From contig JASLYX010000001.1 of NCBI GenBank assembly GCA_030739585.1, positions 1 to 64,000 on the forward strand: 64,000 nt of DNA, written 5' to 3'. Under the pieces are notes generated by a model. That model was given only the letters and a program-made list of their open reading frames with translations. It was not told the DNA's origin and did not search any database. This DNA is from Candidatus Bathyarchaeota archaeon. Its GTDB lineage: Archaea > Thermoproteota > Bathyarchaeia > TCS64. Position numbers and translations under genes: made by a program. This document shows positions 1-64,000 of the stretch, one piece after another; the stretch's first letter is position 1; each line of letters begins with the position of its first letter.

Positions 1-621
1 GCTGATGTTGCCGGTGTAAGTGCTGATGTTGCTGAAGTTCAAACTGGACTAGCAGACGACATCGCCACCGTTCAATCATACTTGGCTGGCGATATCGACG
101 CCGTTGAATCAAGCCTAGGAAGCAACATCGACGCCGTTAAAGCAAGCTTGGCTAGCGATATTGACTCCGCTAAGGCAAACCTAGCTTACGACATCGACGC
201 CGTTAAAGAGGACCTAGCTTACGACATCGACACCCTATCATCAGATCTAACTTGGAAGATAGGAAACGTGAAAACTGATGTCGAGAATCTAAACGCAGAG
301 ATCGTCAACGACCTAACCGATGACATCGCCACCGCAACTTCTGCAGCTAATGCAGCGGGAGCCGCGGTTGATGGGCTGTCAAGCTCACTGGGTGATCTAC
401 AGAGTTCGGTGAGCGACATCGCGGATGTCGCTGACAACGCAGAGTCTGCGGCTAATGCTGCAGCCACTGCTGCCTCCAACGCTGCGAGTGCCGCTGAGAA
501 TGCGAACACTGCTACTAGTGGTTTGACATCTCTGGTCTACGGCGCTATTGGCGCTTCGCTGATAGCTGCCCTTGCGGCAATAGTATCTCTAATGCAAATA
601 AGCAAAAGAATAGCGGGTTAA
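1..621 (+). CDS. hendecad-repeat stalk-like protein, C-terminal membrane anchor (5' end outside window)
   Basis: The frame is open from base 1, so the gene starts upstream of the window and only its last 206 codons are seen. About six tandem 11-residue units, each like LAYDIDAVKED, run from about base 88 to 285. Hydrophobic residues recur at fixed places in each unit, the hendecad pattern known from right-handed coiled coils. An Ala/Ser/Asn-rich helical stretch follows (about 330-520), then a single hydrophobic segment (about 535-600) and a short basic tail, SKRIAG. I infer a surface fibre or stalk anchored by its C-terminus, as in tetrabrachion-like archaeal surface proteins. No catalytic motif is visible. 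It could also be a chemoreceptor-like or phage-fibre-like coiled coil. The coiled coil and anchor are clear; the role is inference. Confidence 0.7.
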   Translation, partial: ADVAGVSADVAEVQTGLADDIATVQSYLAGDIDAVESSLGSNIDAVKASLASDIDSAKANLAYDIDAVKEDLAYDIDTLSSDLTWKIGNVKTDVENLNAEIVNDLTDDIATATSAANAAGAAVDGLSSSLGDLQSSVSDIADVADNAESAANAAATAASNAASAAENANTATSGLTSLVYGAIGASLIAALAAIVSLMQISKRIAG

Positions 622-650
622 TCACCCGTTACTTCCCTTTTATTTTTTTT
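614..650 (+). terminator. hairpin plus T-tract terminator
   Basis: CGGGT and ACCCG form a 5-bp stem around a five-base loop containing the stop codon of the stalk gene. A C/T-rich run with eight consecutive T residues follows. Archaeal termination needs mainly the T-tract, so this is a good 3' end. Confidence 0.6.
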
Positions 651-797
651 ACCCCTTTTCTAGTGGAAACTAGGGTCCGCTGGTAGACACCTGATATCCG
701 TGCAGGGGAACTAGCTGAAAACCGGAATTCACAATCTAGAACATGAACCACAGAGTTTTAACCTATAACTGCCAAGACAGATTGCAGAGGAATCTAT

Positions 798-1097
798 TTG
801 TCCAAACCGGATCCCCCCGGAAATTCACCGCAATCCTTCGATCTCACCGCTCTGGACCTTGACCACCTCCTAGGCCTCTTCATAAACATTCTAACCGCCA
901 AGGCCTGGCAGTATATGGGCCTCCGCCTTATCCCCGGCAAAGAGGAGGCTGAGAAGGATCTCGTGAAGGCAGCCGCTGCAATAGATAGCCTCTCAGTGAT
1001 GGTGGACAAGCTGGCGCCGCGCCTTCCTGAGGAGGACCTAGCTGGCCTTAGGGCAATACTGACCGACCTCCAGATAAACTACGCCAGACAATCATGA
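798..1097 (+). CDS. DUF1844-like small helical protein
   Basis: This 99-residue protein of unknown function resembles DUF1844: a hydrophobic helix near residues 20-40 (HLLGLFINILTAKAWQYMGL), a charged segment, then an amphipathic helix pair ending in a DL-x-NYA motif, the usual shape of that short family. The start is TTG at 798, chosen because a Shine-Dalgarno-like GAGGAA sits a few bases upstream and no ATG lies in a suitable place. A minus-strand frame over the same bases is a shadow. DUF1844 is best known from bacteria, so the assignment from shape alone should be treated as moderate. It stands alone between a terminator and a convergent gene. Confidence 0.6.
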   Translation: MSKPDPPGNSPQSFDLTALDLDHLLGLFINILTAKAWQYMGLRLIPGKEEAEKDLVKAAAAIDSLSVMVDKLAPRLPEEDLAGLRAILTDLQINYARQS

Positions 1098-1194
1098 CTA
1101 CCTTCTGAGGAGATTTCATGAGCGTCTCTTACGAATACTGAGCATGATAGAGCTCTTGGACTTGGTTCTAGATCTAATATTGAAATATGGGGGC

Positions 1195-2619
1195 TTAGAC
1201 GTTTCTGACTTTGTCCAGGTAGAGCTTTCTCCTATAGAGGACCCCCATCACGTCGGCAGCCCTTTTTGGTGTGATGTATACTGGGATCTGTGCGGACTCC
1301 ATGATCATGGCGGACTCGCGCTCCACGTCAGCTGAGGGGTCTATCACGATCACTGGTTTCCCATACTTTTGGTATCCGGTGATGAGCTGACCGTTGAGCC
1401 ATTGGTAGATGCCTGCGAGGTCCTCTGGAGGGACGTCGGGGAACATTGTCTTGAGGATGGCGGTGCCAAGACCGATGGTGACCAGACCGTGTATCTCCGG
1501 CTGCTTCAGCACCATCCCTGGGACATTCAGGAAGCTGTTCATGTTCAGGGTAGCAGTGAGGTCCACCGGGTTCTTTGGGTTCCCAAAGGCTGGGATTACG
1601 CCGAGAATCTCTTCTTGTGCCTCTTCACAAAGGATAGGGACCTTCATCCCATTCTGTATGAGGCGGTCCGCAGTTTCCACGGCCACGCCACCACTGTTGG
1701 AGACGATGCCGATGTTGGGGCCTAGGGGGAGGTCACAGTATAAAAGCCCTTTAACGTAGTCGAACATCTCCACGGCATCTCCTGCCCTGATTACACCCGC
1801 CTGCTTGAAGGCTGCGTCGTAGATTTGGTCGCTCCCCGCGATACTCCCGGTGTGACTCGCAGCGGCCTTGGAGCCTTCATCTGTGACGCCCACCTTGATG
1901 ACCACAATGGGCTTCTCTGGGGTGATCTCCCTAGCCTCCTCGTACCACCTACGCCCGGCTTTGAGCCCTTCAATATACATCGCGATGACCTTAGTGTCCG
2001 GGTCTTCCCCGAAATATTTCAGGTACTCCCAGCCCTTCAGGTCGGATTCGTTGCCGCTGCTCACAAACTTTCCCACCCCGACTCCCAGGGCGGAGGCTCG
2101 AAGATATAGCTGGAGGCCGTAGCCGCCGCTCTGGCTTATGAACGCGACATCCCCAGACTCATGGAGGAAGGGGATCATGAGGGCACTAAGCTTACCGGGG
2201 CTGCTGGTGACTCCCATACAGTTGGGACCGATGAATCTGAGTTTCCCTTGAGAGATCTCCTGGATCTGCCTGATAGCATTCTGCCCTTCTTCCCCGGTCT
2301 CCCCAAATCCACTTGTAATGACGACAACCCCCTTAATCTCCTTCGCGACTATATCCTCAAAGACGCTGGGTACGAAGCGGGCAGGTACCACAACGAGGGC
2401 GGAGTCGATCTCGCCTGGGATCTCCCGAACATTTCCGTAGCATTTTAGCCCGAGGATCTCTTCGGCCTTGGGATTTACGGGGTAGATCTTCCCCTCAAAG
2501 CCGCTTTTCTGGATCGCCGCCAGGAGCATGTTCCCCCACTTGAAGGGATCCGTGGATGCTCCTACGACGGCAACACTCTTAGCCATAAGTATCTTATCAA
2601 GGGCCTCCCTAGCGTCCAT
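1195..2619 (-). CDS. ADP-forming acyl-CoA synthetase, alpha subunit
   Basis: The 474-residue protein matches the alpha subunit of ADP-forming acetyl/acyl-CoA synthetase, which turns acyl-CoA, ADP and phosphate into acid, CoA and ATP. It is the main substrate-level ATP step of peptide-fermenting archaea. An N-terminal CoA-binding Rossmann domain carries VVGAS (residues 18-22), a succinyl-CoA-synthetase-like domain carries GPNCMG (131-136) and ISQSGGYG (161-168), and the motif ASHTGSIAGSD (254-264) holds the conserved phosphorylated His256. Length is typical for a separate alpha subunit (about 460). No ATP-grasp beta subunit lies nearby, so it must be encoded elsewhere. The neighbour at 2793 is divergent. 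Confidence 0.9.
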   Translation of the reverse strand: MDAREALDKILMAKSVAVVGASTDPFKWGNMLLAAIQKSGFEGKIYPVNPKAEEILGLKCYGNVREIPGEIDSALVVVPARFVPSVFEDIVAKEIKGVVVITSGFGETGEEGQNAIRQIQEISQGKLRFIGPNCMGVTSSPGKLSALMIPFLHESGDVAFISQSGGYGLQLYLRASALGVGVGKFVSSGNESDLKGWEYLKYFGEDPDTKVIAMYIEGLKAGRRWYEEAREITPEKPIVVIKVGVTDEGSKAAASHTGSIAGSDQIYDAAFKQAGVIRAGDAVEMFDYVKGLLYCDLPLGPNIGIVSNSGGVAVETADRLIQNGMKVPILCEEAQEEILGVIPAFGNPKNPVDLTATLNMNSFLNVPGMVLKQPEIHGLVTIGLGTAILKTMFPDVPPEDLAGIYQWLNGQLITGYQKYGKPVIVIDPSADVERESAMIMESAQIPVYITPKRAADVMGVLYRRKLYLDKVRNV

Positions 2620-2792
2620 CCTTAGAACCTCTGAGACGAATCATCACAAAGCACCGTACCTCTATATAAATTTGGGTGACCAAGACTCCGTTACCAGCGA
2701 CAATAGGGGAGCAACAGCCAGCCGCGCGCTGCCATCATGCAACCTATTTAATAACAGTTCTTTCTAGATGATGGAACATCTGAGGAGATTAG

Positions 2793-3179
2793 ATGGTTAA
2801 CTTCCTAGGCTTGGATTATTGGACCAAGGTAGAGGGTATCGCGAATGGGGACGAAGAGTTCAAGATCAAGTCCCGTGCTTTTGTTGCAAGCTTCACTTTC
2901 AACGTCACTGATAGCTCCGTCCTCCCGGCAATCTACATGAAATTCGATGACGGGAAGGTCACAGAAGTCAGGGAGCTCGCGGAGGGTGAGAGGACCGACT
3001 TCACGTTGGAGGGGCCCTATGACATTTGGATCCAAGTAAATAAGGGGGAGATTGAGGGCGCCAACGCGATCATGACTCGCCAACTCCAGTTCAAGGGGAA
3101 CGTGAGCGAGATCATCCGCTACAGCAAAGCGTTCCTGAGGCTCTTCCAGGTGATGCAACAGGTCCCCGTTGAGTACTAA
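2793..3179 (+). CDS. SCP2 sterol-carrier-domain protein
   Basis: This 128-residue stand-alone protein has the shape of the SCP2 lipid-binding fold: a strand-rich first half with FTFNVTD and YMKFDDGKV, the D-x-W segment DIWIQVN, and a helical C-terminal part with a hydrophobic face (SKAFLRLFQVMQQVP). In bacteria and archaea these small proteins bind acyl chains or other hydrophobic ligands, with ligands mostly unknown. Start ATG 2793 has GAGGAG five bases upstream. It is transcribed divergently from the acyl-CoA synthetase alpha gene, which could fit acyl-chain metabolism, but that link is only positional. Confidence 0.75.
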   Translation: MVNFLGLDYWTKVEGIANGDEEFKIKSRAFVASFTFNVTDSSVLPAIYMKFDDGKVTEVRELAEGERTDFTLEGPYDIWIQVNKGEIEGANAIMTRQLQFKGNVSEIIRYSKAFLRLFQVMQQVPVEY

Positions 3180-3282
3180 GTCAACATTCTGCAATATCCT
3201 TATTTTATCATCATGTCAGTCAGGCTGATCTTCAGGCCTTACCACTATTTCTTTTAAATCCTGAATCATGGCATAGGGATAT

Positions 3283-3427
3283 TCATCCTTTCAGTGCCTC
3301 TCTGTAGAATTCATAGACCCAATATCTTGGTGGGAATGTCGACTGCGATGACCAGTTTCCCTGTATCCCTAACGGCGTAGAGAACGTAAAGGATCTCTTT
3401 AAACTATTCACCGGGCTGATGGTGTTG
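3283..3427 (-). pseudogene. possible decayed gene fragment in the 3180-3541 gap
   Basis: The 360-base gap before fbp has no intact gene. On the minus strand one frame gives a protein-like stretch, KEILYVLYAVRDTG followed by KLVIAVDIPTK, with a stop just upstream. A neighbouring frame then gives YWVYEFYREALKG and a stop. This looks like the tail of a gene broken by a stop and a frameshift. I do not recognise the family, and chance cannot be excluded. Confidence 0.25.
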
Positions 3428-3541
3428 CCGTAGAATCAGGTATTCTCCTTCAGGTCCCACTGATGAAGTTCGCGAATTATCACTAGTATTCTCTTTATAT
3501 CTGGAAAATAGTTTATCATGACTATAGGGGGGAGATTCTGA

Positions 3542-4426
3542 ATGAACCTAGAAACACACCTCAAAGGACAAGACGAGGACCTTAGGCGGGTGATCCTCAA
3601 AATCAGCAAAGTGGCTAAGACAATTAGGAGGGGATTCAGCACTAGACAGGGTTCGTTGGCCTCCTCTAACGTCTACGGCGAGCATCAGGTTGCCATGGAC
3701 GTCTGGGCCGACGAGCTGCTGATCTCCGGGCTGAGGGACGCTGGGCTAGTAAGACGCGTCGCCTCTGAGGAGCAGCCTGAAGTATTGACTTTTCACAACT
3801 CCACTTCGAACCTAGAAGTAACCCTCGATCCCCTAGATGGCTCCTCCCTCATCGGCGTCAACCTCGCCGTGGGAACTATCGTAGGGATCTACAGGGGAAA
3901 CCTCCTTAGCCCCGGGAACGAGCTGCTCGGAGCGATATATGTCCTCTATGGACCTGTCACTACACTCACATATTCCCTGCGAAAGGGGGTCCACGAGTTC
4001 GCCCTGGATGACCTGGGAGATTTTGTCCTGCAGGAGGAATACGTCACTATCTCTGAAGGGAAGATATACTCTCCGGGTGCTTTAAGGAGGGACTACCTTC
4101 CGACCCATAGGGGATTTATCGAGGAGCTTGAGGATGATGGATATAAGCTGAGGTATAGCGGCTCCTTCGTGGCTGACGTCCATCAGATACTGCACAAAGG
4201 GGGAGTCTTCACATATCCCTCTTTCACCGGCAACAAGAATGGTAAGCTAAGGCTACTCTTCGAGGCAATCCCTATGAGTTTCATCATTTCCCAGGCTGGG
4301 GGCGCTGCAAGTGATGGCTATCGAGACCTGCTTTCAATCAAGCCCGAGGCGATCTCCCAGCTTGTTCCCGTTTACATTGGCGGAAAGAGAGAAATAGAGT
4401 TAATCATGAGAATGAACGAGGGATGA
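3542..4426 (+). CDS. fbp: fructose-1,6-bisphosphatase, class I type
   Basis: The enzyme hydrolyses fructose 1,6-bisphosphate to fructose 6-phosphate in gluconeogenesis. The 294-residue sequence has the metal- and phosphate-binding motif LDPLDGSS (95-102), YVLYGP (133-138), and the sugar-phosphate-binding segment KLRLLFEAIPMSF (235-247), all class I FBPase signatures. It lacks the features of the bifunctional FBP aldolase/phosphatase that most archaea use. It is shorter than typical class I enzymes (about 330), mainly at the N-terminal allosteric region. Start ATG 3542 is preceded by GGGGGGAGAT. It overlaps the aldolase gene by four bases (ATGA), so translation is probably coupled. Confidence 0.87.
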   Translation: MNLETHLKGQDEDLRRVILKISKVAKTIRRGFSTRQGSLASSNVYGEHQVAMDVWADELLISGLRDAGLVRRVASEEQPEVLTFHNSTSNLEVTLDPLDGSSLIGVNLAVGTIVGIYRGNLLSPGNELLGAIYVLYGPVTTLTYSLRKGVHEFALDDLGDFVLQEEYVTISEGKIYSPGALRRDYLPTHRGFIEELEDDGYKLRYSGSFVADVHQILHKGGVFTYPSFTGNKNGKLRLLFEAIPMSFIISQAGGAASDGYRDLLSIKPEAISQLVPVYIGGKREIELIMRMNEG

Positions 4427-5559
4427 TCAGGATGAACGAGCCAATACCTGGTAATTTACTGTTCAACAGTCTACGGGATAAGGATGCGATAATCCTCGCG
4501 TCAAACATCAGGATCCCGGCTGGTCTCCTTGAGGGGCTATTTAGGGCGGCAAAGAATTTAGATTCAGCTATAATCTTCGAGATCGCCCGATCGGAGTGTA
4601 ACATCGGTAGGGGTTACACAGGTATGGTGCCAAATGAGTACGCCGAGGCGGTAAAGATGGCCGCGGAGGAGGTGGATTTCGACGTATGGGCGCTCCATGC
4701 CGATCACATCACCTTGAAGGAGGGTTCCCCCAAAGATATAGCCGAGACGGAGAAGCTTGTTGAAGCTCAGATTGACGCAGGGTTCACCTCGTTCGCCATA
4801 GATGCCTCGTATCTCTTCAACCATCAGGGCGGGAACGTTCGAGAGGAGCTGGCTCGGAACATCGATGTCACCACGGAGCTCGCTAAGCACATCGAGTCTC
4901 GAATGAGGGGGAGACCCTTTGGTCTTGAAGTGGAGGTCGGGGAGATAGGGAAGAAGGACTTCCAGGGTCAGGTAGTTACAACTCCTGAAGAGGCAGTTAC
5001 ATTCGTAAGAGCGTTGAACGAAAATGACGTTTACCCCCAAGTGCTGGCTATTGCCAACGGAGCCTCCCACGGGAACGTCTATGACACGCACGGAAACATG
5101 ATGGAGCAGGTCTCCATTGACATACCCCAGACGAAGGCCGTCGCTAGGGCCCTGAGGGAAAACTATCTGGACGTGAGGATCGCCCAGCACGGCATAACCG
5201 GCACACCCCGGGAACTCATAAAAAGAGTCTTCCCCCGAGGGGATATAATCAAGGGCAACGTCGCCACCTTTTGGCAGAACCTAGTCCTGAACACCTACAA
5301 GGTGTATCAACCTGAGCTGTACCAGGATATCTATAACTGGACCCTCGAAACATATAGATCGAAGGACCCGGAAATCTCGGATAAAGAGCTCTTCGGGAAG
5401 AACGTGAAATACGCCGTGGGGGAGTTCCGGGAGCGCATTGACGATGTAGACGAGGAGACCGTAGACGCCATTGAGGCTCTTTCCTACGGGGAGTGCTTGA
5501 TGTTCCTCAACGCGTTTGGCTCCAAGGGGACTGCTTCCATCGTCAGGAAAATGCTGTAG
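4423..5559 (+). CDS. fba: class II fructose-bisphosphate aldolase family
   Basis: Zinc-dependent aldolase joining dihydroxyacetone phosphate and glyceraldehyde 3-phosphate (or a related ketose bisphosphate). Visible metal and active-site motifs in order are HADH (92-95), EVEVGE (169-174), the second zinc histidine in GASHGN (213-218) and QHGITGT (255-261). The N-D-x(3) phosphate-binding loop is not obvious by eye. The start is ATG 4423, overlapping the fbp stop as ATGA; ATG 4432 three codons later is an alternative. Together with fbp, and the triosephosphate isomerase at 45 kb, this gives a bacterial-style gluconeogenic route from triose phosphate to fructose 6-phosphate. Tagatose-bisphosphate specificity cannot be excluded from sequence. 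Confidence 0.87.
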   Translation: MIRMNEPIPGNLLFNSLRDKDAIILASNIRIPAGLLEGLFRAAKNLDSAIIFEIARSECNIGRGYTGMVPNEYAEAVKMAAEEVDFDVWALHADHITLKEGSPKDIAETEKLVEAQIDAGFTSFAIDASYLFNHQGGNVREELARNIDVTTELAKHIESRMRGRPFGLEVEVGEIGKKDFQGQVVTTPEEAVTFVRALNENDVYPQVLAIANGASHGNVYDTHGNMMEQVSIDIPQTKAVARALRENYLDVRIAQHGITGTPRELIKRVFPRGDIIKGNVATFWQNLVLNTYKVYQPELYQDIYNWTLETYRSKDPEISDKELFGKNVKYAVGEFRERIDDVDEETVDAIEALSYGECLMFLNAFGSKGTASIVRKML

Positions 5560-5744
5560 TGTATGTGTTTCCGTAATGCCACCCTATCTTGCTTACTTTA
5601 TTTTGTATTGGTTTCCTAGGCGCGATTCGAAATCCCACAAAAGTTTAGGCCACTACAGATTGCTGTGCCTAGTGCTTGAGGGAGGTTTTGTGAGTATATC
5701 CTCCGGTGTCGTGGCGTGTACTAGATCTTGAATGCTCTTTTTCA

Positions 5745-7205
5745 TTATCCCACTATAAGAGGAGAAATTTCAATCATGTCTTTTCCAACTAGACCCTCTA
5801 TTACTTTTTGCATATTATTATCAGTATAAGCTTCGATAATAATATCGTATATGCCATAAGTTTCTAACACTTTTTCTACTCCTTTTATATTTTCTATTTT
5901 TTCTGTTATATCACTTGTTGATTGAGGTTTTACTTTTAAAAGATAAAATCCTTTTTCCGGACCCACATACTGTGATATTAAAGCAGTCGAAATTTTTACA
6001 TTTATGACATCGTATATTAGATTCCTTATTTCTCGGTTGTATAATTTCCTGTTTAATAACGCTGATCTTCTGACAATTAAATTAATTATTTTCTTAACAT
6101 TACTATCATTAACCTCATAAGTCTTTAATAACTGTTTTATTAAACGTTCACTCACAAATTCTCCTATGTCAAAAATCACTCTATTGTTAAAATCATATTC
6201 CAATTTTTTTTGTGGAATATAACCTTCTGGATTATTCAGTTGTTGTGCCTGGTGGGTGCCAGCTTTCTCCGTTCTGGCAAAATCTGATAGAGGGTGGTTC
6301 CAAGGTATTGGGATCTTTGTGGTGCTCTCAAACGTTTTGTATAGCTTTAGGAAACTCCCTCTATTTTCGCCGGTTTTGATATCTGAATTATCGAGCAAAT
6401 TGGAGCTGAGTTCATAGTGATCCGTGATGCCTGCTCCAGCTCCCAGTCCATAAATGCTCACATGAGGCTCCGAAACTAGCCCTCGCTTGATCACAGCCTT
6501 AGTGTTTCCTAAAGCATTTCCGTAATCGTTATGAAAATGGGCCGATAACTCTTTATCGGTTATTCTATTGGCAAATTCAAACATCTCAATGGCTTCGTCT
6601 TCCTCTAGTAGACCAGCGGTATCGGGTAAACTGATGTTCGTTGCACCTGCTCTGTCCGTTTCTTCTATAATCTTTTTGAGATGGTAGAGATGATCCTCAA
6701 CACTTTTACTCTTTGAGAAGAACCTTGATGCGTCTTCTAGAACCGCTCTCCTATATTTGAAGCCGCATTCTTTTAGGACGTCCAACGATTCAGTAAACCG
6801 TGTGACGGTATCCTCAACTGATATACCTCTTAATTTATTATTTCTATGCTCTTCTGATATGGCTAAATAAACTCCACATCCATCAACTTCCATTTTCTGA
6901 GCGATTTCTACATCTTCTCTGAGAGCCCTGCACTGAACAATTATAATTGAATCCTTGGTGCCTCCCTGAATGGTTTTCAGAACATCCCTCATCTCTCCGA
7001 TACTTTTCCCTCTCTGAGGATATGCGATTGAAAATTCTATTCTGGGCGTCCCCAATTCAACTAAGGCTGATCCGATGGTCTCGAATTTATCTAAAGTGTA
7101 ATATACACTCGAATTAAGTTCACCCTCTCTTAAAGTTGTATCTAGAATATTGATTTTTTTCCCTGCCATATCATATACCCCTGAGGCCAACACTACGTAG
7201 CCCAT
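5745..7205 (-). CDS. homocitrate/2-isopropylmalate synthase-like enzyme with C-terminal Lrp-type (RAM) domain
   Basis: This is an HMGL-like TIM-barrel acyltransferase of 486 residues. DTTLREGE (22-29) carries the catalytic Arg and metal Asp, and HFHNDYGN (223-230) the metal histidines. Where LeuA/homocitrate synthases have GxGERxGN, this protein reads GLGAGAGI (253-260), so Glu and Arg are missing and the substrate is uncertain. A helical linker (about 340-400) leads into a C-terminal AsnC/Lrp-type ligand-binding domain (about 418-486), known from archaeal homocitrate synthases as the RAM domain. The 3' third (about 5745-6240, residues 325-486) is strikingly AT-rich compared with the rest. 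The start could be ATG 7205 or the internal ATG at 7169, which matches family N-termini better. The aminotransferase upstream on the same strand suits an alpha-aminoadipate or leucine route. Confidence 0.75.
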   Translation of the reverse strand: MGYVVLASGVYDMAGKKINILDTTLREGELNSSVYYTLDKFETIGSALVELGTPRIEFSIAYPQRGKSIGEMRDVLKTIQGGTKDSIIIVQCRALREDVEIAQKMEVDGCGVYLAISEEHRNNKLRGISVEDTVTRFTESLDVLKECGFKYRRAVLEDASRFFSKSKSVEDHLYHLKKIIEETDRAGATNISLPDTAGLLEEDEAIEMFEFANRITDKELSAHFHNDYGNALGNTKAVIKRGLVSEPHVSIYGLGAGAGITDHYELSSNLLDNSDIKTGENRGSFLKLYKTFESTTKIPIPWNHPLSDFARTEKAGTHQAQQLNNPEGYIPQKKLEYDFNNRVIFDIGEFVSERLIKQLLKTYEVNDSNVKKIINLIVRRSALLNRKLYNREIRNLIYDVINVKISTALISQYVGPEKGFYLLKVKPQSTSDITEKIENIKGVEKVLETYGIYDIIIEAYTDNNMQKVIEGLVGKDMIEISPLIVG

Positions 7206-7445
7206 CTTGTTTTCGTAGTTTTAATAAAGATATCGGTAAAGATGATTGATTATCCTCAAACAATCGTTGAACTAATCAGTTTTTCGTAATAACTTTACAA
7301 AACCCTCACAGGGTAAATGTCCCATTCCTTATTTTCTGGATATACCACGCCCCTGATTGATATAGGCGAAGCTGATCTGCTCTTAATATGCTCAAGAAAC
7401 TCAGAAGCATTACACTCGCGAAAAAATAGGGGTGGGGAGAGGCTC

Positions 7446-8663
7446 CTAAATTGCCTTCTTCAGCAGACTGCCCAGGATCTGGATACCTTCTACAATATCC
7501 GCCTCAGAGGGGTGACTGTAGTTGAGCCGCATATAGTTGTGCACCGGCTCGGCAAAAAAGTTGGAGCCCGGGATGTAGGCGACGCCATTCTCCACAGCAT
7601 TCTTCAAGATCTTTGTGGTGTTTACGTGCTCCGGCATCTTCACCCAGAGGAAAAGCCCCCCTTTTGGGTCGTTCCACTCCGTCTCCTCTGGAAAGTTGGT
7701 TGCCATTGTTTCAAGCATTAGATCCCTCTTTCGTCTGTATATCTCTGTCACCTTTGATATTTGCCTCTCCACGTCCCCTCTCTTGAACAACTGTGTGGCC
7801 AAATATTGGGTGATCCCATCGTTGCAGATGCTAACATTACTCTTCGCCTCCACCATCTTTGTGATGAACTCACTGGGGGCCACAAGCCACCCGATCCTCA
7901 TCCCTGGGGACACGATCTTGCTAAAGGTACTCGTGTACATCGTCCTTCCCGCCCTGTCCAGCCCCATGATCGGTGGTGGCATCTCCCCCTCAAAGCTAAT
8001 GTAACCATAGGGATTATCTTCCAGGATGATGAAGTTGTGCTCCTCGGCTAGCTCCACAATCCTCCTCCGCCTTTCCTCCGTCAGCATTGTGCTCGTGGGA
8101 TTCTGGAACGAAGGTACCAGGTAGAGGAGCTTGGCCCATTTCCCCTCCCCCTCAATCTCCTCAAGCTCTGCCTCAAGGGCCGTAATGTTCATCCCACCAC
8201 CATCGATCTCCACTGACCTGATCTCTGGATTAAATTGCCTGAACGCTCCTAGAGCTGAGAGATACGTGGGAGCGCCCACGATAACGACATCTCCGGGATC
8301 CAAAAATACTCTCGCCACAAGATCCAGCGCCTGCTGGGACCCTGTTGTTATCATGATCTCTCTTTCAGGGTCGGCCTCAATCTCGTGGCCGGCCATGAAC
8401 TTTGAGAGCTCCTCCCTGAGCTCCGGAAATCCCACTGTGCCCCCGTACTGGAGCATCGTCTTCCAGTCCTCCTCAGAGGCTTCAGCCAAGATCTCGCTGA
8501 CCTCCTCCCCTGGCAGAGACGGTGGATCATACATGCCTCCCGTGAACCCAATGATCTTTTTCCCCTGCTTCGCCATATTCATCGCGGCGAGGACTACCCG
8601 GGTAATGATCCCAGGCTCGAAGGTTTTTCCCAGCTCCGAATAAAAATTTTCAGCATCAACCAT
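7446..8663 (-). CDS. PLP-dependent aminotransferase, LysN/ARO8-like (class I/II)
   Basis: The 405-residue fold-type I aminotransferase has the class I/II order: TTGSQQALD (106-114), N188-P-T, EDNPYG with Asp216 and Tyr219 that hold the cofactor, Lys249 in STFSKIVSPGMRIGW for the Schiff base, and the C-terminal substrate Arg in NYMRLNY. The best match by eye is the 2-aminoadipate/aromatic aminotransferase group (LysN, ARO8), which transfers the amino group between 2-oxo acids and glutamate with broad range. The start at 8663 is the first Met. It lies 240 bases upstream of the synthase-like gene on the same strand, so a shared amino-acid pathway is plausible. No other lysine-pathway genes (lysW, X, Y, Z) are in the window. 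Confidence 0.85.
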   Translation of the reverse strand: MVDAENFYSELGKTFEPGIITRVVLAAMNMAKQGKKIIGFTGGMYDPPSLPGEEVSEILAEASEEDWKTMLQYGGTVGFPELREELSKFMAGHEIEADPEREIMITTGSQQALDLVARVFLDPGDVVIVGAPTYLSALGAFRQFNPEIRSVEIDGGGMNITALEAELEEIEGEGKWAKLLYLVPSFQNPTSTMLTEERRRRIVELAEEHNFIILEDNPYGYISFEGEMPPPIMGLDRAGRTMYTSTFSKIVSPGMRIGWLVAPSEFITKMVEAKSNVSICNDGITQYLATQLFKRGDVERQISKVTEIYRRKRDLMLETMATNFPEETEWNDPKGGLFLWVKMPEHVNTTKILKNAVENGVAYIPGSNFFAEPVHNYMRLNYSHPSEADIVEGIQILGSLLKKAI

Positions 8664-8878
8664 TTAGATACTAGCTGTAGGCTTCAAAAGGTGTATAACT
8701 ATTTTGCGACTAATCAAGGATGGCAAAAAGCCGTCTTCTTCCTAGGGAGAACGAATGAACGAGGAATTGAATCGGCTGCACGGGAGCCGATGACTATACA
8801 AGGAGTCAAGCAGATGAAGCCATACCTAATCTCGTGTTGGAAGGGCCAGTTTACTTCGGACTTTGAGATAGGCGAACT

Positions 8879-9240
8879 TTATGGCCCTTCGGTGCCCCTG
8901 ATGGGGCTCGTAGACTCCTCCGCTGCCGTTCTCCTCTTAGGGAGGTCCCCTGTTATAGGCGACAATTCATACCTCTCAAACATCTGCATGATGGGGCACT
9001 CCTCACCCTTTTCGCGTACACCACTTTAGACCCCTTGAGGGATATGTGACATAGGATCCCATGCAGGTCCTCTAGTGGAACGCCTACCATCTAGGCCCCG
9101 GCGCGCGTGAAGTTACTGTCCTTGGTTCTCCTCACGGCTAACTTTGGCCTAATTCATCTCATCCTCAGTGACCGATTTTCCATCAGCATTGTATTTAAGC
9201 TCATATTCAGACGATTCATGAGAACTTCTACCAGAGAATT
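8879..9240 (-). pseudogene. possible decayed unknown gene in the 8664-9469 gap
   Basis: The 800-base gap has no convincing intact gene. On the minus strand, protein-like pieces follow one another in changing frames: YELKYNADGKSVTEDEMN and a stop, then VGVPLEDLHGILCHISLKGS running to VVYAKR, then GEECPIMQMFERYELSPITG continuing to a stop near 8879. Two frame changes and two stops would be needed to join them. I do not recognise the family. The plus-strand frame across the same bases looks like a shadow. Confidence 0.35.
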
Positions 9241-9469
9241 ACTGATTTAACCTAGATCATCTTCTCAATTGACTTCAAAAGAAGCCTAATGTATCCAAGC
9301 TCCCCGTGCACGCGAAAAAAAGGCTAATCTTCAGCTAATTCAACAAAAAGCGCCTAAACAAGTCCCCTGTTGTGAGTGATTCAAGTAGTGGGCTTTACTA
9401 GAGGCCTGAGCACCAAAGATATCAATAGGTCTCCGTTATTCAAGGGTAACCACGGGATGGATTTTTGAT

Positions 9470-10396
9470 ATGTTATCTAAGATCGGGATTGAGGTGGTGG
9501 ACGCTCATGCCCACTATTTCACCGCTAGCACGCTTAAGGCTTGGAGCCTAAGGGGGAGGAACCGGGAGAGCTTTGAGAATCGGACCCGCTCCAGGACGGA
9601 CATGACCTCGATCGAGCTCCCCGACGAGTCCACAGACGTTGCCCAGCAGTGGGTGGACGAGATGGACCGATACGGAATCACTGCGATGGGATTCATGGTT
9701 GGCGCTGACGCATATGACGAGTTCCTTGAGACAAAGGCAAGGTTCCCCGGGCGCTTCATGGGATACGCCAACATCAATCCTGAAGACCCTGATGCAGCCG
9801 AGAAAGTTGGAAAGGTGTTCCGTGACGGTCTCCAGGGAATAAAACTCTACCCTTCATCATGGCCAGAGCTCCACGCCTATGATGCCGCCTGCTATAGTGT
9901 TTATGAGGCGGCATTGAAGCATCGGTTACCAATCTTTCTTCACTTCGGCATCACTATTGGGGGCCAGGCCGACCTCCGCCATGGAAATCCCTTGGATATC
10001 CAGGTTCCATCCCGTGACTTTCCCGATCTGAACTTTATAATCGCCCACTTCGGGGCCGGGTTTTTCAGGGAGCTCCTGCTACTCCAGTATCAGGCTGACA
10101 ATATCTATATGGATTCCAGCGGCTCCAACTCATGGATGAGATATCTCCCATATGACCTCGACATCAGAAAGATATTTGAGAGAGCTATCACTGCTGGGGG
10201 TGCTAAGAAGGTAATCTATGGAACCGACTCCTCTTTCTTCCCCCGGGGTTATAGGATCAACATCTTAGAGCAGCAGTACGAGGCTGTTAAATCGCTGAGC
10301 GAGGGACCTGACGCCATCGCGAGCACTGAGGACATCGACGGTATATTCCGGGGTAACATTCTGGGGCTCACTGGCTTTATCCCCAAGAAGCTATAA
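9470..10396 (+). CDS. amidohydrolase family 2 (TIM-barrel metal-dependent hydrolase)
   Basis: This 308-residue metal hydrolase of the amidohydrolase-2 family resembles gamma-resorcylate/ACMS decarboxylase relatives. The metal ligands are visible: DAHAH (Asp11, His13, His15), His158 in FLHFG, His193 in IIAHFGAG and Asp253 in YGTDSS. Family members hydrolyse or decarboxylate cyclic or aromatic acids; the substrate here cannot be read from sequence. The next gene downstream on the same strand is a D-aminoacylase 360 bases away, so a peptide or amino-acid catabolic role is possible. Start: ATG 9470 within TTTTGATATG; no strong Shine-Dalgarno, and TTTTTGATATG could be an overlapping TATA-like sequence. 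Confidence 0.82.
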   Translation: MLSKIGIEVVDAHAHYFTASTLKAWSLRGRNRESFENRTRSRTDMTSIELPDESTDVAQQWVDEMDRYGITAMGFMVGADAYDEFLETKARFPGRFMGYANINPEDPDAAEKVGKVFRDGLQGIKLYPSSWPELHAYDAACYSVYEAALKHRLPIFLHFGITIGGQADLRHGNPLDIQVPSRDFPDLNFIIAHFGAGFFRELLLLQYQADNIYMDSSGSNSWMRYLPYDLDIRKIFERAITAGGAKKVIYGTDSSFFPRGYRINILEQQYEAVKSLSEGPDAIASTEDIDGIFRGNILGLTGFIPKKL

Positions 10397-10466
10397 GCCT
10401 CATTCTCTCAAGAAAAGGATATCATCCACTGCCTAGAACTGATCGTGGGTCTATCCCCACCGTACC

Positions 10467-10483
10467 GTCTCTACCGTAGAGAC
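10467..10483. repeat. perfect 8-bp inverted repeat in the 10397-10755 gap
   Basis: GTCTCTAC and GTAGAGAC are perfect reverse complements around one central C. The weaker pair GTGGG/CCCAC sits just upstream (10446-10460). The 360-base gap otherwise shows no gene. The repeat could be a protein-binding palindrome or part of the transcript end of the amidohydrolase gene; no T-tract follows. Confidence 0.4.
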
Positions 10484-10755
10484 GCCATCCCCCCTCAGGG
10501 AGTCTCCGTCTTAGCCCTCGGCGAGGAAATTCTGTATGTCTTCAACAGGAAGGTGATCTGAGTGTTAGTGAACAGTCTGATGCTAGCTCGCGTAACAGGA
10601 AAAAGCAGACTCTTATCAAGACAACAAGTTGGAGTGAGATTTCCGGACAGAATACTGCGTTCGTGAATGATCGATTCTCTTTCTTTCACCTTTAGACCTC
10701 TGAGCCCCGAAAAACGATTTAAGACCTGACTAAGAATCTAATACGGGGAATCCAG

Positions 10756-12333
10756 ATGGATCTAGACTTTCTCTTCGTGAATACTAAGGTGATTGATGGG
10801 GCTGGGAACCCCTGGTTCAGGGCTGACGTAGGTATAAAGGGGGATAGAATCAAGGCGGTGGGATCTCTATCAGGGGCTAACTCCGAGAGAACCATCTATG
10901 CCGGCGGGCTCGTGGTGGCCCCTGGCTTTATCGATATTCACAGCCACTCAGACTATAATGTCCTCATTGACCCTAGAGTGGAGAGTAAGGTTCGCCAGGG
11001 GGTTACCACCGAGGTAGTGGGAAACTGCGGGAGCTCCGCCGCTCCCATGAACGCCTGCGTCAAGGCATATAGGGAGAGATACATGAGGGCACGCCTAGGC
11101 GACGACTTCCATTTCAGCTGGGAGTCTATGGGAGACTACCTTGGGATCATCGACGCCTCGGGAGCCTCTTTTAACGTAGTCTCTCTCGTAGGTCAGGGTA
11201 CTATCCGTCAGAACGTGATGAGATACGAGGACAGGGAGCCCACAAAGTCGGAGCTAGATGATATGAAAGCGCTTGTTGCGGGGGCAATGGAGGACGGGGC
11301 TTGGGGGATGTCTACAGGCCTAATCTACACCCCCAGTGCTTATGCGGGGACCACTGAGATAATTGAGCTCACGAAGGTTATCAGAGGTTATAGCGGGGTT
11401 TATTTCAGTCACATTCGTGGTGAGGGGGAAACACTCCTTGACGCGGTGAACGAGGCAATCCATATCGGTAAGGAAGCTAACGTACCCGTTCAAATAGCCC
11501 ACTTCAAGGCGTCCGGGAAACCTCACTGGGGGAAGACTGTAGACTCCTTGAGGCTCGTAGCCGAGGGCCGCGAAGCAGGAATTGATGTCACATTTGACCA
11601 ATACCCCTACATCGCTTCAAGCACGGGTCTCGCAGCATACATGCCTCACTGGGCCCAGGAGGGAGGAGCCCATAGACTCTTGGAGCGCCTCAAGAACCCA
11701 GAGATTAGGGAGAAAATCCGGGAGGACCAGGCCGTTATCTATAGGAACTGGGATATCATCATGGTGGCATCCGCAAAGAACCACCCCGAGTACGAGGGTA
11801 AACGCATTAGCGAGATCGCAGAGATTGAGGGGAAAGAGCCCTACGAAGCGGTTTTCGACCTTCTCCTAAACGAGGACGCTCAGGTCTCTGTGGTAAGCTT
11901 CGGGATGTCCGAGGACGACGTTCGTCGCGTCATGAGGAGTCCACACGGGATGGTGGGCTCCGACGGGAGCGCCGTCGCCTCCTGGGGTATTCTGGGGAAG
12001 GGAAAGCCCCATCCCCGATTCTACGGCACCTTCCCTAGAGTTATTGGTCACTACGTGAGGGAGAGGGTCCTGACCCTCCAGGAGGCGATCCGGAAGATGA
12101 CCTCCGCCCCGGCCCTACGCCTTGGCCTTAGGGATCGGGGGCTCCTCAGGGAGGATTTCAAGGCTGATCTCACCGTTTTCGATCCAGAGAATGTGAATGA
12201 TGAGGCCACGTTTGTTAATCCGCATAGGTTTGCTTCTGGTATACCCTATGTCATGGTGAATGGGGAACTTGTGGTGGATGGGGGAAAACACACAGGGGCC
12301 CTCCCCGGGAGGGTTCTGAGGAAATCCCACTGA
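10756..12333 (+). CDS. N-acyl-D-amino-acid deacylase (D-aminoacylase) family
   Basis: The 525-residue protein belongs to the D-aminoacylase branch of the amidohydrolases, which releases free D-amino acids from N-acyl-D-amino acids. An N-terminal beta-sandwich strand opens the protein, then FIDIHSHSD (Asp60, His62, His64, Asp66), the family Cys in GNCGSSAAP (Cys91), STGLIY, FSHIRGEG, a histidine in QIAHFKASGKPHWGK, and a late DGSAVAS with the catalytic Asp. The C-terminal sandwich part ends in ADLTVFDPENV. ATG 10756 is preceded by GGGGAATCCAG. With the M55 D-aminopeptidase at 60 kb and the peptide importer at 30-37 kb this suggests use of D-amino-acid-containing peptides. Dihydroorotase-like activity is less likely. 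Confidence 0.87.
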   Translation: MDLDFLFVNTKVIDGAGNPWFRADVGIKGDRIKAVGSLSGANSERTIYAGGLVVAPGFIDIHSHSDYNVLIDPRVESKVRQGVTTEVVGNCGSSAAPMNACVKAYRERYMRARLGDDFHFSWESMGDYLGIIDASGASFNVVSLVGQGTIRQNVMRYEDREPTKSELDDMKALVAGAMEDGAWGMSTGLIYTPSAYAGTTEIIELTKVIRGYSGVYFSHIRGEGETLLDAVNEAIHIGKEANVPVQIAHFKASGKPHWGKTVDSLRLVAEGREAGIDVTFDQYPYIASSTGLAAYMPHWAQEGGAHRLLERLKNPEIREKIREDQAVIYRNWDIIMVASAKNHPEYEGKRISEIAEIEGKEPYEAVFDLLLNEDAQVSVVSFGMSEDDVRRVMRSPHGMVGSDGSAVASWGILGKGKPHPRFYGTFPRVIGHYVRERVLTLQEAIRKMTSAPALRLGLRDRGLLREDFKADLTVFDPENVNDEATFVNPHRFASGIPYVMVNGELVVDGGKHTGALPGRVLRKSH

Positions 12334-12367
12334 GTCATCTATTTGCTCTATTGAATAATAAAGTAGG

Positions 12368-12826
12368 TCAGAACATATCGTCTTGCATTCGAAAGTCCTC
12401 TAAAACTGTGGTTAGGACTACATGGGTGTTTGTTCTTTCTACGTAAGGCATAGTGAGGAGTTTTTTGGTGAATTCACTGAGGGCGCTCCGGGTCCTGAAC
12501 TTTGCGATCACCATCGCGTCGGTTTCCCCAGTAATATCATAAACAGCACAGACGTTTGGGATCTTTGAGATCTCCTCATCCGTCTCCAAGAGCTTTCCTT
12601 TTGAAACGATGATCTCAATTATCACCGTGAGCTCGTAGCCAAGCCTCTCGTGATCAAGTCGGACCGAGTAGTCCTGGATAATCCCCCCCGACTCAAGCCT
12701 CTGGACGTGATTGATCACCGTTGCGGGTGAAACTCCTATGGCCTTGGCGAGCTCCCTGAAGGATCTTTTAGAGTCTACTAGTAGCTCCTTGAGGAGCTTC
12801 GTGTCGATTTCGTCCAATGCAAACAT
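12368..12826 (-). CDS. Lrp/AsnC family transcriptional regulator
   Basis: This 152-residue regulator has an N-terminal winged helix-turn-helix (about residues 5-52, with SFRELAKAIGVSPATVINHV) and a C-terminal RAM/ligand-binding domain (about 68-140) containing the usual D-x-TGETDAMVIAKFRTR stretch. Such proteins form octamers or dimers that sense amino acids and act on amino-acid metabolism genes. It is divergent from glutamine synthetase across a 360-base AT-rich region, so glnA is the obvious target candidate, and self-regulation is common. A TATA-like TTTTATAT (12851-12858, read on the minus strand) lies about 27 bp from the start. GGTGG also sits just before the ATG. Confidence 0.9.
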   Translation of the reverse strand: MFALDEIDTKLLKELLVDSKRSFRELAKAIGVSPATVINHVQRLESGGIIQDYSVRLDHERLGYELTVIIEIIVSKGKLLETDEEISKIPNVCAVYDITGETDAMVIAKFRTRSALSEFTKKLLTMPYVERTNTHVVLTTVLEDFRMQDDMF

Positions 12827-12850
12827 ATTTCCACCTTCTTTTCATGTGTG

Positions 12851-12858
12851 TTTTATAT
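12851..12858 (-). promoter_or_regulatory. TATA box of the lrp-like gene
   Basis: On the minus strand this reads ATATAAAA, centred about 28 bp from the start codon at 12826. The transcript would have a leader of only a few bases. Confidence 0.45.
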
Positions 12859-12924
12859 CTACATTATGTTGAACAGTTGTATATGAATTTACCTTTTTGC
12901 TTAATATATATTTATCAAAGAAAC

Positions 12925-12968
12925 AACTTCATGCACACCCGTAAGCAACAAACTTCATACACTTCATT
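12925..12968 (+). repeat. direct repeats in the lrp-glnA intergenic region
   Basis: AACTTCATGCAC (12925-12936) and AACTTCATACAC (12951-12962) differ by one base and are spaced 26 bp apart. A third partial copy, ACTTCATT, starts at 12961. The placement between a divergent Lrp-type regulator and glnA makes them candidate operator sites, but the region is AT-rich and the function is not shown. Confidence 0.35.
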
Positions 12969-13153
12969 GAGGTTATTCAAGGTTTTTTTCGTTTATCATT
13001 TATGCATATAAATCGCCCCCCTTGGAATCCTCAATATTTCCTTAAGTCTAAACTGAATTTGTTTAGAAGAACGCCATTATGCCTTATAATACTAAACAAA
13101 TATATAGTGTTTTACACTGAAAGCAATCATATGTATCGTTTTCACTCATAAAT

Positions 13154-13162
13154 GTTAATATA
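13154..13162 (+). promoter_or_regulatory. TATA box of glnA
   Basis: GTTAATATA is centred about 30 bp ahead of ATG 13189, the spacing expected for a leaderless or near-leaderless transcript. A second TATA-like CAAATATATAG at about 13097-13107 could drive a longer transcript. Confidence 0.5.
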
Positions 13163-13188
13163 TGAGAAGTGCTTTGGTCAAAGCCACT

Positions 13189-14571
13189 ATGGTTGATTTC
13201 AAGTTGACCCAGGGAGAAGCTGTCGAGGCCATCGACAGCCTACTAAAAAAGTGGGATATTAAATACATCCGGCTTATTGTAGTGGACCTTGACGGCAAAC
13301 CACGGGCCATGCTCATCCCCGAGTACGAAATGGAGTTTGCCCTCACCTTCGGGATAGGCTTTGACGGCTCCAGTATTGCTGGGTTCAGAGATGTGAACGA
13401 GAGCGACCTTGTTGCGCATCCCGATCCCTCGACGTTCCTAGTTCCCATGTGGGAGACCCCTGGCATCGCCACAATGTTTTGCTATATCGGAAAACCCGAT
13501 GGACAACCCTTCGAGGGGGATCCTAGGGGACTCCTCAAGAAGACTGTTTTAGAAATCGAGAACGAAGGCTACGGCTACAATACAGGTCCAGAACTCGAAT
13601 ATTTTTACATATCCGAGGAGAATGGAGGATACGCACCTTTCGGCTCAGGAGGCTACTTCGATCTCCCTCCTCTAGACCCTACCGAGGAAATCAAGATGGA
13701 GACTATGATGTGCCTCGAGGCTGCAGGCTTTCAGCTAGACAAAGTCCACCATGAAGTAGCCCAGGGCCAGCAGGAGATCAACTTCCGCTACTCAGACGCT
13801 CTCAAGACAGCAGATAATGTGCTCCTCTACAAGTTGTGCGTGAAGACTATCGCCCAAAAGCATGGCAAGCTCGCTACCTTCATGCCTAAGCCCTTCTGGG
13901 GTGTGAATGGGAGTGGGTGCCACGTCCACCAAAGTCTCTTGGATCTGGAGACTGGGACAAACGCTTTCTCGGGCTCAGTAGAAACTGGAGGCCTCTCGGA
14001 GATGGCTATTAGGTACATCGGGGGTATCTTGAGCCATGCCCGTGGCATGTCTCTCATAGTGGCCCCACTGGTCAACTCCTACAAACGTCTCGTGCCCCAT
14101 TACGAGGCTCCAGTCTATATTGCTTGGGGATTCATGAATCGGTCGGCCCTTGTCCGGGTGCCCAGGTATCCTGAGGGGATGGATAAGACTGCTAGGATCG
14201 AATATCGCCACCCCGACCCCTCCTGTAACCCCTACCTCGCTGCGGTTGCCATGATCAACGCGGGAATGGACGGTGTAAAGAACAAAATCGAGCCTCCCGA
14301 ACCCCACTCCGACAACGTGTATGAATTCTCCAAGGCGGAGCTCGAAAAGCTGAACATAGAGATGCTCCCTGAGCACCTTGGAGAAGCTATCGACTCCTTC
14401 CTGAAAGATCCGGTAATCACCGAAGCCCTAGGGGATTATCTTACTGAGAGTCTGGTCAAATTGAAGACGAAGGAGTTCCTTGATTACGGGGAGAACACGG
14501 GAAAAAGCTGGGCGGAGAGCCGGCCCGGGATCACCCAGTGGGAGCTAGACCGATATCTAGTGAGCTGCTAA
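13189..14571 (+). CDS. glnA: glutamine synthetase, type I
   Basis: The enzyme makes glutamine from glutamate, ammonia and ATP. From ATG 13189 it is 460 residues, the usual GSI length. Visible signatures are FDGSSIAGF in the N-terminal domain, the Glu-rich GPELEYFY metal region, NGSGCHVHQSL (ATP/ammonia region), VNSYKRLVPHYEAPVY, and RIEYRHPDPSCNPYLA near the C-terminus. I see no NLYDLP adenylylation site, so it is likely a GSI-alpha type regulated by feedback or by transcription. An upstream ATG at 13162 would add nine residues but lies within the likely TATA box, so ATG 13189 is preferred. It is divergent from an Lrp-type regulator. Confidence 0.93.
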   Translation: MVDFKLTQGEAVEAIDSLLKKWDIKYIRLIVVDLDGKPRAMLIPEYEMEFALTFGIGFDGSSIAGFRDVNESDLVAHPDPSTFLVPMWETPGIATMFCYIGKPDGQPFEGDPRGLLKKTVLEIENEGYGYNTGPELEYFYISEENGGYAPFGSGGYFDLPPLDPTEEIKMETMMCLEAAGFQLDKVHHEVAQGQQEINFRYSDALKTADNVLLYKLCVKTIAQKHGKLATFMPKPFWGVNGSGCHVHQSLLDLETGTNAFSGSVETGGLSEMAIRYIGGILSHARGMSLIVAPLVNSYKRLVPHYEAPVYIAWGFMNRSALVRVPRYPEGMDKTARIEYRHPDPSCNPYLAAVAMINAGMDGVKNKIEPPEPHSDNVYEFSKAELEKLNIEMLPEHLGEAIDSFLKDPVITEALGDYLTESLVKLKTKEFLDYGENTGKSWAESRPGITQWELDRYLVSC

Positions 14572-14573
14572 TC

Positions 14574-14930
14574 CTAAAGGTCCATGTAGCTCCTCCCTAT
14601 CTCGTTTAGCTTCTCTAGGCGTGCATCCGGTTAGCTGCTCATCCTCTTACAACATCTATCCAGGGATACTTTTATGATCTTTTTCATGATTTTAGGTGAG
14701 ACGGGCCGATAGAGGTACCGGTATCTCCCCAAGGCCGATGAGTGGCTCTTCCCTGTTGGCGAGCCCCTTATCTACGAGGTTCCGGAGGACCCACTGGGCC
14801 GTGGACCTGCTCTTCCCAAGCCTTTCCGCGATCTCGGACCATGGAAGATTTTCTTGTCAAGACCGCTCAATATGCCTCAAACTTTGGTTCTAACTCCAAG
14901 AGTGTGTCGCATGATCTCTATTGCGCTCAT
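14574..14930 (-). pseudogene. decayed winged-helix transcriptional regulator
   Basis: Joining minus-strand frames gives a recognisable winged-helix protein. Pieces in order are MSAIEIMRHTLGVRTKV, an in-frame TGA, GILSGLDKKIF, a frame change, WSEIAERLGKSRSTAQWVLR continuing to NLVDKGLANREEPLIGLG, a frame change, RYRYLYRPVSPKIMKKIIKV continuing to DRCCKRM, then PDARLEKLNEIGRSYMDL and a stop. The recognition helix and the G-R-Y-x-Y-x-Y-R-P wing strand are typical of small archaeal ArsR/BlaI/TrmB-like regulators; the intact gene at 59542 has a similar HRVYRP wing. At least one stop and two to three frameshifts make it non-functional. It starts just upstream of thioredoxin, divergently. Confidence 0.65.
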
Positions 14931-15005
14931 GGCGGGGGTGGTGATGAGGGACTGGAGGTCTTTTGGCGACATTTTATGTTCAATGGTGTTGAGTATCTGT
15001 ATTAT

Positions 15006-15016
15006 CTTTATATTTC
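15006..15016 (+). promoter_or_regulatory. TATA box of thioredoxin gene
   Basis: CTTTATATTTC is centred about 34 bp upstream of the start codon, which would give a leader of about eight bases. Confidence 0.45.
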
Positions 15017-15044
15017 ACCCGGACGAAGCACATTCTCGATTATC

Positions 15045-15359
15045 ATGGTTGTAGAAGTCACCGACGAGACCTTTGACAGCTTCGTTGCCAGCAATAAACA
15101 CGCGGTAATCGATTGTTGGGCGGTTTGGTGTGGGCCCTGCAGGATGCTGAGCCCCGTTATCGAGGAACTATCCCAAGAGCGTGAAAAAGTCGCTTTCGGG
15201 AAGCTCAACGTCGACCAGAACCGGGCAACTCCTATGAAGTACGGCATCATGAGCATACCCACCCTCCTCTACTTCAAGGACGGACAACTAGTAGACAAGA
15301 CCATAGGCGCCTTGTCAAAGTCTGCCCTCGGAGACAGGCTAGACAAGCTCACGGTATAA
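15045..15359 (+). CDS. trxA: thioredoxin
   Basis: This is a small cytoplasmic disulfide reductase of 104 residues, the standard length. The active site WCGPC is at residues 28-32, with the buried aspartate equivalent replaced by the DCW segment (Asp23, Cys24), and the cis-proline motif SIPTLLYFKDG follows. The frame is open far upstream, but that part overlaps the decayed regulator and is not protein-like, so ATG 15045 is used. A TATA box sits at the right distance. An extra Cys24 close to the active site is slightly unusual. No thioredoxin reductase gene is in the window. Confidence 0.93.
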   Translation: MVVEVTDETFDSFVASNKHAVIDCWAVWCGPCRMLSPVIEELSQEREKVAFGKLNVDQNRATPMKYGIMSIPTLLYFKDGQLVDKTIGALSKSALGDRLDKLTV

Positions 15360-15703
15360 TTTGCTTGATGGGAATAGGCGAATTACCCTCTTTCTTGTAT
15401 TCACGCGCGCGAATTGGAAGCCGGCAATTATCATGAAGGTGTATGTCCCGCTAGTAACTCAGATAAATGCCGACAATAATGAAAACGACGGGAAGAACAC
15501 CTCAGGCTAAACTAGAAGCAATAATAGAACGGTTCTAAATCAATTAAAATCTCTATGGATTGACAGCATGGTAACGTAAAGAGAAACGGGCAGGATAGGA
15601 ATAACGTGCACTCTAACGGTTCACAGGATAACTGGTAAACAAACAGCTAAATGATGACTTACTCGTCCCATTTTTCTCCTTTTCTATTATCTTGAAACAC
15701 ATT
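15360..15703. other. intergenic region, nothing recognised
   Basis: I see no gene, RNA or clear repeat in this stretch. Just after it, TTTATAG at about 15704-15710 is a likely TATA box for the DUF401 gene. Confidence 0.5.
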
Positions 15704-15745
15704 TATAGCGGGGGCACCTAGTGGAGAGAATTACGGGGCTCTTGC

Positions 15746-16951
15746 ATGTTAGCTGTCCTCGGCGTCCTCGCCGCTTTCGCGATGATAGTCACTCTGCGGC
15801 TTAGGAATGTAGATTTCTCATTATCCATTCTCACGGGATCCCTCATAATTGCTATGACCTCCGTGAACACTTTCATGGTCCTCATCGAGGCTGCCCATCT
15901 GACTCTCACTGACTACAACACTCTCAACCTTTCCATGGCAGTGGCCCTAATCTCCATTCTTGGGTACAGCCTTAAGGTGACGGGTATGATGACTGATCTT
16001 ATCGAGGGGCTTAGGGGGCTCCTCCCCGCTAGGGTCTTTTTAGCAGCTATCCCGGCAATGTTCGGGCTTCTCACGATGCCAGGGGGTGCATTGATGTCGG
16101 CACCATTTAATGATCCTGAGGGTGACAGGCTGGGTCTCAACCCAGAGCAAAAGACCTATATCAACATCTGGTTCCGTCACCTCTGGTACTGGGCCTCTCC
16201 CCTTTCTCCAATACTAATACTCACGGCGAGCATGGCGGGTTTCTCTGTCACAGAATATCTCTATGCCCAACTCCCTCTTCTAGTAGTGGTCTTGGTGATA
16301 GGCTTCCTCATCGGAGGGACATTCATCAGAGACGAGCGTTTTGGAAGGAGGAGCCCGGGTGGCCTGGGGATAGTTGCCCGAGGTCTCTCCCCCATAGCCA
16401 CGGCGATACTCCTGACACTTATAGGAGTTCCCGTCTGGCTGGCCTTAGTGCCTGCCATCGCCCTGGTTTTCCTTTTGAGACGGGTCCAGCTGGGTGAAGC
16501 TATGGATATTGCCAAATCTGGAGTGAGATGGGATCTCACCACCGCGGCGGTTTCTATGTTCTTCTTCAGGTTCGTGGTAGCATCTTCAGGTTCGGTAGTC
16601 GCCCTCTTCGATTCGGCGATGGGGCTCGGGGTGCCCTTGATAGCGATCTTGGTTGTGGTCCCCCTCCTAGCGGGATCGATCTCGGGGACCCCCACCATGG
16701 GGGTCGGTATGATCCTTCCCCTGCTTCTCCCTCTTCTCGGGAAGTACGGTATTTATGTCGTAAGCATGATCTACGTGGGACTCATCGCGGGGTACATAGC
16801 CTCTCCGATGCATCTCTGCTTGATACTCACAAATAGCTACTATAAGTCTGAATTGAGCAGAGTCTACCGCTATCTGGTGCCTTCGACCATAGTACTTTAC
16901 CTGGTGGCGATGGCCTACTATATCTTCAGGAATGGAGGTATTCCCGCCTAG
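15746..16951 (+). CDS. DUF401 family integral membrane permease
   Basis: The 401-residue polytopic membrane protein has about ten hydrophobic segments. The family-typical loop is LTMPGGALMSAPFNDPEGD (residues about 108-126), followed by NIWFRHLWYWASPLSP. A second re-entrant-like segment, PLLAGSISGTPTMGVGMIL, comes near residue 310. DUF401 is grouped with anion or carboxylate permeases of the ion-transporter superfamily, but substrates are unknown. ATG 15746 has GGGGCT six bases upstream and a TATA-like TTTATAG near 15704. It is transcribed alone; the next gene on the same strand begins 320 bases later with its own promoter. Confidence 0.82.
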   Translation: MLAVLGVLAAFAMIVTLRLRNVDFSLSILTGSLIIAMTSVNTFMVLIEAAHLTLTDYNTLNLSMAVALISILGYSLKVTGMMTDLIEGLRGLLPARVFLAAIPAMFGLLTMPGGALMSAPFNDPEGDRLGLNPEQKTYINIWFRHLWYWASPLSPILILTASMAGFSVTEYLYAQLPLLVVVLVIGFLIGGTFIRDERFGRRSPGGLGIVARGLSPIATAILLTLIGVPVWLALVPAIALVFLLRRVQLGEAMDIAKSGVRWDLTTAAVSMFFFRFVVASSGSVVALFDSAMGLGVPLIAILVVVPLLAGSISGTPTMGVGMILPLLLPLLGKYGIYVVSMIYVGLIAGYIASPMHLCLILTNSYYKSELSRVYRYLVPSTIVLYLVAMAYYIFRNGGIPA

Positions 16952-17248
16952 CGCTTGGATTACCACTCAATTTATTCTGTACAGAGGGACTCCTAAGCAC
17001 TCTAGTTGGACGCCAACTTCACTCCATCGTTATGAATCTAATCCCCCGCCTTGGATAATGCGCGGGAAATCCATGGCGATGGACACCACAACGTTCTCCA
17101 TGCGACAAGTCTCTCTTATTGACCTCAATTATAAATCCGGGAGTTGACCGTCTTTGTACTATCTCTCTTTTGATCTAGAACATACAGTCCATAATCGGTT
17201 CATGAAATGTTCCTAGAGAATCATTGAGAGATGAACCATGACAATTAG
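16952..17248. other. intergenic region with no clear gene
   Basis: No gene is supported here. A minus-strand run starting ENVVVSIAMDFPRIIQGGGL is faintly protein-like but very short and has no supporting start signal. Confidence 0.4.
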
Positions 17249-17257
17249 TAAATATAC
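17249..17257 (+). promoter_or_regulatory. TATA box of the spermidine-synthase-like gene
   Basis: TAAATATAC is centred about 25 bp ahead of ATG 17278. This suggests a leaderless transcript and favours that start over GTG 17266. Confidence 0.5.
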
Positions 17258-17277
17258 TGACACAAGTGGTTCCTTTG

Positions 17278-18927
17278 ATGATAGGCAAGCAGGGCTCCCT
17301 ATGGGGCATTAGGTTCAATGTCTTCGTCTCGGGCGCCGTGGTCATGGCTCTCGAGCTCGTAACGAGCCGGGTCCTCGCACCTGTCTTCGGGGACAGCATC
17401 TTCGTCTGGGGAGCTCTCATCGGGGTGGTGATGGCCGCTCTGGCTCTGGGATATTACGTAGGGGGGAGACTGGCAGATCGACAACCTAGCTATGGAACCT
17501 TTACACTGATCCTGATCTCAGCAGGGATACTGATCATGCTCATCCCCCTCTCCTCCCCCATAATTCTAGAGGTGATCTATCTCTCCGGGGCAGGGAACAG
17601 GTATGGCCCCCTTTTCGCATCCTTATTGCTTCTTGCCGTCCCAACCACTTTACTGGGTATGGTCTCACCTTATTCTGTACGGATATCAGCGGAGAACATC
17701 TTTAACGTGGGGGGCCTCTCTGGGAGCCTTTATTCCATCTCAACGGCAGGTAGCCTCTTTGGGACCTTTTTCACGGTCTTCGTTCTCCTCCCCAGATTCG
17801 GGGTGAGACATATAGTGTTCTCTTTGGGCGTCGTCCTAATTGCTGTGGCCGTCGTCGGGATGACTTGGTTGGAGAAGGGCCTCCTCTTTTCCCTAATACT
17901 GATCCTTATGATTCCCTCCCTCTTCGTGGGCGAGGGCCCCTTTCTGGGGGCCTCAGGAAACGTGCTGGTCCGCAAGGACACACCATACAGCACACTGACC
18001 GTGATTAACCACAAGGCCGAGGGGACAAGGGCGCTCTATCTGAACAATATGCTCCACAGCTCCATGTACCTAAACGGATCCAACAGGGCTGTATTGAGAT
18101 ACACCGACTACTTCAATATAGCCTTCCTGTTCAACCCTTCAGCTGAAAGAGTCCTCTTCATCGGGGGCGGCGGCTTTTCTGGACCCAAGCAGTTCCTGGA
18201 GTACTACCCGAACGTGACAGTTGATGTTGTGGAGATCGACCCGGATGTTGTGGCCGTGGCCAAGGCGCACTTTGGCGTCACTGACAATTCCCGCCTAAGG
18301 GTTTTCGTCATGGATGGTCGAACGTTCCTCAGGGAGGCTGGGACCTATGACATCGTGGTTTTGGACGCCTATTCGAAGACCTACGTCCCCTTCCACCTCA
18401 TGACTATAGAGTTCTTCGAGGCACTCAATGAGCACCTGAGCCCGGACGGCGTCATCGTCTCTAACCTCATATCTTCCCTAATTGGGGACACTTCGGACCT
18501 AATCAAAGCGGAGATCGCTACCATCAAGGAGGTCTTTCCCCAGGTTTACCTCTTCCCCACTAAAACCAAGCAGCTCTCTCTAATTCAGAACATTAACCTC
18601 ATCGCAACTAAAGCACCCGTAAGACAAGAAGGGCCTGATCTGCAGCGTGTAGCTGTAGCTCATCCTGTACGCGGAGTTCCATTTGAACGGTATATAGCTA
18701 CTCTCTTAGTCTCAGAAATAACTGATATAACTGAGCTCATATTAACCGATGATTACGCCCCGGCGGAGGCACTTCTAAACCCTATCACCGCGGCACCTTA
18801 TGAGGAGCATACAGGTCTTGTACCTCGGAGCACATTGAATCCTTTGTGGATTGCGGGAATCTGGTTGATATCTTTGACGTCGCTTTACTTTATTTCAACC
18901 CGGTTGAGGTCGGTTATCAAGCTCTGA
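17278..18927 (+). CDS. membrane-fused spermidine-synthase-like protein
   Basis: The 549-residue protein joins an N-terminal membrane domain of about seven helices (residues 10-220, beginning FVSGAVVMALELVTSRVLAP) to a spermidine-synthase-like methyltransferase fold. The fold carries VLFIGGGGFSGPKQF and VDVVEIDPDVV (SAM-type nucleotide-binding site) and the active-site-like segment IVVLDAYSK. A further hydrophobic helix sits at the very C-terminus. Such fusions are common in bacteria and archaea; whether they make polyamines or modify something at the membrane is not settled. In true spermidine synthases the gate-keeping loop holds two Asp residues; only the DAYS one is evident here. A leaderless start at ATG 17278 is favoured by the TATA box. 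Confidence 0.85.
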   Translation: MIGKQGSLWGIRFNVFVSGAVVMALELVTSRVLAPVFGDSIFVWGALIGVVMAALALGYYVGGRLADRQPSYGTFTLILISAGILIMLIPLSSPIILEVIYLSGAGNRYGPLFASLLLLAVPTTLLGMVSPYSVRISAENIFNVGGLSGSLYSISTAGSLFGTFFTVFVLLPRFGVRHIVFSLGVVLIAVAVVGMTWLEKGLLFSLILILMIPSLFVGEGPFLGASGNVLVRKDTPYSTLTVINHKAEGTRALYLNNMLHSSMYLNGSNRAVLRYTDYFNIAFLFNPSAERVLFIGGGGFSGPKQFLEYYPNVTVDVVEIDPDVVAVAKAHFGVTDNSRLRVFVMDGRTFLREAGTYDIVVLDAYSKTYVPFHLMTIEFFEALNEHLSPDGVIVSNLISSLIGDTSDLIKAEIATIKEVFPQVYLFPTKTKQLSLIQNINLIATKAPVRQEGPDLQRVAVAHPVRGVPFERYIATLLVSEITDITELILTDDYAPAEALLNPITAAPYEEHTGLVPRSTLNPLWIAGIWLISLTSLYFISTRLRSVIKL

Positions 18928-19267
18928 GATGCTCCCTACTCTTGCTCTCTAGAGAAAGCAGACCCGCTGTTCCTCGTTGTTAAGGAATGGGGTCAGAAGG
19001 GAGTTAACTCCTCAAGCTCCTCAGAACGTTACCTCTTATCTTGTTTTTATATCCGACAGGATTACGGCCCCCGTGTACGTGGTAAGGACCATTTAGAGGA
19101 CTATGAAAATAACTAAGGCCACAAAGGAATGTTGCACTACGTTCACGATACTGACTTACTCCATAGCGCGCACAAAACCTAAGACGGAGAAGCTTGATTT
19201 TGCGCCTCATTAAGTTTAATGGTGGTCCCTGTGAATTTTTTTTTAGCAGGTAAAGTATATGCATTAA

Positions 19268-19577
19268 TTCAATATCTTTGAGCGGAGTCAATAATCTCCT
19301 CAGGATCTTTCTGAGCACCCTGAACGACGACCAGCTTCTTATTCTGACCCGCATGGCTTTCCCAAGACGGTTATTGACTATCCTCCCGAAGGATCTCTCC
19401 TAGAAATGGGAGATCTTCCTATCCCCGCTGAATTAACTCCAAGATCCTACGGTAGATAAGCCTCCTCTTCTAAGGTTCAACCCGGGAGAAGAGGCTCGCT
19501 GAGATATAGCAGCTGGACTCCTTCGTTCTACGGTTGCTCAGAGGTGAACCTGCGGGGGCAACAATCCGCTTCACAGA
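19268..19577 (+). pseudogene. possible decayed gene in the 18928-19577 gap
   Basis: The 650-base gap contains no intact gene. On the plus strand a single frame gives gene-like segments separated by stops: GVNNLLRIFLSTLNDDQLLI running on to TILPKDLS, a stop, KWEIFLSPLN, a stop, LQDPTVDKPPLLRFNPGEEA and a stop. The family is not recognised. The stretch from 18928 to 19267 shows nothing. Confidence 0.28.
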
Positions 19578-21257
19578 CTAGGGACCGGAAGTCCAGTGTT
19601 CCTGGAGGCGCCGCTTGAGCGCTGCCTCTACAGCTACGCGGTCGACTTTTCCGATGACAGTGAGGGGTAGGCTATTCACCACCGTGATCTTGGCAGGGAC
19701 CTTAAAGTAGTCGAGGCACCGGGCGCAGAGCTCTAGGAGGTCGTCCTCGATACCTTTCTGTTCCACCCCGATCTTGAGGGTGACGAAGGCCTCCACTTCA
19801 GTGGCACACCTTAGGGGGTCGGGGACCCCGATTGTGACAACCTTATTGACACTTGGATGAGTCCCAAGAACCTCCTCTACCTCAGAGGGCCATACGGTGT
19901 GTCCGGCTGCTATGATCCGGTCCAGCTTTCTCCCGACAATGTACAAGAATCCCTCAACGTCCTCCTCGACGATATCCCCGGTGTGGAGCCAGCCATCCTT
20001 AAGCACCAGGGCGGTCGCCTCTGGGTCATTCCAGTACCCCTTCATTACTTGAGGGCCTCTAACCAAGAGCTCCCCCTTCTCCCCTGGGCCTAGATCGATC
20101 TCCCCGAGCTGGAGATCCACGACACGGGCTTCAGTGTCTGAAAAAGGAAGGCCAACAGTACGCCGATTCGGGGATCCCTCAATTGGGGTGCAGTGGGTGC
20201 CGGGACCAGCCTCGGTGAGGCCATAACCCTGATAGATTGTAGCTCCAGTTAACTCCTCAAATCTATTGACGAGCTCTGGTTCAATGCGGGACCCTCCGGA
20301 GACCACGCTCGTCAGACTTGTGAGGTCCTTGCCGGGGAGGTCTGGGTGGGAAAGGATCTCCCGGATGAACAAGGGGATGGTTGGGAGATGGGTTGCCCTA
20401 TAGTCTCTGATAGCGTTCATAATGGTATTTGCGTTGGGCTCTGGAATCAGGACAAGGGTGCAGCCGAACTGAATTGATTCGTTGAGGCCGACGGTCATTC
20501 CGTAACTGTGGAAGAAGGGGACAGCACAAACCACAACAGGCCACCCTGCCGGCTGAGGCTTAGCACTGTACCCCCAGCCCCTGAGCCAATGGTAAGACTG
20601 GAGAGCGTTTGCGACAAGGTTGCGGTGAGTGAGAATAACCCCCTTAGGGGGGCCTGTTGTCCCGGAGGTGAAGAGAATTGTTACAGCGTCCTTTCTAGGG
20701 TCGATCTGGGGTAGTTCCACTAACGGCGGCTCTTTCAGCAGTCTCTCGAGGCTCAGAGAACTCTTGGGACTCCACCTTTCTCCTCTCAAACGACTCAAAG
20801 TTCTCAGGTGCCAGGGGACATAGGCTGCGGCCTCAGCAACAATCAAGTTCCCCGGCGGCTTCTCTGAAACTTTATTTAGCAGCCGATCGAGGATAATGAT
20901 ATTTTCTGCTCCTGACTCTTTGATCTCCCTTGCGATCTCCTCAGAGGGGTTAAGAGGGTTTATGGGGACGATGACACCGCCAGCTGCCATGATGCCATTA
21001 TATGCGATGATAAACTGAGGGACGTTGGGAAGGAGAATGGCGACCCTGTCCCCTTTCTCGAGACCTAGTCTACTAAGGGCTCCGGCTAGGCGGAGGGATT
21101 CGTTCCAAAGGCGGCAGTAGGGGATCCTATTGCCGTAGAAGATTGCTGCGGTCCTGTTTGGGTACTTCCTTGCTGAGTTCTCCAGGAAGGCGTAAAGTGG
21201 AATTTCAGGGTAGCTGAGGCTGATGGGAACACCGCCAGGATGCTTGCCAACCTCCAT
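19578..21257 (-). CDS. acyl-CoA synthetase (AMP-forming), long-chain type
   Basis: This AMP-forming adenylating enzyme of 559 residues activates a carboxylic acid to its acyl-AMP and then acyl-CoA. Core motifs are in order: the P-loop-like TILFTSGTTGPPKG (about 207-220), GYGLTEAGP (A5 motif), GWLHTGDIVEEDVEGFLYIV (A7), and the C-terminal catalytic Lys in VIGKVDR. The length and motif set fit long- or medium-chain fatty-acid-CoA ligases; substrate length cannot be inferred. ATG 21257 is convenient, and the divergent DapA-family gene starts 90 bases away. With the SCP2 protein and the ADP-forming enzyme it could feed acyl-CoA metabolism. Confidence 0.88.
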   Translation of the reverse strand: MEVGKHPGGVPISLSYPEIPLYAFLENSARKYPNRTAAIFYGNRIPYCRLWNESLRLAGALSRLGLEKGDRVAILLPNVPQFIIAYNGIMAAGGVIVPINPLNPSEEIAREIKESGAENIIILDRLLNKVSEKPPGNLIVAEAAAYVPWHLRTLSRLRGERWSPKSSLSLERLLKEPPLVELPQIDPRKDAVTILFTSGTTGPPKGVILTHRNLVANALQSYHWLRGWGYSAKPQPAGWPVVVCAVPFFHSYGMTVGLNESIQFGCTLVLIPEPNANTIMNAIRDYRATHLPTIPLFIREILSHPDLPGKDLTSLTSVVSGGSRIEPELVNRFEELTGATIYQGYGLTEAGPGTHCTPIEGSPNRRTVGLPFSDTEARVVDLQLGEIDLGPGEKGELLVRGPQVMKGYWNDPEATALVLKDGWLHTGDIVEEDVEGFLYIVGRKLDRIIAAGHTVWPSEVEEVLGTHPSVNKVVTIGVPDPLRCATEVEAFVTLKIGVEQKGIEDDLLELCARCLDYFKVPAKITVVNSLPLTVIGKVDRVAVEAALKRRLQEHWTSGP

Positions 21258-21347
21258 GATTCCATAGAGTTAGAGATTGAACCTGTTAATAACGTGGTGC
21301 CAAGCAATGTTTTATCTGGTTCTATCTCATTTAGTGTCGTGGTATCC

Positions 21348-22232
21348 ATGGATCTTAACGGAATCTTTGTACCTAATGTCACCCCGTTCACAGGTCAGGG
21401 GCAGATCGACTTCGAGAAGCTTGGGGAGTTAGTGGATTTCTGGCTCCGATCAGGTGTTTCTGGGATCGTGGTGAACGCGAGCACAGGAGAGGCCCCTCTG
21501 CTTTCCCCGGAGGAAAGGATCGATCTCATTCGCTATGTAAAGGATAGGCTGAGAGGAAGGGGGAGTCTTATTGCCGGTACGGGGGCCATCGGGACCAGAG
21601 AGACAATAGACCTGACCAGAGACGCCGAGGAGGCCGGGGCAGAGGCCGCTCTTGTGCTCCCTCCTTTCTTCATTAAGCCCTCGGATATGGAGGTCTACCA
21701 GCATTTCACCTCCCTTGCCGCTTCCGTGGACTTCCCTCTGATCTTCTACAACGTCCCTAAGTTCACCGGGTACGGAGTCCCGCCCATGGTGGTGAATAAG
21801 ATCGCTGATGAGCACAGCAATCTAGTGGGTATCAAGGACAGCAGCGGGAGCCCTGGGAACATGGCAGAGAACATCAGGCTCTTCGGGTCCAAGATCAGCG
21901 TTCTCTCAGGGGCTGCAGATATGACGCTTCCCACCCTTACAATGGGTGGAAAAGGGGCTATCCTCGCAGTAGCCAACGCGATCCCAGAAACCTGTGTCTC
22001 CCTCTATGAGGCCGTTAAAAGGGGAGACCTAGAGGGGGCAGGAGGGTACCAGCGTGTGGTGTCATATGTCAACAAGGTACTCGTAAGGGAGCACAGCCAG
22101 ATTGCAGCAGTGAAAGCTGCCCTTTCCTCTCTAGGTCACCCCGCGGGTGAGCCAAGGCGACCCCTCAGGTCGTTGCCTCCAGGGGAGAAGAGACAGGTTG
22201 TTGAGGAGTTCAGGCAACGGCAGACCCTGTGA
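21348..22232 (+). CDS. DapA-family class I aldolase (dihydrodipicolinate synthase/N-acetylneuraminate lyase superfamily)
   Basis: This 294-residue (beta/alpha)8 aldolase forms a Schiff base through Lys163 (VGIKDSSG), with the catalytic Tyr134 in FYNVPKFTGY. The NASTGEAPLLS loop replaces the usual GTTGE. Archaeal members include dihydrodipicolinate synthase, 2-keto-3-deoxygluconate aldolase and other pyruvate aldolases, and sequence alone does not choose between them. ATG 21348 is preferred over the longer frame since MDLNGIFVPNVTPF is a standard family N-terminus. It is divergent from the AMP-ligase. A second family member lies at 62284-63222, so the two paralogues probably have different substrates. 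Confidence 0.83.
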   Translation: MDLNGIFVPNVTPFTGQGQIDFEKLGELVDFWLRSGVSGIVVNASTGEAPLLSPEERIDLIRYVKDRLRGRGSLIAGTGAIGTRETIDLTRDAEEAGAEAALVLPPFFIKPSDMEVYQHFTSLAASVDFPLIFYNVPKFTGYGVPPMVVNKIADEHSNLVGIKDSSGSPGNMAENIRLFGSKISVLSGAADMTLPTLTMGGKGAILAVANAIPETCVSLYEAVKRGDLEGAGGYQRVVSYVNKVLVREHSQIAAVKAALSSLGHPAGEPRRPLRSLPPGEKRQVVEEFRQRQTL

Positions 22233-22415
22233 GCCCTGCTCTTTTCACCATTAGCTTAATAAGAAAATGGATTTCCTGCCATCTATTGCGGACCTCTTGG
22301 AGAAATTCTAATGGTCTCTTAACTCTATTGATTGTGCCAGAGCTTTTCTTGACACAAAAAATCCTATACTCAGGTGTCGTTGGATGTTTTCTCATTTACG
22401 GACAGGGAGATTTTA

Positions 22416-22451
22416 GTTTACGTCAAGGGGCCACGGAACGTTGACGTAAAC
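22416..22451. repeat. perfect 11-bp inverted repeat between convergent genes
   Basis: GTTTACGTCAA (22416-22426) and TTGACGTAAAC (22441-22451) are exact reverse complements separated by 14 bases. The site lies between the ends of two convergent genes, which favours a hairpin at transcript ends, though no T-tract follows. It could also be a protein-binding site. It was not seen elsewhere in the window by eye. Confidence 0.55.
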
Positions 22452-22499
22452 GATATCATGACTACACTAAGCCTCTCGGTCACGCGTGAAGGCGATCCA

Positions 22500-23069
22500 T
22501 CACTCTCGGGGCTTACAAATGATCTCTAGAATCCGCGAGTCGAAGAATTTGTGGGTGTTACTGGTCTTTAAGATGATAGCCGTGTCTGCGCCCTTTCCGG
22601 TGCCTGCGATGGAGATAGCCTCTACGCCTGCCCTAACAAGCCCTGCATCCACTGCCATGCATGCGCATTCGCAGCCTACTTTTACACCTGGTCCAAAGAG
22701 CCTTAAGACGTGAGCGATGATCTCATCGACTTGGATCACCTTGAATCGGCGGTTCACTGCCCTCCCTAGGGTACCGAAGGCATGGGCTGCACGGACAACC
22801 TTTCCTCCTCTCGCCTCAATTTCCGCCTTGACCTCGGACGGGAGCCTGTCCTGGTTGGGCTCCCTGTATCCGAAGACCCCGGCCACCACAACGACGTTGT
22901 ATCCTTGGAAGATCTCAAGGGCTTTGAGGGCCGTGAATCCTGTGTAGCTCGCGAGAATGATGTCCCTTATACCGAGCTGATTCGCCCTCCTCTTTGCCAA
23001 GAGGCACGTCTCTTCAGTGAACTCCTTCCCTCTCCCCTCAAAATATACCGTAGTTACCTCGTTGGACAT
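22500..23069 (-). CDS. stand-alone pyruvate-kinase alpha/beta (C-terminal) domain protein
   Basis: The 189-residue protein resembles the C-terminal allosteric domain of pyruvate kinase without the catalytic barrel. Features are DIILASYTGFTALKALEIF near the N-terminus, VVVVAGVFGYREP, and the phosphate-binding-like turn ISIAGTGKGADTA (about 159-171). Similar short proteins are widespread in archaea with unknown function. A cysteine-bearing GCECACMAVDAG segment is notable. ATG 23069 (MSNEV) is preferred; ATG 23090 would add seven residues. A TATA-like CTTATTACC upstream would start transcription between the two, which favours the shorter form. Confidence 0.75.
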   Translation of the reverse strand: MSNEVTTVYFEGRGKEFTEETCLLAKRRANQLGIRDIILASYTGFTALKALEIFQGYNVVVVAGVFGYREPNQDRLPSEVKAEIEARGGKVVRAAHAFGTLGRAVNRRFKVIQVDEIIAHVLRLFGPGVKVGCECACMAVDAGLVRAGVEAISIAGTGKGADTAIILKTSNTHKFFDSRILEIICKPRE

Positions 23070-23171
23070 GGATATTTCAACAAGGAGCATCTCGAGTCAC
23101 GGGGGTAATAAGACTTACAGCTGGGTTCCTGTTTTTAATAGAACCTCGGATAAGCGAAGTTAGATGATTAA

Positions 23172-24110
23172 ATGAAGCCCTTTATTATTGGGACCCGTAA
23201 CTCGAAGAACATGCTCCACTTGGGGGTCGAGGTCCTCCGGCAAGGAGGTTCGGCCGTAGAGGCTGTGGAAGTCGCGACTAACGCAGTTGAGGAGAATCCT
23301 GAGGATAGCAGCGTCGGCTTGGGGGGTCTCCCCAACCTGATGGGGGTGCCTCAAATGGATGCCTCTATCATGGATGGACAAAGAATGCGCTCTGGATCTG
23401 TGGCTGCTCTGGAGGGATTCCTTCATCCAATCTCCGTCGCCCGCCGGGTCATGGAGGTTTCCCCTCACGTTCTCTTAGTAGGCTATGGGGCGTCGATGTT
23501 CGCAGAGGTGGAGGGATTTCAGAAGGCCGATCTCGTCACAGAGAGGAGTAAGGCCGCTTACGAGGCCTTTGTGAACGACACTTTCGAGGACCTCGACGAC
23601 GATACTAAGAATAGGACCAATTGGGCCCATAATTATACCAGATTCAAGCTCCACGACTGGTACGAGAAGCTCAGCGACGATCAGCACGGCACAGTGAACA
23701 TTCTTGCCATGGATTCCAAAGGGAATATCTGCAGTGGTGTCTCCACAAGTGGCACAGCCTATAAGATGCCGGGGCGGGTTGGGGACTCTCCCATCATTGG
23801 GGCCGGGAACTATTGCGACAATAATGTCGGCGCTGCGACCTGTACCGGCAGGGGGGAGCTCGCGATCAGGCGATCCACCGCCCGCACTATTTTAAGTTAC
23901 ATGGAAAACGGGAGAGACCTCGAGGAAGCATGCATCCAGGCCATGAAAGACATCCTCTCCCTTAAAGAGGTCGGAGGGATGAACTGCCTAGCTTTTGACA
24001 AGAATGGCAACACAATGTCCGCCTCAATATCCCGAGAGCCCATCCATTTCTACATGGACGTTGACTCAACAGAGCCTGAAGAACGCCGGGGCGTCTGGAT
24101 AGCGGAGTAA
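23172..24110 (+). CDS. glycosylasparaginase / isoaspartyl peptidase family (Ntn hydrolase)
   Basis: An N-terminal-nucleophile hydrolase precursor of 312 residues. It should cleave itself before Thr174 in DDQHGTVNILA to form alpha and beta subunits; the new N-terminal Thr is the nucleophile. The beta part carries GVSTSGTAYKMPGRVGDSPI and the Gly-rich GAATCTGRGE loop that hold the substrate. Family members remove glycosyl-asparagine or isoaspartyl bonds or hydrolyse asparagine, so the precise substrate is open. Its place with peptide-using genes fits the degradation of damaged or glycosylated peptides. Start ATG 23172. The hypothetical gene downstream begins five bases after the stop and is surely co-transcribed. 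Confidence 0.88.
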   Translation: MKPFIIGTRNSKNMLHLGVEVLRQGGSAVEAVEVATNAVEENPEDSSVGLGGLPNLMGVPQMDASIMDGQRMRSGSVAALEGFLHPISVARRVMEVSPHVLLVGYGASMFAEVEGFQKADLVTERSKAAYEAFVNDTFEDLDDDTKNRTNWAHNYTRFKLHDWYEKLSDDQHGTVNILAMDSKGNICSGVSTSGTAYKMPGRVGDSPIIGAGNYCDNNVGAATCTGRGELAIRRSTARTILSYMENGRDLEEACIQAMKDILSLKEVGGMNCLAFDKNGNTMSASISREPIHFYMDVDSTEPEERRGVWIAE

Positions 24111-24115
24111 CTACG

Positions 24116-24541
24116 GTGGCTGAGTTTCCATATAACCTGAATATTCTCACTCCCTCAGTTTATGGGGACCGCCGTCCTGTCAGAGGGGAGATCGTCGCCC
24201 TTCTCCATATTACCTTCGATCACAGGAACCTTGAGCTCATCGTTTCCAGGAGCAGGGGTCTTGGTAGAAATGAGATCCACGAGCTCATGATCACTGACGA
24301 TGACAAGGCCGGCCCTGGGAGTGGGGTGGACCGGGTTTCAGCGATCGCGTTCTTCGAGGTGTTGGTTGGGGGTCTCGTCGTCGTCGGAGATAAAGTCTCG
24401 ATTGGGGGCAGACCGATGGGTTGGGTTTCCGGTTACGATATGACTCATATGCCTAACCATATGAACGTCCTCGTGAAGACTGAGACCCTTGACATAGACC
24501 CCATCAGTGTTGGAGACAATATAACGATAAAGAAAACCTAA
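24116..24541 (+). CDS. conserved-looking hypothetical protein coupled to asparaginase-like gene
   Basis: The 141-residue protein is not recognised with certainty. It is strand-rich, with the charged ELMITDDDKAGPGSGVDRVS segment in the middle, a hydrophobic FFEVLVGGLVVVGDKVSI stretch, and a DMTHMPNHMN run. No signal peptide or membrane helix is visible. The start is GTG 24116, five bases after the preceding stop codon. Such close spacing implies one transcript and perhaps a shared substrate or an accessory role for the Ntn hydrolase. Its base composition matches the neighbours, so it looks like a real gene. Confidence 0.7.
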   Translation: MAEFPYNLNILTPSVYGDRRPVRGEIVALLHITFDHRNLELIVSRSRGLGRNEIHELMITDDDKAGPGSGVDRVSAIAFFEVLVGGLVVVGDKVSIGGRPMGWVSGYDMTHMPNHMNVLVKTETLDIDPISVGDNITIKKT

Positions 24542-24555
24542 ATCTTAGACTCACT

Positions 24556-25395
24556 CTAGCCTTTATTGGGTCCACCTACGCCGAAAACCCCCTGAACGAT
24601 CCCGGTCTCCCCGCGTTCCCCGTAGCACATTCTAAGACTTGAATGACCGCTGATGAAACTGTTTTGTTCAAGAATCGCCCCGGAAATCAGGTTCCCCCTC
24701 CAAGAATCCTGAACCAAAGTATTTTACTTGATACTTCGTCCATTAGTTGATGTAAAAACTTCTCTGCGATCGTCTACTCTCCAGGATCGCAGACCCAGGG
24801 CCCGATCTTGGTGTATTCCTTGCCTTGCTTGACCATTATATACCCAACAACCCTCAGCTTTCCCGACTAAGAAATAGTGCTGGGGGAAATCAGTGAGGAC
24901 CCTCCTCAAGACCTTGGCTCTCGGGGCTTCGAAGAGCTTGAGATCGAGCTCCGAGACCTCGGGCAGAGCCTTTTCATCCATGCGCATGCATCTGGTGGCG
25001 CCTTTCTTTGGCGTTTGCCCTGTGAACCTAAGGGATAGGCTCACCCCTTGAACTCAAGGCGTTTGTAGAAGCTGATCGCCTTTGGAACAGAGTCGAATCG
25101 GATTGATTTCACTCCAGAGACAAGGAGGTGCTCCATGGCCTCATTTATCAGGGCTGCCCAATTCCCCTTTGTTCTGGTTGGACGATCAGATTCCCCAAAT
25201 AGCCCACCTTTCCATAGCCGATATGCCCCACCAAACCACGTCCTCGCCACCAAAACAGGCGAAGAAGCAACCCCTCCGTAATTATGAAGTCCTTTTTAGG
25301 ACCTCATTGGTAGTATTTTCCCACCCGTGAACCAGGAGATCTGAGGCAAGGTTTAGGTCATTTATTGTCATCTCTCTGATCTTGATACCTTTCAT
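24556..25395 (-). pseudogene. decayed two-domain GNAT N-acetyltransferase
   Basis: Reading minus-strand frames in turn rebuilds a protein of about 280 residues. Pieces are MKGIKIREMTINDLNLASDL, a broken middle with GCFFACFGGEDVV, VGYLGNLIVQPEQRGIG (acetyl-CoA-binding motif A), LINEAMEHLLVSGVKSIRFD with SVPKAISFYKRL, RFTGQTPKKGATRCMRMDEK, FPQHYFLV, GYIMVKQGKEYTKIGPWVCD with PGE and TAG, TIAEKFLHQLMDEVSSKIL, then NLISGAILEQNSFISGHSSL, RMCYGERGETGIVQGVFGVG and GPNKG plus stop. The order and the ending match archaeal/bacterial double-GNAT acetyltransferases closely. At least four frameshifts and two stops destroy it. It lies between the hypothetical gene and tRNA-Val. Confidence 0.75.
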
Positions 25396-25551
25396 AGAAT
25401 GAATCCTTCCGATTGACTCGATCTAGGACGCAACGATTTAGACCTTTCAGCCAGAACCTTAATCCGTGGCGGGCGCATGACGGAGAGACTAACGGGATTC
25501 TGGTCTCTGACTCTCGATAGTTGTTTATGTGGGTATGGTCCATCTACTGGG

Positions 25552-25625
25552 GGGCCGGTGGTCCAGTCTGGTAGGACGCCGCCTTTACGAGGCGGAAGCC
25601 GCCGGTTCGAATCCGGCCCGGCCCA
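25552..25625 (+). tRNA. tRNA-Val (anticodon UAC)
   Basis: A full cloverleaf of 74 bases without intron: acceptor GGGCCGG pairs with CCGGCCC, D stem GTCC/GGAC, anticodon stem CCGCC/GGCGG around the loop TTTACGA (anticodon TAC, reading GUA), and T stem GCCGG/CCGGC around TTCGAAT. The discriminator is A and the CCA end is not encoded. A TATA-like TTGTTTATG lies about 26 bases upstream. Confidence 0.96.
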
Positions 25626-25638
25626 CTTTTTTTTTATG
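25626..25638 (+). terminator. T-tract terminator after tRNA-Val
   Basis: An uninterrupted run of nine T residues follows the tRNA by one base, the usual archaeal transcript end. Confidence 0.6.
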
Positions 25639-25776
25639 GTTTGTTTTTCTGTGGGGCCTTTTATTTTTACGGTGGTTTTCTGAGTTGTTTTTTCTGTTTG
25701 CCAACACTTATTGGCTACTAGCTGGCTACTATTTTACTCGAGGCTATCTCGCGCGCATGGTATTGGATGAGGATAG

Positions 25777-27018
25777 TCATACAGCGACCTGTTGACCGCC
25801 CAGCCAGACAGATTGGATCTCACGCAATGCCCCGATTTTTTCAGTGGGATCATTTGAAACCACCAAAAAGTCCGCCTTTTTACCCGGTTCCAAGGTACCA
25901 ACTATATTGTCACATCCTAAAGCCTTGGCAGCGTCTCGTGTCGCCGTTAAAAGAGCATCTTTAGCGGATAACCCGGCCGAAACAAAGGCCTCAAGTTCAC
26001 TTACAAAATCCCCGAAGGGATTCATTACCCATCCTGAATCTGAACCGGCTACCATTCTTACTCCATGCTCGACCATTTTGACCACCTCGTTGAACCACCA
26101 GTCGTCATATTTTTGGAGCCTTTTTTGTTCCTCCGCTGTCAATGGTTCGGTTTTAGCTTGAATTTTTCGTACTCGAGTCATATTCACGTTAAGTGTTGGA
26201 TTTACGTACACGGGTGAGTTAGCTAAGCGTCGTGCAAGTTTAGGTTGGAAGTTCAATATACCTCCAGGCTCGTTGAAATGTGCGTGGACGATTACATCAA
26301 ACCCGGCTTCCAGCGCCATTCGGATCCCCTCAGTAGAACCGCAATGGGCTAAAGCCTTCTTCCCTAAAAGATGAGCAGTACTACTCGCAGCCTGAAGTTC
26401 CTTAAAATCGTAAGCAAGTCGAGATGAATCCGTGCCCCGTGTACCCCCGCCGGTGACCATCATCTTTATGATGTCTGCGCCCTCACCCACGAGCTGACGC
26501 ACGGCGCGTCGAATCTCATCAGGGCCATCCGCTTCACCCTTGAAGTACCAGCAGTGCCCCAAGGTGCGCGTTAGAGGACGACCACACAAGATAAGCCTCG
26601 GCCCTAGGGTTAGCCCCATTTCTATGGCCTTTCTAAGGGAAAAAACTACTTTGTTCCTTGCACCCAGATCAGCTTGGGTTGTGACGCCCGTCATCAATGC
26701 AGTATGGGCGTTTTTCGCGGCCTGCATAAGCAGAATACCGTCGCTGTGTTTCATCCATGTTTCTATAACGCCTCCGTCGCCGGGTAGAACAAGGTGTGAA
26801 TGTATATCAACCAGCCCGGGTAGGACGAAGACGTGACCTAGGTCGATGTGCTTCACGTCTGACCCTTGAGGAACCGTCATCTGACCCTTTTCACCAATAG
26901 CTACAACTTCGTCCCTCTCAACAACGATGATGCCATTCTGGATTGGGGGTTGTCCGGTGCCGTCAAATATCCAGTCAGCTGTGAAAACTTGTATTTCCGT
27001 TGTTCGCGTCAATATCAA
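25777..27018 (-). CDS. metal-dependent amidohydrolase (imidazolonepropionase/Xaa-Pro dipeptidase-like)
   Basis: The 413-residue amidohydrolase has the binuclear-metal pattern of the prolidase/imidazolonepropionase-like group: GLVDIHSHL near residue 70, the carboxylated Lys in GADIIKMMVTGG, histidines in KALAHCGS and VIVHAHF, and the catalytic Asp in VAGSDSGW. Relatives cleave dipeptides with C-terminal Lys/Arg or N-acyl amino acids, or open cyclic amides. The exact substrate is not readable but would suit the peptide theme. The start is TTG 27018; a TATA box (27045-27052) 30 bp away suggests a leader of about five bases. No Met alternative lies near the family N-terminus. Confidence 0.85.
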   Translation of the reverse strand: MILTRTTEIQVFTADWIFDGTGQPPIQNGIIVVERDEVVAIGEKGQMTVPQGSDVKHIDLGHVFVLPGLVDIHSHLVLPGDGGVIETWMKHSDGILLMQAAKNAHTALMTGVTTQADLGARNKVVFSLRKAIEMGLTLGPRLILCGRPLTRTLGHCWYFKGEADGPDEIRRAVRQLVGEGADIIKMMVTGGGTRGTDSSRLAYDFKELQAASSTAHLLGKKALAHCGSTEGIRMALEAGFDVIVHAHFNEPGGILNFQPKLARRLANSPVYVNPTLNVNMTRVRKIQAKTEPLTAEEQKRLQKYDDWWFNEVVKMVEHGVRMVAGSDSGWVMNPFGDFVSELEAFVSAGLSAKDALLTATRDAAKALGCDNIVGTLEPGKKADFLVVSNDPTEKIGALREIQSVWLGGQQVAV

Positions 27019-27044
27019 CCAGTTAATACGGAAATGATGCGGTC

Positions 27045-27052
27045 TTTTATAA
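27045..27052 (-). promoter_or_regulatory. TATA box of the amidohydrolase gene
   Basis: On the minus strand this reads TTATAAAA, centred about 30 bp from the TTG start at 27018. Confidence 0.5.
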
Positions 27053-27250
27053 GGTATGTAACTTTCTCATCTATACGTGCTTGCCGGTACCAAATACTCA
27101 ATAAACCTATCATTTAACCTTCTTAATGTACGCGCCTTTCCTATGCGCCTGTAAATAAGGGAAGACCCCTACCTGTGACCCTTCCCACCACCGGGGAAAT
27201 GGAGGCCTATGATAGTAAGCTTTTCAAGTAACCCCCTCGAAGAAGCAGCG

Positions 27251-28072
27251 ATGAATGAAATCCTCCGTAAGGAGGTTCTTGCCGAGAAAATAAAGAAGAT
27301 AGAGGTGAGGGCCCCTGAAATCGCTGCAAAAGCCCTGCCGGGCCAGTTCGTTGTCCTCAGGATAAACGAGCAAGGGGAACGCATACCCCTCACGGTGCAG
27401 CAGTCGGACAACGCCGATGGAACAATTAACTTGATCTTTCTCGAGGTAGGAAAGACAACCATCAACCTTGGTGAGCTTGAAGAGGGAGACGCGATATTGA
27501 ATTTGGCTGGCCCTCTAGGAACTCCCTCAGAGATCGAGAACTACGGAACCACCGTTATCGTAGGCGGCGGGATCGGATTGGCTTGCGCCCTTCCTGTGGC
27601 CAAGGCCCTCAAGGAGGCTGGAAACTACGTCATCTCAATTATCGGCGCTAGAACCAAGGATCTCCTGGTTCTAGAGGACGATTTCAGGCACATCTCTAAT
27701 GAACTCTACATAACGACGGACGATGGAAGCTACGGGAGGAAAGGATACACCGTAATGGTTCTCCAGGACCTATTAGAGTCAGGAAAGAAGATCGACTACG
27801 TTTATTCTGTAGGGCCCGTGGTCATGATGAGATCGGTCGCCAATACAACCCGGGAACACTCAGTTAAGACGGTAGTTAGCCTCAATCCCATTATGGTGGA
27901 TGCAACTGGGATGTGCGGTGGGTGCAGAGTGGAAATAGGCGGAGAGACCAAGTTCGCCTGTATCGACGGACCAGAGTTCGACGCCCATCAAGTGGACTTC
28001 GATCTCCTGACGAAACGGCAAAGATATTACCATGAGGAGGAGGAGTGTTCCCTCTACAGAACCGGAGCATGA
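27251..28072 (+). CDS. nfnA: NfnA-like ferredoxin-NADP reductase alpha / sulfide dehydrogenase beta subunit
   Basis: The 273-residue FAD/NAD-binding protein of the ferredoxin-NADP-reductase fold has an N-terminal FAD domain with RIPLTVQQSD, a central nucleotide-binding GGGIGLACALPVAKAL, and a C-terminal [2Fe-2S] motif with cysteines in GMCGGCRVEIGG and KFACIDGP. In the NfnAB complex it couples NADH, NADPH and ferredoxin by electron bifurcation; in Pyrococcus relatives it also reduces sulfur compounds. ATG 27251 matches family N-termini better than the upstream start at 27209. The partner gene follows after four bases. Confidence 0.85.
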   Translation: MNEILRKEVLAEKIKKIEVRAPEIAAKALPGQFVVLRINEQGERIPLTVQQSDNADGTINLIFLEVGKTTINLGELEEGDAILNLAGPLGTPSEIENYGTTVIVGGGIGLACALPVAKALKEAGNYVISIIGARTKDLLVLEDDFRHISNELYITTDDGSYGRKGYTVMVLQDLLESGKKIDYVYSVGPVVMMRSVANTTREHSVKTVVSLNPIMVDATGMCGGCRVEIGGETKFACIDGPEFDAHQVDFDLLTKRQRYYHEEEECSLYRTGA

Positions 28073-28076
28073 TATT

Positions 28077-29468
28077 TTGCCGACCCCCAGTAATCCCAAA
28101 ACCAAAATGCCCAAACAGGATCCAAATATCCGTATCGAGAATTTTGACGAGGTCGCTTTAGGCTATTCTCCTAAGCAGGCCATCTCCGAGGCAAATCGGT
28201 GCTTGATCTGCAAGATTCCCCAATGTGTAGAGGGGTGCCCCGTGAAGATCGATATTCCGCTGTTTATAGAAAGCATCTCAAAAGGTAATTTCAGGGAGGC
28301 TATAATTAATCTCAAGGACAAAAACGTTCTCCCTGCAATATGTGGCAGGGTGTGCCCCCAAGAAAGTCAATGTGAGGAACGCTGCATTCTGGGAAAGCGA
28401 TGGGCGCCTGTGGCAATTGGACGCCTTGAGAGGTTTGTGGCTGACTGGGAGGCTGACACCAATGACGTTTACATGCCGGATCGTGAACTCCCGACGGGAA
28501 AGAAGGTAGCCGTGGTTGGGTCCGGCCCCGCAGGCCTTACTGCAGCGGGTGACCTCGCCCGTAAAGGACACGAGGTCACAATATTCGAGGCACTGCATAA
28601 GTCTGGGGGCGTACTGGTCTATGGTATCCCGGAGTTCAGGCTCCCGAAGCTAATAGTCGAGAGGGAGCTTGATAATCTTAAGGGCCTCGGAGTCAAGATC
28701 CGCACGGATTACATCGTGGGACGGACTGCGTCAATTAACGAGCTTATGGATTCCAGATACGATGCAGTTTTCATCGGCACCGGAGCTGGCCTGCCGAGCT
28801 TTCTGGGGATCCCGGGTGAGAACCTCTCCGGAGTTCTCTCTGCTAACGAGTTCTTGACCCGCACGAACCTGATGAAGGCCTACATGTTCCCTGAGTATGA
28901 TACCCCCCTCAAGATTGGGAAACGGGTAGGGGTAATAGGTAGCGGCAACGTCGCTATGGATTCTGCTAGGTCGGCCATCCGCTACGGGGTTAACGAGGTC
29001 ACGGTAGTCTACCGTAGATCGAGGGCAGAGATGCCTGCGAGGCTAGAGGAGATTGAAAACGCTGAGGAGGAGGGCATTAAATTCGAGTTTCTCGCGAACC
29101 CTGTTAGATTCATAGGAGATAACGAGGGAAGGCTCACCGGTATGGAGTGTATAAGGACGGAGCTGGGTGAACCCGATGAATCAGGGAGGAAGAGACCAAT
29201 ACCGATACCCGACTCGGGGTACACCCTAGAGACAGACACTGTAATAATAGCTATCGGACAGACCGCCAACCCCCTCATCTCGTCAACGACAAAGGGCCTT
29301 AAGGTGAACCAATGGGGCTACATCCTGGTCGATCCGGAAACAGGCGAGACATCTAAGGACGGCGTTTTCGCAGGAGGCGACATTGTTACAGGAGAATCGA
29401 CGGTCATAGAGGCTATGGGCGCCGGGAGAAAGGCCGCCACTGCCATACACGAATACTTGGGAGTCTAG
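28077..29468 (+). CDS. nfnB: NfnB-like / glutamate synthase (NADPH) small-subunit-type flavoprotein
   Basis: This is the large subunit of the pair, 463 residues from TTG 28077. An N-terminal iron-sulfur domain carries CLICKIPQCVEGCPVKIDIP and CGRVCPQESQCEERCILGKR (two [4Fe-4S] clusters). Two Rossmann domains follow, with VAVVGSGPAGLTAAGDLARK for FAD and VGVIGSGNVAMDSARSA for NAD(P)H, ending in FAGGDIVTGESTVIEAMGAG. It works with NfnA to move electrons between ferredoxin and NAD(P)H. TTG 28077 is chosen because GGAG lies nine bases upstream and the resulting N-terminus resembles homologues; ATG 28032 would overlap nfnA. It was often annotated gltA, but no large glutamate synthase subunit is here. 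Confidence 0.88.
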   Translation: MPTPSNPKTKMPKQDPNIRIENFDEVALGYSPKQAISEANRCLICKIPQCVEGCPVKIDIPLFIESISKGNFREAIINLKDKNVLPAICGRVCPQESQCEERCILGKRWAPVAIGRLERFVADWEADTNDVYMPDRELPTGKKVAVVGSGPAGLTAAGDLARKGHEVTIFEALHKSGGVLVYGIPEFRLPKLIVERELDNLKGLGVKIRTDYIVGRTASINELMDSRYDAVFIGTGAGLPSFLGIPGENLSGVLSANEFLTRTNLMKAYMFPEYDTPLKIGKRVGVIGSGNVAMDSARSAIRYGVNEVTVVYRRSRAEMPARLEEIENAEEEGIKFEFLANPVRFIGDNEGRLTGMECIRTELGEPDESGRKRPIPIPDSGYTLETDTVIIAIGQTANPLISSTTKGLKVNQWGYILVDPETGETSKDGVFAGGDIVTGESTVIEAMGAGRKAATAIHEYLGV

Positions 29469-29850
29469 GTTGATTGATTCGGACAGGGGTAGTGTGCGCG
29501 ATGCAGTATTAACTAATATTCTGGATTAGCGCAAGCTGTTGATCCAATGAAACGGCGACGGGAATTGATACCCGAGGGTGATGTTTTATTGTATTGGAGT
29601 AAATATCCCCTCCATAATCTGTCTTTATTAAGAGTCCACAAAAATTAGGATTTTCACCTGCAACGTGCAATGCCCCTCCTATACGCGAAGCCCTAACAGG
29701 AAGGTACTGCATACTGGATTTCTCTATCTAGTCAGTGGCAATTGGAGCGTTCCTATCAGCCCTTTTGTTGTTCCAGAGGAGATCTCCCTATGATTCGATC
29801 TCCTTACACTATATTGATAAATGGCCAATTCCCATGTCCTCAGGTTACAG
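29469..29850. other. intergenic region with one doubtful small frame
   Basis: A minus-strand frame (29509-29712, 67 codons) includes the fairly protein-like GENPNFCGLLIKTDYGGDIY, but it has no recognised family and no ribosome site. It may be a remnant or chance. A TATA-like ACTATATTG near 29809 probably belongs to the rhodanese gene. Confidence 0.3.
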
Positions 29851-30258
29851 ATGGAAAAACAGATCCAGATCATGGTCATAGTTACAATGATTGGCCTAGC
29901 TGTGGCAGCGTACTATATCATGCACTCTGGCTTTGGGAACTCAAGCTACGGGAACGTTGATGTGAGGGAAGCCAGGAACCTCCTAAGGGAGAAGGGGAGT
30001 CTCATGGTCCTTGACGTGAGGACGATCTCCGAATATGATGGTGGCCACCTGCAGGGGGCTATCAATATCCCGGTTGAGGTTTTAACTCAATACCTCTCAC
30101 AGCTTAACAAGAATGATGAGCTGTTAGTCTACTGCAGGACGGGAAATAGGAGCACCACCGCTGTGGGGATCCTCAGGGAGAACGGCTACGACCGGATCTA
30201 CCATATGGATGGAGGTATAGAGGCCTGGGACAGTGCGAAATTCCCCATAGTCTCTTGA
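29851..30258 (+). CDS. membrane-anchored rhodanese-like protein
   Basis: The 135-residue protein has one N-terminal membrane helix (residues 8-24) and a single rhodanese domain outside or against the membrane. The domain carries LDVRTISEYDGGHLQGAINI and the active-site loop CRTGNRS with Cys95. Rhodanese domains carry sulfur as a persulfide, though many have other roles. The N-terminal anchor makes an extracytoplasmic position possible. ATG 29851 gives the better N-terminus; an upstream start at 29821 is possible. It follows the Nfn-like pair by about 380 bases and probably has its own promoter. Confidence 0.85.
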   Translation: MEKQIQIMVIVTMIGLAVAAYYIMHSGFGNSSYGNVDVREARNLLREKGSLMVLDVRTISEYDGGHLQGAINIPVEVLTQYLSQLNKNDELLVYCRTGNRSTTAVGILRENGYDRIYHMDGGIEAWDSAKFPIVS

Positions 30259-30529
30259 ATCAGGCCTCCGCGCAATAGCAAGACAGATGTAACAACCAGG
30301 GCACGGGAACTTTATGGCCCTTAAGGTGATCCTGATGGGTCGCCCAGGGAGAAACATCGTTTTTATCGCATGTTGCCCAGCCTCCGCCAAGAGGAGTTCA
30401 GAATGACTCTCTTGGTCACAAGGATCATCCCAGCACGCGATCTTCCCATCAAAGGCCAATGCCGTGTTATGGCAAATTCTTAATAAGCACATTGCCTTAG
30501 GTAAATCCACAATTTCAGAGGAATTCAAT

Positions 30530-32341
30530 ATGGAAAACAAACAGACCATGTACGCTGCAATAGCGGTTATAGCAATAGTCGTCATTGCCGGCGGTGGTTA
30601 TTTCTACATGCAAAATCAACAGAAAGGACAGGCAAAAGAAGCTTTAGCAGCTAGATGGGATGAGTGGTCGAAGACCCTTTACATGGGCACGACTTCCACT
30701 GACTTCCACCCTGGCATCAACATGGGCAAAGGATATATGAACTCCCTCGCCAAGCACCTTTCAGGTACTAAGCTTTTCTGGGTCGACAGGACGAATGGAG
30801 ACGCTTACAACCCTGTTGTAGGTGAGACTTGGGATCTAAAACAGGATGCTGATGGGCTCTACTATGTAGAGTTCAAGCTAAAGGAGGGATTAACATTCCG
30901 AGATGGCACACCCATTAACGCTGCGGCGGTAAAGTATTGCTGGGAGCAGGAGCTCTTAGAGATGCCTAACCGTGAGCAGAACAGGGAGACATACCACATC
31001 TACGGCCACGAGGTATCTTGGGGCAAGAAGAGTAAGGGACTATTCGTAATAGATGACCTGACACTTCACATGTATACCAACCCCGGATGGCCTAACTACC
31101 CACCTGTGTGGCTATGCTTCCTCATGTCTTTGGACCATTCCTTCATCTATAGCCCAACTTCTACAAATGAGTGGGCTCTAGAGGCCAACCCAGTCGATGA
31201 CTTCATAAACCAGGTTGGATGGGGCCCTGCCTACCTAGAAGACTGGGTAGAGGGAGAGCGGATAGTAATGCTCAAGAACGAGGATTACCCCGTGAACCCA
31301 TTAGGTCCCGAAGCCGGACCTAGCAATATGGAGCACTTAGACAAGATTGTCGTTAGTCATTACGGAGATGCGGCATCTCAGAGGATGGCACTAAAAGCAG
31401 GAACAATTGACACCACCTTGGGTAAGGGCTTGGCAAGAGCCGATGTCCCCGATATGAGAAAAGATCCAGACATCAATACGGTGTTTGTCCCAGGTGTAGG
31501 CGCGCAGCAGAACTTACATATGAACTTCGCACCTGAGTTTGCACCTCTCAACATAAGAGAGGTCAGACAGGCGATTCAGTGGATAGTCGATCCAACCGAG
31601 ATTGTTGACAAGCTGATGTTCAACACAGCCACAGTTGCACATTCAATGGTGCGACCATTCCAGTTCTACTTCAAGCCGGTCCTCCAGCCCATCAGGGACA
31701 CCCCGATGGCGCAGAGAATCGAGAAGGCTAAGGAGCTCCTGACCGCAGCTGGATATCCAGACGGATTCGAAACTCAGTTCTGGTATCCCGCTGGTCGTGG
31801 AGAGGAGTTCAGCAGGGACGTAGGAACAATTCTACAGGCTCAGTTTGCAAAGGCCGGTATCACTCTCGAGCTAAAATTCATCGAGAGGGGGACCTTCTTT
31901 GACATGGCGAGAGCCGGTGAGCTACCAATGTTCCTTAGGGGATGGACTTACGACTACTACGATCCAGATACGGAAATATTCTATCAGATGCACTCTTCAA
32001 GCGTTGACCTGGCACAGCGAATCAGCTTCAATGTTCCAGAGATAGACGCTATGTTAGAGGAAGCCAGAAACACCTATATGGCTGCTAAGGGAGCAGGCGC
32101 GTATCCTTCAGGCGACATGACTTTGGAAGCAAGAAGGGACCAAATTTACACCTACCTACAGGACTACATCATCGACGAAGGCTTCTCAGTGCCGCTGTAC
32201 TACGACGGCTTTTGGGACGCACACAATAGCTGGGTCAAGGACTACAATCCATGGATGACCTGTGACAAACCTTGGCAGGGCGTCTGGCAGATCTCCAAAG
32301 AGATCCCCGCTGATTGGGAGACAACCGAACCACCAGTATAA
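30530..32341 (+). CDS. ABC transporter substrate-binding protein, oligopeptide/dipeptide family 5
   Basis: The extracytoplasmic solute-binding protein of a Dpp/Opp-type importer, 603 residues. An N-terminal hydrophobic helix (about 7-26) precedes YFYMQNQQ. There is no Cys after it, so this is an N-terminal membrane anchor rather than a lipoprotein signal. The mature part carries family-5 features: FRDGTPINAAAVKYCWEQ near residue 123, then the C-terminal lobe with a W-x-YDYYDPD segment. Peptides are the likely ligand, but family-5 members also bind sugars or nickel. ATG 30530 has GAGG upstream. A T-rich terminator and a transposase remnant separate it from its permease genes. Confidence 0.9.
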   Translation: MENKQTMYAAIAVIAIVVIAGGGYFYMQNQQKGQAKEALAARWDEWSKTLYMGTTSTDFHPGINMGKGYMNSLAKHLSGTKLFWVDRTNGDAYNPVVGETWDLKQDADGLYYVEFKLKEGLTFRDGTPINAAAVKYCWEQELLEMPNREQNRETYHIYGHEVSWGKKSKGLFVIDDLTLHMYTNPGWPNYPPVWLCFLMSLDHSFIYSPTSTNEWALEANPVDDFINQVGWGPAYLEDWVEGERIVMLKNEDYPVNPLGPEAGPSNMEHLDKIVVSHYGDAASQRMALKAGTIDTTLGKGLARADVPDMRKDPDINTVFVPGVGAQQNLHMNFAPEFAPLNIREVRQAIQWIVDPTEIVDKLMFNTATVAHSMVRPFQFYFKPVLQPIRDTPMAQRIEKAKELLTAAGYPDGFETQFWYPAGRGEEFSRDVGTILQAQFAKAGITLELKFIERGTFFDMARAGELPMFLRGWTYDYYDPDTEIFYQMHSSSVDLAQRISFNVPEIDAMLEEARNTYMAAKGAGAYPSGDMTLEARRDQIYTYLQDYIIDEGFSVPLYYDGFWDAHNSWVKDYNPWMTCDKPWQGVWQISKEIPADWETTEPPV

Positions 32342-32348
32342 ACCACCA

Positions 32349-32395
32349 AAAAATCCTTTTTTATTTTTTTATTTTATTATTTTTTATTTTATTAG
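32349..32395 (+). terminator. T-rich terminator after the binding-protein gene
   Basis: Several long T runs interrupted by single A residues follow the stop codon directly. This should end most transcripts here and leave the permease genes to their own promoter. Confidence 0.5.
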
Positions 32396-32500
32396 AGATA
32401 ATAAGGCATGTTATCACTCTTACTTCTTTTCTTTTAATCTCATATATTCACTAGCCGATTATCACAGGAAACCTTAACCACCCGCTTCTGGACGATTAAA

Positions 32501-32791
32501 TCAATGTCCCTGGATAATTCGTGCTCCCAAAACAGCCCACGCCGCAACCTTACTCGTCTCGAAATAAACAGCGAAGTAGTGGTCACCATACCGCTTCCTT
32601 TTTTCATGCTTCGGCTTCACCCATTCCCCCGTCTGGCGGACCCCAATGAAGGTGGAGTCCACCGCGGTGGTTATGGGCTAATTGCTTTCTCTTAACGCTA
32701 TAGGGTTGAGGCAAGCTAATGCTGCGTTTATTGGCGTCCGAGTAGTCTGGATGTGGTTGGGGTATAACTCTGTGGAGATTCCGGATGAATG
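32501..32791 (-). mobile_element. transposase remnant (IS4/IS5-like DDE family)
   Basis: One minus-strand frame reads GISTELYPNHIQTTRTPINA, ALACLNPIALRESN, a TAG, then PITTAVDSTFIGVRQTGEWV and KPKHEKRKRYGDHYFAVYFE with TSKVAAWAV before a stop. AVDST fits the first catalytic Asp of DDE transposases, and the K-x-H-x-K-R-K-x-x-D-H-Y-F pattern is typical of IS4/IS5 relatives. The C-terminal half with the other acidic residues is missing. No terminal repeats were found. The rest of the 32342-32979 gap is AT-rich and holds only promoter-like sequence. Confidence 0.6.
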
Positions 32792-32929
32792 TGAGAAATT
32801 AGATATAGGTGGGTGTGAGCCTGTAAGGACTGCTTTCATTCGCGCGAGTAATTAGGAAAAATCTGATGGAAAAACTACCAAGCTTATTTTTATATTTTAT
32901 TTTAACAATACCCTATCTAGTTATTATAG

Positions 32930-32942
32930 ATCTAATATGCTC
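32930..32942 (+). promoter_or_regulatory. probable promoter of the dppBCDF-type permease operon
   Basis: TTATTATAGATC lies about 50 bases upstream of the first permease start. The next bases hold a strong Shine-Dalgarno run, GGGGGG, seven to eight bases before ATG 32980. The permeases can thus be transcribed independently of the binding-protein gene. Confidence 0.35.
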
Positions 32943-32979
32943 TTGTTTGCTAGAATAATGATTTAGCGGGGGGCAGATA

Positions 32980-33987
32980 ATGAAATTAAGGTATTACGTA
33001 ATTTTTAGATTGCTCTTAGCAATTCCGACGCTCTTTATTCTACTGACATCCGTATTTGGCATCATGCACATACTTCCGGGTGACCCCATCGTGATCATGT
33101 ATGGCGACCAGTACCCGACTGCCTATGTCGATGAGATCAGAGGCAAGCTTGGTCTTGACAGACCCGTTTGGGAACAGTACCTTGATTTCCTTAAGGACCT
33201 TTCAAGGTTCAACCTTGGGATATCGATGATATATAAGGTGCCGGTAATTCGGAAAGTACAAGATGTCTTTCCAACGACATTAGAAGTAGCACTAGGAGGT
33301 TTATCCTTGGCGGTTATCATGGGGGTGCCTATCGGTGTCATCTCCGCCTTGAAGCGGGACAGCTTTTTTGACCACGCAACTAGACTTCTAACACTCTATC
33401 TTCACTCAAATCCTGGTTTCTGGCTCGCTTTGCTTTTTCAGTTGGTGCTGGGATTATGGTTAGGCCTGGTTCCAATCAGCGGCCGCTCTCCACCAGGTTT
33501 CCGTCTAACAGAAATAACAGGTATGTATGTGCTCGATAGCATTTTAACATTTAACTTTAAAGCCCTTGGCCAGAGCCTGAGCTATCTCTTCTTACCCTGT
33601 TTCGTTATAGGAATAACAAGCGTGCCCTATCTGAGCCGTCTTACACGAGCCGCTATGTTGAATATTCTTGGGGACGATTATATCACCACTGCTAGAGCTA
33701 AAGGTCTGCCGAGTAGGGTGATAACTTACAAGCATGCTTTTAGAAATGCCATGTTGCCCGTAATCACTTCAGTAGGTGGTTCATTCACAGGGCTCCTCGG
33801 CGGTACCGTCATCACGGAAAGAATATTCGCCTTACCCGGGCTTGGGAGTCTTCTTATGGAAGCTTTAACCTCTCGAGATTTCACAATGATCCAAGGGGTG
33901 GTGACTATTTACGCCCTCATAGTAGTTGTGATGAATACTTTGTTAGATATCGTTTATGCTCTGGCAGATCCAAGGGTAAAATACTAG
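32980..33987 (+). CDS. peptide ABC transporter permease, DppB type
   Basis: Integral membrane subunit of 335 residues with about six hydrophobic segments. It ends in the conserved cytoplasmic EAA-like loop DDYITTARAKGLPSRVI, which docks on the ATPases, and the typical C-terminus LLDIVYALADPRVKY. The N-terminal part MKLRYYVIFRLLLAIPTLFI and the short LPGDPI motif are typical of DppB/OppB. It starts at ATG 32980 after a GGGGGG ribosome site. The DppC partner begins about ten bases after its stop, so the two are cotranscribed. Confidence 0.92.
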   Translation: MKLRYYVIFRLLLAIPTLFILLTSVFGIMHILPGDPIVIMYGDQYPTAYVDEIRGKLGLDRPVWEQYLDFLKDLSRFNLGISMIYKVPVIRKVQDVFPTTLEVALGGLSLAVIMGVPIGVISALKRDSFFDHATRLLTLYLHSNPGFWLALLFQLVLGLWLGLVPISGRSPPGFRLTEITGMYVLDSILTFNFKALGQSLSYLFLPCFVIGITSVPYLSRLTRAAMLNILGDDYITTARAKGLPSRVITYKHAFRNAMLPVITSVGGSFTGLLGGTVITERIFALPGLGSLLMEALTSRDFTMIQGVVTIYALIVVVMNTLLDIVYALADPRVKY

Positions 33988-33998
33988 GGTGATGAGTG

Positions 33999-34883
33999 AT
34001 GAGTGGTGGAAGTAAAAGTCTTTTTAGATCAGGCATAAATTTCCTTGAACTGTTTAAAGCAGCTCCAAGATCTGCACAGCTTATGGTAATATTCGGCGGA
34101 ATACTCGACTTAATTCTTGTAATCTTTATAATATTTGGACCCAACATCGTGCCCTACGATCCACTGGCGATGGATCATGAAACCCTACTTCCACCCTCAA
34201 AGACAAATTTCATGGGTACCGATAACTTGGGAAGAGATCTATTCAGTCGGCTTGTTGTAGCCTCCAGGTACTCTCTAGGGATCTCCCTCATAGCAGTTGG
34301 TGTATCCTTAGTCATAGGCCTGGTCCTAGGATCGGCATCCGGTTTTTTTGGGGGCACACTAGACCGAATATTGATGCTATTTATGGATGCTCTGTATATT
34401 TTTCCAAGTTTCATCTATGTGTTGATTATGGTTGTAGTACTTGGTCCCGGTCTTTGGCAGACTGCTCTGGCGATCTCAATAGGGAGGATACCCTATAACT
34501 TCCGACTTATACGAAGCCTGACTATATCTGTAAAAGAGCGTGGCTTCATCGAGGCTGAGCGAGTTATTGGCGCAGATAACTGGCATATCATTAGACATCA
34601 CATCGCTCCCTACTACATTTCCATCTTGTTCGTAACAATCTCCCTTGGAATGGCAAGGGGGACACTGGCTATAGCCGGGCTTGGGTTCCTTGGGTTGGGA
34701 GTGCCACCTCCAACACCCGAGTGGGGCACAGACCTAGCTAGCGGTCGAGCTTTTTTGCTAAGTGGTAGATGGTGGCTCGTAGTTTTTCCCGGACTCTTTG
34801 TTCTGATTGCCATGCTCGGATTCAACTTGCTAAGCGAGGGGCTCGATACCGTGATGAACCCGACCGTTAGGAGACTAAAATAG
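33999..34883 (+). CDS. peptide ABC transporter permease, DppC type
   Basis: Second membrane subunit of 294 residues, about six membrane helices. The DNLGRDLFSRLVVASRYSLG region is characteristic of DppC/OppC, as is the EAA-type loop ERGFIEAERVIGADNWHIIR. It forms the translocation path with the DppB partner. ATG 33999 is used; the GTG directly before it (33996) would add only one residue. The gene sits between DppB and the two ATPases with short spacing, as in typical dpp/opp operons. Confidence 0.92.
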   Translation: MSGGSKSLFRSGINFLELFKAAPRSAQLMVIFGGILDLILVIFIIFGPNIVPYDPLAMDHETLLPPSKTNFMGTDNLGRDLFSRLVVASRYSLGISLIAVGVSLVIGLVLGSASGFFGGTLDRILMLFMDALYIFPSFIYVLIMVVVLGPGLWQTALAISIGRIPYNFRLIRSLTISVKERGFIEAERVIGADNWHIIRHHIAPYYISILFVTISLGMARGTLAIAGLGFLGLGVPPPTPEWGTDLASGRAFLLSGRWWLVVFPGLFVLIAMLGFNLLSEGLDTVMNPTVRRLK

Positions 34884-34898
34884 AGCAGGGTGAGTTGT

Positions 34899-35870
34899 AT
34901 GAGTCTACTGAAAGTTAACAACCTGAAAACCCACTTCTTCACCCCATTTGGCACGGTAAGAGCCGTGGATGACATAAGTTTTGAGATGGAAAGCAGTGTA
35001 GCTCTTGGCCTCGCGGGTGAATCCGGGTGCGGAAAGACAACTGCGGCATACTCTTTAATGAATTTGGTTCCGCTTCCTGGGCGTATTGTTGGAGGACAGA
35101 TTAATTTCAAGGGAAAAAACATCGTCGAATACAATGAAACTCAGCTTCGAGACATCAGATGGAAAGAGATCTCAATGGTGTTTCAGGGAGCCATGGCATC
35201 CCTAAACCCCCTATACACGATTGGGGATCAGATTTCTGAGCCAATCATTTACCATGAGGATGCCGACAAGAAAGAGGGCTGGAAGCGAGCTGAAGAGCTG
35301 TTAGAGCTTGTTGGAATAGAGGCCGCTAGGGTCGATAATTACCCTTGGGAACTGAGCGGAGGCATGAGGCAAAGAGCCATGATCGCTATGGCCTTAGCCT
35401 GTAATCCATCACTTCTGATAGCCGATGAGCCAACTACAGCCCTAGACGTCATTGTTAGCGCTCAGGTCATGGACTTAATAAAGAACCTAAGGAAGAAGCT
35501 GGATCTGTCCATGCTGTTAATCACTCACGACATCTCCGTTATTGCCCAGACATGCGATGAGCTTGCGATAATGTACGCTGGTAAGCTTGTAGAAAAGACC
35601 GATGTGCCCACGATATTCAAGACCCCTCTCCACCCTTACTCAAATGCACTGATCAAAGCCTTCCCTAATATCAAGGGAAAGAAGAAAAAGCTTTCAAGTA
35701 TTCCTGGAAGTCCGATTGACCTCATAGCTCCCCCACTGGGATGTAGGTTCGCTCCTCGCTGCCCCTTCGCACAGCCTTTATGTTTAGAGGATGAACCGAT
35801 ACTTGATCAGATTGAAAAGAACCATTTCGTAGCCTGCCACTTTTGGGAGGATATTCAGTCGAAGCGGTGA
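34899..35870 (+). CDS. peptide ABC transporter ATP-binding protein, DppD type
   Basis: Cytoplasmic ATPase of 323 residues: Walker A GESGCGKTT, signature LSGGMRQR, Walker B LLIADEPTTALD. The C-terminal oligopeptide-transporter extension has cysteines in GCRFAPRCPFAQPLC and a late CH, a pattern linked to an iron-sulfur cluster in some relatives. ATG 34899 has GGGTGAG upstream; GTG 34890 is a less likely alternative. It pairs with the next ATPase, whose start lies five bases after this stop. Confidence 0.92.
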   Translation: MSLLKVNNLKTHFFTPFGTVRAVDDISFEMESSVALGLAGESGCGKTTAAYSLMNLVPLPGRIVGGQINFKGKNIVEYNETQLRDIRWKEISMVFQGAMASLNPLYTIGDQISEPIIYHEDADKKEGWKRAEELLELVGIEAARVDNYPWELSGGMRQRAMIAMALACNPSLLIADEPTTALDVIVSAQVMDLIKNLRKKLDLSMLLITHDISVIAQTCDELAIMYAGKLVEKTDVPTIFKTPLHPYSNALIKAFPNIKGKKKKLSSIPGSPIDLIAPPLGCRFAPRCPFAQPLCLEDEPILDQIEKNHFVACHFWEDIQSKR

Positions 35871-35875
35871 AAACT

Positions 35876-36874
35876 ATGGAGAAAACACCAGTTATCCGCG
35901 TAAAAAATCTGTCTAAATGGTTTGAAATCAGAGAGAGTTTCTTAGAGTCGATATTCTCGAAAAAGAAACGACACCTGAAAGCCGTAGATGATATTAGTTT
36001 CGATATCTACGAGGGCGAGATATTTGGCTTAGTTGGAGAGAGCGGATGTGGCAAAACGACCACCGGTCGGCTGATAATGCACACCATTAAACCGACTAGT
36101 GGACAGGTGTTTTACAAAGATAAAGACCTAGCTTTAATTAAAGACAAGGTAGAGTTGAAGAAGCTCGCACTAGAGCTCCAGATGATCTTCCAAGACCCTT
36201 ACGAGTACCTAAGTCCCTGGCTCACCATCAAGGACACCTTAGCGGAACCCCTAAGGATCCATAATCTTGTTGAAACACCGGAGGAGGAGCTGGAAATGGT
36301 AAAAGAGGTTATGGAGGTGGTTGGTCTCACACCCGTTGAGATGATACTGCCAAAATACTCGTACCAGCTGAGCGGAGGCCAGAGGCAGAGGGTAGTTATT
36401 ACTCGCGCACTTTTGCTAAAACCTAGCTTTCTCGTAGCTGACGAGCCTGTTTCTATGCTGGACGTATCGATTAGGTTGGGCATCCTGAACTTATTGCTGG
36501 ACCTCAAGGAGAAATTGGAACTCACCAGTCTCTTCATCACTCACGACATCGCGGTATCTAGGTACATGTGCGACAGGATCGGCGTCATGTACCTGGGCAA
36601 GATCGTTGAGTTGGGTCCAACAGAGACGATTATCGAGAATCCGACTCACCCCTACACACAGGCACTAATAGCCGCGGTGCCGGTACCGGATCCGGAAATA
36701 AACCCCTCCGAGATACCTATAAAGGGAAGGATTCCGAGCAATGCCCTAGACCTACCGCCCGGATGCAGGTTCTCATCGAGATGCCCTCACGTTTTGGACA
36801 AGTGTATAGAGATAGAGCCCAATCTGGTCGAGATTGGGAAAGACCACTCCGTTTCATGTCACCTTGTGAACTAA
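35876..36874 (+). CDS. peptide ABC transporter ATP-binding protein, DppF type
   Basis: Second ATPase of 332 residues, with Walker A GESGCGKTT, signature LSGGQRQR and Walker B FLVADEPVSMLD. The C-terminal Cys cluster in GCRFSSRCPHVLDKC is like that of its partner. It closes the importer operon. ATG 35876 is preferred over an in-frame TTG at 35843 because it leaves the DppD stop clear and fits homologues. A T-rich stretch follows, then the NEW3 gene with its own TATA box. Confidence 0.92.
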   Translation: MEKTPVIRVKNLSKWFEIRESFLESIFSKKKRHLKAVDDISFDIYEGEIFGLVGESGCGKTTTGRLIMHTIKPTSGQVFYKDKDLALIKDKVELKKLALELQMIFQDPYEYLSPWLTIKDTLAEPLRIHNLVETPEEELEMVKEVMEVVGLTPVEMILPKYSYQLSGGQRQRVVITRALLLKPSFLVADEPVSMLDVSIRLGILNLLLDLKEKLELTSLFITHDIAVSRYMCDRIGVMYLGKIVELGPTETIIENPTHPYTQALIAAVPVPDPEINPSEIPIKGRIPSNALDLPPGCRFSSRCPHVLDKCIEIEPNLVEIGKDHSVSCHLVN

Positions 36875-36971
36875 TCACTTCTTTCCTCATTTTATTCTCA
36901 TTTATGCCAAGCAGTTTGGCTGAGACTGCCCACGTGTTATTTTTGACTTAAAAACGTTCTAAAAAATTTGG

Positions 36972-36981
36972 ACTATATTAT
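36972..36981 (+). promoter_or_regulatory. TATA box of the NEW3/ABC exporter block
   Basis: ACTATATTAT lies about 26 bp ahead of a predicted start site near 37003, shortly before the NEW3 gene. Confidence 0.4.
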
Positions 36982-37014
36982 TATGGAAACCTTAAATCGC
37001 TAGGGTCATTTGGT

Positions 37015-38217
37015 ATGTCGATAATGAGGAAACTTTTTATGATTACTAGGAAAAAAAGATTATCTGCTTTTTTTATAGCTTTTCTCTGCGTCCAGATGAT
37101 GACCCCTCTTGCGTTCGCAGCGGAGAGAGATGTAAAGATCAACACACCGTTCCCTAATATCGTCTTAGATATTGGGCAGTATGCCGAGTTCAAGATAAAC
37201 CTGATCAACAATGGGCAGGAAGAGGAGGTCCTCGATCTGTCCCTATCAGGACCTTTAGATTGGGAATATAGCATTAAAAGTGGGAGATATCTCGTCAAGA
37301 GCGTATACCTAGATGTTAATGAGTCTAAGTCTGTAATTTTCGAGGCAGTACCCCCCTCCGGTGAAGACTCGGGGTTGTATACCTTCATGGTTTATGCAGA
37401 GAGTCGCGATGGTAAGTTGAGTAAATCCCTAACTGTTCAGGTGGAGCTAATGGCAACGATAGCCGAGTCCGGCATTAGGGTCAGTACTCCTTATCCTTCT
37501 ATTGAGGGAGCTGCTGGGCAGGACTTTGAGTTCAGTGTAGAAGTTGTAAACAAGGATACCAAGGATATGACTATCGACTTCACGGCCCTACATCCTCCCA
37601 ATTGGCAGGTAACCTTCAAACCTAGGTTCTCAGATAATCTCATACGCTCTCTAGAGTTCAAGGGTGGCGCAAGTGAAGTATTGAATATGTTAATCTCTCC
37701 CCCTCCCGGAGTTGCCCCCGGATATTATGACATCGAGATGAAAGCAGAGTCGGATGAATACTCCAGTAGCCTTGTCTTCAGTATCTATCTAATTGGAACC
37801 TACTCCCTTGAGTTTATCCCCTCAAATGGTAGACTGAGCCTAGATGCCCAACAGGGCAAGGCAAGCGTCATCTCCTTGAATGTGAATAACACTGGAACTG
37901 CCCCATTAAAGTCGGTGATATTCTTATCCGATCAGCCCGTAGGATGGGACGTTGAATTTGACACAACAGAGATACCCCTCCTTGATCGCTCAGGATCTAG
38001 GCAGGTAAGGGCGAGAATTACCCCTCCTACGGATGCCATCCCTGGAGACTATATAATGAAACTTTACTCGTCTATACAGAAGGAAGGGATCTCCGAGAGT
38101 ATAAATTATAGAGTTACCGTCAAGGGTGATGTCTCGTGGGGATTCGTTGGTATCGGTATTATTGTCGTATTGGCTGTTGCACTCGTTGGCATCGTCTGGC
38201 GGCTGGGCAGAAGATGA
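37015..38217 (+). CDS. secreted, membrane-anchored protein with three NEW3-like domains
   Basis: This 400-residue protein has a signal peptide (about residues 14-35, ending near LAFAAE), three Ig-like NEW3/NPCBM-type domains, and a C-terminal membrane helix (about 373-395) with a basic tail. Each domain begins with a conserved strand such as INTPFPNIVLDIGQ, RVSTPYPSIEGAAG or IPSNGRLSLDAQQG and carries a W near its end (PLDWEY, PPNWQVTF, PVGWDVEF). It would lie outside the membrane. Its stop overlaps the next start (ATGA), so it is translationally coupled to the ABC ATPase and probably belongs to the exporter as an external partner. The ligand is unknown. Confidence 0.85.
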   Translation: MSIMRKLFMITRKKRLSAFFIAFLCVQMMTPLAFAAERDVKINTPFPNIVLDIGQYAEFKINLINNGQEEEVLDLSLSGPLDWEYSIKSGRYLVKSVYLDVNESKSVIFEAVPPSGEDSGLYTFMVYAESRDGKLSKSLTVQVELMATIAESGIRVSTPYPSIEGAAGQDFEFSVEVVNKDTKDMTIDFTALHPPNWQVTFKPRFSDNLIRSLEFKGGASEVLNMLISPPPGVAPGYYDIEMKAESDEYSSSLVFSIYLIGTYSLEFIPSNGRLSLDAQQGKASVISLNVNNTGTAPLKSVIFLSDQPVGWDVEFDTTEIPLLDRSGSRQVRARITPPTDAIPGDYIMKLYSSIQKEGISESINYRVTVKGDVSWGFVGIGIIVVLAVALVGIVWRLGRR

Positions 38218-39152
38218 CAATATCCGCAAAGGCCATCATCAACACAAATGGTCTTTGTAAAAAGTACGGCGAGTTCACAGCAGTTGATAACCTTAACTTA
38301 TTCATCTCAGAGGGAGAGATATTCGGGCTCCTTGGACCGAATGGTTCCGGTAAGACCACTATCATACTGATGCTCCTCGGCCTGACAGAGCCCACATCGG
38401 GTACGGTTAGTGTATTCGGCTTTGATCCCGTCAAAGAACCTTTCAGGGTCAAACGACTTTGCGGATATCTGCCAGAAAAGATTGGATTCTACGAGAATCT
38501 CACCGCTGGTCAGAACCTGCGATACTTCGCCCGTTTGAACGGTATGCCCCAAAACGATATGATTACGCAAATCGACAAGACTTTGCACGATGTGGGGCTT
38601 GGAGTTCATAAGGATACAAAAGTGAGTAAATTCTCTAAGGGGATGAAGCAGCGTCTGGGTCTAGCTAACGTGTTGTTTAAAGAACCTAGGCTCATCATCC
38701 TCGACGAGCCCACTCAGGGGATAGACCCTAAGGGTATTGAGGAAATATTGGATCTTCTCACCGAAATCAACAACGAGGTGGGCGCAACAATACTACTCTC
38801 GTCTCATCTCATACACCACGTTCAGCAGGTCTGCGACAACATAGGTATCATGGGAAAGGGCAGGATGAGAAAGAGGGGGAAGATCAAGAACATAGAAGAT
38901 ACGTTTGAGAAGAATTGGATAATTGAGATTGAAGTTCGTGATATTAACGAGAGTATTCTTAGGTCCATCTCCGAATTGCCAGATGTCAGATGGGTGAAAA
39001 GTGATGGTAACATGATCTTTGTGGAGTGCCAACGAGATATTAGATCAGAGCTATCGTTGGCTATAATCTCCAAAGGCGGGTCGTTGATGGGGCTCAGGTT
39101 GGTGGAGCGAACTCTGGGTGATATCTATAAGATGTACTCGGAGGTACCGTAA
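38214..39152 (+). CDS. ABC exporter ATP-binding protein (module 1)
   Basis: ATPase of 312 residues of the ABC-2 (drug/lipid/protein export) type. Walker A is GPNGSGKTT, the signature reads FSKGMKQRLGL, and Walker B is LIILDEPTQGIDP. The C-terminal part continues past the ATPase core with a further domain seen in CcmA/NodI/Gld-type exporters. ATG 38214 overlaps the NEW3 stop codon; the longer frame upstream is a shadow. The permease begins four bases after the stop. Confidence 0.92.
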   Translation: MTISAKAIINTNGLCKKYGEFTAVDNLNLFISEGEIFGLLGPNGSGKTTIILMLLGLTEPTSGTVSVFGFDPVKEPFRVKRLCGYLPEKIGFYENLTAGQNLRYFARLNGMPQNDMITQIDKTLHDVGLGVHKDTKVSKFSKGMKQRLGLANVLFKEPRLIILDEPTQGIDPKGIEEILDLLTEINNEVGATILLSSHLIHHVQQVCDNIGIMGKGRMRKRGKIKNIEDTFEKNWIIEIEVRDINESILRSISELPDVRWVKSDGNMIFVECQRDIRSELSLAIISKGGSLMGLRLVERTLGDIYKMYSEVP

Positions 39153-39155
39153 TTA

Positions 39156-40049
39156 ATGGTAGGTACCCTAGAGGTCTTCCGGAAGGAGATGGCCGATCAT
39201 CTCAGCAGTTACAGGCTGTATATTATCACTTTCCTCGTCTACATCATCGGCTTCTCCATGTCTTTTTCCTCTATCTCTTCAATCAGGTTACAGCTCAAGA
39301 GGACTCTGGGAGAGTCCGTTTTCCTCAAAGTCTATTCGTTACAAACTGGTCTCATCCCGTCATTCTTAGGGTTCATTGCCTATTTTGGCCCACTCATTAG
39401 CCTGATACTTGTCTTCGACGCTATAAACAGGGAGACCTCTCAGGGAACAATGGGGTTGCTTGTCTCCCAACCAATACATCGAGATTCCATAATAAACGGG
39501 AAGTTCTCCGCCACCTCTGCGACCGTTGCTATCCTCTTGATGGGGGTCTTCGGTATCATCACAGGGTTTACTGTCATGACACTGGGCACGCTACCGACCA
39601 TGGAAGAAGCACTTAGAATTACGGTGTTCTACTTCGTGAGCGTGATCTACCTTTCTTTCTGGATCGGACTGGGGCTATTGTACTCGATAGTTTTCGAACG
39701 GGAGGGCACCTCAGCCCTCGCCTCGATAGCCACCTGGATATTCTTCAACGTATTTGTATATATGATAGCTGACATAGTCAAGAGTACGGGGGGGTCGTCT
39801 CAGAGCTTGCTCCTTTTTACTCCTACACACATCTACACCCAAGCTTCCTCGGTCATTATGATCCCGAACATGAGGTTGCTTGGGCCGATATCTTATGAAC
39901 GTGTTGTGGGGATGCTTCCAACTCCCCTCTCCTTCACTCAGAGCATATTGTTGATCTGGCCTCACCTAACGACGTTGACCGCAGCGATGATGCTCATATT
40001 TACCGTATCGTATCTATTGTTCGTCAAAAGGGAAATCAGGTCGACCTGA
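39156..40049 (+). CDS. ABC-2 type exporter permease (module 1)
   Basis: The 297-residue membrane protein has about six helices. FDAINRETSQGTMGLLVSQP is the typical cytoplasmic loop of NosY/ABC-2 permeases. Together with the preceding ATPase and the NEW3 protein it makes a complete exporter unit. The substrate is unknown; NEW3-linked exporters are widespread in archaea and bacteria without a settled role. The start is ATG 39156, four bases after the ATPase stop. Confidence 0.9.
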   Translation: MVGTLEVFRKEMADHLSSYRLYIITFLVYIIGFSMSFSSISSIRLQLKRTLGESVFLKVYSLQTGLIPSFLGFIAYFGPLISLILVFDAINRETSQGTMGLLVSQPIHRDSIINGKFSATSATVAILLMGVFGIITGFTVMTLGTLPTMEEALRITVFYFVSVIYLSFWIGLGLLYSIVFEREGTSALASIATWIFFNVFVYMIADIVKSTGGSSQSLLLFTPTHIYTQASSVIMIPNMRLLGPISYERVVGMLPTPLSFTQSILLIWPHLTTLTAAMMLIFTVSYLLFVKREIRST

Positions 40050-40210
40050 TGCCTTTAAATCTCCCAAGAGCTTCTCCGGTGTATTTTCTCAAATCCTCTT
40101 CTGGCAAGAAAATGATAATATGTACAAGGCAATTTTTCAACACCTAAATAGCAATATACTCTCACTAGAGTAATAGTGCCATTTGTACGTACGGAGTTGA
40201 TATATTTTTC

Positions 40211-40717
40211 ATGAGGCGCTTAATCGGTAGGAGAAAAGTCAACCGACTGGGAGTGATCGTAGCTCTTGTGATCCTCTTAGGGCTGTTAGGTCCGTGGATC
40301 ACCCTAGACTACGATTCTTACCCCGTTTTTAACCTAAAAACCAGGCTAGGGGAGAAGCATTATCATGCTAGGATCGAGCTAAGCCCTTTCTTCGGGACTC
40401 TATATAGGGATAGACAGATGGTCACCAGAATTTGGTACCTAAGCACGGGCACCGCTATTGGCGGGGCTATCCTAGCAGTGGCCGCAATACTAACCTCTTT
40501 CAGGTATAGCAGGAACTGGGCCAACTTTATGATCTTCTTTACCTGTTTGGGGGGTCTTGTCGTATTCTTTCTCAGTCTCGGCAGGGGGATATCCGTCGGG
40601 GTGTTCACTCACGTCGGTTGGGGTTTAGGTGCATGCATCCTAGGGATCTTCCTGATGTTCATCGTTTCCTTCATAGAGATCACCCGGAACAGCGTGTCAA
40701 GATTCATAGATCGCTGA
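40211..40717 (+). CDS. four-helix membrane protein of unknown function
   Basis: This 168-residue hydrophobic protein is not recognised. It has four membrane segments (about residues 12-30, 78-96, 102-120 and 136-156) and one polar loop of about 45 residues after the first helix, containing TLDYDSYPVFNLK and a cluster of charged residues. It lies between two ABC exporter modules on the same strand, so it may be an accessory. The start is ATG 40211. Upstream (about 40150-40208) there are TATA-like stretches, so it may be transcribed separately. Confidence 0.7.
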   Translation: MRRLIGRRKVNRLGVIVALVILLGLLGPWITLDYDSYPVFNLKTRLGEKHYHARIELSPFFGTLYRDRQMVTRIWYLSTGTAIGGAILAVAAILTSFRYSRNWANFMIFFTCLGGLVVFFLSLGRGISVGVFTHVGWGLGACILGIFLMFIVSFIEITRNSVSRFIDR

Positions 40718-40724
40718 TAATCGA

Positions 40725-40731
40725 TATATAA
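40725..40731 (+). promoter_or_regulatory. TATA box of exporter module 2
   Basis: TATATAA is centred about 28 bp ahead of the TTG start at 40756. It suggests a leaderless or very short-leader transcript. Confidence 0.5.
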
Positions 40732-40755
40732 CACCGTTCCTGATTTTGATCCACT

Positions 40756-41481
40756 TTGGAAACGGTAATAGAAGTCGACAAGTTAGTAAAATATTTTAAA
40801 AATCATCTGATTCTCGACGGCATAGACCTCAAGGTGGTCAAAGGCGAAATTCATGGTCTCATAGGATCTAACGGCGCAGGGAAATCTACTACCCTGAAGA
40901 TATTATGTGGTCTGATCAAACCTTCTTCCGGCATAGTAAGGATAAATAACTTAATTTTAGATAAAAATAGGCACTCCATAAGTAAAATCTTGGGGTATAT
41001 TCCAGAAACCCCCGAGCTGTATCCTTCATTGACGGTCCGGGAGACTCTAGATTTCATAGGAGCGATCCACTCAATACCCGCGGATGTGTTAAATCTTAGA
41101 ATCCTGAATTACATGCAAAAATTCGAGATACAGCATCTAAGCAAGAAATTTATAGGTTCACTTTCAAGGGGAGAGCTGCAGAGGGTCTTGATCTGCTCCG
41201 TGATGATGAGAGAACCGAAGATATTCCTTCTAGATGAGCCGTTTTATGCTCTAGACCCCAAGAGTGCCAAGATATTTTGCGAGATCTTAAGGAGAAAGAG
41301 TGAAAAGACCGCAACAGTACTCCTCGCCACACATTTGCTGGATGTTGCTGAAAAGATCTGCGACTCCATAACTATTATAGATGGTGGAACCACAGTCGCC
41401 AGCGGTAACCTTTCAGATATAAAGAAAGTTGGTGACCGGGAGTGTACTCTAGAAGAGGCCTTTATTGAGTACACGGGCTGA
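40756..41481 (+). CDS. ABC exporter ATP-binding protein (module 2)
   Basis: ATPase of 241 residues, the minimal ABC-2 length. Walker A is GSNGAGKST. The signature is SLSRGELQR, slightly unlike the usual LSGGQ. Walker B is IFLLDEPFYALDP. The start is TTG 40756, supported by a TATA box at leaderless distance and by the lack of an upstream Met. The base composition is somewhat AT-richer than module 1. It must work with the following 592-residue permease. Confidence 0.88.
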   Translation: METVIEVDKLVKYFKNHLILDGIDLKVVKGEIHGLIGSNGAGKSTTLKILCGLIKPSSGIVRINNLILDKNRHSISKILGYIPETPELYPSLTVRETLDFIGAIHSIPADVLNLRILNYMQKFEIQHLSKKFIGSLSRGELQRVLICSVMMREPKIFLLDEPFYALDPKSAKIFCEILRRKSEKTATVLLATHLLDVAEKICDSITIIDGGTTVASGNLSDIKKVGDRECTLEEAFIEYTG

Positions 41482-41494
41482 TAGGGGCGCTAAG

Positions 41495-43273
41495 ATGAGA
41501 CTCTTTGTTCTGCTCAGGCTGGAGCTGAAGAGGCTGGGAAACGAACTGAGGCTATCCATGCGGGAGTCCTATTTTGTAGCTAGTTTTGTTATTATGCTCG
41601 TAACGCTGTTGTTTCTCAATCAGGGCCTAAACCTTTTCTTCAGGGTTCCTGAGCTATGGCAGCGAGTCCTAGGTGCGGAGCTTTTCCGGAACGCAGAACT
41701 TGTAATGTTTGCTTTCCCCCTCTGGATCTTGTATTCTGTTATTAAGGGATTTATCTCAAATGATCTTTTAAATAAGTTCAACCTTGCGGACACTCTTATA
41801 CTTCTCTCATCGCCTGTTTCAAGGAGAGAGATTTACCTTTCCAGGTATTTCAGAAATCTAGTGAGAAGGCTACCCAAAACCATCCTATTATTCGTATCGA
41901 GTAGCCCAGTGTTTTTATTTTTCAACCTAAACAGGTTAGAGATAATCGTACTGTTTTTCACAACTCTAGTATTCATCGAGCTGAATCATAAGGTGAGCAA
42001 TGTGACCTTTCTGGCCACCAGAACTGCATCCCACGGAGTGGGAGCTGAAAAGAATGTCGCCCTGGTGATAGTTGTCTTGTCTTCTCTGGGTTTGATAGCG
42101 ACTGTTTTTTCCCCGTTATCAGGAACGATTCATCCACTCAACAGGGTGTTTAATCCCTCTTCAATTGTCAGCGACACACTAACGTTGTTAGCTAGCGATT
42201 CTACAAACACCCATATGATTATAATTAATCTCATAACCTTGTTGCTGATTTATGCTTCGTTGATTGTATTTTCTTACTTGACAAGTGGCAGTTTCGATGT
42301 TATCTTGGCGGAAACAAAGGAGAGCCCCAGAAATTTACAGCAAAGCTCAATTAAATGGATTCCCTTCTGGAAACGTCTTGATGGAGGCTTTAGGTCTATC
42401 CCGATCCTCTGGAAGGATGTGATAACTTACCTACGCGAGCGTTGGATGATAGGCACTCTGGAATTGATGGCGAATTATGGCATGTTTATTCTTCTCTTCA
42501 CTAGATTTGAAGTATTTAGAGAACTTGCAGTCATAGGTGGTGCATATAACTATACACCAGTATACCTGCTCCCTTTCATAATCATTCTCTTTCTGCACCT
42601 ATTCTCGCCAGGTGCGTTAATCTTTAGGGATGAGGCGAGGCTGATGTGGCTGCTCAAGACTTCTGATCTTTCAATTGAAGCTCTTCTGGTCGCAAAGTAT
42701 GCGTACAGCGTCGTCATGACTTTGCTCTACACTCTACCATTAATCTTGATGGTCTTATTGGCCGCGATCGACAACAAGCTAACCGTGATATTTTTGGTGG
42801 TTAACGTGATCTTTATCCACAGCTCTATTCAAATGGTAGCAAGCTCTTTCTTTTTCTCTTACTCGAAGAAGGTCCTTGATGGGGGATTCATGCTCTCTTT
42901 CGTCCAGATTGCGGTCTCATTCGCCATTGTAGGATTGTATCTCTCAATACTGTTTCTTCATCCCTCCGTGTTGTTATTTGTGTCCTGCATGGTAATCTCC
43001 CTGGTAATCACCAAGTACGGCAAGCCAAAATTATACTATATTATAGATCTACTATCAAATTTCTATGTTGTCGGGCTGATATCATCACTCTTGATAGGGT
43101 TCACTTTAATATCCTTCTCATTTCTACAATTCAGCGTCCTGCGCGACGCCCTCTCAAGCTCCTATAATCTCGTCTCTTTCTTTATCATAAGTCCGATATT
43201 CACTTTTATTATTTTCAAGGTGTCCTCCACGATAACCACAAAAAACCTGATCGAACAGGAAGGGTTCCAATAA
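41495..43273 (+). CDS. large ABC-2 type permease (module 2)
   Basis: The 592-residue membrane protein has about twelve hydrophobic segments, twice the usual ABC-2 permease, so it could contain two membrane halves in one chain. The segment between (about 285-320) is soluble and charged (AETKESPRNLQQSS, RSIPILWKDVITYLRERW), resembling a second cytoplasmic helix before a new half. ATG 41495 is chosen over TTG 41465, which overlaps the ATPase. I see no signature that gives the substrate. The arrangement of a small ATPase plus one long permease is compact and complete. Confidence 0.85.
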   Translation: MRLFVLLRLELKRLGNELRLSMRESYFVASFVIMLVTLLFLNQGLNLFFRVPELWQRVLGAELFRNAELVMFAFPLWILYSVIKGFISNDLLNKFNLADTLILLSSPVSRREIYLSRYFRNLVRRLPKTILLFVSSSPVFLFFNLNRLEIIVLFFTTLVFIELNHKVSNVTFLATRTASHGVGAEKNVALVIVVLSSLGLIATVFSPLSGTIHPLNRVFNPSSIVSDTLTLLASDSTNTHMIIINLITLLLIYASLIVFSYLTSGSFDVILAETKESPRNLQQSSIKWIPFWKRLDGGFRSIPILWKDVITYLRERWMIGTLELMANYGMFILLFTRFEVFRELAVIGGAYNYTPVYLLPFIIILFLHLFSPGALIFRDEARLMWLLKTSDLSIEALLVAKYAYSVVMTLLYTLPLILMVLLAAIDNKLTVIFLVVNVIFIHSSIQMVASSFFFSYSKKVLDGGFMLSFVQIAVSFAIVGLYLSILFLHPSVLLFVSCMVISLVITKYGKPKLYYIIDLLSNFYVVGLISSLLIGFTLISFSFLQFSVLRDALSSSYNLVSFFIISPIFTFIIFKVSSTITTKNLIEQEGFQ

Positions 43274-43319
43274 AAGTCTCCGTGGTCGCATTTTAACGTC
43301 CCAACTGCTAGCGCGCGAG

Positions 43320-43853
43320 TTATCGATAGCCCGAGCTCAGCATCCCCGTAATCTCCCCATGGAGGGCCCACATACGACCCAACGCCGGGTGGTCCGCCCC
43401 AAGCTTCTTCGCCATCCTCCCAACTGTCACCCCAAACTCTACCTCCCCCGGTCCCTCCGCAAGCTTATCCGCGTAACAAACTACCTTCTCCTCCAGCGAC
43501 TTTGGCACATAAATGCCATCAGGAAACCCCAGCTCTTTCGCCTCATCCGCCGGGACCCCCGCTCCCATGTGCCTTTCCACGATCTTAACAACCGATAATG
43601 GCAGCCCCCTCTCTCTTGCCAGCTTCCCCCCAATTACTGCATGCTTTGTCCCATGGGTCACGCTTCTGCCCAGATCATGGAGTAAAGCCCCAGCCTCAAC
43701 CAAAGTGAGATCCATTTCAAACCCTGCCCTGACTAGGCTTCCCCCGATTCGGGCCGCCAACCCCGCCACATTCAAACAGTGGCTGATGACGCTGCGATTA
43801 CAACCAGCACTTTTTAGAATCCCTATTGCTTCGCCTCTCCCAGGGGGACTCAA
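43320..43853 (-). CDS. HD-domain phosphohydrolase-like protein (TIGR00295 type)
   Basis: This 177-residue HD-superfamily protein has the metal pattern H...HD...D: His25 in VISHCLNVAG, HD in GALLHDLGR, and histidines in HAVIGGKL and VERHMGAG, with an Asp in CYADKLAEG. Members are predicted phosphohydrolases of nucleotide or related substrates. It matches the archaeal TIGR00295 group by length and by the HMGAGVPADEAKELG segment. The start is TTG 43853 with GGAG a few bases upstream, two bases after the TFE stop, so it is in one operon with TFE. Confidence 0.85.
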   Translation of the reverse strand: MSPPGRGEAIGILKSAGCNRSVISHCLNVAGLAARIGGSLVRAGFEMDLTLVEAGALLHDLGRSVTHGTKHAVIGGKLARERGLPLSVVKIVERHMGAGVPADEAKELGFPDGIYVPKSLEEKVVCYADKLAEGPGEVEFGVTVGRMAKKLGADHPALGRMWALHGEITGMLSSGYR

Positions 43854-43855
43854 GC

Positions 43856-44368
43856 CTACAGCTCTCCCTCGATCTCCGCGATCTTCGCCTTAAGAAAATC
43901 AATATAACTATCGTTTCCCACCGGCTTGAGTGAGTCCCCGCAAACAGAACAATTAAATACAGTATCCATGGCATCCTCAAAGGTGATCCGAACACAACCC
44001 TCGGATCCACACTGATAGAACTCGTGATTCAACTCGTGGCTTAGCCTCGACTTTAGCTTCTTCAGGATTTTGGTCTTTAATCCTGTGATGAAAGCCTCAA
44101 TTAACTCTTGCTGTAGCCTCCACAGAAAGATAAACCAGCCAGTTTCTTTATCCCTGAACCGTCTAGATGCCACCATACTATGATTGTAGAATTTGTAAAG
44201 GATTTTCCTGACCTCGTTTATCTGAATTTCCGTCTGCCCAGCGATCTCCTCCACCGTGATCTCGTCCACATTCCTGATCACATCAATAATCAAGACTCCC
44301 TCCTCCCCCCCTAGGATAAATGCGATCTGGTCTACAGTACCATCGCTGACGTTACTAAATAAGCTCAT
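43856..44368 (-). CDS. tfe: transcription factor E (TFE alpha)
   Basis: The archaeal homologue of TFIIE-alpha helps open the promoter with TBP, TFB and RNA polymerase. The 170-residue protein has an N-terminal winged helix (about 8-85, with EITVEEIAGQTEIQINEVRK), a helical linker, and a zinc ribbon with cysteines in CGSEGC and CSVCGD (about 122-148). Length and domain order are standard. The HD-domain gene follows almost directly, and Trm56 precedes it on the same strand by 50 bases. Confidence 0.93.
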   Translation of the reverse strand: MSLFSNVSDGTVDQIAFILGGEEGVLIIDVIRNVDEITVEEIAGQTEIQINEVRKILYKFYNHSMVASRRFRDKETGWFIFLWRLQQELIEAFITGLKTKILKKLKSRLSHELNHEFYQCGSEGCVRITFEDAMDTVFNCSVCGDSLKPVGNDSYIDFLKAKIAEIEGEL

Positions 44369-44418
44369 ATTTCTTCCCGGATTCCTCTAGTACCTAGCCA
44401 CATCACCGGACTTAAAGC

Positions 44419-44940
44419 TTAAACCCCTGCCTCAACCAGCTTCCCTCGGGCTTGGGGGACCACCCTTAACCTAGCCCCTGGGAACTGAAGGTCCACTTCC
44501 CCCCCCTCCCAGAATTCGTGGAGAAACACAGCTAGAGCGCTCACCTCCGAGTGAGGCTGAGAGGTCACCCCAACATTCCAATCTACTATATTATATACCT
44601 CCCTAGGCACTTTTGCACCACCAACAACTATAAGAAGATCTGATCCCTCCCCTCTAATCTTGGGAATTACCTTTTGAATTGAAAGCCCATACATTGTGAG
44701 ATGAACGACCTGCCCCCGCCATCTGGAGATCACGCTTCGCCAGCTTTTGGAGAACTCAAGATTGAACGGCCCTCCCCACTCTGAGGTTACCTTGCTGATT
44801 GACTCTTCAAGGCCTGGGTCACTTAACCCAGAATAGGTTGCCCCTGAGGCACCAAAAGCCCGAGCCGCTAGGATTACGTGGGTGCTTAACCGCTTATCCC
44901 TAGAGGGTCTATGCCCGAGTCGGAGGACGTGTACATCCAT
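44419..44940 (-). CDS. trm56: tRNA (cytidine(56)-2'-O)-methyltransferase
   Basis: The SPOUT-class methyltransferase adds a 2'-O-methyl group to C56 of tRNA, an archaeal modification of the T-loop. The 173-residue protein has the typical start MDVHVLRLGHRPSRDKRLST, a GATYSGL segment and the SPOUT knot region LLIVVGGAKVPREVYN followed by NVGVTSQPHSEVSALAVFLH. Length is normal. It is divergent from tpiA and runs into TFE on the same strand. Confidence 0.93.
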   Translation of the reverse strand: MDVHVLRLGHRPSRDKRLSTHVILAARAFGASGATYSGLSDPGLEESISKVTSEWGGPFNLEFSKSWRSVISRWRGQVVHLTMYGLSIQKVIPKIRGEGSDLLIVVGGAKVPREVYNIVDWNVGVTSQPHSEVSALAVFLHEFWEGGEVDLQFPGARLRVVPQARGKLVEAGV

Positions 44941-45036
44941 ATAGTGGCAAGAGAGCTGTGATACGCCTAAGCATTTTCGGTCTCCAACGAGTCATGCGTG
45001 GTAATATTCATTATTGATCATATATAGCCCAGCATC

Positions 45037-45044
45037 TAATATAT
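45037..45044 (+). promoter_or_regulatory. TATA box of tpiA
   Basis: TAATATAT is centred about 28 bp ahead of ATG 45069, giving a leaderless or near-leaderless transcript. Confidence 0.5.
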
Positions 45045-45068
45045 CCCAGAACACAATACTTCTTAATC

Positions 45069-45755
45069 ATGACCTCCATGATAAAATACCCATTCATTTT
45101 GGTCAATCTCAAGACTTATGAGGAGAGCCTCGGACCCAAGGCAGTAGCCCTTGCAACCATTGCTAAGCTAGTATCTCAAGAGACTGGAGTATGCATAGCC
45201 GTCGCACCTCAGATAGTTGACCTTACCGCTGTTATTAATGCTGTCAAAATCCCCATTTTCGCCCAACACATGGACCTCGCGGGATACGGCCGCTTTACCG
45301 GTCACATCCTACCCGAGGCTCTCGCGATGGTCGGATGCGTGGGGACAATTATCAACCACTCGGAGAGACAGCTCCCCCTGAAGACAATCGAAGCTACGGT
45401 GAAACGAGCAAGGCATGCCGGCCTATTCCAAGTGGTTTGCGTGGGCTCGGTTGAAACGGGGCGTTCTGTCGCTCCATTCTCCCCCGACGTCATCGCGATA
45501 GAGCCTCCGGAGCTCATTGGATCCGGGATATCCGTCTCAACTGCAAGGCCCGAGATCGTCTTAAGATCTGTTGAAGAATGTAGAACGGTCAACCCTAACG
45601 TCAATATCCTATGTGGAGCGGGGATCACGAGCGGAGATGATGTCGCAGCCGCCTTGCGACTCGGTGCTACTGGGGTTCTGGTCGCTAGCGGAGTCGTAAA
45701 GGCTGTTGACCCCAAGGCGAAGCTCCTAGAGTTGGTCGAGGCGATGCGGGAATAG
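45069..45755 (+). CDS. tpiA: triosephosphate isomerase, archaeal short type
   Basis: Interconverts dihydroxyacetone phosphate and glyceraldehyde 3-phosphate. The 228-residue length is that of the compact archaeal enzyme. Catalytic residues are visible: Lys14 in VNLKTY, His in IINHSERQ, and Glu in IAIEPPELIG, then the phosphate-binding GAGITSGDD and GVLVASGVV. ATG 45069 sits at the expected distance from a TATA box; a second ATG at 45078 would shorten it by three. It supplies the triose pool for fba/fbp at 4 kb. It is convergent with the phosphohexomutase gene. Confidence 0.94.
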   Translation: MTSMIKYPFILVNLKTYEESLGPKAVALATIAKLVSQETGVCIAVAPQIVDLTAVINAVKIPIFAQHMDLAGYGRFTGHILPEALAMVGCVGTIINHSERQLPLKTIEATVKRARHAGLFQVVCVGSVETGRSVAPFSPDVIAIEPPELIGSGISVSTARPEIVLRSVEECRTVNPNVNILCGAGITSGDDVAAALRLGATGVLVASGVVKAVDPKAKLLELVEAMRE

Positions 45756-45761
45756 CCTCCT

Positions 45762-47120
45762 CTAGGACAGGGAATCAATTACCGACTCCATTAGAGATTT
45801 ATTCTCCTTGACGATGGCCTCAACCGTCTCAGAGCTCTCGGCCTCTGCATAGATCCGGAAGATTGGCTCCGTCCCGCTGGGCCTGAAAAGCACCCAGCTC
45901 CTGTTATTATATATCAACTTCACCCCGTCGATGGTTTCCACTCGAGGTGCATCTACCTTATTCCGGAGGTCCCTCAAGACTGCCCTTTTTATTCTCTCGG
46001 GGCATGGTACCTTTACCTTAAGCTGGTAGTACTGGGGTAGCTCTCCTAAGAGTTCCGAGAGGGGCTTACCCGTCTCGGCCATGATCTCCATGACCAAAGC
46101 TAGCGCCATGGAGCCGTCCCGGACCTGGAGATGGGGACCATACATAATGCCTCCGTTCTCCTCCCCCCCGAATGGTATTCCCTCCTCTATCATTTTCCGG
46201 GAGACGACGACGCTCCCAACCTGAGTCCACACAATGCTCCCTCCAGCCCCAGATACCACCTCCTCAAGTGCTCTGGACGAGTTCACGGGGGATGCCACAC
46301 GTCTACCGGGATTCTTCAATATATACTCCCTTGCTATAAGCGCGAAGGAGCGGTCCCCCCAATGGGCCTCTCCGCGCTCGTCCACAAAAATGGATCGATC
46401 CCCGTCACCGTCATAGGCCACACCAAGATCAGCCCCCGATGCCATCACGAGAGACTGCAGCCCCCCTAGATTATCCGGTCTGGGCTCGGAATCTCTGTTT
46501 GGAAAGCGACCATCTATATTGACGTTCAAGGTAGTGACCCTACTCGCAAGGGCCCGGGCGATCCCAGGTGCAGAGAATGCGGCAACTCCGTTACCAGGGT
46601 CAATAGCGACTTTCAGACCCGCATCCCTGATTCTCTTGATGTCCACATGGGACAGGATCGCCTCCTGATATGCCTTGAGGACTTCTAGCTGCTGAACCGT
46701 TCCGATACCATCCCACGGCGAGAGCTCGGGAACTCCCGCAAAAAAGATCTCCTCGATCTCAGCCTCCTGACTCCTTGAAGCCTCCACACCATCCGCAGCG
46801 ATCACCTTCAGACCGTTAAACTCCGACGGATTATGGGAGGCGGTAATCATGATTCCCGCGTTCAACCCATTTTCCTTCACAGAGTGCTGTAGTGCTGGGG
46901 TGGGGAGCATCCCGGTGTCGTAGACGTTGCACCCAACGGAGATAAGACCGCATACGACTGCGTCCCTGAACATAGAGCTTGTAGTTCTCCCGTCCCTCCC
47001 AACTGCGATACTCCCCCCGAAATATGTGCCGATGGAGGCAGCGAGGCTCGTGACCAGCTCTACCGTCAGCTCACTGTTAGCAACTCCCCGGACTCCGTTA
47101 GTTCCGAAGAGGCGCGCCAT
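45762..47120 (-). CDS. phosphoglucosamine/phosphomannomutase family
   Basis: Alpha-D-phosphohexomutase of 452 residues, moving phosphate between C1 and C6 of a hexose or glucosamine. The phosphoserine loop TASHNPSEFNGLK (about 98-110), metal loop DGDGDRS and sugar loop GEENGG are intact, with a C-terminal phosphate-binding RPSGTEPIFRIY. Start is ATG 47120; it overlaps the upstream gene stop, with AGGTGAGG as ribosome site. The two sugar-1-phosphate nucleotidyltransferases upstream are its natural partners for making UDP-GlcNAc or GDP-mannose type sugars. GlmM versus ManB cannot be settled. Confidence 0.9.
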   Translation of the reverse strand: MARLFGTNGVRGVANSELTVELVTSLAASIGTYFGGSIAVGRDGRTTSSMFRDAVVCGLISVGCNVYDTGMLPTPALQHSVKENGLNAGIMITASHNPSEFNGLKVIAADGVEASRSQEAEIEEIFFAGVPELSPWDGIGTVQQLEVLKAYQEAILSHVDIKRIRDAGLKVAIDPGNGVAAFSAPGIARALASRVTTLNVNIDGRFPNRDSEPRPDNLGGLQSLVMASGADLGVAYDGDGDRSIFVDERGEAHWGDRSFALIAREYILKNPGRRVASPVNSSRALEEVVSGAGGSIVWTQVGSVVVSRKMIEEGIPFGGEENGGIMYGPHLQVRDGSMALALVMEIMAETGKPLSELLGELPQYYQLKVKVPCPERIKRAVLRDLRNKVDAPRVETIDGVKLIYNNRSWVLFRPSGTEPIFRIYAEAESSETVEAIVKENKSLMESVIDSLS

Positions 47121-48214
47121 CACCTCACCTGGCGGGTCTGAAGAATGCTTTCGCTTACCGTCTTGGAGGGGCAGATTGTGACCCCCTTGGTTATTGTAAC
47201 TCCATCAGTGATAGTGGCGTAGTCCCCGATGAGGCTTCCGGACTCTACCTTTACCCACTTTTCTATGCTCGCGTTCTCTCCGATGATGGCATTCCTCACC
47301 GAGGAATAGTCCCCGATGGTTGCCCCGGGAAATATAATAGAGTTATCGATCCTGCTCCCCTCACCAATATGGACATGGTTTGATATTGAAACGTTAGGCC
47401 CGATAACAGAATGGGCCCCCACTTTGACTCCTGTTCCCAGATACGTGGGCTCTAGAATCTTTGCGGTCTCATGGACCACGCGATCCTCACGCATATCCTC
47501 GCAGTTGAGTTGCTCGAGGATGAGCCGGTTCGCTTCTAGGTATGATTCTGGGACCCCGACGTCAAGCCAGAGACCGTGGACCTCGTACCCGTATAGCTTC
47601 CCCTCTTTTGCTAGGATCGGGAATACCTCCTTTTCAGTGGAGACCTTCCCTCCGTCCTCAATATAGTCCATGATCTCCTTGTCGAATACATAAATTCCGG
47701 CATTAATGAGGTTGCTAGGTGCCTTTCCAAACTCTGGTTTCTCAACAAACCTTGAGACCTTGTTGTTGTCATCAAGCTCTACCGCACCATATCTACTCGG
47801 GTCCGATACTCTGACAAGGGCGATGGTTGCTATCCCATCATTAGACTTATGGAACTCAACGAGGCGCCTGTAATCGATGTCTGATATTACATCGCCATTA
47901 AGGACTAGGAAAGGCTCGCCGTTTACAAGGTTCTCTTTAGCTTTCTTAATGGGGCCCCCTGTTCCCAGGGGCCTTGCTTCCCTAGAATAAATTATTCCCA
48001 CGTTGAATTTCGTCGGGCCAAAGTATCTCACCAATGCCTCTGCCATATAGTTAACCGCGAGGACGATAGTGTCAACTCCTCCCTCTGAGAGATTTTTTAT
48101 GGTCCAGTCTAGCATGGACTGGTTGGCCAACGGAAAAAGCATCTTTGGACGGGTACAGCTCAAAGGCCTAAGCCGTGTTCCAAACCCCCCCGCTAAAACA
48201 AGGGCTTTCAACAA
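47120..48214 (-). CDS. sugar-1-phosphate nucleotidyltransferase with left-handed beta-helix domain
   Basis: Two-domain enzyme of 364 residues. An N-terminal nucleotidyltransferase fold opens with LAGGFGTRLRPLSCTRPKM and the VLNGDVISD metal site (about 107-115); a C-terminal left-handed beta-helix of hexapeptide repeats (GVKVGAHSVIGPNVSISNHV onward) runs to the end. Such enzymes make NDP-sugars, and some also acetylate glucosamine-1-phosphate. It overlaps the following mutase gene (TGATG) and is itself about 60 bases after another nucleotidyltransferase. Confidence 0.9.
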   Translation of the reverse strand: MLKALVLAGGFGTRLRPLSCTRPKMLFPLANQSMLDWTIKNLSEGGVDTIVLAVNYMAEALVRYFGPTKFNVGIIYSREARPLGTGGPIKKAKENLVNGEPFLVLNGDVISDIDYRRLVEFHKSNDGIATIALVRVSDPSRYGAVELDDNNKVSRFVEKPEFGKAPSNLINAGIYVFDKEIMDYIEDGGKVSTEKEVFPILAKEGKLYGYEVHGLWLDVGVPESYLEANRLILEQLNCEDMREDRVVHETAKILEPTYLGTGVKVGAHSVIGPNVSISNHVHIGEGSRIDNSIIFPGATIGDYSSVRNAIIGENASIEKWVKVESGSLIGDYATITDGVTITKGVTICPSKTVSESILQTRQVR

Positions 48215-48270
48215 TGATCAATTCTATCAAGACACAGAACGGTTTATGAACGTTTTGTGGGCCAGAGCAT

Positions 48271-49044
48271 TTAACAAGGATATTTTAGCATTCTATCGAG
48301 CTTGTCTTTCTCAAATTGCTCGTAGCGTTCCAAGGAACCAAGGTCGTACCAGAACTCTTCGCTCACGTAGGCGCCAACTGGTTTTCCCTGCTTGATAAGG
48401 TGTGGGATCACATCACCCATCATATCAAAGGATCCCATGGCTTCACCTTTATGCATCTTATCCATCTCTTTGACTACAGATCCACTGATCACCAGCATAC
48501 CAACACTCACGGGTGCCTCTATCTCTGGCTTTTCATGGAACCCCTTAATGAGCCCGTTCTTAACATTAGCAGTCCCGACCCTGATTCGGAACCCGTTGGC
48601 CAAGGCTACTGTCGCCGCGGCCTCTGACTTGATGTGTTGTGAAACCATCTTCTTCAGGTCGAAGTTTGAGAGAATATCTCCATAATAGACTACGAGATGA
48701 TCGTCGGTGTTAATGATCCCCTGCCTATACACGTTCACGATGGCTCCTGCGCTCCCCTTGAAACCTGGCTTGTCAAGCATATAATGGAGCTTTACGCCGA
48801 ATCTGCTGCCGTCGTTGAAGTAGTTTTTTATCTGCCGATATTTGTAATCCACTAGGAGAACTAAATCGCGTATTTCATGGTGGACGAATAGACGAATGAT
48901 GTGTTCAAGGACTGGTTTTTCTTCCTCACCGACGGGAATCATGCATTTCTGTAGGTAGTATGTGAGGGGGCGGAAGCGCGTCCCCTGGCCTCCGGCCAAG
49001 ATCACGCCTCTGACCTCAGGTTTCCCTATCTTTATTCCTCCCAA
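48271..49044 (-). CDS. sugar nucleotidyltransferase, single domain
   Basis: This 257-residue nucleotidyltransferase has LAGGQGTRFRPLTYYLQKCM near the N-terminus and a metal-binding YYGDILSNFD. It lacks a beta-helix domain. It resembles glucose-1-phosphate thymidylyl/uridylyltransferases and mannose-1-phosphate guanylyltransferases. The start is odd: the only canonical in-frame codon ahead of the fold is TTG 49044, which has no ribosome site, while GGGAGGA follows it and points at an ATA codon. The 5' end overlaps the small membrane protein gene by 13 bases if TTG is used. Confidence 0.85.
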   Translation of the reverse strand: MGGIKIGKPEVRGVILAGGQGTRFRPLTYYLQKCMIPVGEEEKPVLEHIIRLFVHHEIRDLVLLVDYKYRQIKNYFNDGSRFGVKLHYMLDKPGFKGSAGAIVNVYRQGIINTDDHLVVYYGDILSNFDLKKMVSQHIKSEAAATVALANGFRIRVGTANVKNGLIKGFHEKPEIEAPVSVGMLVISGSVVKEMDKMHKGEAMGSFDMMGDVIPHLIKQGKPVGAYVSEEFWYDLGSLERYEQFEKDKLDRMLKYPC

Positions 49045-49229
49045 GCAGCTACCATGACTCCGCCGGCGAGGGCGATGAGGACGCCTACTGGTGCGAAAAT
49101 GTCCGGGTCGATGAACCCCACATCTGCTTGAATCGAGTAATATGTGATGATAAGGCCGAGGGCTAGTACTATTACTCCGAAAAAGTTCACTGCAAGCTTC
49201 GATAGGGTAAGCCCTTCACCATCTGACAT
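49032..49229 (-). CDS. small two-helix membrane protein
   Basis: A 65-residue protein with two membrane helices (about 13-31 and 43-61) separated by a short acidic loop (ADVGFIDPDIF), and the tail WEE. No family is recognised. ATG 49229 follows GGGGAAGG by a few bases, a strong ribosome site; the longer frame upstream is unlikely. It lies 50 bases after topoisomerase VI A and overlaps the next gene, so it is co-transcribed. It could be an anchor for a sugar-nucleotide or membrane process. Confidence 0.65.
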   Translation of the reverse strand: MSDGEGLTLSKLAVNFFGVIVLALGLIITYYSIQADVGFIDPDIFAPVGVLIALAGGVMVAAWEE

Positions 49230-49278
49230 TGATCCTTCCCCTGTTACTTCACGTGGGCTAATATAAAATTGAGGCGGA

Positions 49279-50385
49279 TCAGATGCTCGCAAGCTTCTCC
49301 GGGAGGTACTCGTCTACTATGTAGGTAAGCCCCAGTGCGCTGAAGGCCTCGAGCTCTGCCTTCTTTCCCATTTTAAGGAATATATCAATCTCCCTCTGCC
49401 AGAGATTATCTACGTACCTGGGATCCTTTTTGAGCTCAATGAGTCTCTTTAGGTCCTTCTCCGTTAGATTCTCCGTAGGCAGTTTGTACTTAAGGACATC
49501 CGTTCCCCAGACCCCGATCCACTTGGCGTCCGGGGTGGTTAATCCCCTGAGGTGGGCTGCAACGGCTGAGCCCGATATGATGACCATCGCTATGTGGAGC
49601 CCCCATGGGTCCCCGTCAGTGAAGATGTATACCGGGAGCCCCATGTTCTGATTCAGCCGTTGAATCACCATGCGGGCGGAGCGGCTCGGAGTCCCCTCCG
49701 TCTGTATCAGTATTGCGTTGTGCTTTTCGTGGACCTTTTCCTCAACAAACCGGGAGAACATAGCGTCCTTTTCAATAACTATAACCTTGTCTGCAGTTGT
49801 GTCAAGTAGCTGGGAGCTTGTGAGACTGCGTCCAATGGGCGCCCCATCGGGATTATCTGTGAGATTCTTCACTCGCCCTTCGTAGGCAGGTGGGAATGTA
49901 TATTGGATGTTTAGGTCTCCAAAGATGGCGCCCCTATCCTTGGGGTAGATATTCAAGGACTCCCGGGGGATATTCAAGGCTACCTCGAGGTCGGTGATTA
50001 TATAGTCCGACTCCGTTTGGCCTGAAAACTCAATGTCCCTTTGACCCCTGGCAGAGTAGTAGACCTCCCTGAGGGTACTGGTCTTTTTGAGGCGGACGAG
50101 CTCCCTAGCAAACCACGCCGTCCATAAAAACTGGGTAAAGGGCCGGATGTTCTTAACGTTCCGGCTGTGCCGACGGACCGTTCTATCGCCAAGTATAAAC
50201 TGGCGGACCTCGTTGTCATACCTAATGTTATCGGAGCTCCTGCTCTGCATCATAATCCAGGGAAACTCACGATTCTGGATCTGCTCATAGATAAGGGCTC
50301 CCAGCTGATTGAGGCTTGTTTCCATGGTTTCTCTCTTTCGCTCTGCATCATTGATAACTTCATCCGTCAATGGTAGAGACCTCAT
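49279..50385 (-). CDS. top6A: DNA topoisomerase VI subunit A
   Basis: The Spo11-like catalytic subunit (368 residues) cuts both strands through a tyrosine in TLREVYYSARG (about 115-125). The toprim domain supplies Glu in VIVIEKDAMFSRF and the metal pair in FTDGDPWGLHI. The A2B2 enzyme relaxes and unlinks DNA. The start at ATG 50385 overlaps the B subunit gene by 26 bases. A later Met (50325) would remove 20 residues and is less likely. Length and motifs are standard. Confidence 0.94.
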   Translation of the reverse strand: MRSLPLTDEVINDAERKRETMETSLNQLGALIYEQIQNREFPWIMMQSRSSDNIRYDNEVRQFILGDRTVRRHSRNVKNIRPFTQFLWTAWFARELVRLKKTSTLREVYYSARGQRDIEFSGQTESDYIITDLEVALNIPRESLNIYPKDRGAIFGDLNIQYTFPPAYEGRVKNLTDNPDGAPIGRSLTSSQLLDTTADKVIVIEKDAMFSRFVEEKVHEKHNAILIQTEGTPSRSARMVIQRLNQNMGLPVYIFTDGDPWGLHIAMVIISGSAVAAHLRGLTTPDAKWIGVWGTDVLKYKLPTENLTEKDLKRLIELKKDPRYVDNLWQREIDIFLKMGKKAELEAFSALGLTYIVDEYLPEKLASI

Positions 50386-51934
50386 TGATTTTTTTCTTCA
50401 CATCAGGGATCTTTCCACCAACCGCTATAAGTAGAGGCTTGATGTCAGGGGGGGTCTCCTTGTCGGAGAGCTTTGTGGAGAACTCTGCTATCTTGGGAAG
50501 ATATTTGGCGAATATATCCAGCCTCCGCCGCTCCTTGGCTATCCTAATGCTACGAGAGATGAATAGCCTCAGGCTCCGAGCAGATGTCCTGATCACGTTG
50601 GTGATTTCCTTCTCCACTTGTGGCTGGTCGGCCATGTACTCCTTCCCGACTGTTTTATAGGGGATCTTAGTGGAGCAAACGTGGACGACGACAACCATGG
50701 GGGTATCACTGGAGACGTTGTAGGTATTCCAGTGGATGTTTTTGTTGACGACCTTCCAAATGACTCCGCTTGACTCGTCGAAGAGGAGAGGTATCCTGTT
50801 TGCGAATCTGATTATTGTAGTTCCCGTCTTGAACTGCTTCCGGATGGTAGGCCCAGTTGCGATAGCGGTTTCGACTATGAACGGGAATCCAAGATATGTA
50901 GAAGGTTTCCTTGAGACCACTTTTAGGAAGTCGTTCTCAGTGAGTTCTAATTCCTTCCTTATTCCATTCTCGAGGAGTTCCTCTCCTATAGGTGAGAGAC
51001 AAGTCGCGTCAGGGCGCTTAAAATCCTTGAAATCCTTTGCAGCCCGAACAAGGGTAACTATGTCCTCCGGTTCCATTGAGTTGGGCCTCGTTTTGTTCCT
51101 GATCCCCGCGGATTTCAAGAATCTATCTGCGGTTTTCGAGCCAACTCCCTGGAAATGCCCCGTCATGAACTCCTTCATGGATCTAGCCTTAGTAATTGTG
51201 ACTAGCCTGCGAAAGTTCTCCACATCGATCCCGTGGGGATGAGGCTTCACTGGCTGGGGAAGCGGTGGCATTGTCTCGGTCCCCCTTTCGAATCGGAATA
51301 GTCTCCCCATTGGATCCACGAAGGTAATATCCGCATAGGGGCTTACCATTGCAGTCTGCTTCAGATAGTCCAATAGGCGACGCTTGATCCTGCTATAGTC
51401 GCCCTCCATTTGGAGGTGGACAACAGTGCCCCTCCAGCCCTTCTTATTTTCCATTACCTTATGCTTGAGGATCATGGGCTCATTGCGCTCGATGTCGATC
51501 ATCATCGTGAATTCATGGATGTCACCGCCGGTGCTCGAGGTGATTACGACGGGTTGATGGGTGGTGATCTGCCCGTAGAGGATCGTTATAGTGCCCCCGA
51601 GGCCGAAGGTTCCTCTAGCCTGTTGAAGGGTATACTTTGAGCCGTAGAATACCCGGCAGAACGCTGATGGGATTTGCTTCGGCGGGAGGCCTGTGCCGTT
51701 ATCCTCGATCCTCATAATGTAGATGTTTGTGCCTCCCTCTGATGTGGAGACCTCAGTGAGTCTCAGGAAGATGTCAGGTGGGACTCTCTGCCTCTCACAG
51801 GCATCTAGCGCATTCTCGAGAAGTTCCCTAACCGACGCGTATATTGCCCTACTAGGGTTGCTAAACCCCGCGATCTCCCTATTCCTGTAGAAAAAGTCCG
51901 AGGGGCTAATTGACTGGTAAATTATCTCTGTCAT
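50360..51934 (-). CDS. top6B: DNA topoisomerase VI subunit B
   Basis: ATPase subunit of 524 residues. The GHKL ATP site has ELLENALDACE, DNGTGLP and GTFGLGG; a helix-two-turn-helix insert near GHFQGVGSKTADRFLKSAGI and the transducer domain follow. ATP binding closes the B dimer and drives strand passage by subunit A. The gene starts with ATG 51934, overlapping the KH-protein stop by four bases, and ends inside top6A, so the three are translationally coupled. Confidence 0.94.
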   Translation of the reverse strand: MTEIIYQSISPSDFFYRNREIAGFSNPSRAIYASVRELLENALDACERQRVPPDIFLRLTEVSTSEGGTNIYIMRIEDNGTGLPPKQIPSAFCRVFYGSKYTLQQARGTFGLGGTITILYGQITTHQPVVITSSTGGDIHEFTMMIDIERNEPMILKHKVMENKKGWRGTVVHLQMEGDYSRIKRRLLDYLKQTAMVSPYADITFVDPMGRLFRFERGTETMPPLPQPVKPHPHGIDVENFRRLVTITKARSMKEFMTGHFQGVGSKTADRFLKSAGIRNKTRPNSMEPEDIVTLVRAAKDFKDFKRPDATCLSPIGEELLENGIRKELELTENDFLKVVSRKPSTYLGFPFIVETAIATGPTIRKQFKTGTTIIRFANRIPLLFDESSGVIWKVVNKNIHWNTYNVSSDTPMVVVVHVCSTKIPYKTVGKEYMADQPQVEKEITNVIRTSARSLRLFISRSIRIAKERRRLDIFAKYLPKIAEFSTKLSDKETPPDIKPLLIAVGGKIPDVKKKINEVSTIDG

Positions 51935-52524
51935 CTTTTTCTCAAGTCCGCTTTTTGCCCTGGTTTTTCATACCATAGTTCCCCCTTGTCTTTTTTCATC
52001 TTCCTTCGCCACGCGTAAAGGTAGTTCCACACGGTCTTGTGGAACGAGCCCTTGATGAGCCGCATGATGGCTTCCCGGGCCGCCTCAAGGCCCTCGGGGC
52101 TCCCGATGTAGGCAATAGTGCCCCCGTATACGCTTATCCGGGTTTCCGTGATCTCCTCAATGAGCTCCCGGGAACGACCATTCTTTCCTATAATTCTACC
52201 TTTCACCCTTTTTATGGTATTTTTTGAATCGCCGACGAACTCGTCAAGATAGATAATATGAAGGTCAAAATCCTCTTTAGCCAGGATCTCTGCGCGCTGG
52301 GGACTAAAGCCCCTCCCGATGGCTTTGACGACGTTCCGGACCGTGAAGCTAGATGTAACATTACTGTTTTCTGGGTTGACAGTGATCTCGACGGCCCCAG
52401 ACTCACTATCGATTTCCAGGGTGACGCCGAAGTAGCGCTCTATTCTCCTCTTGGCCTTCCCCTTGGGGCCGATGAGAGCGCCGACCCGATCTCGGGGGAT
52501 CTTAAGATAGGTCTTCTGATTCAC
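51931..52524 (-). CDS. double-KH protein, archaeal Dim2/Pno1-like
   Basis: RNA-binding protein of 197 residues with two KH domains. The GxxG loops are visible: GALIGPKGKAKRRIE (about 11-25) and GRIIGKNGRSRELIE (about 108-122). Archaeal Dim2 acts in maturation of the small ribosomal subunit near the 3' end of 16S rRNA, and the Rio1 gene directly upstream fits that role. Start is ATG 52524, which overlaps the end of the Rio1 gene by 23 bases. The C-terminal extension is very basic. Confidence 0.92.
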   Translation of the reverse strand: MNQKTYLKIPRDRVGALIGPKGKAKRRIERYFGVTLEIDSESGAVEITVNPENSNVTSSFTVRNVVKAIGRGFSPQRAEILAKEDFDLHIIYLDEFVGDSKNTIKRVKGRIIGKNGRSRELIEEITETRISVYGGTIAYIGSPEGLEAAREAIMRLIKGSFHKTVWNYLYAWRRKMKKDKGELWYEKPGQKADLRKR

Positions 52525-53359
52525 CCTTCACCCACCTCTCCACTTCCTCGGAATTGATTACATCCACTCCGAGGCGGTTGAAATATGTGTTTATGTTGGA
52601 TATATCTCGCTTCAGGAGGGGCTCCGCCAAGGCGTGCTCAATGAGTAGGGCTTGAGAAACATCAAAGATTATAGGGGCCTCCTTCCAGATCATGATATTG
52701 TACTCGCTCAGATCGCCGTGGACCACACCGGCTTTGGTATAGAGCAGTTTGGCCTCTGCGAGGAGCTTTAAGTAGAATGTGTTAGGGTCCTCGGGAGCGA
52801 TCTCCCTAAGCAAGGGAGCTGGGACACCGTCCTCCCCAATGAACGACATGACGAGGATGTTCCTATTGAACGCCTTAGGCTTTGGGCTGTTTACCCCCGC
52901 TTTCTCCGCGAGCTGGAGGTTCTTGAACTCCTTTTGAGTCCAGGCATATACTAACCCTCGTGGAGTTCTCTTCACCCGCTTAAACCTTCGATCACCCTCT
53001 ATATATTTCAGCATCCCTTTTCGGAAGTCGGCCGTAGTGGTATAGTAGATTTTAATGGCTATCTCATTATCCTCGGGGTCGATACCCCAATAGACCCGTG
53101 CCTCCTTGCCTGCTTTGATCACACCCTCGAGGTCCTTGATTGTTCCACGGCGCATGAGCTTGTCGATACCCTCAACAGTAAGGAGGTCGAAGACCTCCTC
53201 GATAACCTTATAGTCTTCCTGTCGTTTAGTGAGCATTCGATCTCTCTCCTCCATTCTCCTCTCGGCAGCTTCGGCCTTATCGATCCACCTACCGTCTGAC
53301 ATTTGTATTTGCCTGTCTTGTCTCCGTTCTGTTTCCATCTTGAACTTTGAAAGAGGCAA
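52502..53359 (-). CDS. rio1: Rio1-type atypical protein kinase
   Basis: The 285-residue atypical kinase acts in late 30S ribosome assembly. After a charged N-terminal helix, the phosphate loop appears as AGKEARVYWG (about 92-101), the Lys in IAIKIYYTT, the Rio1 flexible loop FRKGMLKYIEGDRRFK, the catalytic HGDLSEYNIM (about 217-226) and the metal site IIFDVSQA. ATG 53359 is the first; ATG 53338 (METERRQ) is equally possible. It heads the long minus-strand chain leading to topoisomerase VI. Confidence 0.93.
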   Translation of the reverse strand: MPLSKFKMETERRQDRQIQMSDGRWIDKAEAAERRMEERDRMLTKRQEDYKVIEEVFDLLTVEGIDKLMRRGTIKDLEGVIKAGKEARVYWGIDPEDNEIAIKIYYTTTADFRKGMLKYIEGDRRFKRVKRTPRGLVYAWTQKEFKNLQLAEKAGVNSPKPKAFNRNILVMSFIGEDGVPAPLLREIAPEDPNTFYLKLLAEAKLLYTKAGVVHGDLSEYNIMIWKEAPIIFDVSQALLIEHALAEPLLKRDISNINTYFNRLGVDVINSEEVERWVKGESEDLS

Positions 53360-53553
53360 GGACGATATCCCCAGATGCCTACATCAGGAGTTGGTTTTCC
53401 TCCCTGTCCTATCTTTTCTCTTAAAGACTTGATACGAATCTTAAAAATCGTTTCCATGCCGATTTCTCAATAAAACAGTTTTTTACCTCAATATCCCTAA
53501 ATCCGTTCGGAAATTCACCTTATTTCGTGGATAAAAGAGGGAATCCATTTTCC

Positions 53554-54255
53554 TTAGGATTTCATTATTCTCAAGTCGATAGGAACCCTGCACCCAAGGA
53601 ACACTCCATCAAAATCTACCTGGGAAGAATACGCGTATACTTCGACTCCCTTTTCCTTTGCCTCTTTAAGACTAGCTGCGAAATCGGGGTCAGTTTCCAC
53701 GTTAGGCCTGAAGCTGCTTACATCAGGCCGCTGGATAAGGAATAACACTGCTGACCTACCCTGTCCGAGGCCTTCGGTTAGAGTCCGGAGATGGCGGTGC
53801 CCTCTTTTTGTGGGTGCGTCTGGGAATAGCGCTATTCTGTCTCTAATCAGGGTGCACGACTTTACCTCAAGGAGTAGCTTTCCAGAATCACTTTTGAGGA
53901 GAAAGTCGAGGCGTGACTCCCCAAAAGTATACTCCGCTTTTTCGACATGGAACTCTTTGAATGGTTCGATGATACCTCTGTCAACTGCTTCTCCAATAAT
54001 CTTGTTCGGGACACTGGAGTCAACGCTCACCAGGATCCCATGATGGTCAACAAGAGTGAGGTTGTAATGGGTTTTCCTTGTATCCGATTTTACTGGGAGG
54101 ATATAGACCCTGGCTCCACGAAAGAGGAGCTCTTTCATCCTGCCTGGATTTGGAACAAAGCAGAGGGTCTCAACGCCTTCCACGAGGACTACTCCCAGGA
54201 ACCTGTTAGGTCGAGACTGGAAAACTGCTGGTACAAGACGTCTGCTGAACCTCAA
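53554..54255 (-). CDS. sfsA: SfsA-family DNA/RNA-binding nuclease-like protein
   Basis: The 233-residue protein has SfsA family signatures: RPNRFLGVVLVEG near the N-terminus, HVPNPGRMKELL-like CFVPNPGRMKELLFRG, SRLDFLL, the acidic LLEVKSCTLI and FPDAPTKRGHRHLRTL. The fold combines an OB-like domain with a restriction-endonuclease-like domain, and nuclease activity has been proposed. The start is placed at TTG 54255 with GGAG upstream, directly after the previous stop. This gives the family N-terminus MRFSRRL; an upstream Met at 54294 would overlap the neighbour by 35 bases. Confidence 0.9.
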   Translation of the reverse strand: MRFSRRLVPAVFQSRPNRFLGVVLVEGVETLCFVPNPGRMKELLFRGARVYILPVKSDTRKTHYNLTLVDHHGILVSVDSSVPNKIIGEAVDRGIIEPFKEFHVEKAEYTFGESRLDFLLKSDSGKLLLEVKSCTLIRDRIALFPDAPTKRGHRHLRTLTEGLGQGRSAVLFLIQRPDVSSFRPNVETDPDFAASLKEAKEKGVEVYAYSSQVDFDGVFLGCRVPIDLRIMKS

Positions 54256-54259
54256 AGTG

Positions 54260-55057
54260 TTAGTCCTGCTCCAGGGTCTTAAGGATCTCCTCAAGAGTCC
54301 AACGGCTATTAGCAGCTATGAGTCTTAATGTAGTCTCCCTTTTGAGCTCCAAGTCGTCTTCCCCGGAGCTCTCGGTGATATATGCTCCCCCAGCCTCCCC
54401 GAGGATGAGGAGCCCAGCAGCGACATCCGTGATCCTGAGCTTCTCCCTTAGGTCGACGTGGGCATCAATGATTCCTGAAGCAAGATGGCAAAGGCTGAGG
54501 GCGGAGCACCCCGTCTGGCGGAGGTGTCTTGAGCTCACTATTAGCTGTCTGATCCTGTCGACGGAGGTGCCCTTGCTGATATCCAAGGAAACAAGGGCCT
54601 CTTTAACGAGCTTCGATTTTGATGGAGTGATATGTTGCCCTGCTCTCCATGCCCCTTTGCTCCTTTCGGCCCTATAGACATCCCCGGAGTATAGATCTTT
54701 GATCAATCCCAACTTTACTCCGGACATATGAGGTGTCGTCGATAGTGCCATGCTTGTGCAAGCTAAGGGGATGCCCCGCGCTAGGTTTGTGGTCCCATCG
54801 ACGGGGTCGAGGACAAGAACGGGGCCATTCTCTCCGATGTCGTAATCACCCTCCTCACTCACGACCCGGACTGGAAATTCGGCGTTGCTAAGGGTTTCCC
54901 TTACCGCCTCCTGAGCCTCTGAGTCTAGGAGTTGTTTAAGGCTGTTGACGTCGAGGGAGGCCTTTCTCAGGAGGGCATTCCTAACCTTGGTTCGGACATT
55001 CTCCGCGGCCTCAAGCAGAACTGGTGTCCATCGGGCGCTTACAATGGGTTGAGCCAT
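54260..55057 (-). CDS. inositol monophosphatase/FBPase-IV family phosphatase
   Basis: Lithium-sensitive-type phosphatase of 265 residues. Metal site DPVDGTTNLARG (about 83-94) and the late motif RITDVAAGLLILGEAGG (about 208-224) are intact; the first Glu is in VSEEGD. Archaeal members hydrolyse inositol phosphate and often fructose 1,6-bisphosphate, so it may add to class I FBPase at 3.5 kb. It is coupled with sfsA, which begins five bases after its stop. Confidence 0.88.
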   Translation of the reverse strand: MAQPIVSARWTPVLLEAAENVRTKVRNALLRKASLDVNSLKQLLDSEAQEAVRETLSNAEFPVRVVSEEGDYDIGENGPVLVLDPVDGTTNLARGIPLACTSMALSTTPHMSGVKLGLIKDLYSGDVYRAERSKGAWRAGQHITPSKSKLVKEALVSLDISKGTSVDRIRQLIVSSRHLRQTGCSALSLCHLASGIIDAHVDLREKLRITDVAAGLLILGEAGGAYITESSGEDDLELKRETTLRLIAANSRWTLEEILKTLEQD

Positions 55058-55164
55058 ACTATGTCATCATATGGTATCCTTATGGTTAACTTTTTTCAGT
55101 CAAGGAGATCCAAAGTAACCAACTGATTCATAGAGAAATACTGATAACCAAAGAACCAAGTCCG

Positions 55165-56058
55165 TTAAAAAGAGACCATTGATTTATAGAAATTGTAACG
55201 TCTCTCAATATCCTTGATGGTTAGAGGAATGAACCTGTTGATGCTGAACTCCTCAACCGCGAATGAGCCCATCACATTACCGTACACCACAGCCTCCCTC
55301 ATGGCTGGTTCGTTCAGGCTCCCGCTTCGGGCTAGATGGCCCATAAATCCCCCTGCAAAGCAATCCCCTGCCCCTGTAGGATCCCTAATCTTTTCCAAGG
55401 GATAGCCGCAAGTGGGAAAGATCTTTTTTCGGGTGAAGAGGATGGCGCCATGTTCTCCCTTCTTGACGATGACAAACCTCGGGCCCCAATCAAGGATCTC
55501 CTTAGCCCCCATGATCAGGTTTGAGGTCTGGCATAACTGCCTCACCTCATTGTCATTGAGAACCATACCGTTGACCCTAGAGATAACCTCGATGAGCCCA
55601 GCCCTGTCGGTGTTGATCCAGTACTCTATGGTATCCGCTACAGTAAGGCGGGGTCTGTCCACCTGCTCTAAGACACTGAGCTGCTGGTGGGGGCCCACAT
55701 TGCCTAGGTATAAGAACTCTGCATTCCTGTACTCCTCGGGTACGATGGGATCCCAGTCCCCAAAGACGTTTAGCTCCGTGGCTATTGTTGTCCGGGCCCC
55801 CAGATCATATCCGAAGCTCGAGACGAAATGGAAGCTCTTTCCTTCCCCGATCACGAGGCCTGCGAGGTCGAGCTTTTCTCTAAAGAGGTTTATGTATTCC
55901 TCCGGGAAATCGTCCCCTATGATGCCGATCAGCCCCGACTCGGCGAAGAAGCTTGCAGCAATGCTGGAATAGGTACCCGAGCCCCCGACTAGTCTGGATA
56001 CGCTCTTAAAGGGGGTCTCGGTTGTATCGAGGGCTACACTACCTAGGTTGACGATCAT
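55165..56058 (-). CDS. PfkB-family carbohydrate kinase
   Basis: The 297-residue ribokinase-fold kinase has GGSGTYSSIAASFF near residue 25-38 for sugar binding and the anion hole/catalytic motif DPTGAGDCFAGG (about 227-238, catalytic Asp in GAGD). Substrates in this family include sugars, nucleosides and sugar phosphates; nothing in the sequence fixes it here. The order and spacing suggest possible cotranscription with purM upstream (68 bases). A conserved FVIVKKGEHGAILF strand is typical. Confidence 0.87.
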   Translation of the reverse strand: MIVNLGSVALDTTETPFKSVSRLVGGSGTYSSIAASFFAESGLIGIIGDDFPEEYINLFREKLDLAGLVIGEGKSFHFVSSFGYDLGARTTIATELNVFGDWDPIVPEEYRNAEFLYLGNVGPHQQLSVLEQVDRPRLTVADTIEYWINTDRAGLIEVISRVNGMVLNDNEVRQLCQTSNLIMGAKEILDWGPRFVIVKKGEHGAILFTRKKIFPTCGYPLEKIRDPTGAGDCFAGGFMGHLARSGSLNEPAMREAVVYGNVMGSFAVEEFSINRFIPLTIKDIERRYNFYKSMVSF

Positions 56059-56126
56059 TCATCAATCAGGAGAAAAGATAGGGGATTCCCTTTATTATTT
56101 TACCCAATTTTCAATAAGTCTAATAA

Positions 56127-57281
56127 TCAATCACGGGCATAACGGAATTCGTCTGACTTGCATGTTATCTTGAGGGTGTTGCCCTCCTCACTTTTTTCGC
56201 AGCGCCCGATGACCTGGACGCCTATGCCAAAGTTCTCTGCGATCCTAATCACTTCCTCGGCTACTCCAGGCTCAACGATGAACTCGAAACCTATCCCCAT
56301 GTTAAAGTCCTCATACATCTCCCTCCACTCCACATGTCCCTCCCCTTGGATAAGGTGGAAAATTGGATCAGGCTCCGGTAGGGTGTTCTTGATATAATCT
56401 ACCCCATTCCCGAGGCTCAAGCACTTTGTCTGGCCTCCACCCGTGTTATGGACCATGCCGTGAACTGAGTCTCCCACACTCTCCAAAACCTTTGCTGCGA
56501 TTGGGGCGAATATTCTGGTGGGTGACGTCAAGGCTTCACCGACGGTCATGCCGAGCCCAACCGGGTTATCGTCGATGTTATAACTCCCCGTGAACCTTGC
56601 CCTGTCCGGGTGTGCGAGCTCTGGATATTTCTCGAGGTATTCTCCACTCATAAGGCAGTTTCTCGCGAGGGTGTGGCCATTGCACATAATCCCACTGTTA
56701 ACTTCATTCTCATAGCTGACTTTTCCGCCACTCCGTAGGCCCACTATCACATCCCCGGGGGAGATCTGGTAACCCGTTACTGCTTTCTCTAGGTCCACTC
56801 TAGCAAAGAGAGCCCCGCAGACATCTAAGGTCTTCATCTGATCAGGGAGGTCAGCGGTCTCCCCGCCCCCGAATAAAACGGGTAGCCCAATCTCCTCTAG
56901 TTTTTTAAACGTTCCCTCAAATCCCTGGGAGAGGGCTGCCAGCATCTCAACCCTTTCGATGAGAATCGGGTTATATGCTATGTAGTCGATGAATGAAATG
57001 GCTTCAGCTCCGACGCAGATGGTGTCATCGATGTTCATCGCGACGGCGTCCTGGGCCAACCCTTTAAACCATGAGGGATCCCCTGACTCTTTGTAACCTA
57101 GGTAGCTTATGATGGGCTTGCTCCCAGCAGAGTCAGTGTGGGCTACAAGACCCCTCTCAGGGTTCTCTGGATCCCGGGTGATAACACAGAAGGCTCCTGG
57201 GTAAAGGTTGTTTACGACACCTTTGAAGACGTGGATGCCCTCCTTTTTCACGTCAACCCCAAGGGCCTTGTATCGGGACAT
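56127..57281 (-). CDS. purM: phosphoribosylformylglycinamidine cyclo-ligase-like (AIR synthase)
   Basis: Purine-synthesis enzyme of the PurM/SelD ATP-binding family. Motifs are HTDSAGSKPIISYL, DAVAMNIDDTICVGAEAISF, GGETADLPD (about 138-146), and the C-terminal HNTGGGQTKCL and FNMGIGF. It is 384 residues, longer than the usual 340. The classic DGVGTK is replaced by TDSAGSK, a variant that may reflect lineage or a related reaction. PurN-like formyltransferase lies at 61 kb on the other strand. The rest of the purine pathway is not in the window. Confidence 0.87.
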   Translation of the reverse strand: MSRYKALGVDVKKEGIHVFKGVVNNLYPGAFCVITRDPENPERGLVAHTDSAGSKPIISYLGYKESGDPSWFKGLAQDAVAMNIDDTICVGAEAISFIDYIAYNPILIERVEMLAALSQGFEGTFKKLEEIGLPVLFGGGETADLPDQMKTLDVCGALFARVDLEKAVTGYQISPGDVIVGLRSGGKVSYENEVNSGIMCNGHTLARNCLMSGEYLEKYPELAHPDRARFTGSYNIDDNPVGLGMTVGEALTSPTRIFAPIAAKVLESVGDSVHGMVHNTGGGQTKCLSLGNGVDYIKNTLPEPDPIFHLIQGEGHVEWREMYEDFNMGIGFEFIVEPGVAEEVIRIAENFGIGVQVIGRCEKSEEGNTLKITCKSDEFRYARD

Positions 57282-57336
57282 CTTGGCGAGAATATAGCGT
57301 CTGTTATCTTAAGGTTATTGACGAGTGCGGTTAGGC

Positions 57337-58908
57337 CTAGGGCTGGGAGATGGAACCTATGTGATCAATGATGGCCTCCTGGAGCCGGATATAGTCTCCA
57401 TCATTTATCCATCCTCCCCGCCGGAGCCTCACGAGCCCGAGCATAATCTGATCCACCGCCTCCCTGCTTCGGAAAAGGTTCAGTCTCTCTGCCTCCTGAC
57501 GGTATGCCCGTCCCACAGGGTTATCCCTACCCAGGCTCTTCACCGCCCTCTCTAGGAACCTATTCGAGAACCCGCCCCTGGGCCTGATGAGCTTGCTCAC
57601 CTTACTCTCTAAGCCATCCGTTAGCATCAGTCTGAACCTTGAAAGGAGGCTGGGGCTATCCACCACCTCTACCGGGGGATGGAAGTCGAACCTCTTCTGA
57701 CCGAAGTGGAAGACATAGAAAGGTATAGAAATCTCTAGGTCTCCCTCATCCAGCTCAATTTTATATTTATCGACGGCCTTAAGCTTTTTTTTCTTTCTCC
57801 GGTTGAGGGAATCTATTTGACCAGAGATCGCTTTTGCCTCAGCCAGTATTTCTACTTCAATGGATTTGATCTCCTCGAGCCTGTCTAACGTCTGGCTTCG
57901 TTCATCAGCCAGCTTCTCCTCGTCGCCTTTTAACTCATCTTTGAACTGGCCCGTCAGGGCCTTGATCTCAGCGTCTCTCTCCTCCTGAAGGCTTTTTACC
58001 GCCCTCTCAAGCTCCCCGAACTTTTTCTTCTGCTCTATCAGGGACTTTTTCTCTGAATCAAGCTTCTCTCTACTATCTTCTGACTTAAGTCGGGAAATAC
58101 GTTTCTCTGCCCGGGTGAGTTTTCTCTTGCGTTTTGTTCGCTCCTCCCTTAGTGGACCTACCTTTCGTTTGTATGCCTCACGGACACGGGCAGTCTCTCT
58201 GTTCATCTTCTTTTTGAGCCTGGCCCTCTTCTTCTCAATGGCCCTTTTCAATTGTTCCTGGATCTTCGCGCTGCTATCGTTGATGTTTAATTTCTCCTCT
58301 CTCAATACCTTCCGGGCTATATCTTGGGACTCTTGAAGACTCTTCTTAGTCTTTTCTAGGGTTTTCTGGTCTTGTTCAAGTGTTTTATTGTGCTTTTTAA
58401 GAGAGTTCACGACAGATTTGACTTCTTTATTCCCTAGGATCGGGCTAAAGATTGCTGAAATAACCTTTGTCTCCTGCGTCTTGGCCCTCTCTAGAAGACA
58501 GTTTATTTCCCTTGGGTTTGGAGGATGGGCCACAAGCCCTTTGAACGTCAGTGTTTCTTGTCCTGTAAAATCTTTAAAATGACCTGAGAGACCCTTTAGC
58601 GTTTTTAGATATTTCTTGGGCTCCACTGAGAACTTGTTAATGGCTTTGATGAATGCCTCCACGTCAGGAATGATATCGTATTTGAGGCTGGTCTTATGAA
58701 GTCCAAGGAGATCGACCATTAATGATCCCCCGTCGTATAGCTTGAAAAGGATCGGGTAAGTCGCGAAGGAGGCGGCCTCCAGAGCTTCTGTCCCTCTCCG
58801 TGTATCCCCCACTATGTAAAGTGATGCGAGTTCTAGTTCCCTGGTGAAAGGTTGACCTCTACTACGATCATCAAGAACATATGGTATGGTCAATCTCTTC
58901 AATCCCAT
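57337..58908 (-). CDS. large coiled-coil protein of unknown function
   Basis: The 523-residue protein is not recognised. Residues 1-165 form a globular domain with strands such as LASLYIVGDTRRG and FATYPILFKLYDGGSLMVDL. A continuous, highly charged coiled coil (about 168-385, rich in K, E and R) follows. The C-terminal part (385-523) is globular again, with FHFGQKRFDFHPPVEVVDSP and DGDYIRLQEAIIDHIGSI. No ATPase or membrane motif is visible. The shape resembles partners of ATPases such as HerA- or SMC-like complexes, but this is only an analogy. It lies upstream of purM on the same strand with a 55-base gap. Confidence 0.75.
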   Translation of the reverse strand: MGLKRLTIPYVLDDRSRGQPFTRELELASLYIVGDTRRGTEALEAASFATYPILFKLYDGGSLMVDLLGLHKTSLKYDIIPDVEAFIKAINKFSVEPKKYLKTLKGLSGHFKDFTGQETLTFKGLVAHPPNPREINCLLERAKTQETKVISAIFSPILGNKEVKSVVNSLKKHNKTLEQDQKTLEKTKKSLQESQDIARKVLREEKLNINDSSAKIQEQLKRAIEKKRARLKKKMNRETARVREAYKRKVGPLREERTKRKRKLTRAEKRISRLKSEDSREKLDSEKKSLIEQKKKFGELERAVKSLQEERDAEIKALTGQFKDELKGDEEKLADERSQTLDRLEEIKSIEVEILAEAKAISGQIDSLNRRKKKKLKAVDKYKIELDEGDLEISIPFYVFHFGQKRFDFHPPVEVVDSPSLLSRFRLMLTDGLESKVSKLIRPRGGFSNRFLERAVKSLGRDNPVGRAYRQEAERLNLFRSREAVDQIMLGLVRLRRGGWINDGDYIRLQEAIIDHIGSISQP

Positions 58909-59541
58909 GGTACTCTCCTTAACTAAATTATACTCTCTCCTAAAAAAATACAGTATGGAACCCCAACCACGGAATCACCAATATTCCACGCGGTGTATTC
59001 CTCGACGTTCCTGATGATTCTCTCGGTTCCTTGAAAACGGCCTTGAAGCTTCTTGGATGCGAAAACAGCTCCAAAAAATGATTCTAAGCGATCATCTCTA
59101 CTATGAGGAGATCGATTACCTCTTCAGCGACAGCGATCCAAGTATAACTGCTCCAGAAAAGGTCTGCAACACCGCAATCTATCGCCTCAGCATCCTGGGA
59201 TAGAGACTTTCCAACGGCACAGACCCCCTAAAAGATTAATTTAAGTCTCCTGAGGCTATCAAAAACATCAGGGTCGTATGTTCCGTCTCTAGCAATTGCT
59301 TGAGACTTAGATTTCCCTCTGAGTAGTTTGACATCCTCCTCAAGGGATAGGCTCCCGCGCCGCTATAAACAGGTGGAGGGAGAGGTGTCCCTCTATAGCT
59401 GGATACACTTTTTCCTTTATCTCCTATCTCCGTTACATGGGCTTTTAGATGGATTTATCCCCGAAGTTAATCTCCGGATAGTTTGAGCTCAGAGAAGCGC
59501 ACGATTTAGAGAAACGCCGAAGAGGTATTTGGTTTTGACTA
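58909..59541. other. intergenic region with a small gene-like remnant
   Basis: A plus-strand frame from 59057 to 59203 (48 codons) reads MRKQLQKMILSDHLYYEEID and continues YLFSDSDPSITAPEKVCNTA to IYRLSILG and a stop. It looks coding in residue choice but is short, has no ribosome site and is preceded by stops; the continuation in another frame is faintly protein-like. It may be a remnant. Nothing else was seen in the 630 bases. Confidence 0.3.
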
Positions 59542-59916
59542 TTAGGAAATGATCTCTTTAATGGCTTCTGTTGTCTCGTTGGGGAAGTCCCTCATGAGGC
59601 TAGATATCACGGTCTGTGCAACATACTTTTTGAAAGAGGCCTCATTGAGCTTTGGCCTATAAACCCTATGATACCCTCCTTTACCTGTTTTCTCATTATA
59701 GTCTAGGACGCCCTCTTCCACCATGGCGTTGAGGAAGTTGATTATTGATGCACGGCTGATCGTTTTACCAACAAGCTTTTCGTTAACACGGGTCCAGACC
59801 TCTCTCGAGATGGCGCCCTCCTCTTTTCTTTCCCAAACGAACCTCAAGGCTTCTTCTTGATAGTCGCGAAAAACCTTTGCAAGGCCGTTGCTTGCCGGAT
59901 TAAATATCAGTGTCAT
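59542..59916 (-). CDS. winged-helix regulator, BlaI/MecI/CopY-like
   Basis: The 124-residue DNA-binding regulator has a winged-helix core: helix LRFVWERKEEG, recognition helix region ISRASIINFLNAMVEEGVLD (about 55-74), and the wing GKGGYHRVYRPKLN. A C-terminal helix pair for dimerisation follows. BlaI-like proteins repress nearby genes, and the nearest is the M55 peptidase upstream on the same strand; no target is clear. The decayed regulator at 14.6 kb has the same kind of wing. ATG 59916 is preceded by a purine-rich stretch, GGTGCGGTGAG. Confidence 0.82.
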   Translation of the reverse strand: MTLIFNPASNGLAKVFRDYQEEALRFVWERKEEGAISREVWTRVNEKLVGKTISRASIINFLNAMVEEGVLDYNEKTGKGGYHRVYRPKLNEASFKKYVAQTVISSLMRDFPNETTEAIKEIIS

Positions 59917-60096
59917 TTTTAACTCACCGCACCTTTCCCCTAGTTAAAATATAAGTCTATTGCACCAAAAAAAATGGATTTTATGATTATTTGAAAAACG
60001 TTGTCTTGCGCGCCTCAGAGACCATGATCTTTCCGGTGAATTTTGAGAAGAGCTGCAGCTTAAACTAGAAAAAAGAAGGGAAGAGAGATAGCCTGC

Positions 60097-60936
60097 TCAG
60101 CGTCGCTCAGCACCACTCGCCAGATAGAAGATGCCGTTGAGCCCGCGATACGCCGTCGGGTAGTCATCGAAGACCGCCGCCACTGTTCTTCCATCAAGCC
60201 TTTCTATATAAGGCAGGATAGAGGCAGCATCGGCACTCGTTGCAGATACCAGTTCAACCTGAAGTTTCACGGGGGTTTCCAATCTGAAAGGTTCAATTTC
60301 CTCATAGCTTATGAGAGCCTCTGAGACCATTTTCCTGATAATTGGGCCCGTCTTATCTGGGTGGATACATTCAGCCGCGTACCTTCCCATGCCTTTCTTG
60401 AGGACGGCAGTTTTGATTTCAGGGATAAGGGCCTTAGCCTCTGTGGCGACTGCGGCGTCCCCGGAGATGAAAATGGATGGGACTCCATAGTGCCCAGCAA
60501 GAGCCGCGTTGAGCCCGAACTCCCCTAATTCGATGCCGTTGATATATACTGCTATGACCCCTAGGGTGTAGGTATGGCAGAGAACCGCGTTAGGGGTCCC
60601 CCTTCGGGCATGGTATCCCACAAATAGAGCTGCGTCAAACTCGTCGCTTATTCCCGCCATCATACTGAAGGGCTTCGGGGAGCCTCTGATCAGTGTTGCG
60701 GCCTCGTTGACCTCCCATGGATGTAGGTTCTTCATTCTACCGTGGGAGTCGGAGATGGTGATCTCCTTAACTCCAGAGGCAAGGGCTCCGTCGATCGCCG
60801 CATTCAGGTCTCCGACCATGAGCTTACGGTATTTTTCGTACTCCAATTGATCGCTGCCCACTTGGCTCCAGTCCACAACGCCGGTAGTCCCCTCCATGTC
60901 GTTTGTTATAAAAACTCGTTTAGGCTTGGTTGACAA
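60097..60936 (-). CDS. dppA: M55 family D-aminopeptidase (DppA-like)
   Basis: The zinc peptidase of 279 residues resembles Bacillus DppA, which releases D-amino acids from the N-terminus of peptides. Metal ligands are visible: NDMEGTTG (Asp13, Glu15), SDSHGRM, GYHARRG, a His in LCHTYT and the Glu in ELGEFGLNAALAGHYG. The family forms a decamer that excludes large proteins. Together with the D-aminoacylase at 10.8 kb and the peptide importer it supports use of D-amino-acid-containing peptides, for instance from bacterial cell walls. ATG 60936 is the first. Confidence 0.9.
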   Translation of the reverse strand: MSTKPKRVFITNDMEGTTGVVDWSQVGSDQLEYEKYRKLMVGDLNAAIDGALASGVKEITISDSHGRMKNLHPWEVNEAATLIRGSPKPFSMMAGISDEFDAALFVGYHARRGTPNAVLCHTYTLGVIAVYINGIELGEFGLNAALAGHYGVPSIFISGDAAVATEAKALIPEIKTAVLKKGMGRYAAECIHPDKTGPIIRKMVSEALISYEEIEPFRLETPVKLQVELVSATSADAASILPYIERLDGRTVAAVFDDYPTAYRGLNGIFYLASGAERR

Positions 60937-60985
60937 TCTGATCAGAATAATTCCTGACTTAGGAACTATAAACCAGTTGCCACCC

Positions 60986-61129
60986 TCAATCCTTTGCGGG
61001 AATTAAGGCGCCGCAATAGAGGCAAACCACAGTCTTGGGTACGACGTGGTCGCAAGTTTCACATAGATAGAGTGCTTTGTGAATAGGCTTCATCACAATG
61101 ATATTTTCTATGCGAGTCTCTTTGGCCAT
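60986..61129 (-). CDS. 47-residue mini zinc-ribbon protein
   Basis: A very small protein with two CxxC knuckles, CETC and CLYC, in the last half, and a basic N-terminus. It would bind one zinc ion and may bind nucleic acid or protein. ATG 61129 (MAKETRIENIIVM) is chosen because the longer frame includes a low-complexity part; AGGAGG lies about 20 bases upstream, rather far for this ATG. No family is recognised. Confidence 0.6.
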   Translation of the reverse strand: MAKETRIENIIVMKPIHKALYLCETCDHVVPKTVVCLYCGALIPAKD

Positions 61130-61329
61130 GGATATTGGGTGAAATCCTCCTCTATTATTATAAGATGTTCGTATGTTCTTGTTCTGGAGAGGGTGTTGAA
61201 AGTATATAGTTGGACTCAAATGTGATTGGGGTTGAATGAAAACCCCTCAGCCAATTCTTATATGGAAAATCGAGTTAATTTGGGAGTATGAGGCCCCCGT
61301 TAATCTACGCTCCTAAAGGAGACACGTTA

Positions 61330-62100
61330 ATGCGGGTGGCTTCCTTCGTTTCCGGTTCTGGAACCAACGCGAGGAGGATAATAGAGAGGTCCTATGAGGA
61401 GGACTCTCGTTTCGAGGTCTCCCTAATCTTCTCTGATGTCCGAGATGGTTGCCTTCTGAGGAACGGGAAGAAAAGGTGTAGGGCTAAGGATATCGCGGAT
61501 GAGTATGGTATACCCTATGAGTATGAGGACATCCGGGACTTTTACAGGGAGAAAGGGGAAAAGAGGTCCGACCTCAGCCTCCGTCCTGAATATGACCGTC
61601 TAGTTGTAGAGAAATTGGCACCTCATAGGATAGATCTCATTGCCCTCGCTGGCTACATGAGCATCACCACATGGCCCCTCCTGGAGGCCTATAGAGGGAG
61701 GATAGTAAATGTCCATCCCGCTGATCTCTCACTCCTTGACGGAAACGAACGGAAATACGTAGGAATTCACGTGATAAGGGACGCCATCCTAGCAGGGGAA
61801 TCCGAGCTCAGGGCAAGCACCCATGTGGTCCGAGATAAAGTGGATCATGGGGAGATCTTGGTCGTCTCCAGGCCCATCCCAGTCAGGTTACCAGAGGGGA
61901 TCGTCTTAAGGGAGCTGGCTCTGGATAAACACCTTCTCAGTGTTACTGTGGATGAGCATCAGGAAGAGCTGAAGAGACAGGGAGATTGGGTGATCTTCCC
62001 CCTGACGATCCAGATGATAGCCGCGGGATTTTTCGCCTTAGACGGAGAGGGAGGGGTGTATGTTAACGGGGTGCTCTCCCCAGGAGGATACAGGTTTTAG
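61330..62100 (+). CDS. PurN-like formyltransferase
   Basis: A formyltransferase-fold protein of 256 residues. The N-terminal SGSGTNARRI loop binds GAR phosphate, NVHPADLS holds the catalytic Asn-x-His, and DKVDHGEILVVS gives the catalytic Asp. An extra 40-50 residues (about 35-80, with DVRDGC and GKKRCRAKDI) separate the first motif from the rest compared with classical PurN (about 200 residues). ATG 61330 follows AAAGGAGA at good spacing, which rejects the upstream ATG 61288. PurM is in the same window, so a role in purine synthesis is reasonable. Confidence 0.82.
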   Translation: MRVASFVSGSGTNARRIIERSYEEDSRFEVSLIFSDVRDGCLLRNGKKRCRAKDIADEYGIPYEYEDIRDFYREKGEKRSDLSLRPEYDRLVVEKLAPHRIDLIALAGYMSITTWPLLEAYRGRIVNVHPADLSLLDGNERKYVGIHVIRDAILAGESELRASTHVVRDKVDHGEILVVSRPIPVRLPEGIVLRELALDKHLLSVTVDEHQEELKRQGDWVIFPLTIQMIAAGFFALDGEGGVYVNGVLSPGGYRF

Positions 62101-62283
62101 ATCAACTGGAGGAATCACCCTGGCGAGGGCGTTATCCCCAGTTCCTAGTGGAATTCCATAGATGAAAGACTTCCCAGCTTCGTTTAACACCTATGAGAAA
62201 TAGCTAAGACCTTGCACCTTTGGTTGATCGCGGAAGGTGTATGGGATCTTTGAATACGTGCTCTCAGAGGTTCGGTTATATAA

Positions 62284-63222
62284 TCATTTTCTGGAAAAAA
62301 ACTCTAATTGATACGAGTTTTCGTCTATAATCCCGAGCCTTTTCATTGTATGCCTAAGGGTTGCCGAGTTCTTTTTTCCGAGCTCCTGAAGGGGCTTTCG
62401 GGGTTTCCCCACATTAGCTCCCACCATGTTCAGGGCTGCCTTAAGGGGCACAGGATTCGTCTCTACATACATCATCCGCATCAATGGGAAGAATCTAAAG
62501 AAGGTCTCCTTGGAGCGCACCACGTCCTCATAGTTATCCCATGGCTTCGAAAGAACCGCAAGTTCTCGAGGGGCGATAGAGCCCGTTACGTTACTAGTGC
62601 CCTTCCCCCCAGATGCGAGCACAGGGAAGATGAGGGCGTAGCTAGGGCAATCGCAGCATAATACGTTCAGCCTCCCTCGTGTGAGTTCAACAACCCTGAG
62701 GACCCCGTATGGGTTGGGTCCCGCCTCCTTTAGTGCCACGATGTTCTCCAAGCGGGCTAGTCGGGCCACTGTCTCTGCCTCCACATTAACCCCCGTTCTC
62801 GAGGGGTTATTGTAGATTACTAGGGGCAGGTCCACAGCCTCGGCGACATCCTTGAAGTAGCCGTAGATGGCCTCCTGACTCGGCTTGATGTATCCGGGCT
62901 GGACAATGAGCCCCCCATCGGCCCCGGCGTCCTTGGCGTAGCGGGCGTTTTCAATGGTAAGTTTTGTAGTGGATGCTGAGACTCCTACCAGGGCGGAGAC
63001 CCTATTCTTCGATGCAGCAAGTGATTCGTCTATGATCTTGATCCTCTCGCTTTGGCTTAGGAGAGTAGCCTCACTTGTGGAGCCGAGGAGGAGTATCCCG
63101 TTGCTCCCGTTCTCCACTTGGAAGTCAATCAGGTTACGGAGGATGTCGTAGTCGACCTCATTGTTATCGTTGAAGGGGGTGACCAGTGCTGGCCAGGATC
63201 CCACTATATTGAGTTTCTCCAT
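62284..63222 (-). CDS. DapA-family class I aldolase, second copy
   Basis: The second member of this fold is 312 residues long. Lys165 in VALKEAGP forms the Schiff base, Tyr137 is in VIYNNPSRTG, and GSTSEATLLS stands for GTTGE. Compared with the copy at 21348 it is closer to canonical DapA around the Tyr (YNNPSRTG). Possible reactions are dihydrodipicolinate synthesis, 2-keto-3-deoxy acid aldol cleavage or N-acetylneuraminate-type cleavage. ATG 63222 is the first Met of the standard N-terminus, MEKLNIVGSWPALVTPF. Confidence 0.83.
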   Translation of the reverse strand: MEKLNIVGSWPALVTPFNDNNEVDYDILRNLIDFQVENGSNGILLLGSTSEATLLSQSERIKIIDESLAASKNRVSALVGVSASTTKLTIENARYAKDAGADGGLIVQPGYIKPSQEAIYGYFKDVAEAVDLPLVIYNNPSRTGVNVEAETVARLARLENIVALKEAGPNPYGVLRVVELTRGRLNVLCCDCPSYALIFPVLASGGKGTSNVTGSIAPRELAVLSKPWDNYEDVVRSKETFFRFFPLMRMMYVETNPVPLKAALNMVGANVGKPRKPLQELGKKNSATLRHTMKRLGIIDENSYQLEFFSRK

Positions 63223-63231
63223 AGCAGTCTA

Positions 63232-63333
63232 TTATGTGTTAGAACGAATTAGGATTTTCCTTTTCGGAATCTCTGTTAGTGCGCGCGACGTGCCCACCAC
63301 AACGAGATCGATTTCCCCCTCGGCCTTGACCAT
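63232..63333 (-). CDS. doubtful 33-codon frame in the 63223-63538 gap
   Basis: The minus-strand frame reads MVKAEGEIDLVVVGTSRALT and continues EIPKRKILIRSNT to a stop ten bases before the DapA-family start. Residue choice is gene-like and the frame stays open a little upstream of the Met. It may be the tail of a lost gene or a small peptide. The remaining bases up to 63538 show no gene. Confidence 0.28.
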   Translation of the reverse strand: MVKAEGEIDLVVVGTSRALTEIPKRKILIRSNT

Positions 63334-63538
63334 ATTGTTGTTGAAAAAATACGCGGCCAAGTATGACCTAAAAATCCTCTAATTTAATCTCACTCCTTGC
63401 CTTTCAAGGTTTTGAGCTCGCGTAGTATATGATCTAAAGATATTTCCAAATCTTTGTTAGATACGACAAATAACCCGCGCGCGCAAATATAGAAGTCTCA
63501 AATGTCTATGACAGATCTAACCATGAAACCTTTGTAAT

Positions 63539-63991
63539 CTACGTTGAGATCTCTGCCACGATTGCGCCTGTCAAACGCTTTATATCGTTGACCCTGACTT
63601 CAAGCAGTCTATTATTAGAACCACCACCGCAGTAGAACGTCTTAAAGCCCGCCAGCTCCTTATCCAAAACCACCCTCATCAAGGTTTTGTGGAAGATGGT
63701 CGGGGTCCCCCCAGGGGGGTATCCACTAATGGTTTCTGCCTCTAAAAAGGGTATAAGTCTCACTTTCTTCGCACCCAATGCCTTGGCCGCGGCTTTGAGA
63801 TCGACTCTCCTATCCCCTGGGACAACCAGCAAGACGTATTCCCCTTTCCGGGTTTTGGAGACAAGATTCTTGGTGATCCTGTGGAGATCGATTCCCGTGG
63901 CCTCGGAGGCGTCAGCCGTGTGTACCGTCTCTGATTTTTCAATGAATTTGTGCCAGATCCCTTTCTCTTGTAGGTAGACTTCGATATCCAT
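63539..63991 (-). CDS. YbaK/ProX-type aminoacyl-tRNA deacylase
   Basis: The 150-residue trans-editing protein removes wrongly attached amino acids from tRNA. The family shows as HTADASEATGIDLHRITKNL in the first half, the invariant-Lys region LVSKTRKGEYVLLVVPGDRR, and the glycine loop GYPPGGTPTIF before GGGSNNRLLEV. It lacks an attached synthetase, so it is free-standing. Start ATG 63991 is near the window edge. The substrate (Ala-, Cys- or other mischarged tRNA) cannot be told. Confidence 0.88.
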   Translation of the reverse strand: MDIEVYLQEKGIWHKFIEKSETVHTADASEATGIDLHRITKNLVSKTRKGEYVLLVVPGDRRVDLKAAAKALGAKKVRLIPFLEAETISGYPPGGTPTIFHKTLMRVVLDKELAGFKTFYCGGGSNNRLLEVRVNDIKRLTGAIVAEIST

Positions 63992-64000
63992 GGTGCTACG

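Follow-up and report, generated by a model that had tools for sequence, protein, structure and literature searches.

A Probably Acquired, RAM-Tailed, LysS-Like Condensing Enzyme with a Remodelled Acyl-CoA Site in a Bathyarchaeia Genome

Relationship to Described Synthases

The closest described system is the homocitrate synthase of Sulfolobus acidocaldarius, whose catalytic part was crystallised without its RAM domain (PDB 6ktq) and which, by the title of that entry, carries a RAM tail. The gene studied here occupies positions 5745-7205 of the first 64,000 nucleotides of contig JASLYX010000001.1 of Candidatus Bathyarchaeota archaeon (assembly GCA_030739585.1); the whole of this stretch is called the window and the gene the window gene (L and G numbers label homologue loci and genomes, respectively). 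Its product shares with the Sulfolobus enzyme the TIM barrel, the lid/linker and the RAM tail, as well as the Asp/HxH metal site, residues of the Arg153/Ser192/His248 type and the catalytic His and Tyr; it differs, at about 25% identity, in having Leu for the Gln of LREGEQ, GAGAG for GxGER and Gln91/Val155 for His/Thr. Methylthioalkylmalate and isopropylmalate synthases (6e1j and 3rmj) have the same barrel and lid and the residues of a Claisen-type condensation, and their structural Z-scores are tied with that of the homocitrate synthase; to our knowledge they have no RAM tail. According to PMC12961565, isopropylmalate synthases have Glu at the position of Arg153, unlike the window enzyme, and according to PMC11532901 Gln93 of methylthioalkylmalate synthase (MAMS), which the window enzyme replaces with Leu, is essential. 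Within the same genome, a Re-citrate-synthase-like protein belongs to the same barrel family and has Arg at position 153; unlike the window enzyme, it keeps the Gln and GxGER. The window gene is itself a member of an uncharacterised clade defined by LREGEL and GxG[DAT]RNG (Bathyarchaeota, Nitrososphaerota, Marsarchaeota and two bacterial contigs), in which it is the sole row without Arg-Asn (1/45).

We propose, with a probability of about 0.55, that the window gene encodes an acquired, RAM-tailed, LysS-like enzyme that works like a homocitrate synthase. Such an enzyme would most likely condense 2-oxoglutarate with acetyl-CoA to give homocitrate. That reaction would open an aminoadipate lysine pathway of the LysW type, the remaining genes of which lie elsewhere in the genome; the RAM tail is probably a sensor of lysine or a related amino acid. 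With acyl-CoA-side residues (the Gln of LREGEQ and the Glu of GxGER) replaced in the clade, the chemistry may differ in detail. Should this hold, the window gene would be a candidate for the lysine-synthesis step missing at the start of the pathway in this Bathyarchaeia genome, and would show that acquisition of a distantly related enzyme can close a gap in a pathway.

Domain Architecture and Predicted Fold

Only the minus strand carries an open reading frame here, the plus strand being rich in stops (the initial annotation named no strand), and the features discussed below are collected in table 1. A single Pfam domain is found in the gene, the HMGL-like PF00682 (115.5 bits against a cut-off of 29, residues 17-279). 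The AlphaFold model of the protein, built on an alignment of 33 sequences that includes the window protein itself, has a mean pLDDT of 89.6 and a pTM of 0.85, and its top Foldseek match is 6ktq (TM-score 0.70 by query and 0.85 by target, ~25% identity). VIA-align Z-scores are tied among 6e1j (37.7), 6ktq (37.1), 3rmj (37.1) and 4ov9 (36.7), so structure cannot discriminate between these synthases.

Table 1. Positions in the window of the window gene, its domains and motifs, and adjoining features
Feature	Position	Strand	Remarks
Inferred acquired segment	5568..7420	.	Homology with G001, G002 and G016 ends at 5548-5567 on one side; G001 homology resumes at 7421
Window gene, DRE-TIM type condensing enzyme (TIM barrel, lid/linker, RAM tail)	5745..7205	-	486 aa + stop
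HMGL-like TIM barrel and lid start, residues 17-312	6270..7157	-	PF00682; GC about 0.42
RAM (Lrp/AsnC ligand-binding) domain, about residues 415-486	5748..5963	-	Profile searches, model
AT-rich last third, residues 326-486	5748..6230	-	GC 0.275, GC3 0.193
LREGEL, residues 25-30	7116..7133	-	Arg26 kept; Leu replaces Gln of canonical LREGEQ
Arg153, homocitrate-synthase-type substrate residue	6747..6749	-	Arg in 45/45 clade rows
HFHNDYGN, residues 223-230, metal-binding HxH	6516..6539	-	Alignment
GLGAGAGI, residues 253-260, replacing GxGER	6426..6449	-	Other 44 clade rows: G-x-G-[D/A/T]-R-N-G
AGTHQ...GYIP, residues 315-331	6213..6263	-	His318 and Tyr329 kept; spacing as MAMS His388/Tyr399
Class I aminotransferase with distant similarity to the 2-aminoadipate aminotransferase LysN	7446..8663	-	Neighbour

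The initial annotation had placed an Lrp-type RAM domain in the last third of the gene, and family, profile and fold-model evidence agree that this region is RAM-like. Pfam AsnC_trans_reg matches 15/18 clade tails at E ≤ 0.1 (the window gene's own tail at E 0.0012 and 19.1 bits, under the cut-off of 25); a profile built from the 18 clade tails retrieves solved Lrp/AsnC proteins from the PDB (best E 1.2e-6); and the last 80 residues, modelled alone, adopt a beta-alpha-beta-beta-alpha-beta fold (pLDDT 79). NCBIfam gives a weak LysM match at residues 420-467 (19.9 bits, cut-off 180).

Scores against curated models of whole enzymes fall far under their cut-offs: 125.3 bits against 413.55 for homocitrate synthase (TIGR02146), 146.7 against 517, 70.6 against 598.7 and 43.4 against 450 for the NCBIfam 2-isopropylmalate/citramalate models, and 38.9 against 229 (NF006049) and 35.5 against 286 (TIGR03217) for 4-hydroxy-2-oxovalerate aldolase. 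The AGAG loop presumably resembles that of pyruvate aldolases. Among the features of homocitrate synthases, the protein has the Asp and HxH metal ligands, the His/Tyr pair of the lid and the archaeal-type C-terminal RAM domain, and at position 153 it has Arg in place of the isopropylmalate/citramalate-type Glu; the homocitrate synthase motifs LR[DE]GxQ and GxGER read LREGEL and GLGAGAG. Because the curated model and these two motifs fail, we do not file the protein under the homocitrate synthase family.

Active-Site Residues

To compare residues, homologues were drawn from a scan of GTDB species contigs from which the best 80 of 548 loci were kept (52 were read, and the 28 weaker ones set aside). 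The clade is defined as the scan loci with E ≤ 1e-66 together with the window gene and has at least 45 rows; the alignment excludes two partial genes (L072 and L075) and one locus in the wrong frame (L104), and the trees further exclude L092 and L100, the two of 11 comparison rows that have no RAM domain.

Eight residues (D22, R26, E157, T196, H223, H225, H318 and Y329) are each invariant across 45/45 clade rows and 11/11 comparison rows, and DTTLREGE (residues 22-29) and HFHNDYGN (residues 223-230), both named in the initial annotation, are indeed present in the translation. GLGAGAGI had been presented as a departure from the GLGER of relatives; the motif stands at residues 253-260 and canonical relatives do read GxGER, but the nearest relatives read G-[LI]-G-[AT]-R-N-G-I, and much of the change is therefore not peculiar to the window gene. 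The Glu of GxGER is replaced by Asp (39/45), Ala (4/45) or Thr (2/45) in the clade, compared with Glu in all 11 comparison rows, and the Gln of LREGEQ by Leu (44/45) or Ile (1/45), compared with Gln in 11/11. Arg-Asn follows the former position in 44/45 clade rows, the AGAG of the window gene being the only exception. The alignment thus presents the motif change as mostly a clade trait, with the Glu and the Gln replaced in 45/45 rows.

Six residues of MAMS were tested in PMC11532901, and their equivalents by motif and spacing are Arg26, Leu30, Glu157, Thr196, His318 and Tyr329. Five of the six are kept in 45/45 clade rows; the sixth corresponds to Gln93, whose replacement by Ala lost activity and by Asn gave no detectable activity (PMC11532901). 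The clade dispenses, in other words, with two active-site residues conserved in 11 comparison synthases, one of which, the Gln, is essential in a plant relative, and judged by these alignments the acyl-CoA site of the window enzyme, which we regard as putative, is remodelled.

For the substrate side, Table 1 of PMC12961565 lists five residues hypothesised to split homocitrate synthases (His, Arg, Thr, Ser, His) from isopropylmalate synthases (Leu, Glu, Ser, Asn, Glu). In alignment columns that we assigned ourselves, the window gene has Gln91, Arg153, Val155, Ser192 and His248 at these positions (3/5 homocitrate-type), while 35/45 clade rows are homocitrate-type at all five. Arg153 and Ser192 are retained in 45/45; the combination of Gln91 and Val155 is found in the window gene, L033 and L037 only (of 45 clade rows). 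The LeuA and CimA-type proteins of the host genome have Glu at the position of Arg153.

Distribution and Gene Neighbourhoods of the Clade

In the barrel tree (a quick method, no bootstrap), L033 pairs with the window gene (SH-aLRT 92), L037 joins next (97), and all three fall inside the 45-row clade (100). Archaeal relatives among the best 80 of 548 loci come from Bathyarchaeota, many Nitrososphaerota (Aigarchaeota-type, Caldarchaeum and Nitrososphaerales) and one Marsarchaeota; the bacterial ones are L033 from Patescibacteria (47% identity) and a truncated gene, L075, from 'Hebobacteria' (55% over residues 9-206). L033 (7995-9419) is a lone AT-rich clade member in a 0.6 Mb Patescibacteria genome, where it lies, by eye, downstream of a release-factor-like gene; no aconitase-family match was found in that genome, and among 379 genomes sampled from its phylum the two matches at E ≤ 1e-20 are L033's own and a distant one (33%) in G460. 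On the 'Hebobacteria' contig the clade gene (L075:246-905) is cut at about residue 206 and is followed, by eye, by a ThiF-like gene. In the titles and opening abstract lines of the literature matches listed for homocitrate synthases with a RAM domain or from these archaeal groups, there was nothing on the clade.

Gene neighbourhoods bear on whether the clade, or just the subgroup of window gene, L033 and L037, might be a neofunctionalised condensing enzyme acting on another acyl-CoA or 2-oxo acid. This reading is prompted by changes on both the acyl-CoA side (Leu30 and residues 256-258) and the substrate side (Gln91 and Val155): Leu/Ile30 and the loss of Glu256 set all 45 clade rows apart from the 11 comparison rows, Gln91 with Val155 marks exactly that three-member subgroup, and the Gln is essential in MAMS (PMC11532901). 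At seven archaeal loci (L062, L063, L065, L068, L074, L076 and L086), moreover, the next same-strand ORF clusters with L034's HacA/LeuC-family protein (an assignment by BLAST clustering rather than family scan, with L063 cut by a contig end), an arrangement compatible with leucine and lysine alike. Against this reading stand the retention of Arg153 and Ser192 in every clade row and the order of genes at L034 itself, where an M20 peptidase, a LysM-like Lrp regulator (166.6 bits, cut-off 180) and a small ORF are followed by the clade gene and a HacA/LeuC-family and LeuD-family pair. On balance we consider a change of substrate somewhat unlikely. About as doubtful is the broader proposal that this unnamed, widespread, mainly archaeal clade, with its rebuilt acyl-CoA site and retained substrate Arg, runs a different condensation, of which the window enzyme would be the furthest changed representative.

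Base Composition and the Age of the RAM Tail

The whole window gene is GC-poor relative to its surroundings, with a GC of 0.37 and a GC3 of 0.33 compared with a mean GC3 of 0.59 (sd 0.06, minimum 0.45) in the 50 other window ORFs of at least 150 aa. The initial annotation had remarked on an AT-rich last third, and this holds: GC falls from 0.42 to 0.28 along the gene, residues 1-325 having a GC of 0.421 and a GC3 of 0.400. The within-gene GC difference of 0.145 makes it an outlier against 44 clade homologues (mean 0.023, sd 0.018, maximum 0.059; z 6.7; for GC3, z 4.2). GC and GC3 along the gene locate the step near codons 300-325, which means that the AT-rich part spans the end of the lid, the linker and the RAM domain and not the RAM domain alone.

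It had been suggested from this composition that the gene is a recombinant, the barrel of one source fused to an AT-rich RAM tail of another. Besides the GC step, this is favoured by the free tail tree (again a quick method), in which the window gene has a long branch and lies outside the remaining clade rows, between them and the comparison rows, albeit with a support of 48. Trees constrained to the barrel-like groupings nevertheless raise the likelihood of the tail alignment: by 9.7 units for the window gene with L033 (AU p 0.81), by 4.1 with L033 and L037 (AU p 0.66) and by 10.1 with L033, L037 and L034-L036 (AU p 0.85), indicating that the free search was not optimal. The tail data are in no significant conflict with the barrel grouping. 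The tail of the window gene is 0.29 identical to that of L033 at a barrel identity of 0.55, inside the range of 595 clade pairs with barrel identities of 0.50-0.62 (mean tail identity 0.36, sd 0.05, minimum 0.22), and the RAM region is occupied by at least 72 residues in 45/45 clade rows. A swapped regulatory domain is thus not supported by the tree tests and the pairwise divergence, although the GC step and the base-of-clade placement point the other way, and we regard a recombinant origin as highly improbable; as far as alignments and trees can tell, the RAM tail is an old part of the enzyme.

The long tail branch (1.32, against 0.53 for the barrel), together with the Gln, Glu, Arg and Asn missing from active-site motifs, could also be what is left by decay, in which case the protein would be catalytically dead or decaying and at most an amino-acid-binding regulator. 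However, the frame is fully open, the metal ligands and the catalytic His and Tyr are all retained, and the tail of L033, the nearest relative among the best 80 of 548 loci, is comparably fast (1.23, against 0.48 for the barrel); we think decay improbable.

Acquisition of the Gene and Variability of the Locus

A foreign origin of the gene is supported by its absence from relatives, its deviant GC and, among the best 80 of 548 loci, nearest relatives that are bacterial or belong to another archaeal family. None of 26 other genomes of the host family has a clade gene (best match 103 bits). In 100 relative genomes and the host's own, matches above 200 bits are confined to G065, G049, G075, G078 and G069 (38-44% identity), which belong to one other family of the same class, and six of 256 genomes of the class carry the gene (at least 553 bits, the next match scoring 223). 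The congener G001 matches the window piecewise over 305-3177 and 7421-14845, with nothing between; it has the syntenic flanks without the gene. Given this and the absence from 26 same-family genomes, the window gene was probably acquired horizontally by this lineage from another microbe.

The inferred segment holds the window gene alone. On its left, a fructose-bisphosphatase/aldolase-like pair (3542-5559) has homologues in G001, G002 and G016; the homology covers both genes and ends at window positions 5559, 5567 and 5548, respectively; in G001 the homologue of the pair lies on contig C38 and the aminotransferase on C50. The fructose-bisphosphatase-like gene of this pair overlaps the class II aldolase-like gene, which scores far under all listed aldolase cut-offs.

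On the right is an aminotransferase whose closest PDB matches are archaeal enzymes named 'aminotransferase II homologue' (336 bits) and 'multiple substrate aminotransferase' (320), with LysN further off (227 bits); as it also occurs in relatives without the window gene, adjacency alone proves nothing. The interval between this gene and an SCP2-like gene (3178-7420) differs in content between G000, G001 and G006: other ORFs occupy it in G001 (by eye, CBS-domain-like and small ORFs) and a third set in G006 (sulfotransferase-like ORFs, by eye). Three different fills make the site variable, and it looks like an insertion hot spot. The repeats around the window gene are short and imperfect only, and the sole tRNA of the window lies at 25552. 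As for carriers, a viral one was rejected (21 pattern matches in one scan of viral_contigs, none encoding a relative), as was a plasmid or phage (214 plasmid and 6 phage records, all under 60% identity). Among the 20 plasmid records listed, the named enzymes are of LeuA, NifV or citramalate synthase type, the others being unannotated there.

Lysine Biosynthesis and Competing Synthases in the Host Genome

The host genome (95% complete) encodes four PF00682 proteins at E ≤ 1e-15: LeuA, a CimA-type protein, the Re-citrate-synthase-like protein and the window protein. LeuA sits in a run that we interpret as LeuA-LeuC-LeuD-LeuB. The third protein, which we take to be a Re-citrate synthase (L158:9585-10964), is a competing candidate for homocitrate synthesis, since it has Arg at 153 and an intact Gln and GxGER; its gene adjoins, by eye, aconitase-like and isocitrate-dehydrogenase-like genes (L158:9585-12887), neighbours that suggest citrate.

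Most of a LysW-type pathway can be read on contig C2, where the order by eye is IlvB, IlvH, IlvC, a HacA/LeuC-family protein, a LeuD/HacB-like protein, a LEU3/homoisocitrate-type dehydrogenase, two ORFs and a LysM-like regulator, followed by LysW, a LysX-type ligase, ArgC/LysY, LysZ, a class III aminotransferase (taken as LysJ) and LysK. Scores above curated cut-offs were obtained for LysW (PF21344, 33.7 bits against 27), the LysX-type ligase (PF22626, 31.9 against 27, and also PF08443), LysZ (NF010662, 285.7 against 194), LysK (TIGR01902, 279.9 against 163.1) and, on at least one model, ArgC/LysY. The HacA/LeuC-family protein scores 554 bits on TIGR01343 (cut-off 386), although the models it passes cannot tell homoaconitase and isopropylmalate isomerase apart, and the dehydrogenase scores 410.4 on TIGR02088 (cut-off 409.8). 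HacA, HacB and HICDH are thus names given by context, the equivalog models being under cut-off and HacB being named without a family scan; TIGR01206, NF041070 and TIGR02144 are the LysW-pathway models that fall under cut-off.

Two other genomes, G004 from the host family and G070 from the host class, have a synthase of 411-417 aa directly upstream of the HacA orthologue with LysW genes nearby (L205:9950-11203 and L206:4365-5600), and these synthases have Leu or Ile, not the homocitrate-type Arg. The host has an IlvC-like gene (by eye) at that place, and a search of its stretch beside HacA for a synthase remnant found none above chance (best E 0.19). With HacA-like and LysW genes present and no synthase adjoining them, the window gene is the strongest of more than one candidate for the first step. 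LysX co-occurs with the gene in 5/6 genomes compared with 26/101 (p 0.004, a value inflated by shared ancestry), and a LysX-type query, itself of the long divergent type, found matches in 0/12 other archaeal clade genomes. LysW clusters can serve arginine as well, and the one on C2 could serve arginine rather than lysine: the congener G002 (70% complete) has a LysW-K cluster and neither the window gene nor a second HacA-family match.

The TIGR01206 search found no LysW, which would suggest that a lysine pathway is absent, a reading overturned by the LysW cluster itself. The LysW in question (L159:13588-13761) is a 57-aa protein ending in EDWGE that the TIGR01206 genome search misses and that passes PF21344; scans leaning on TIGR01206 would score the LysW pathway as absent. 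The LysX-type ligase (L159:13808-15004) is 398 aa long; the nearest relatives of solved structure have 280 aa.
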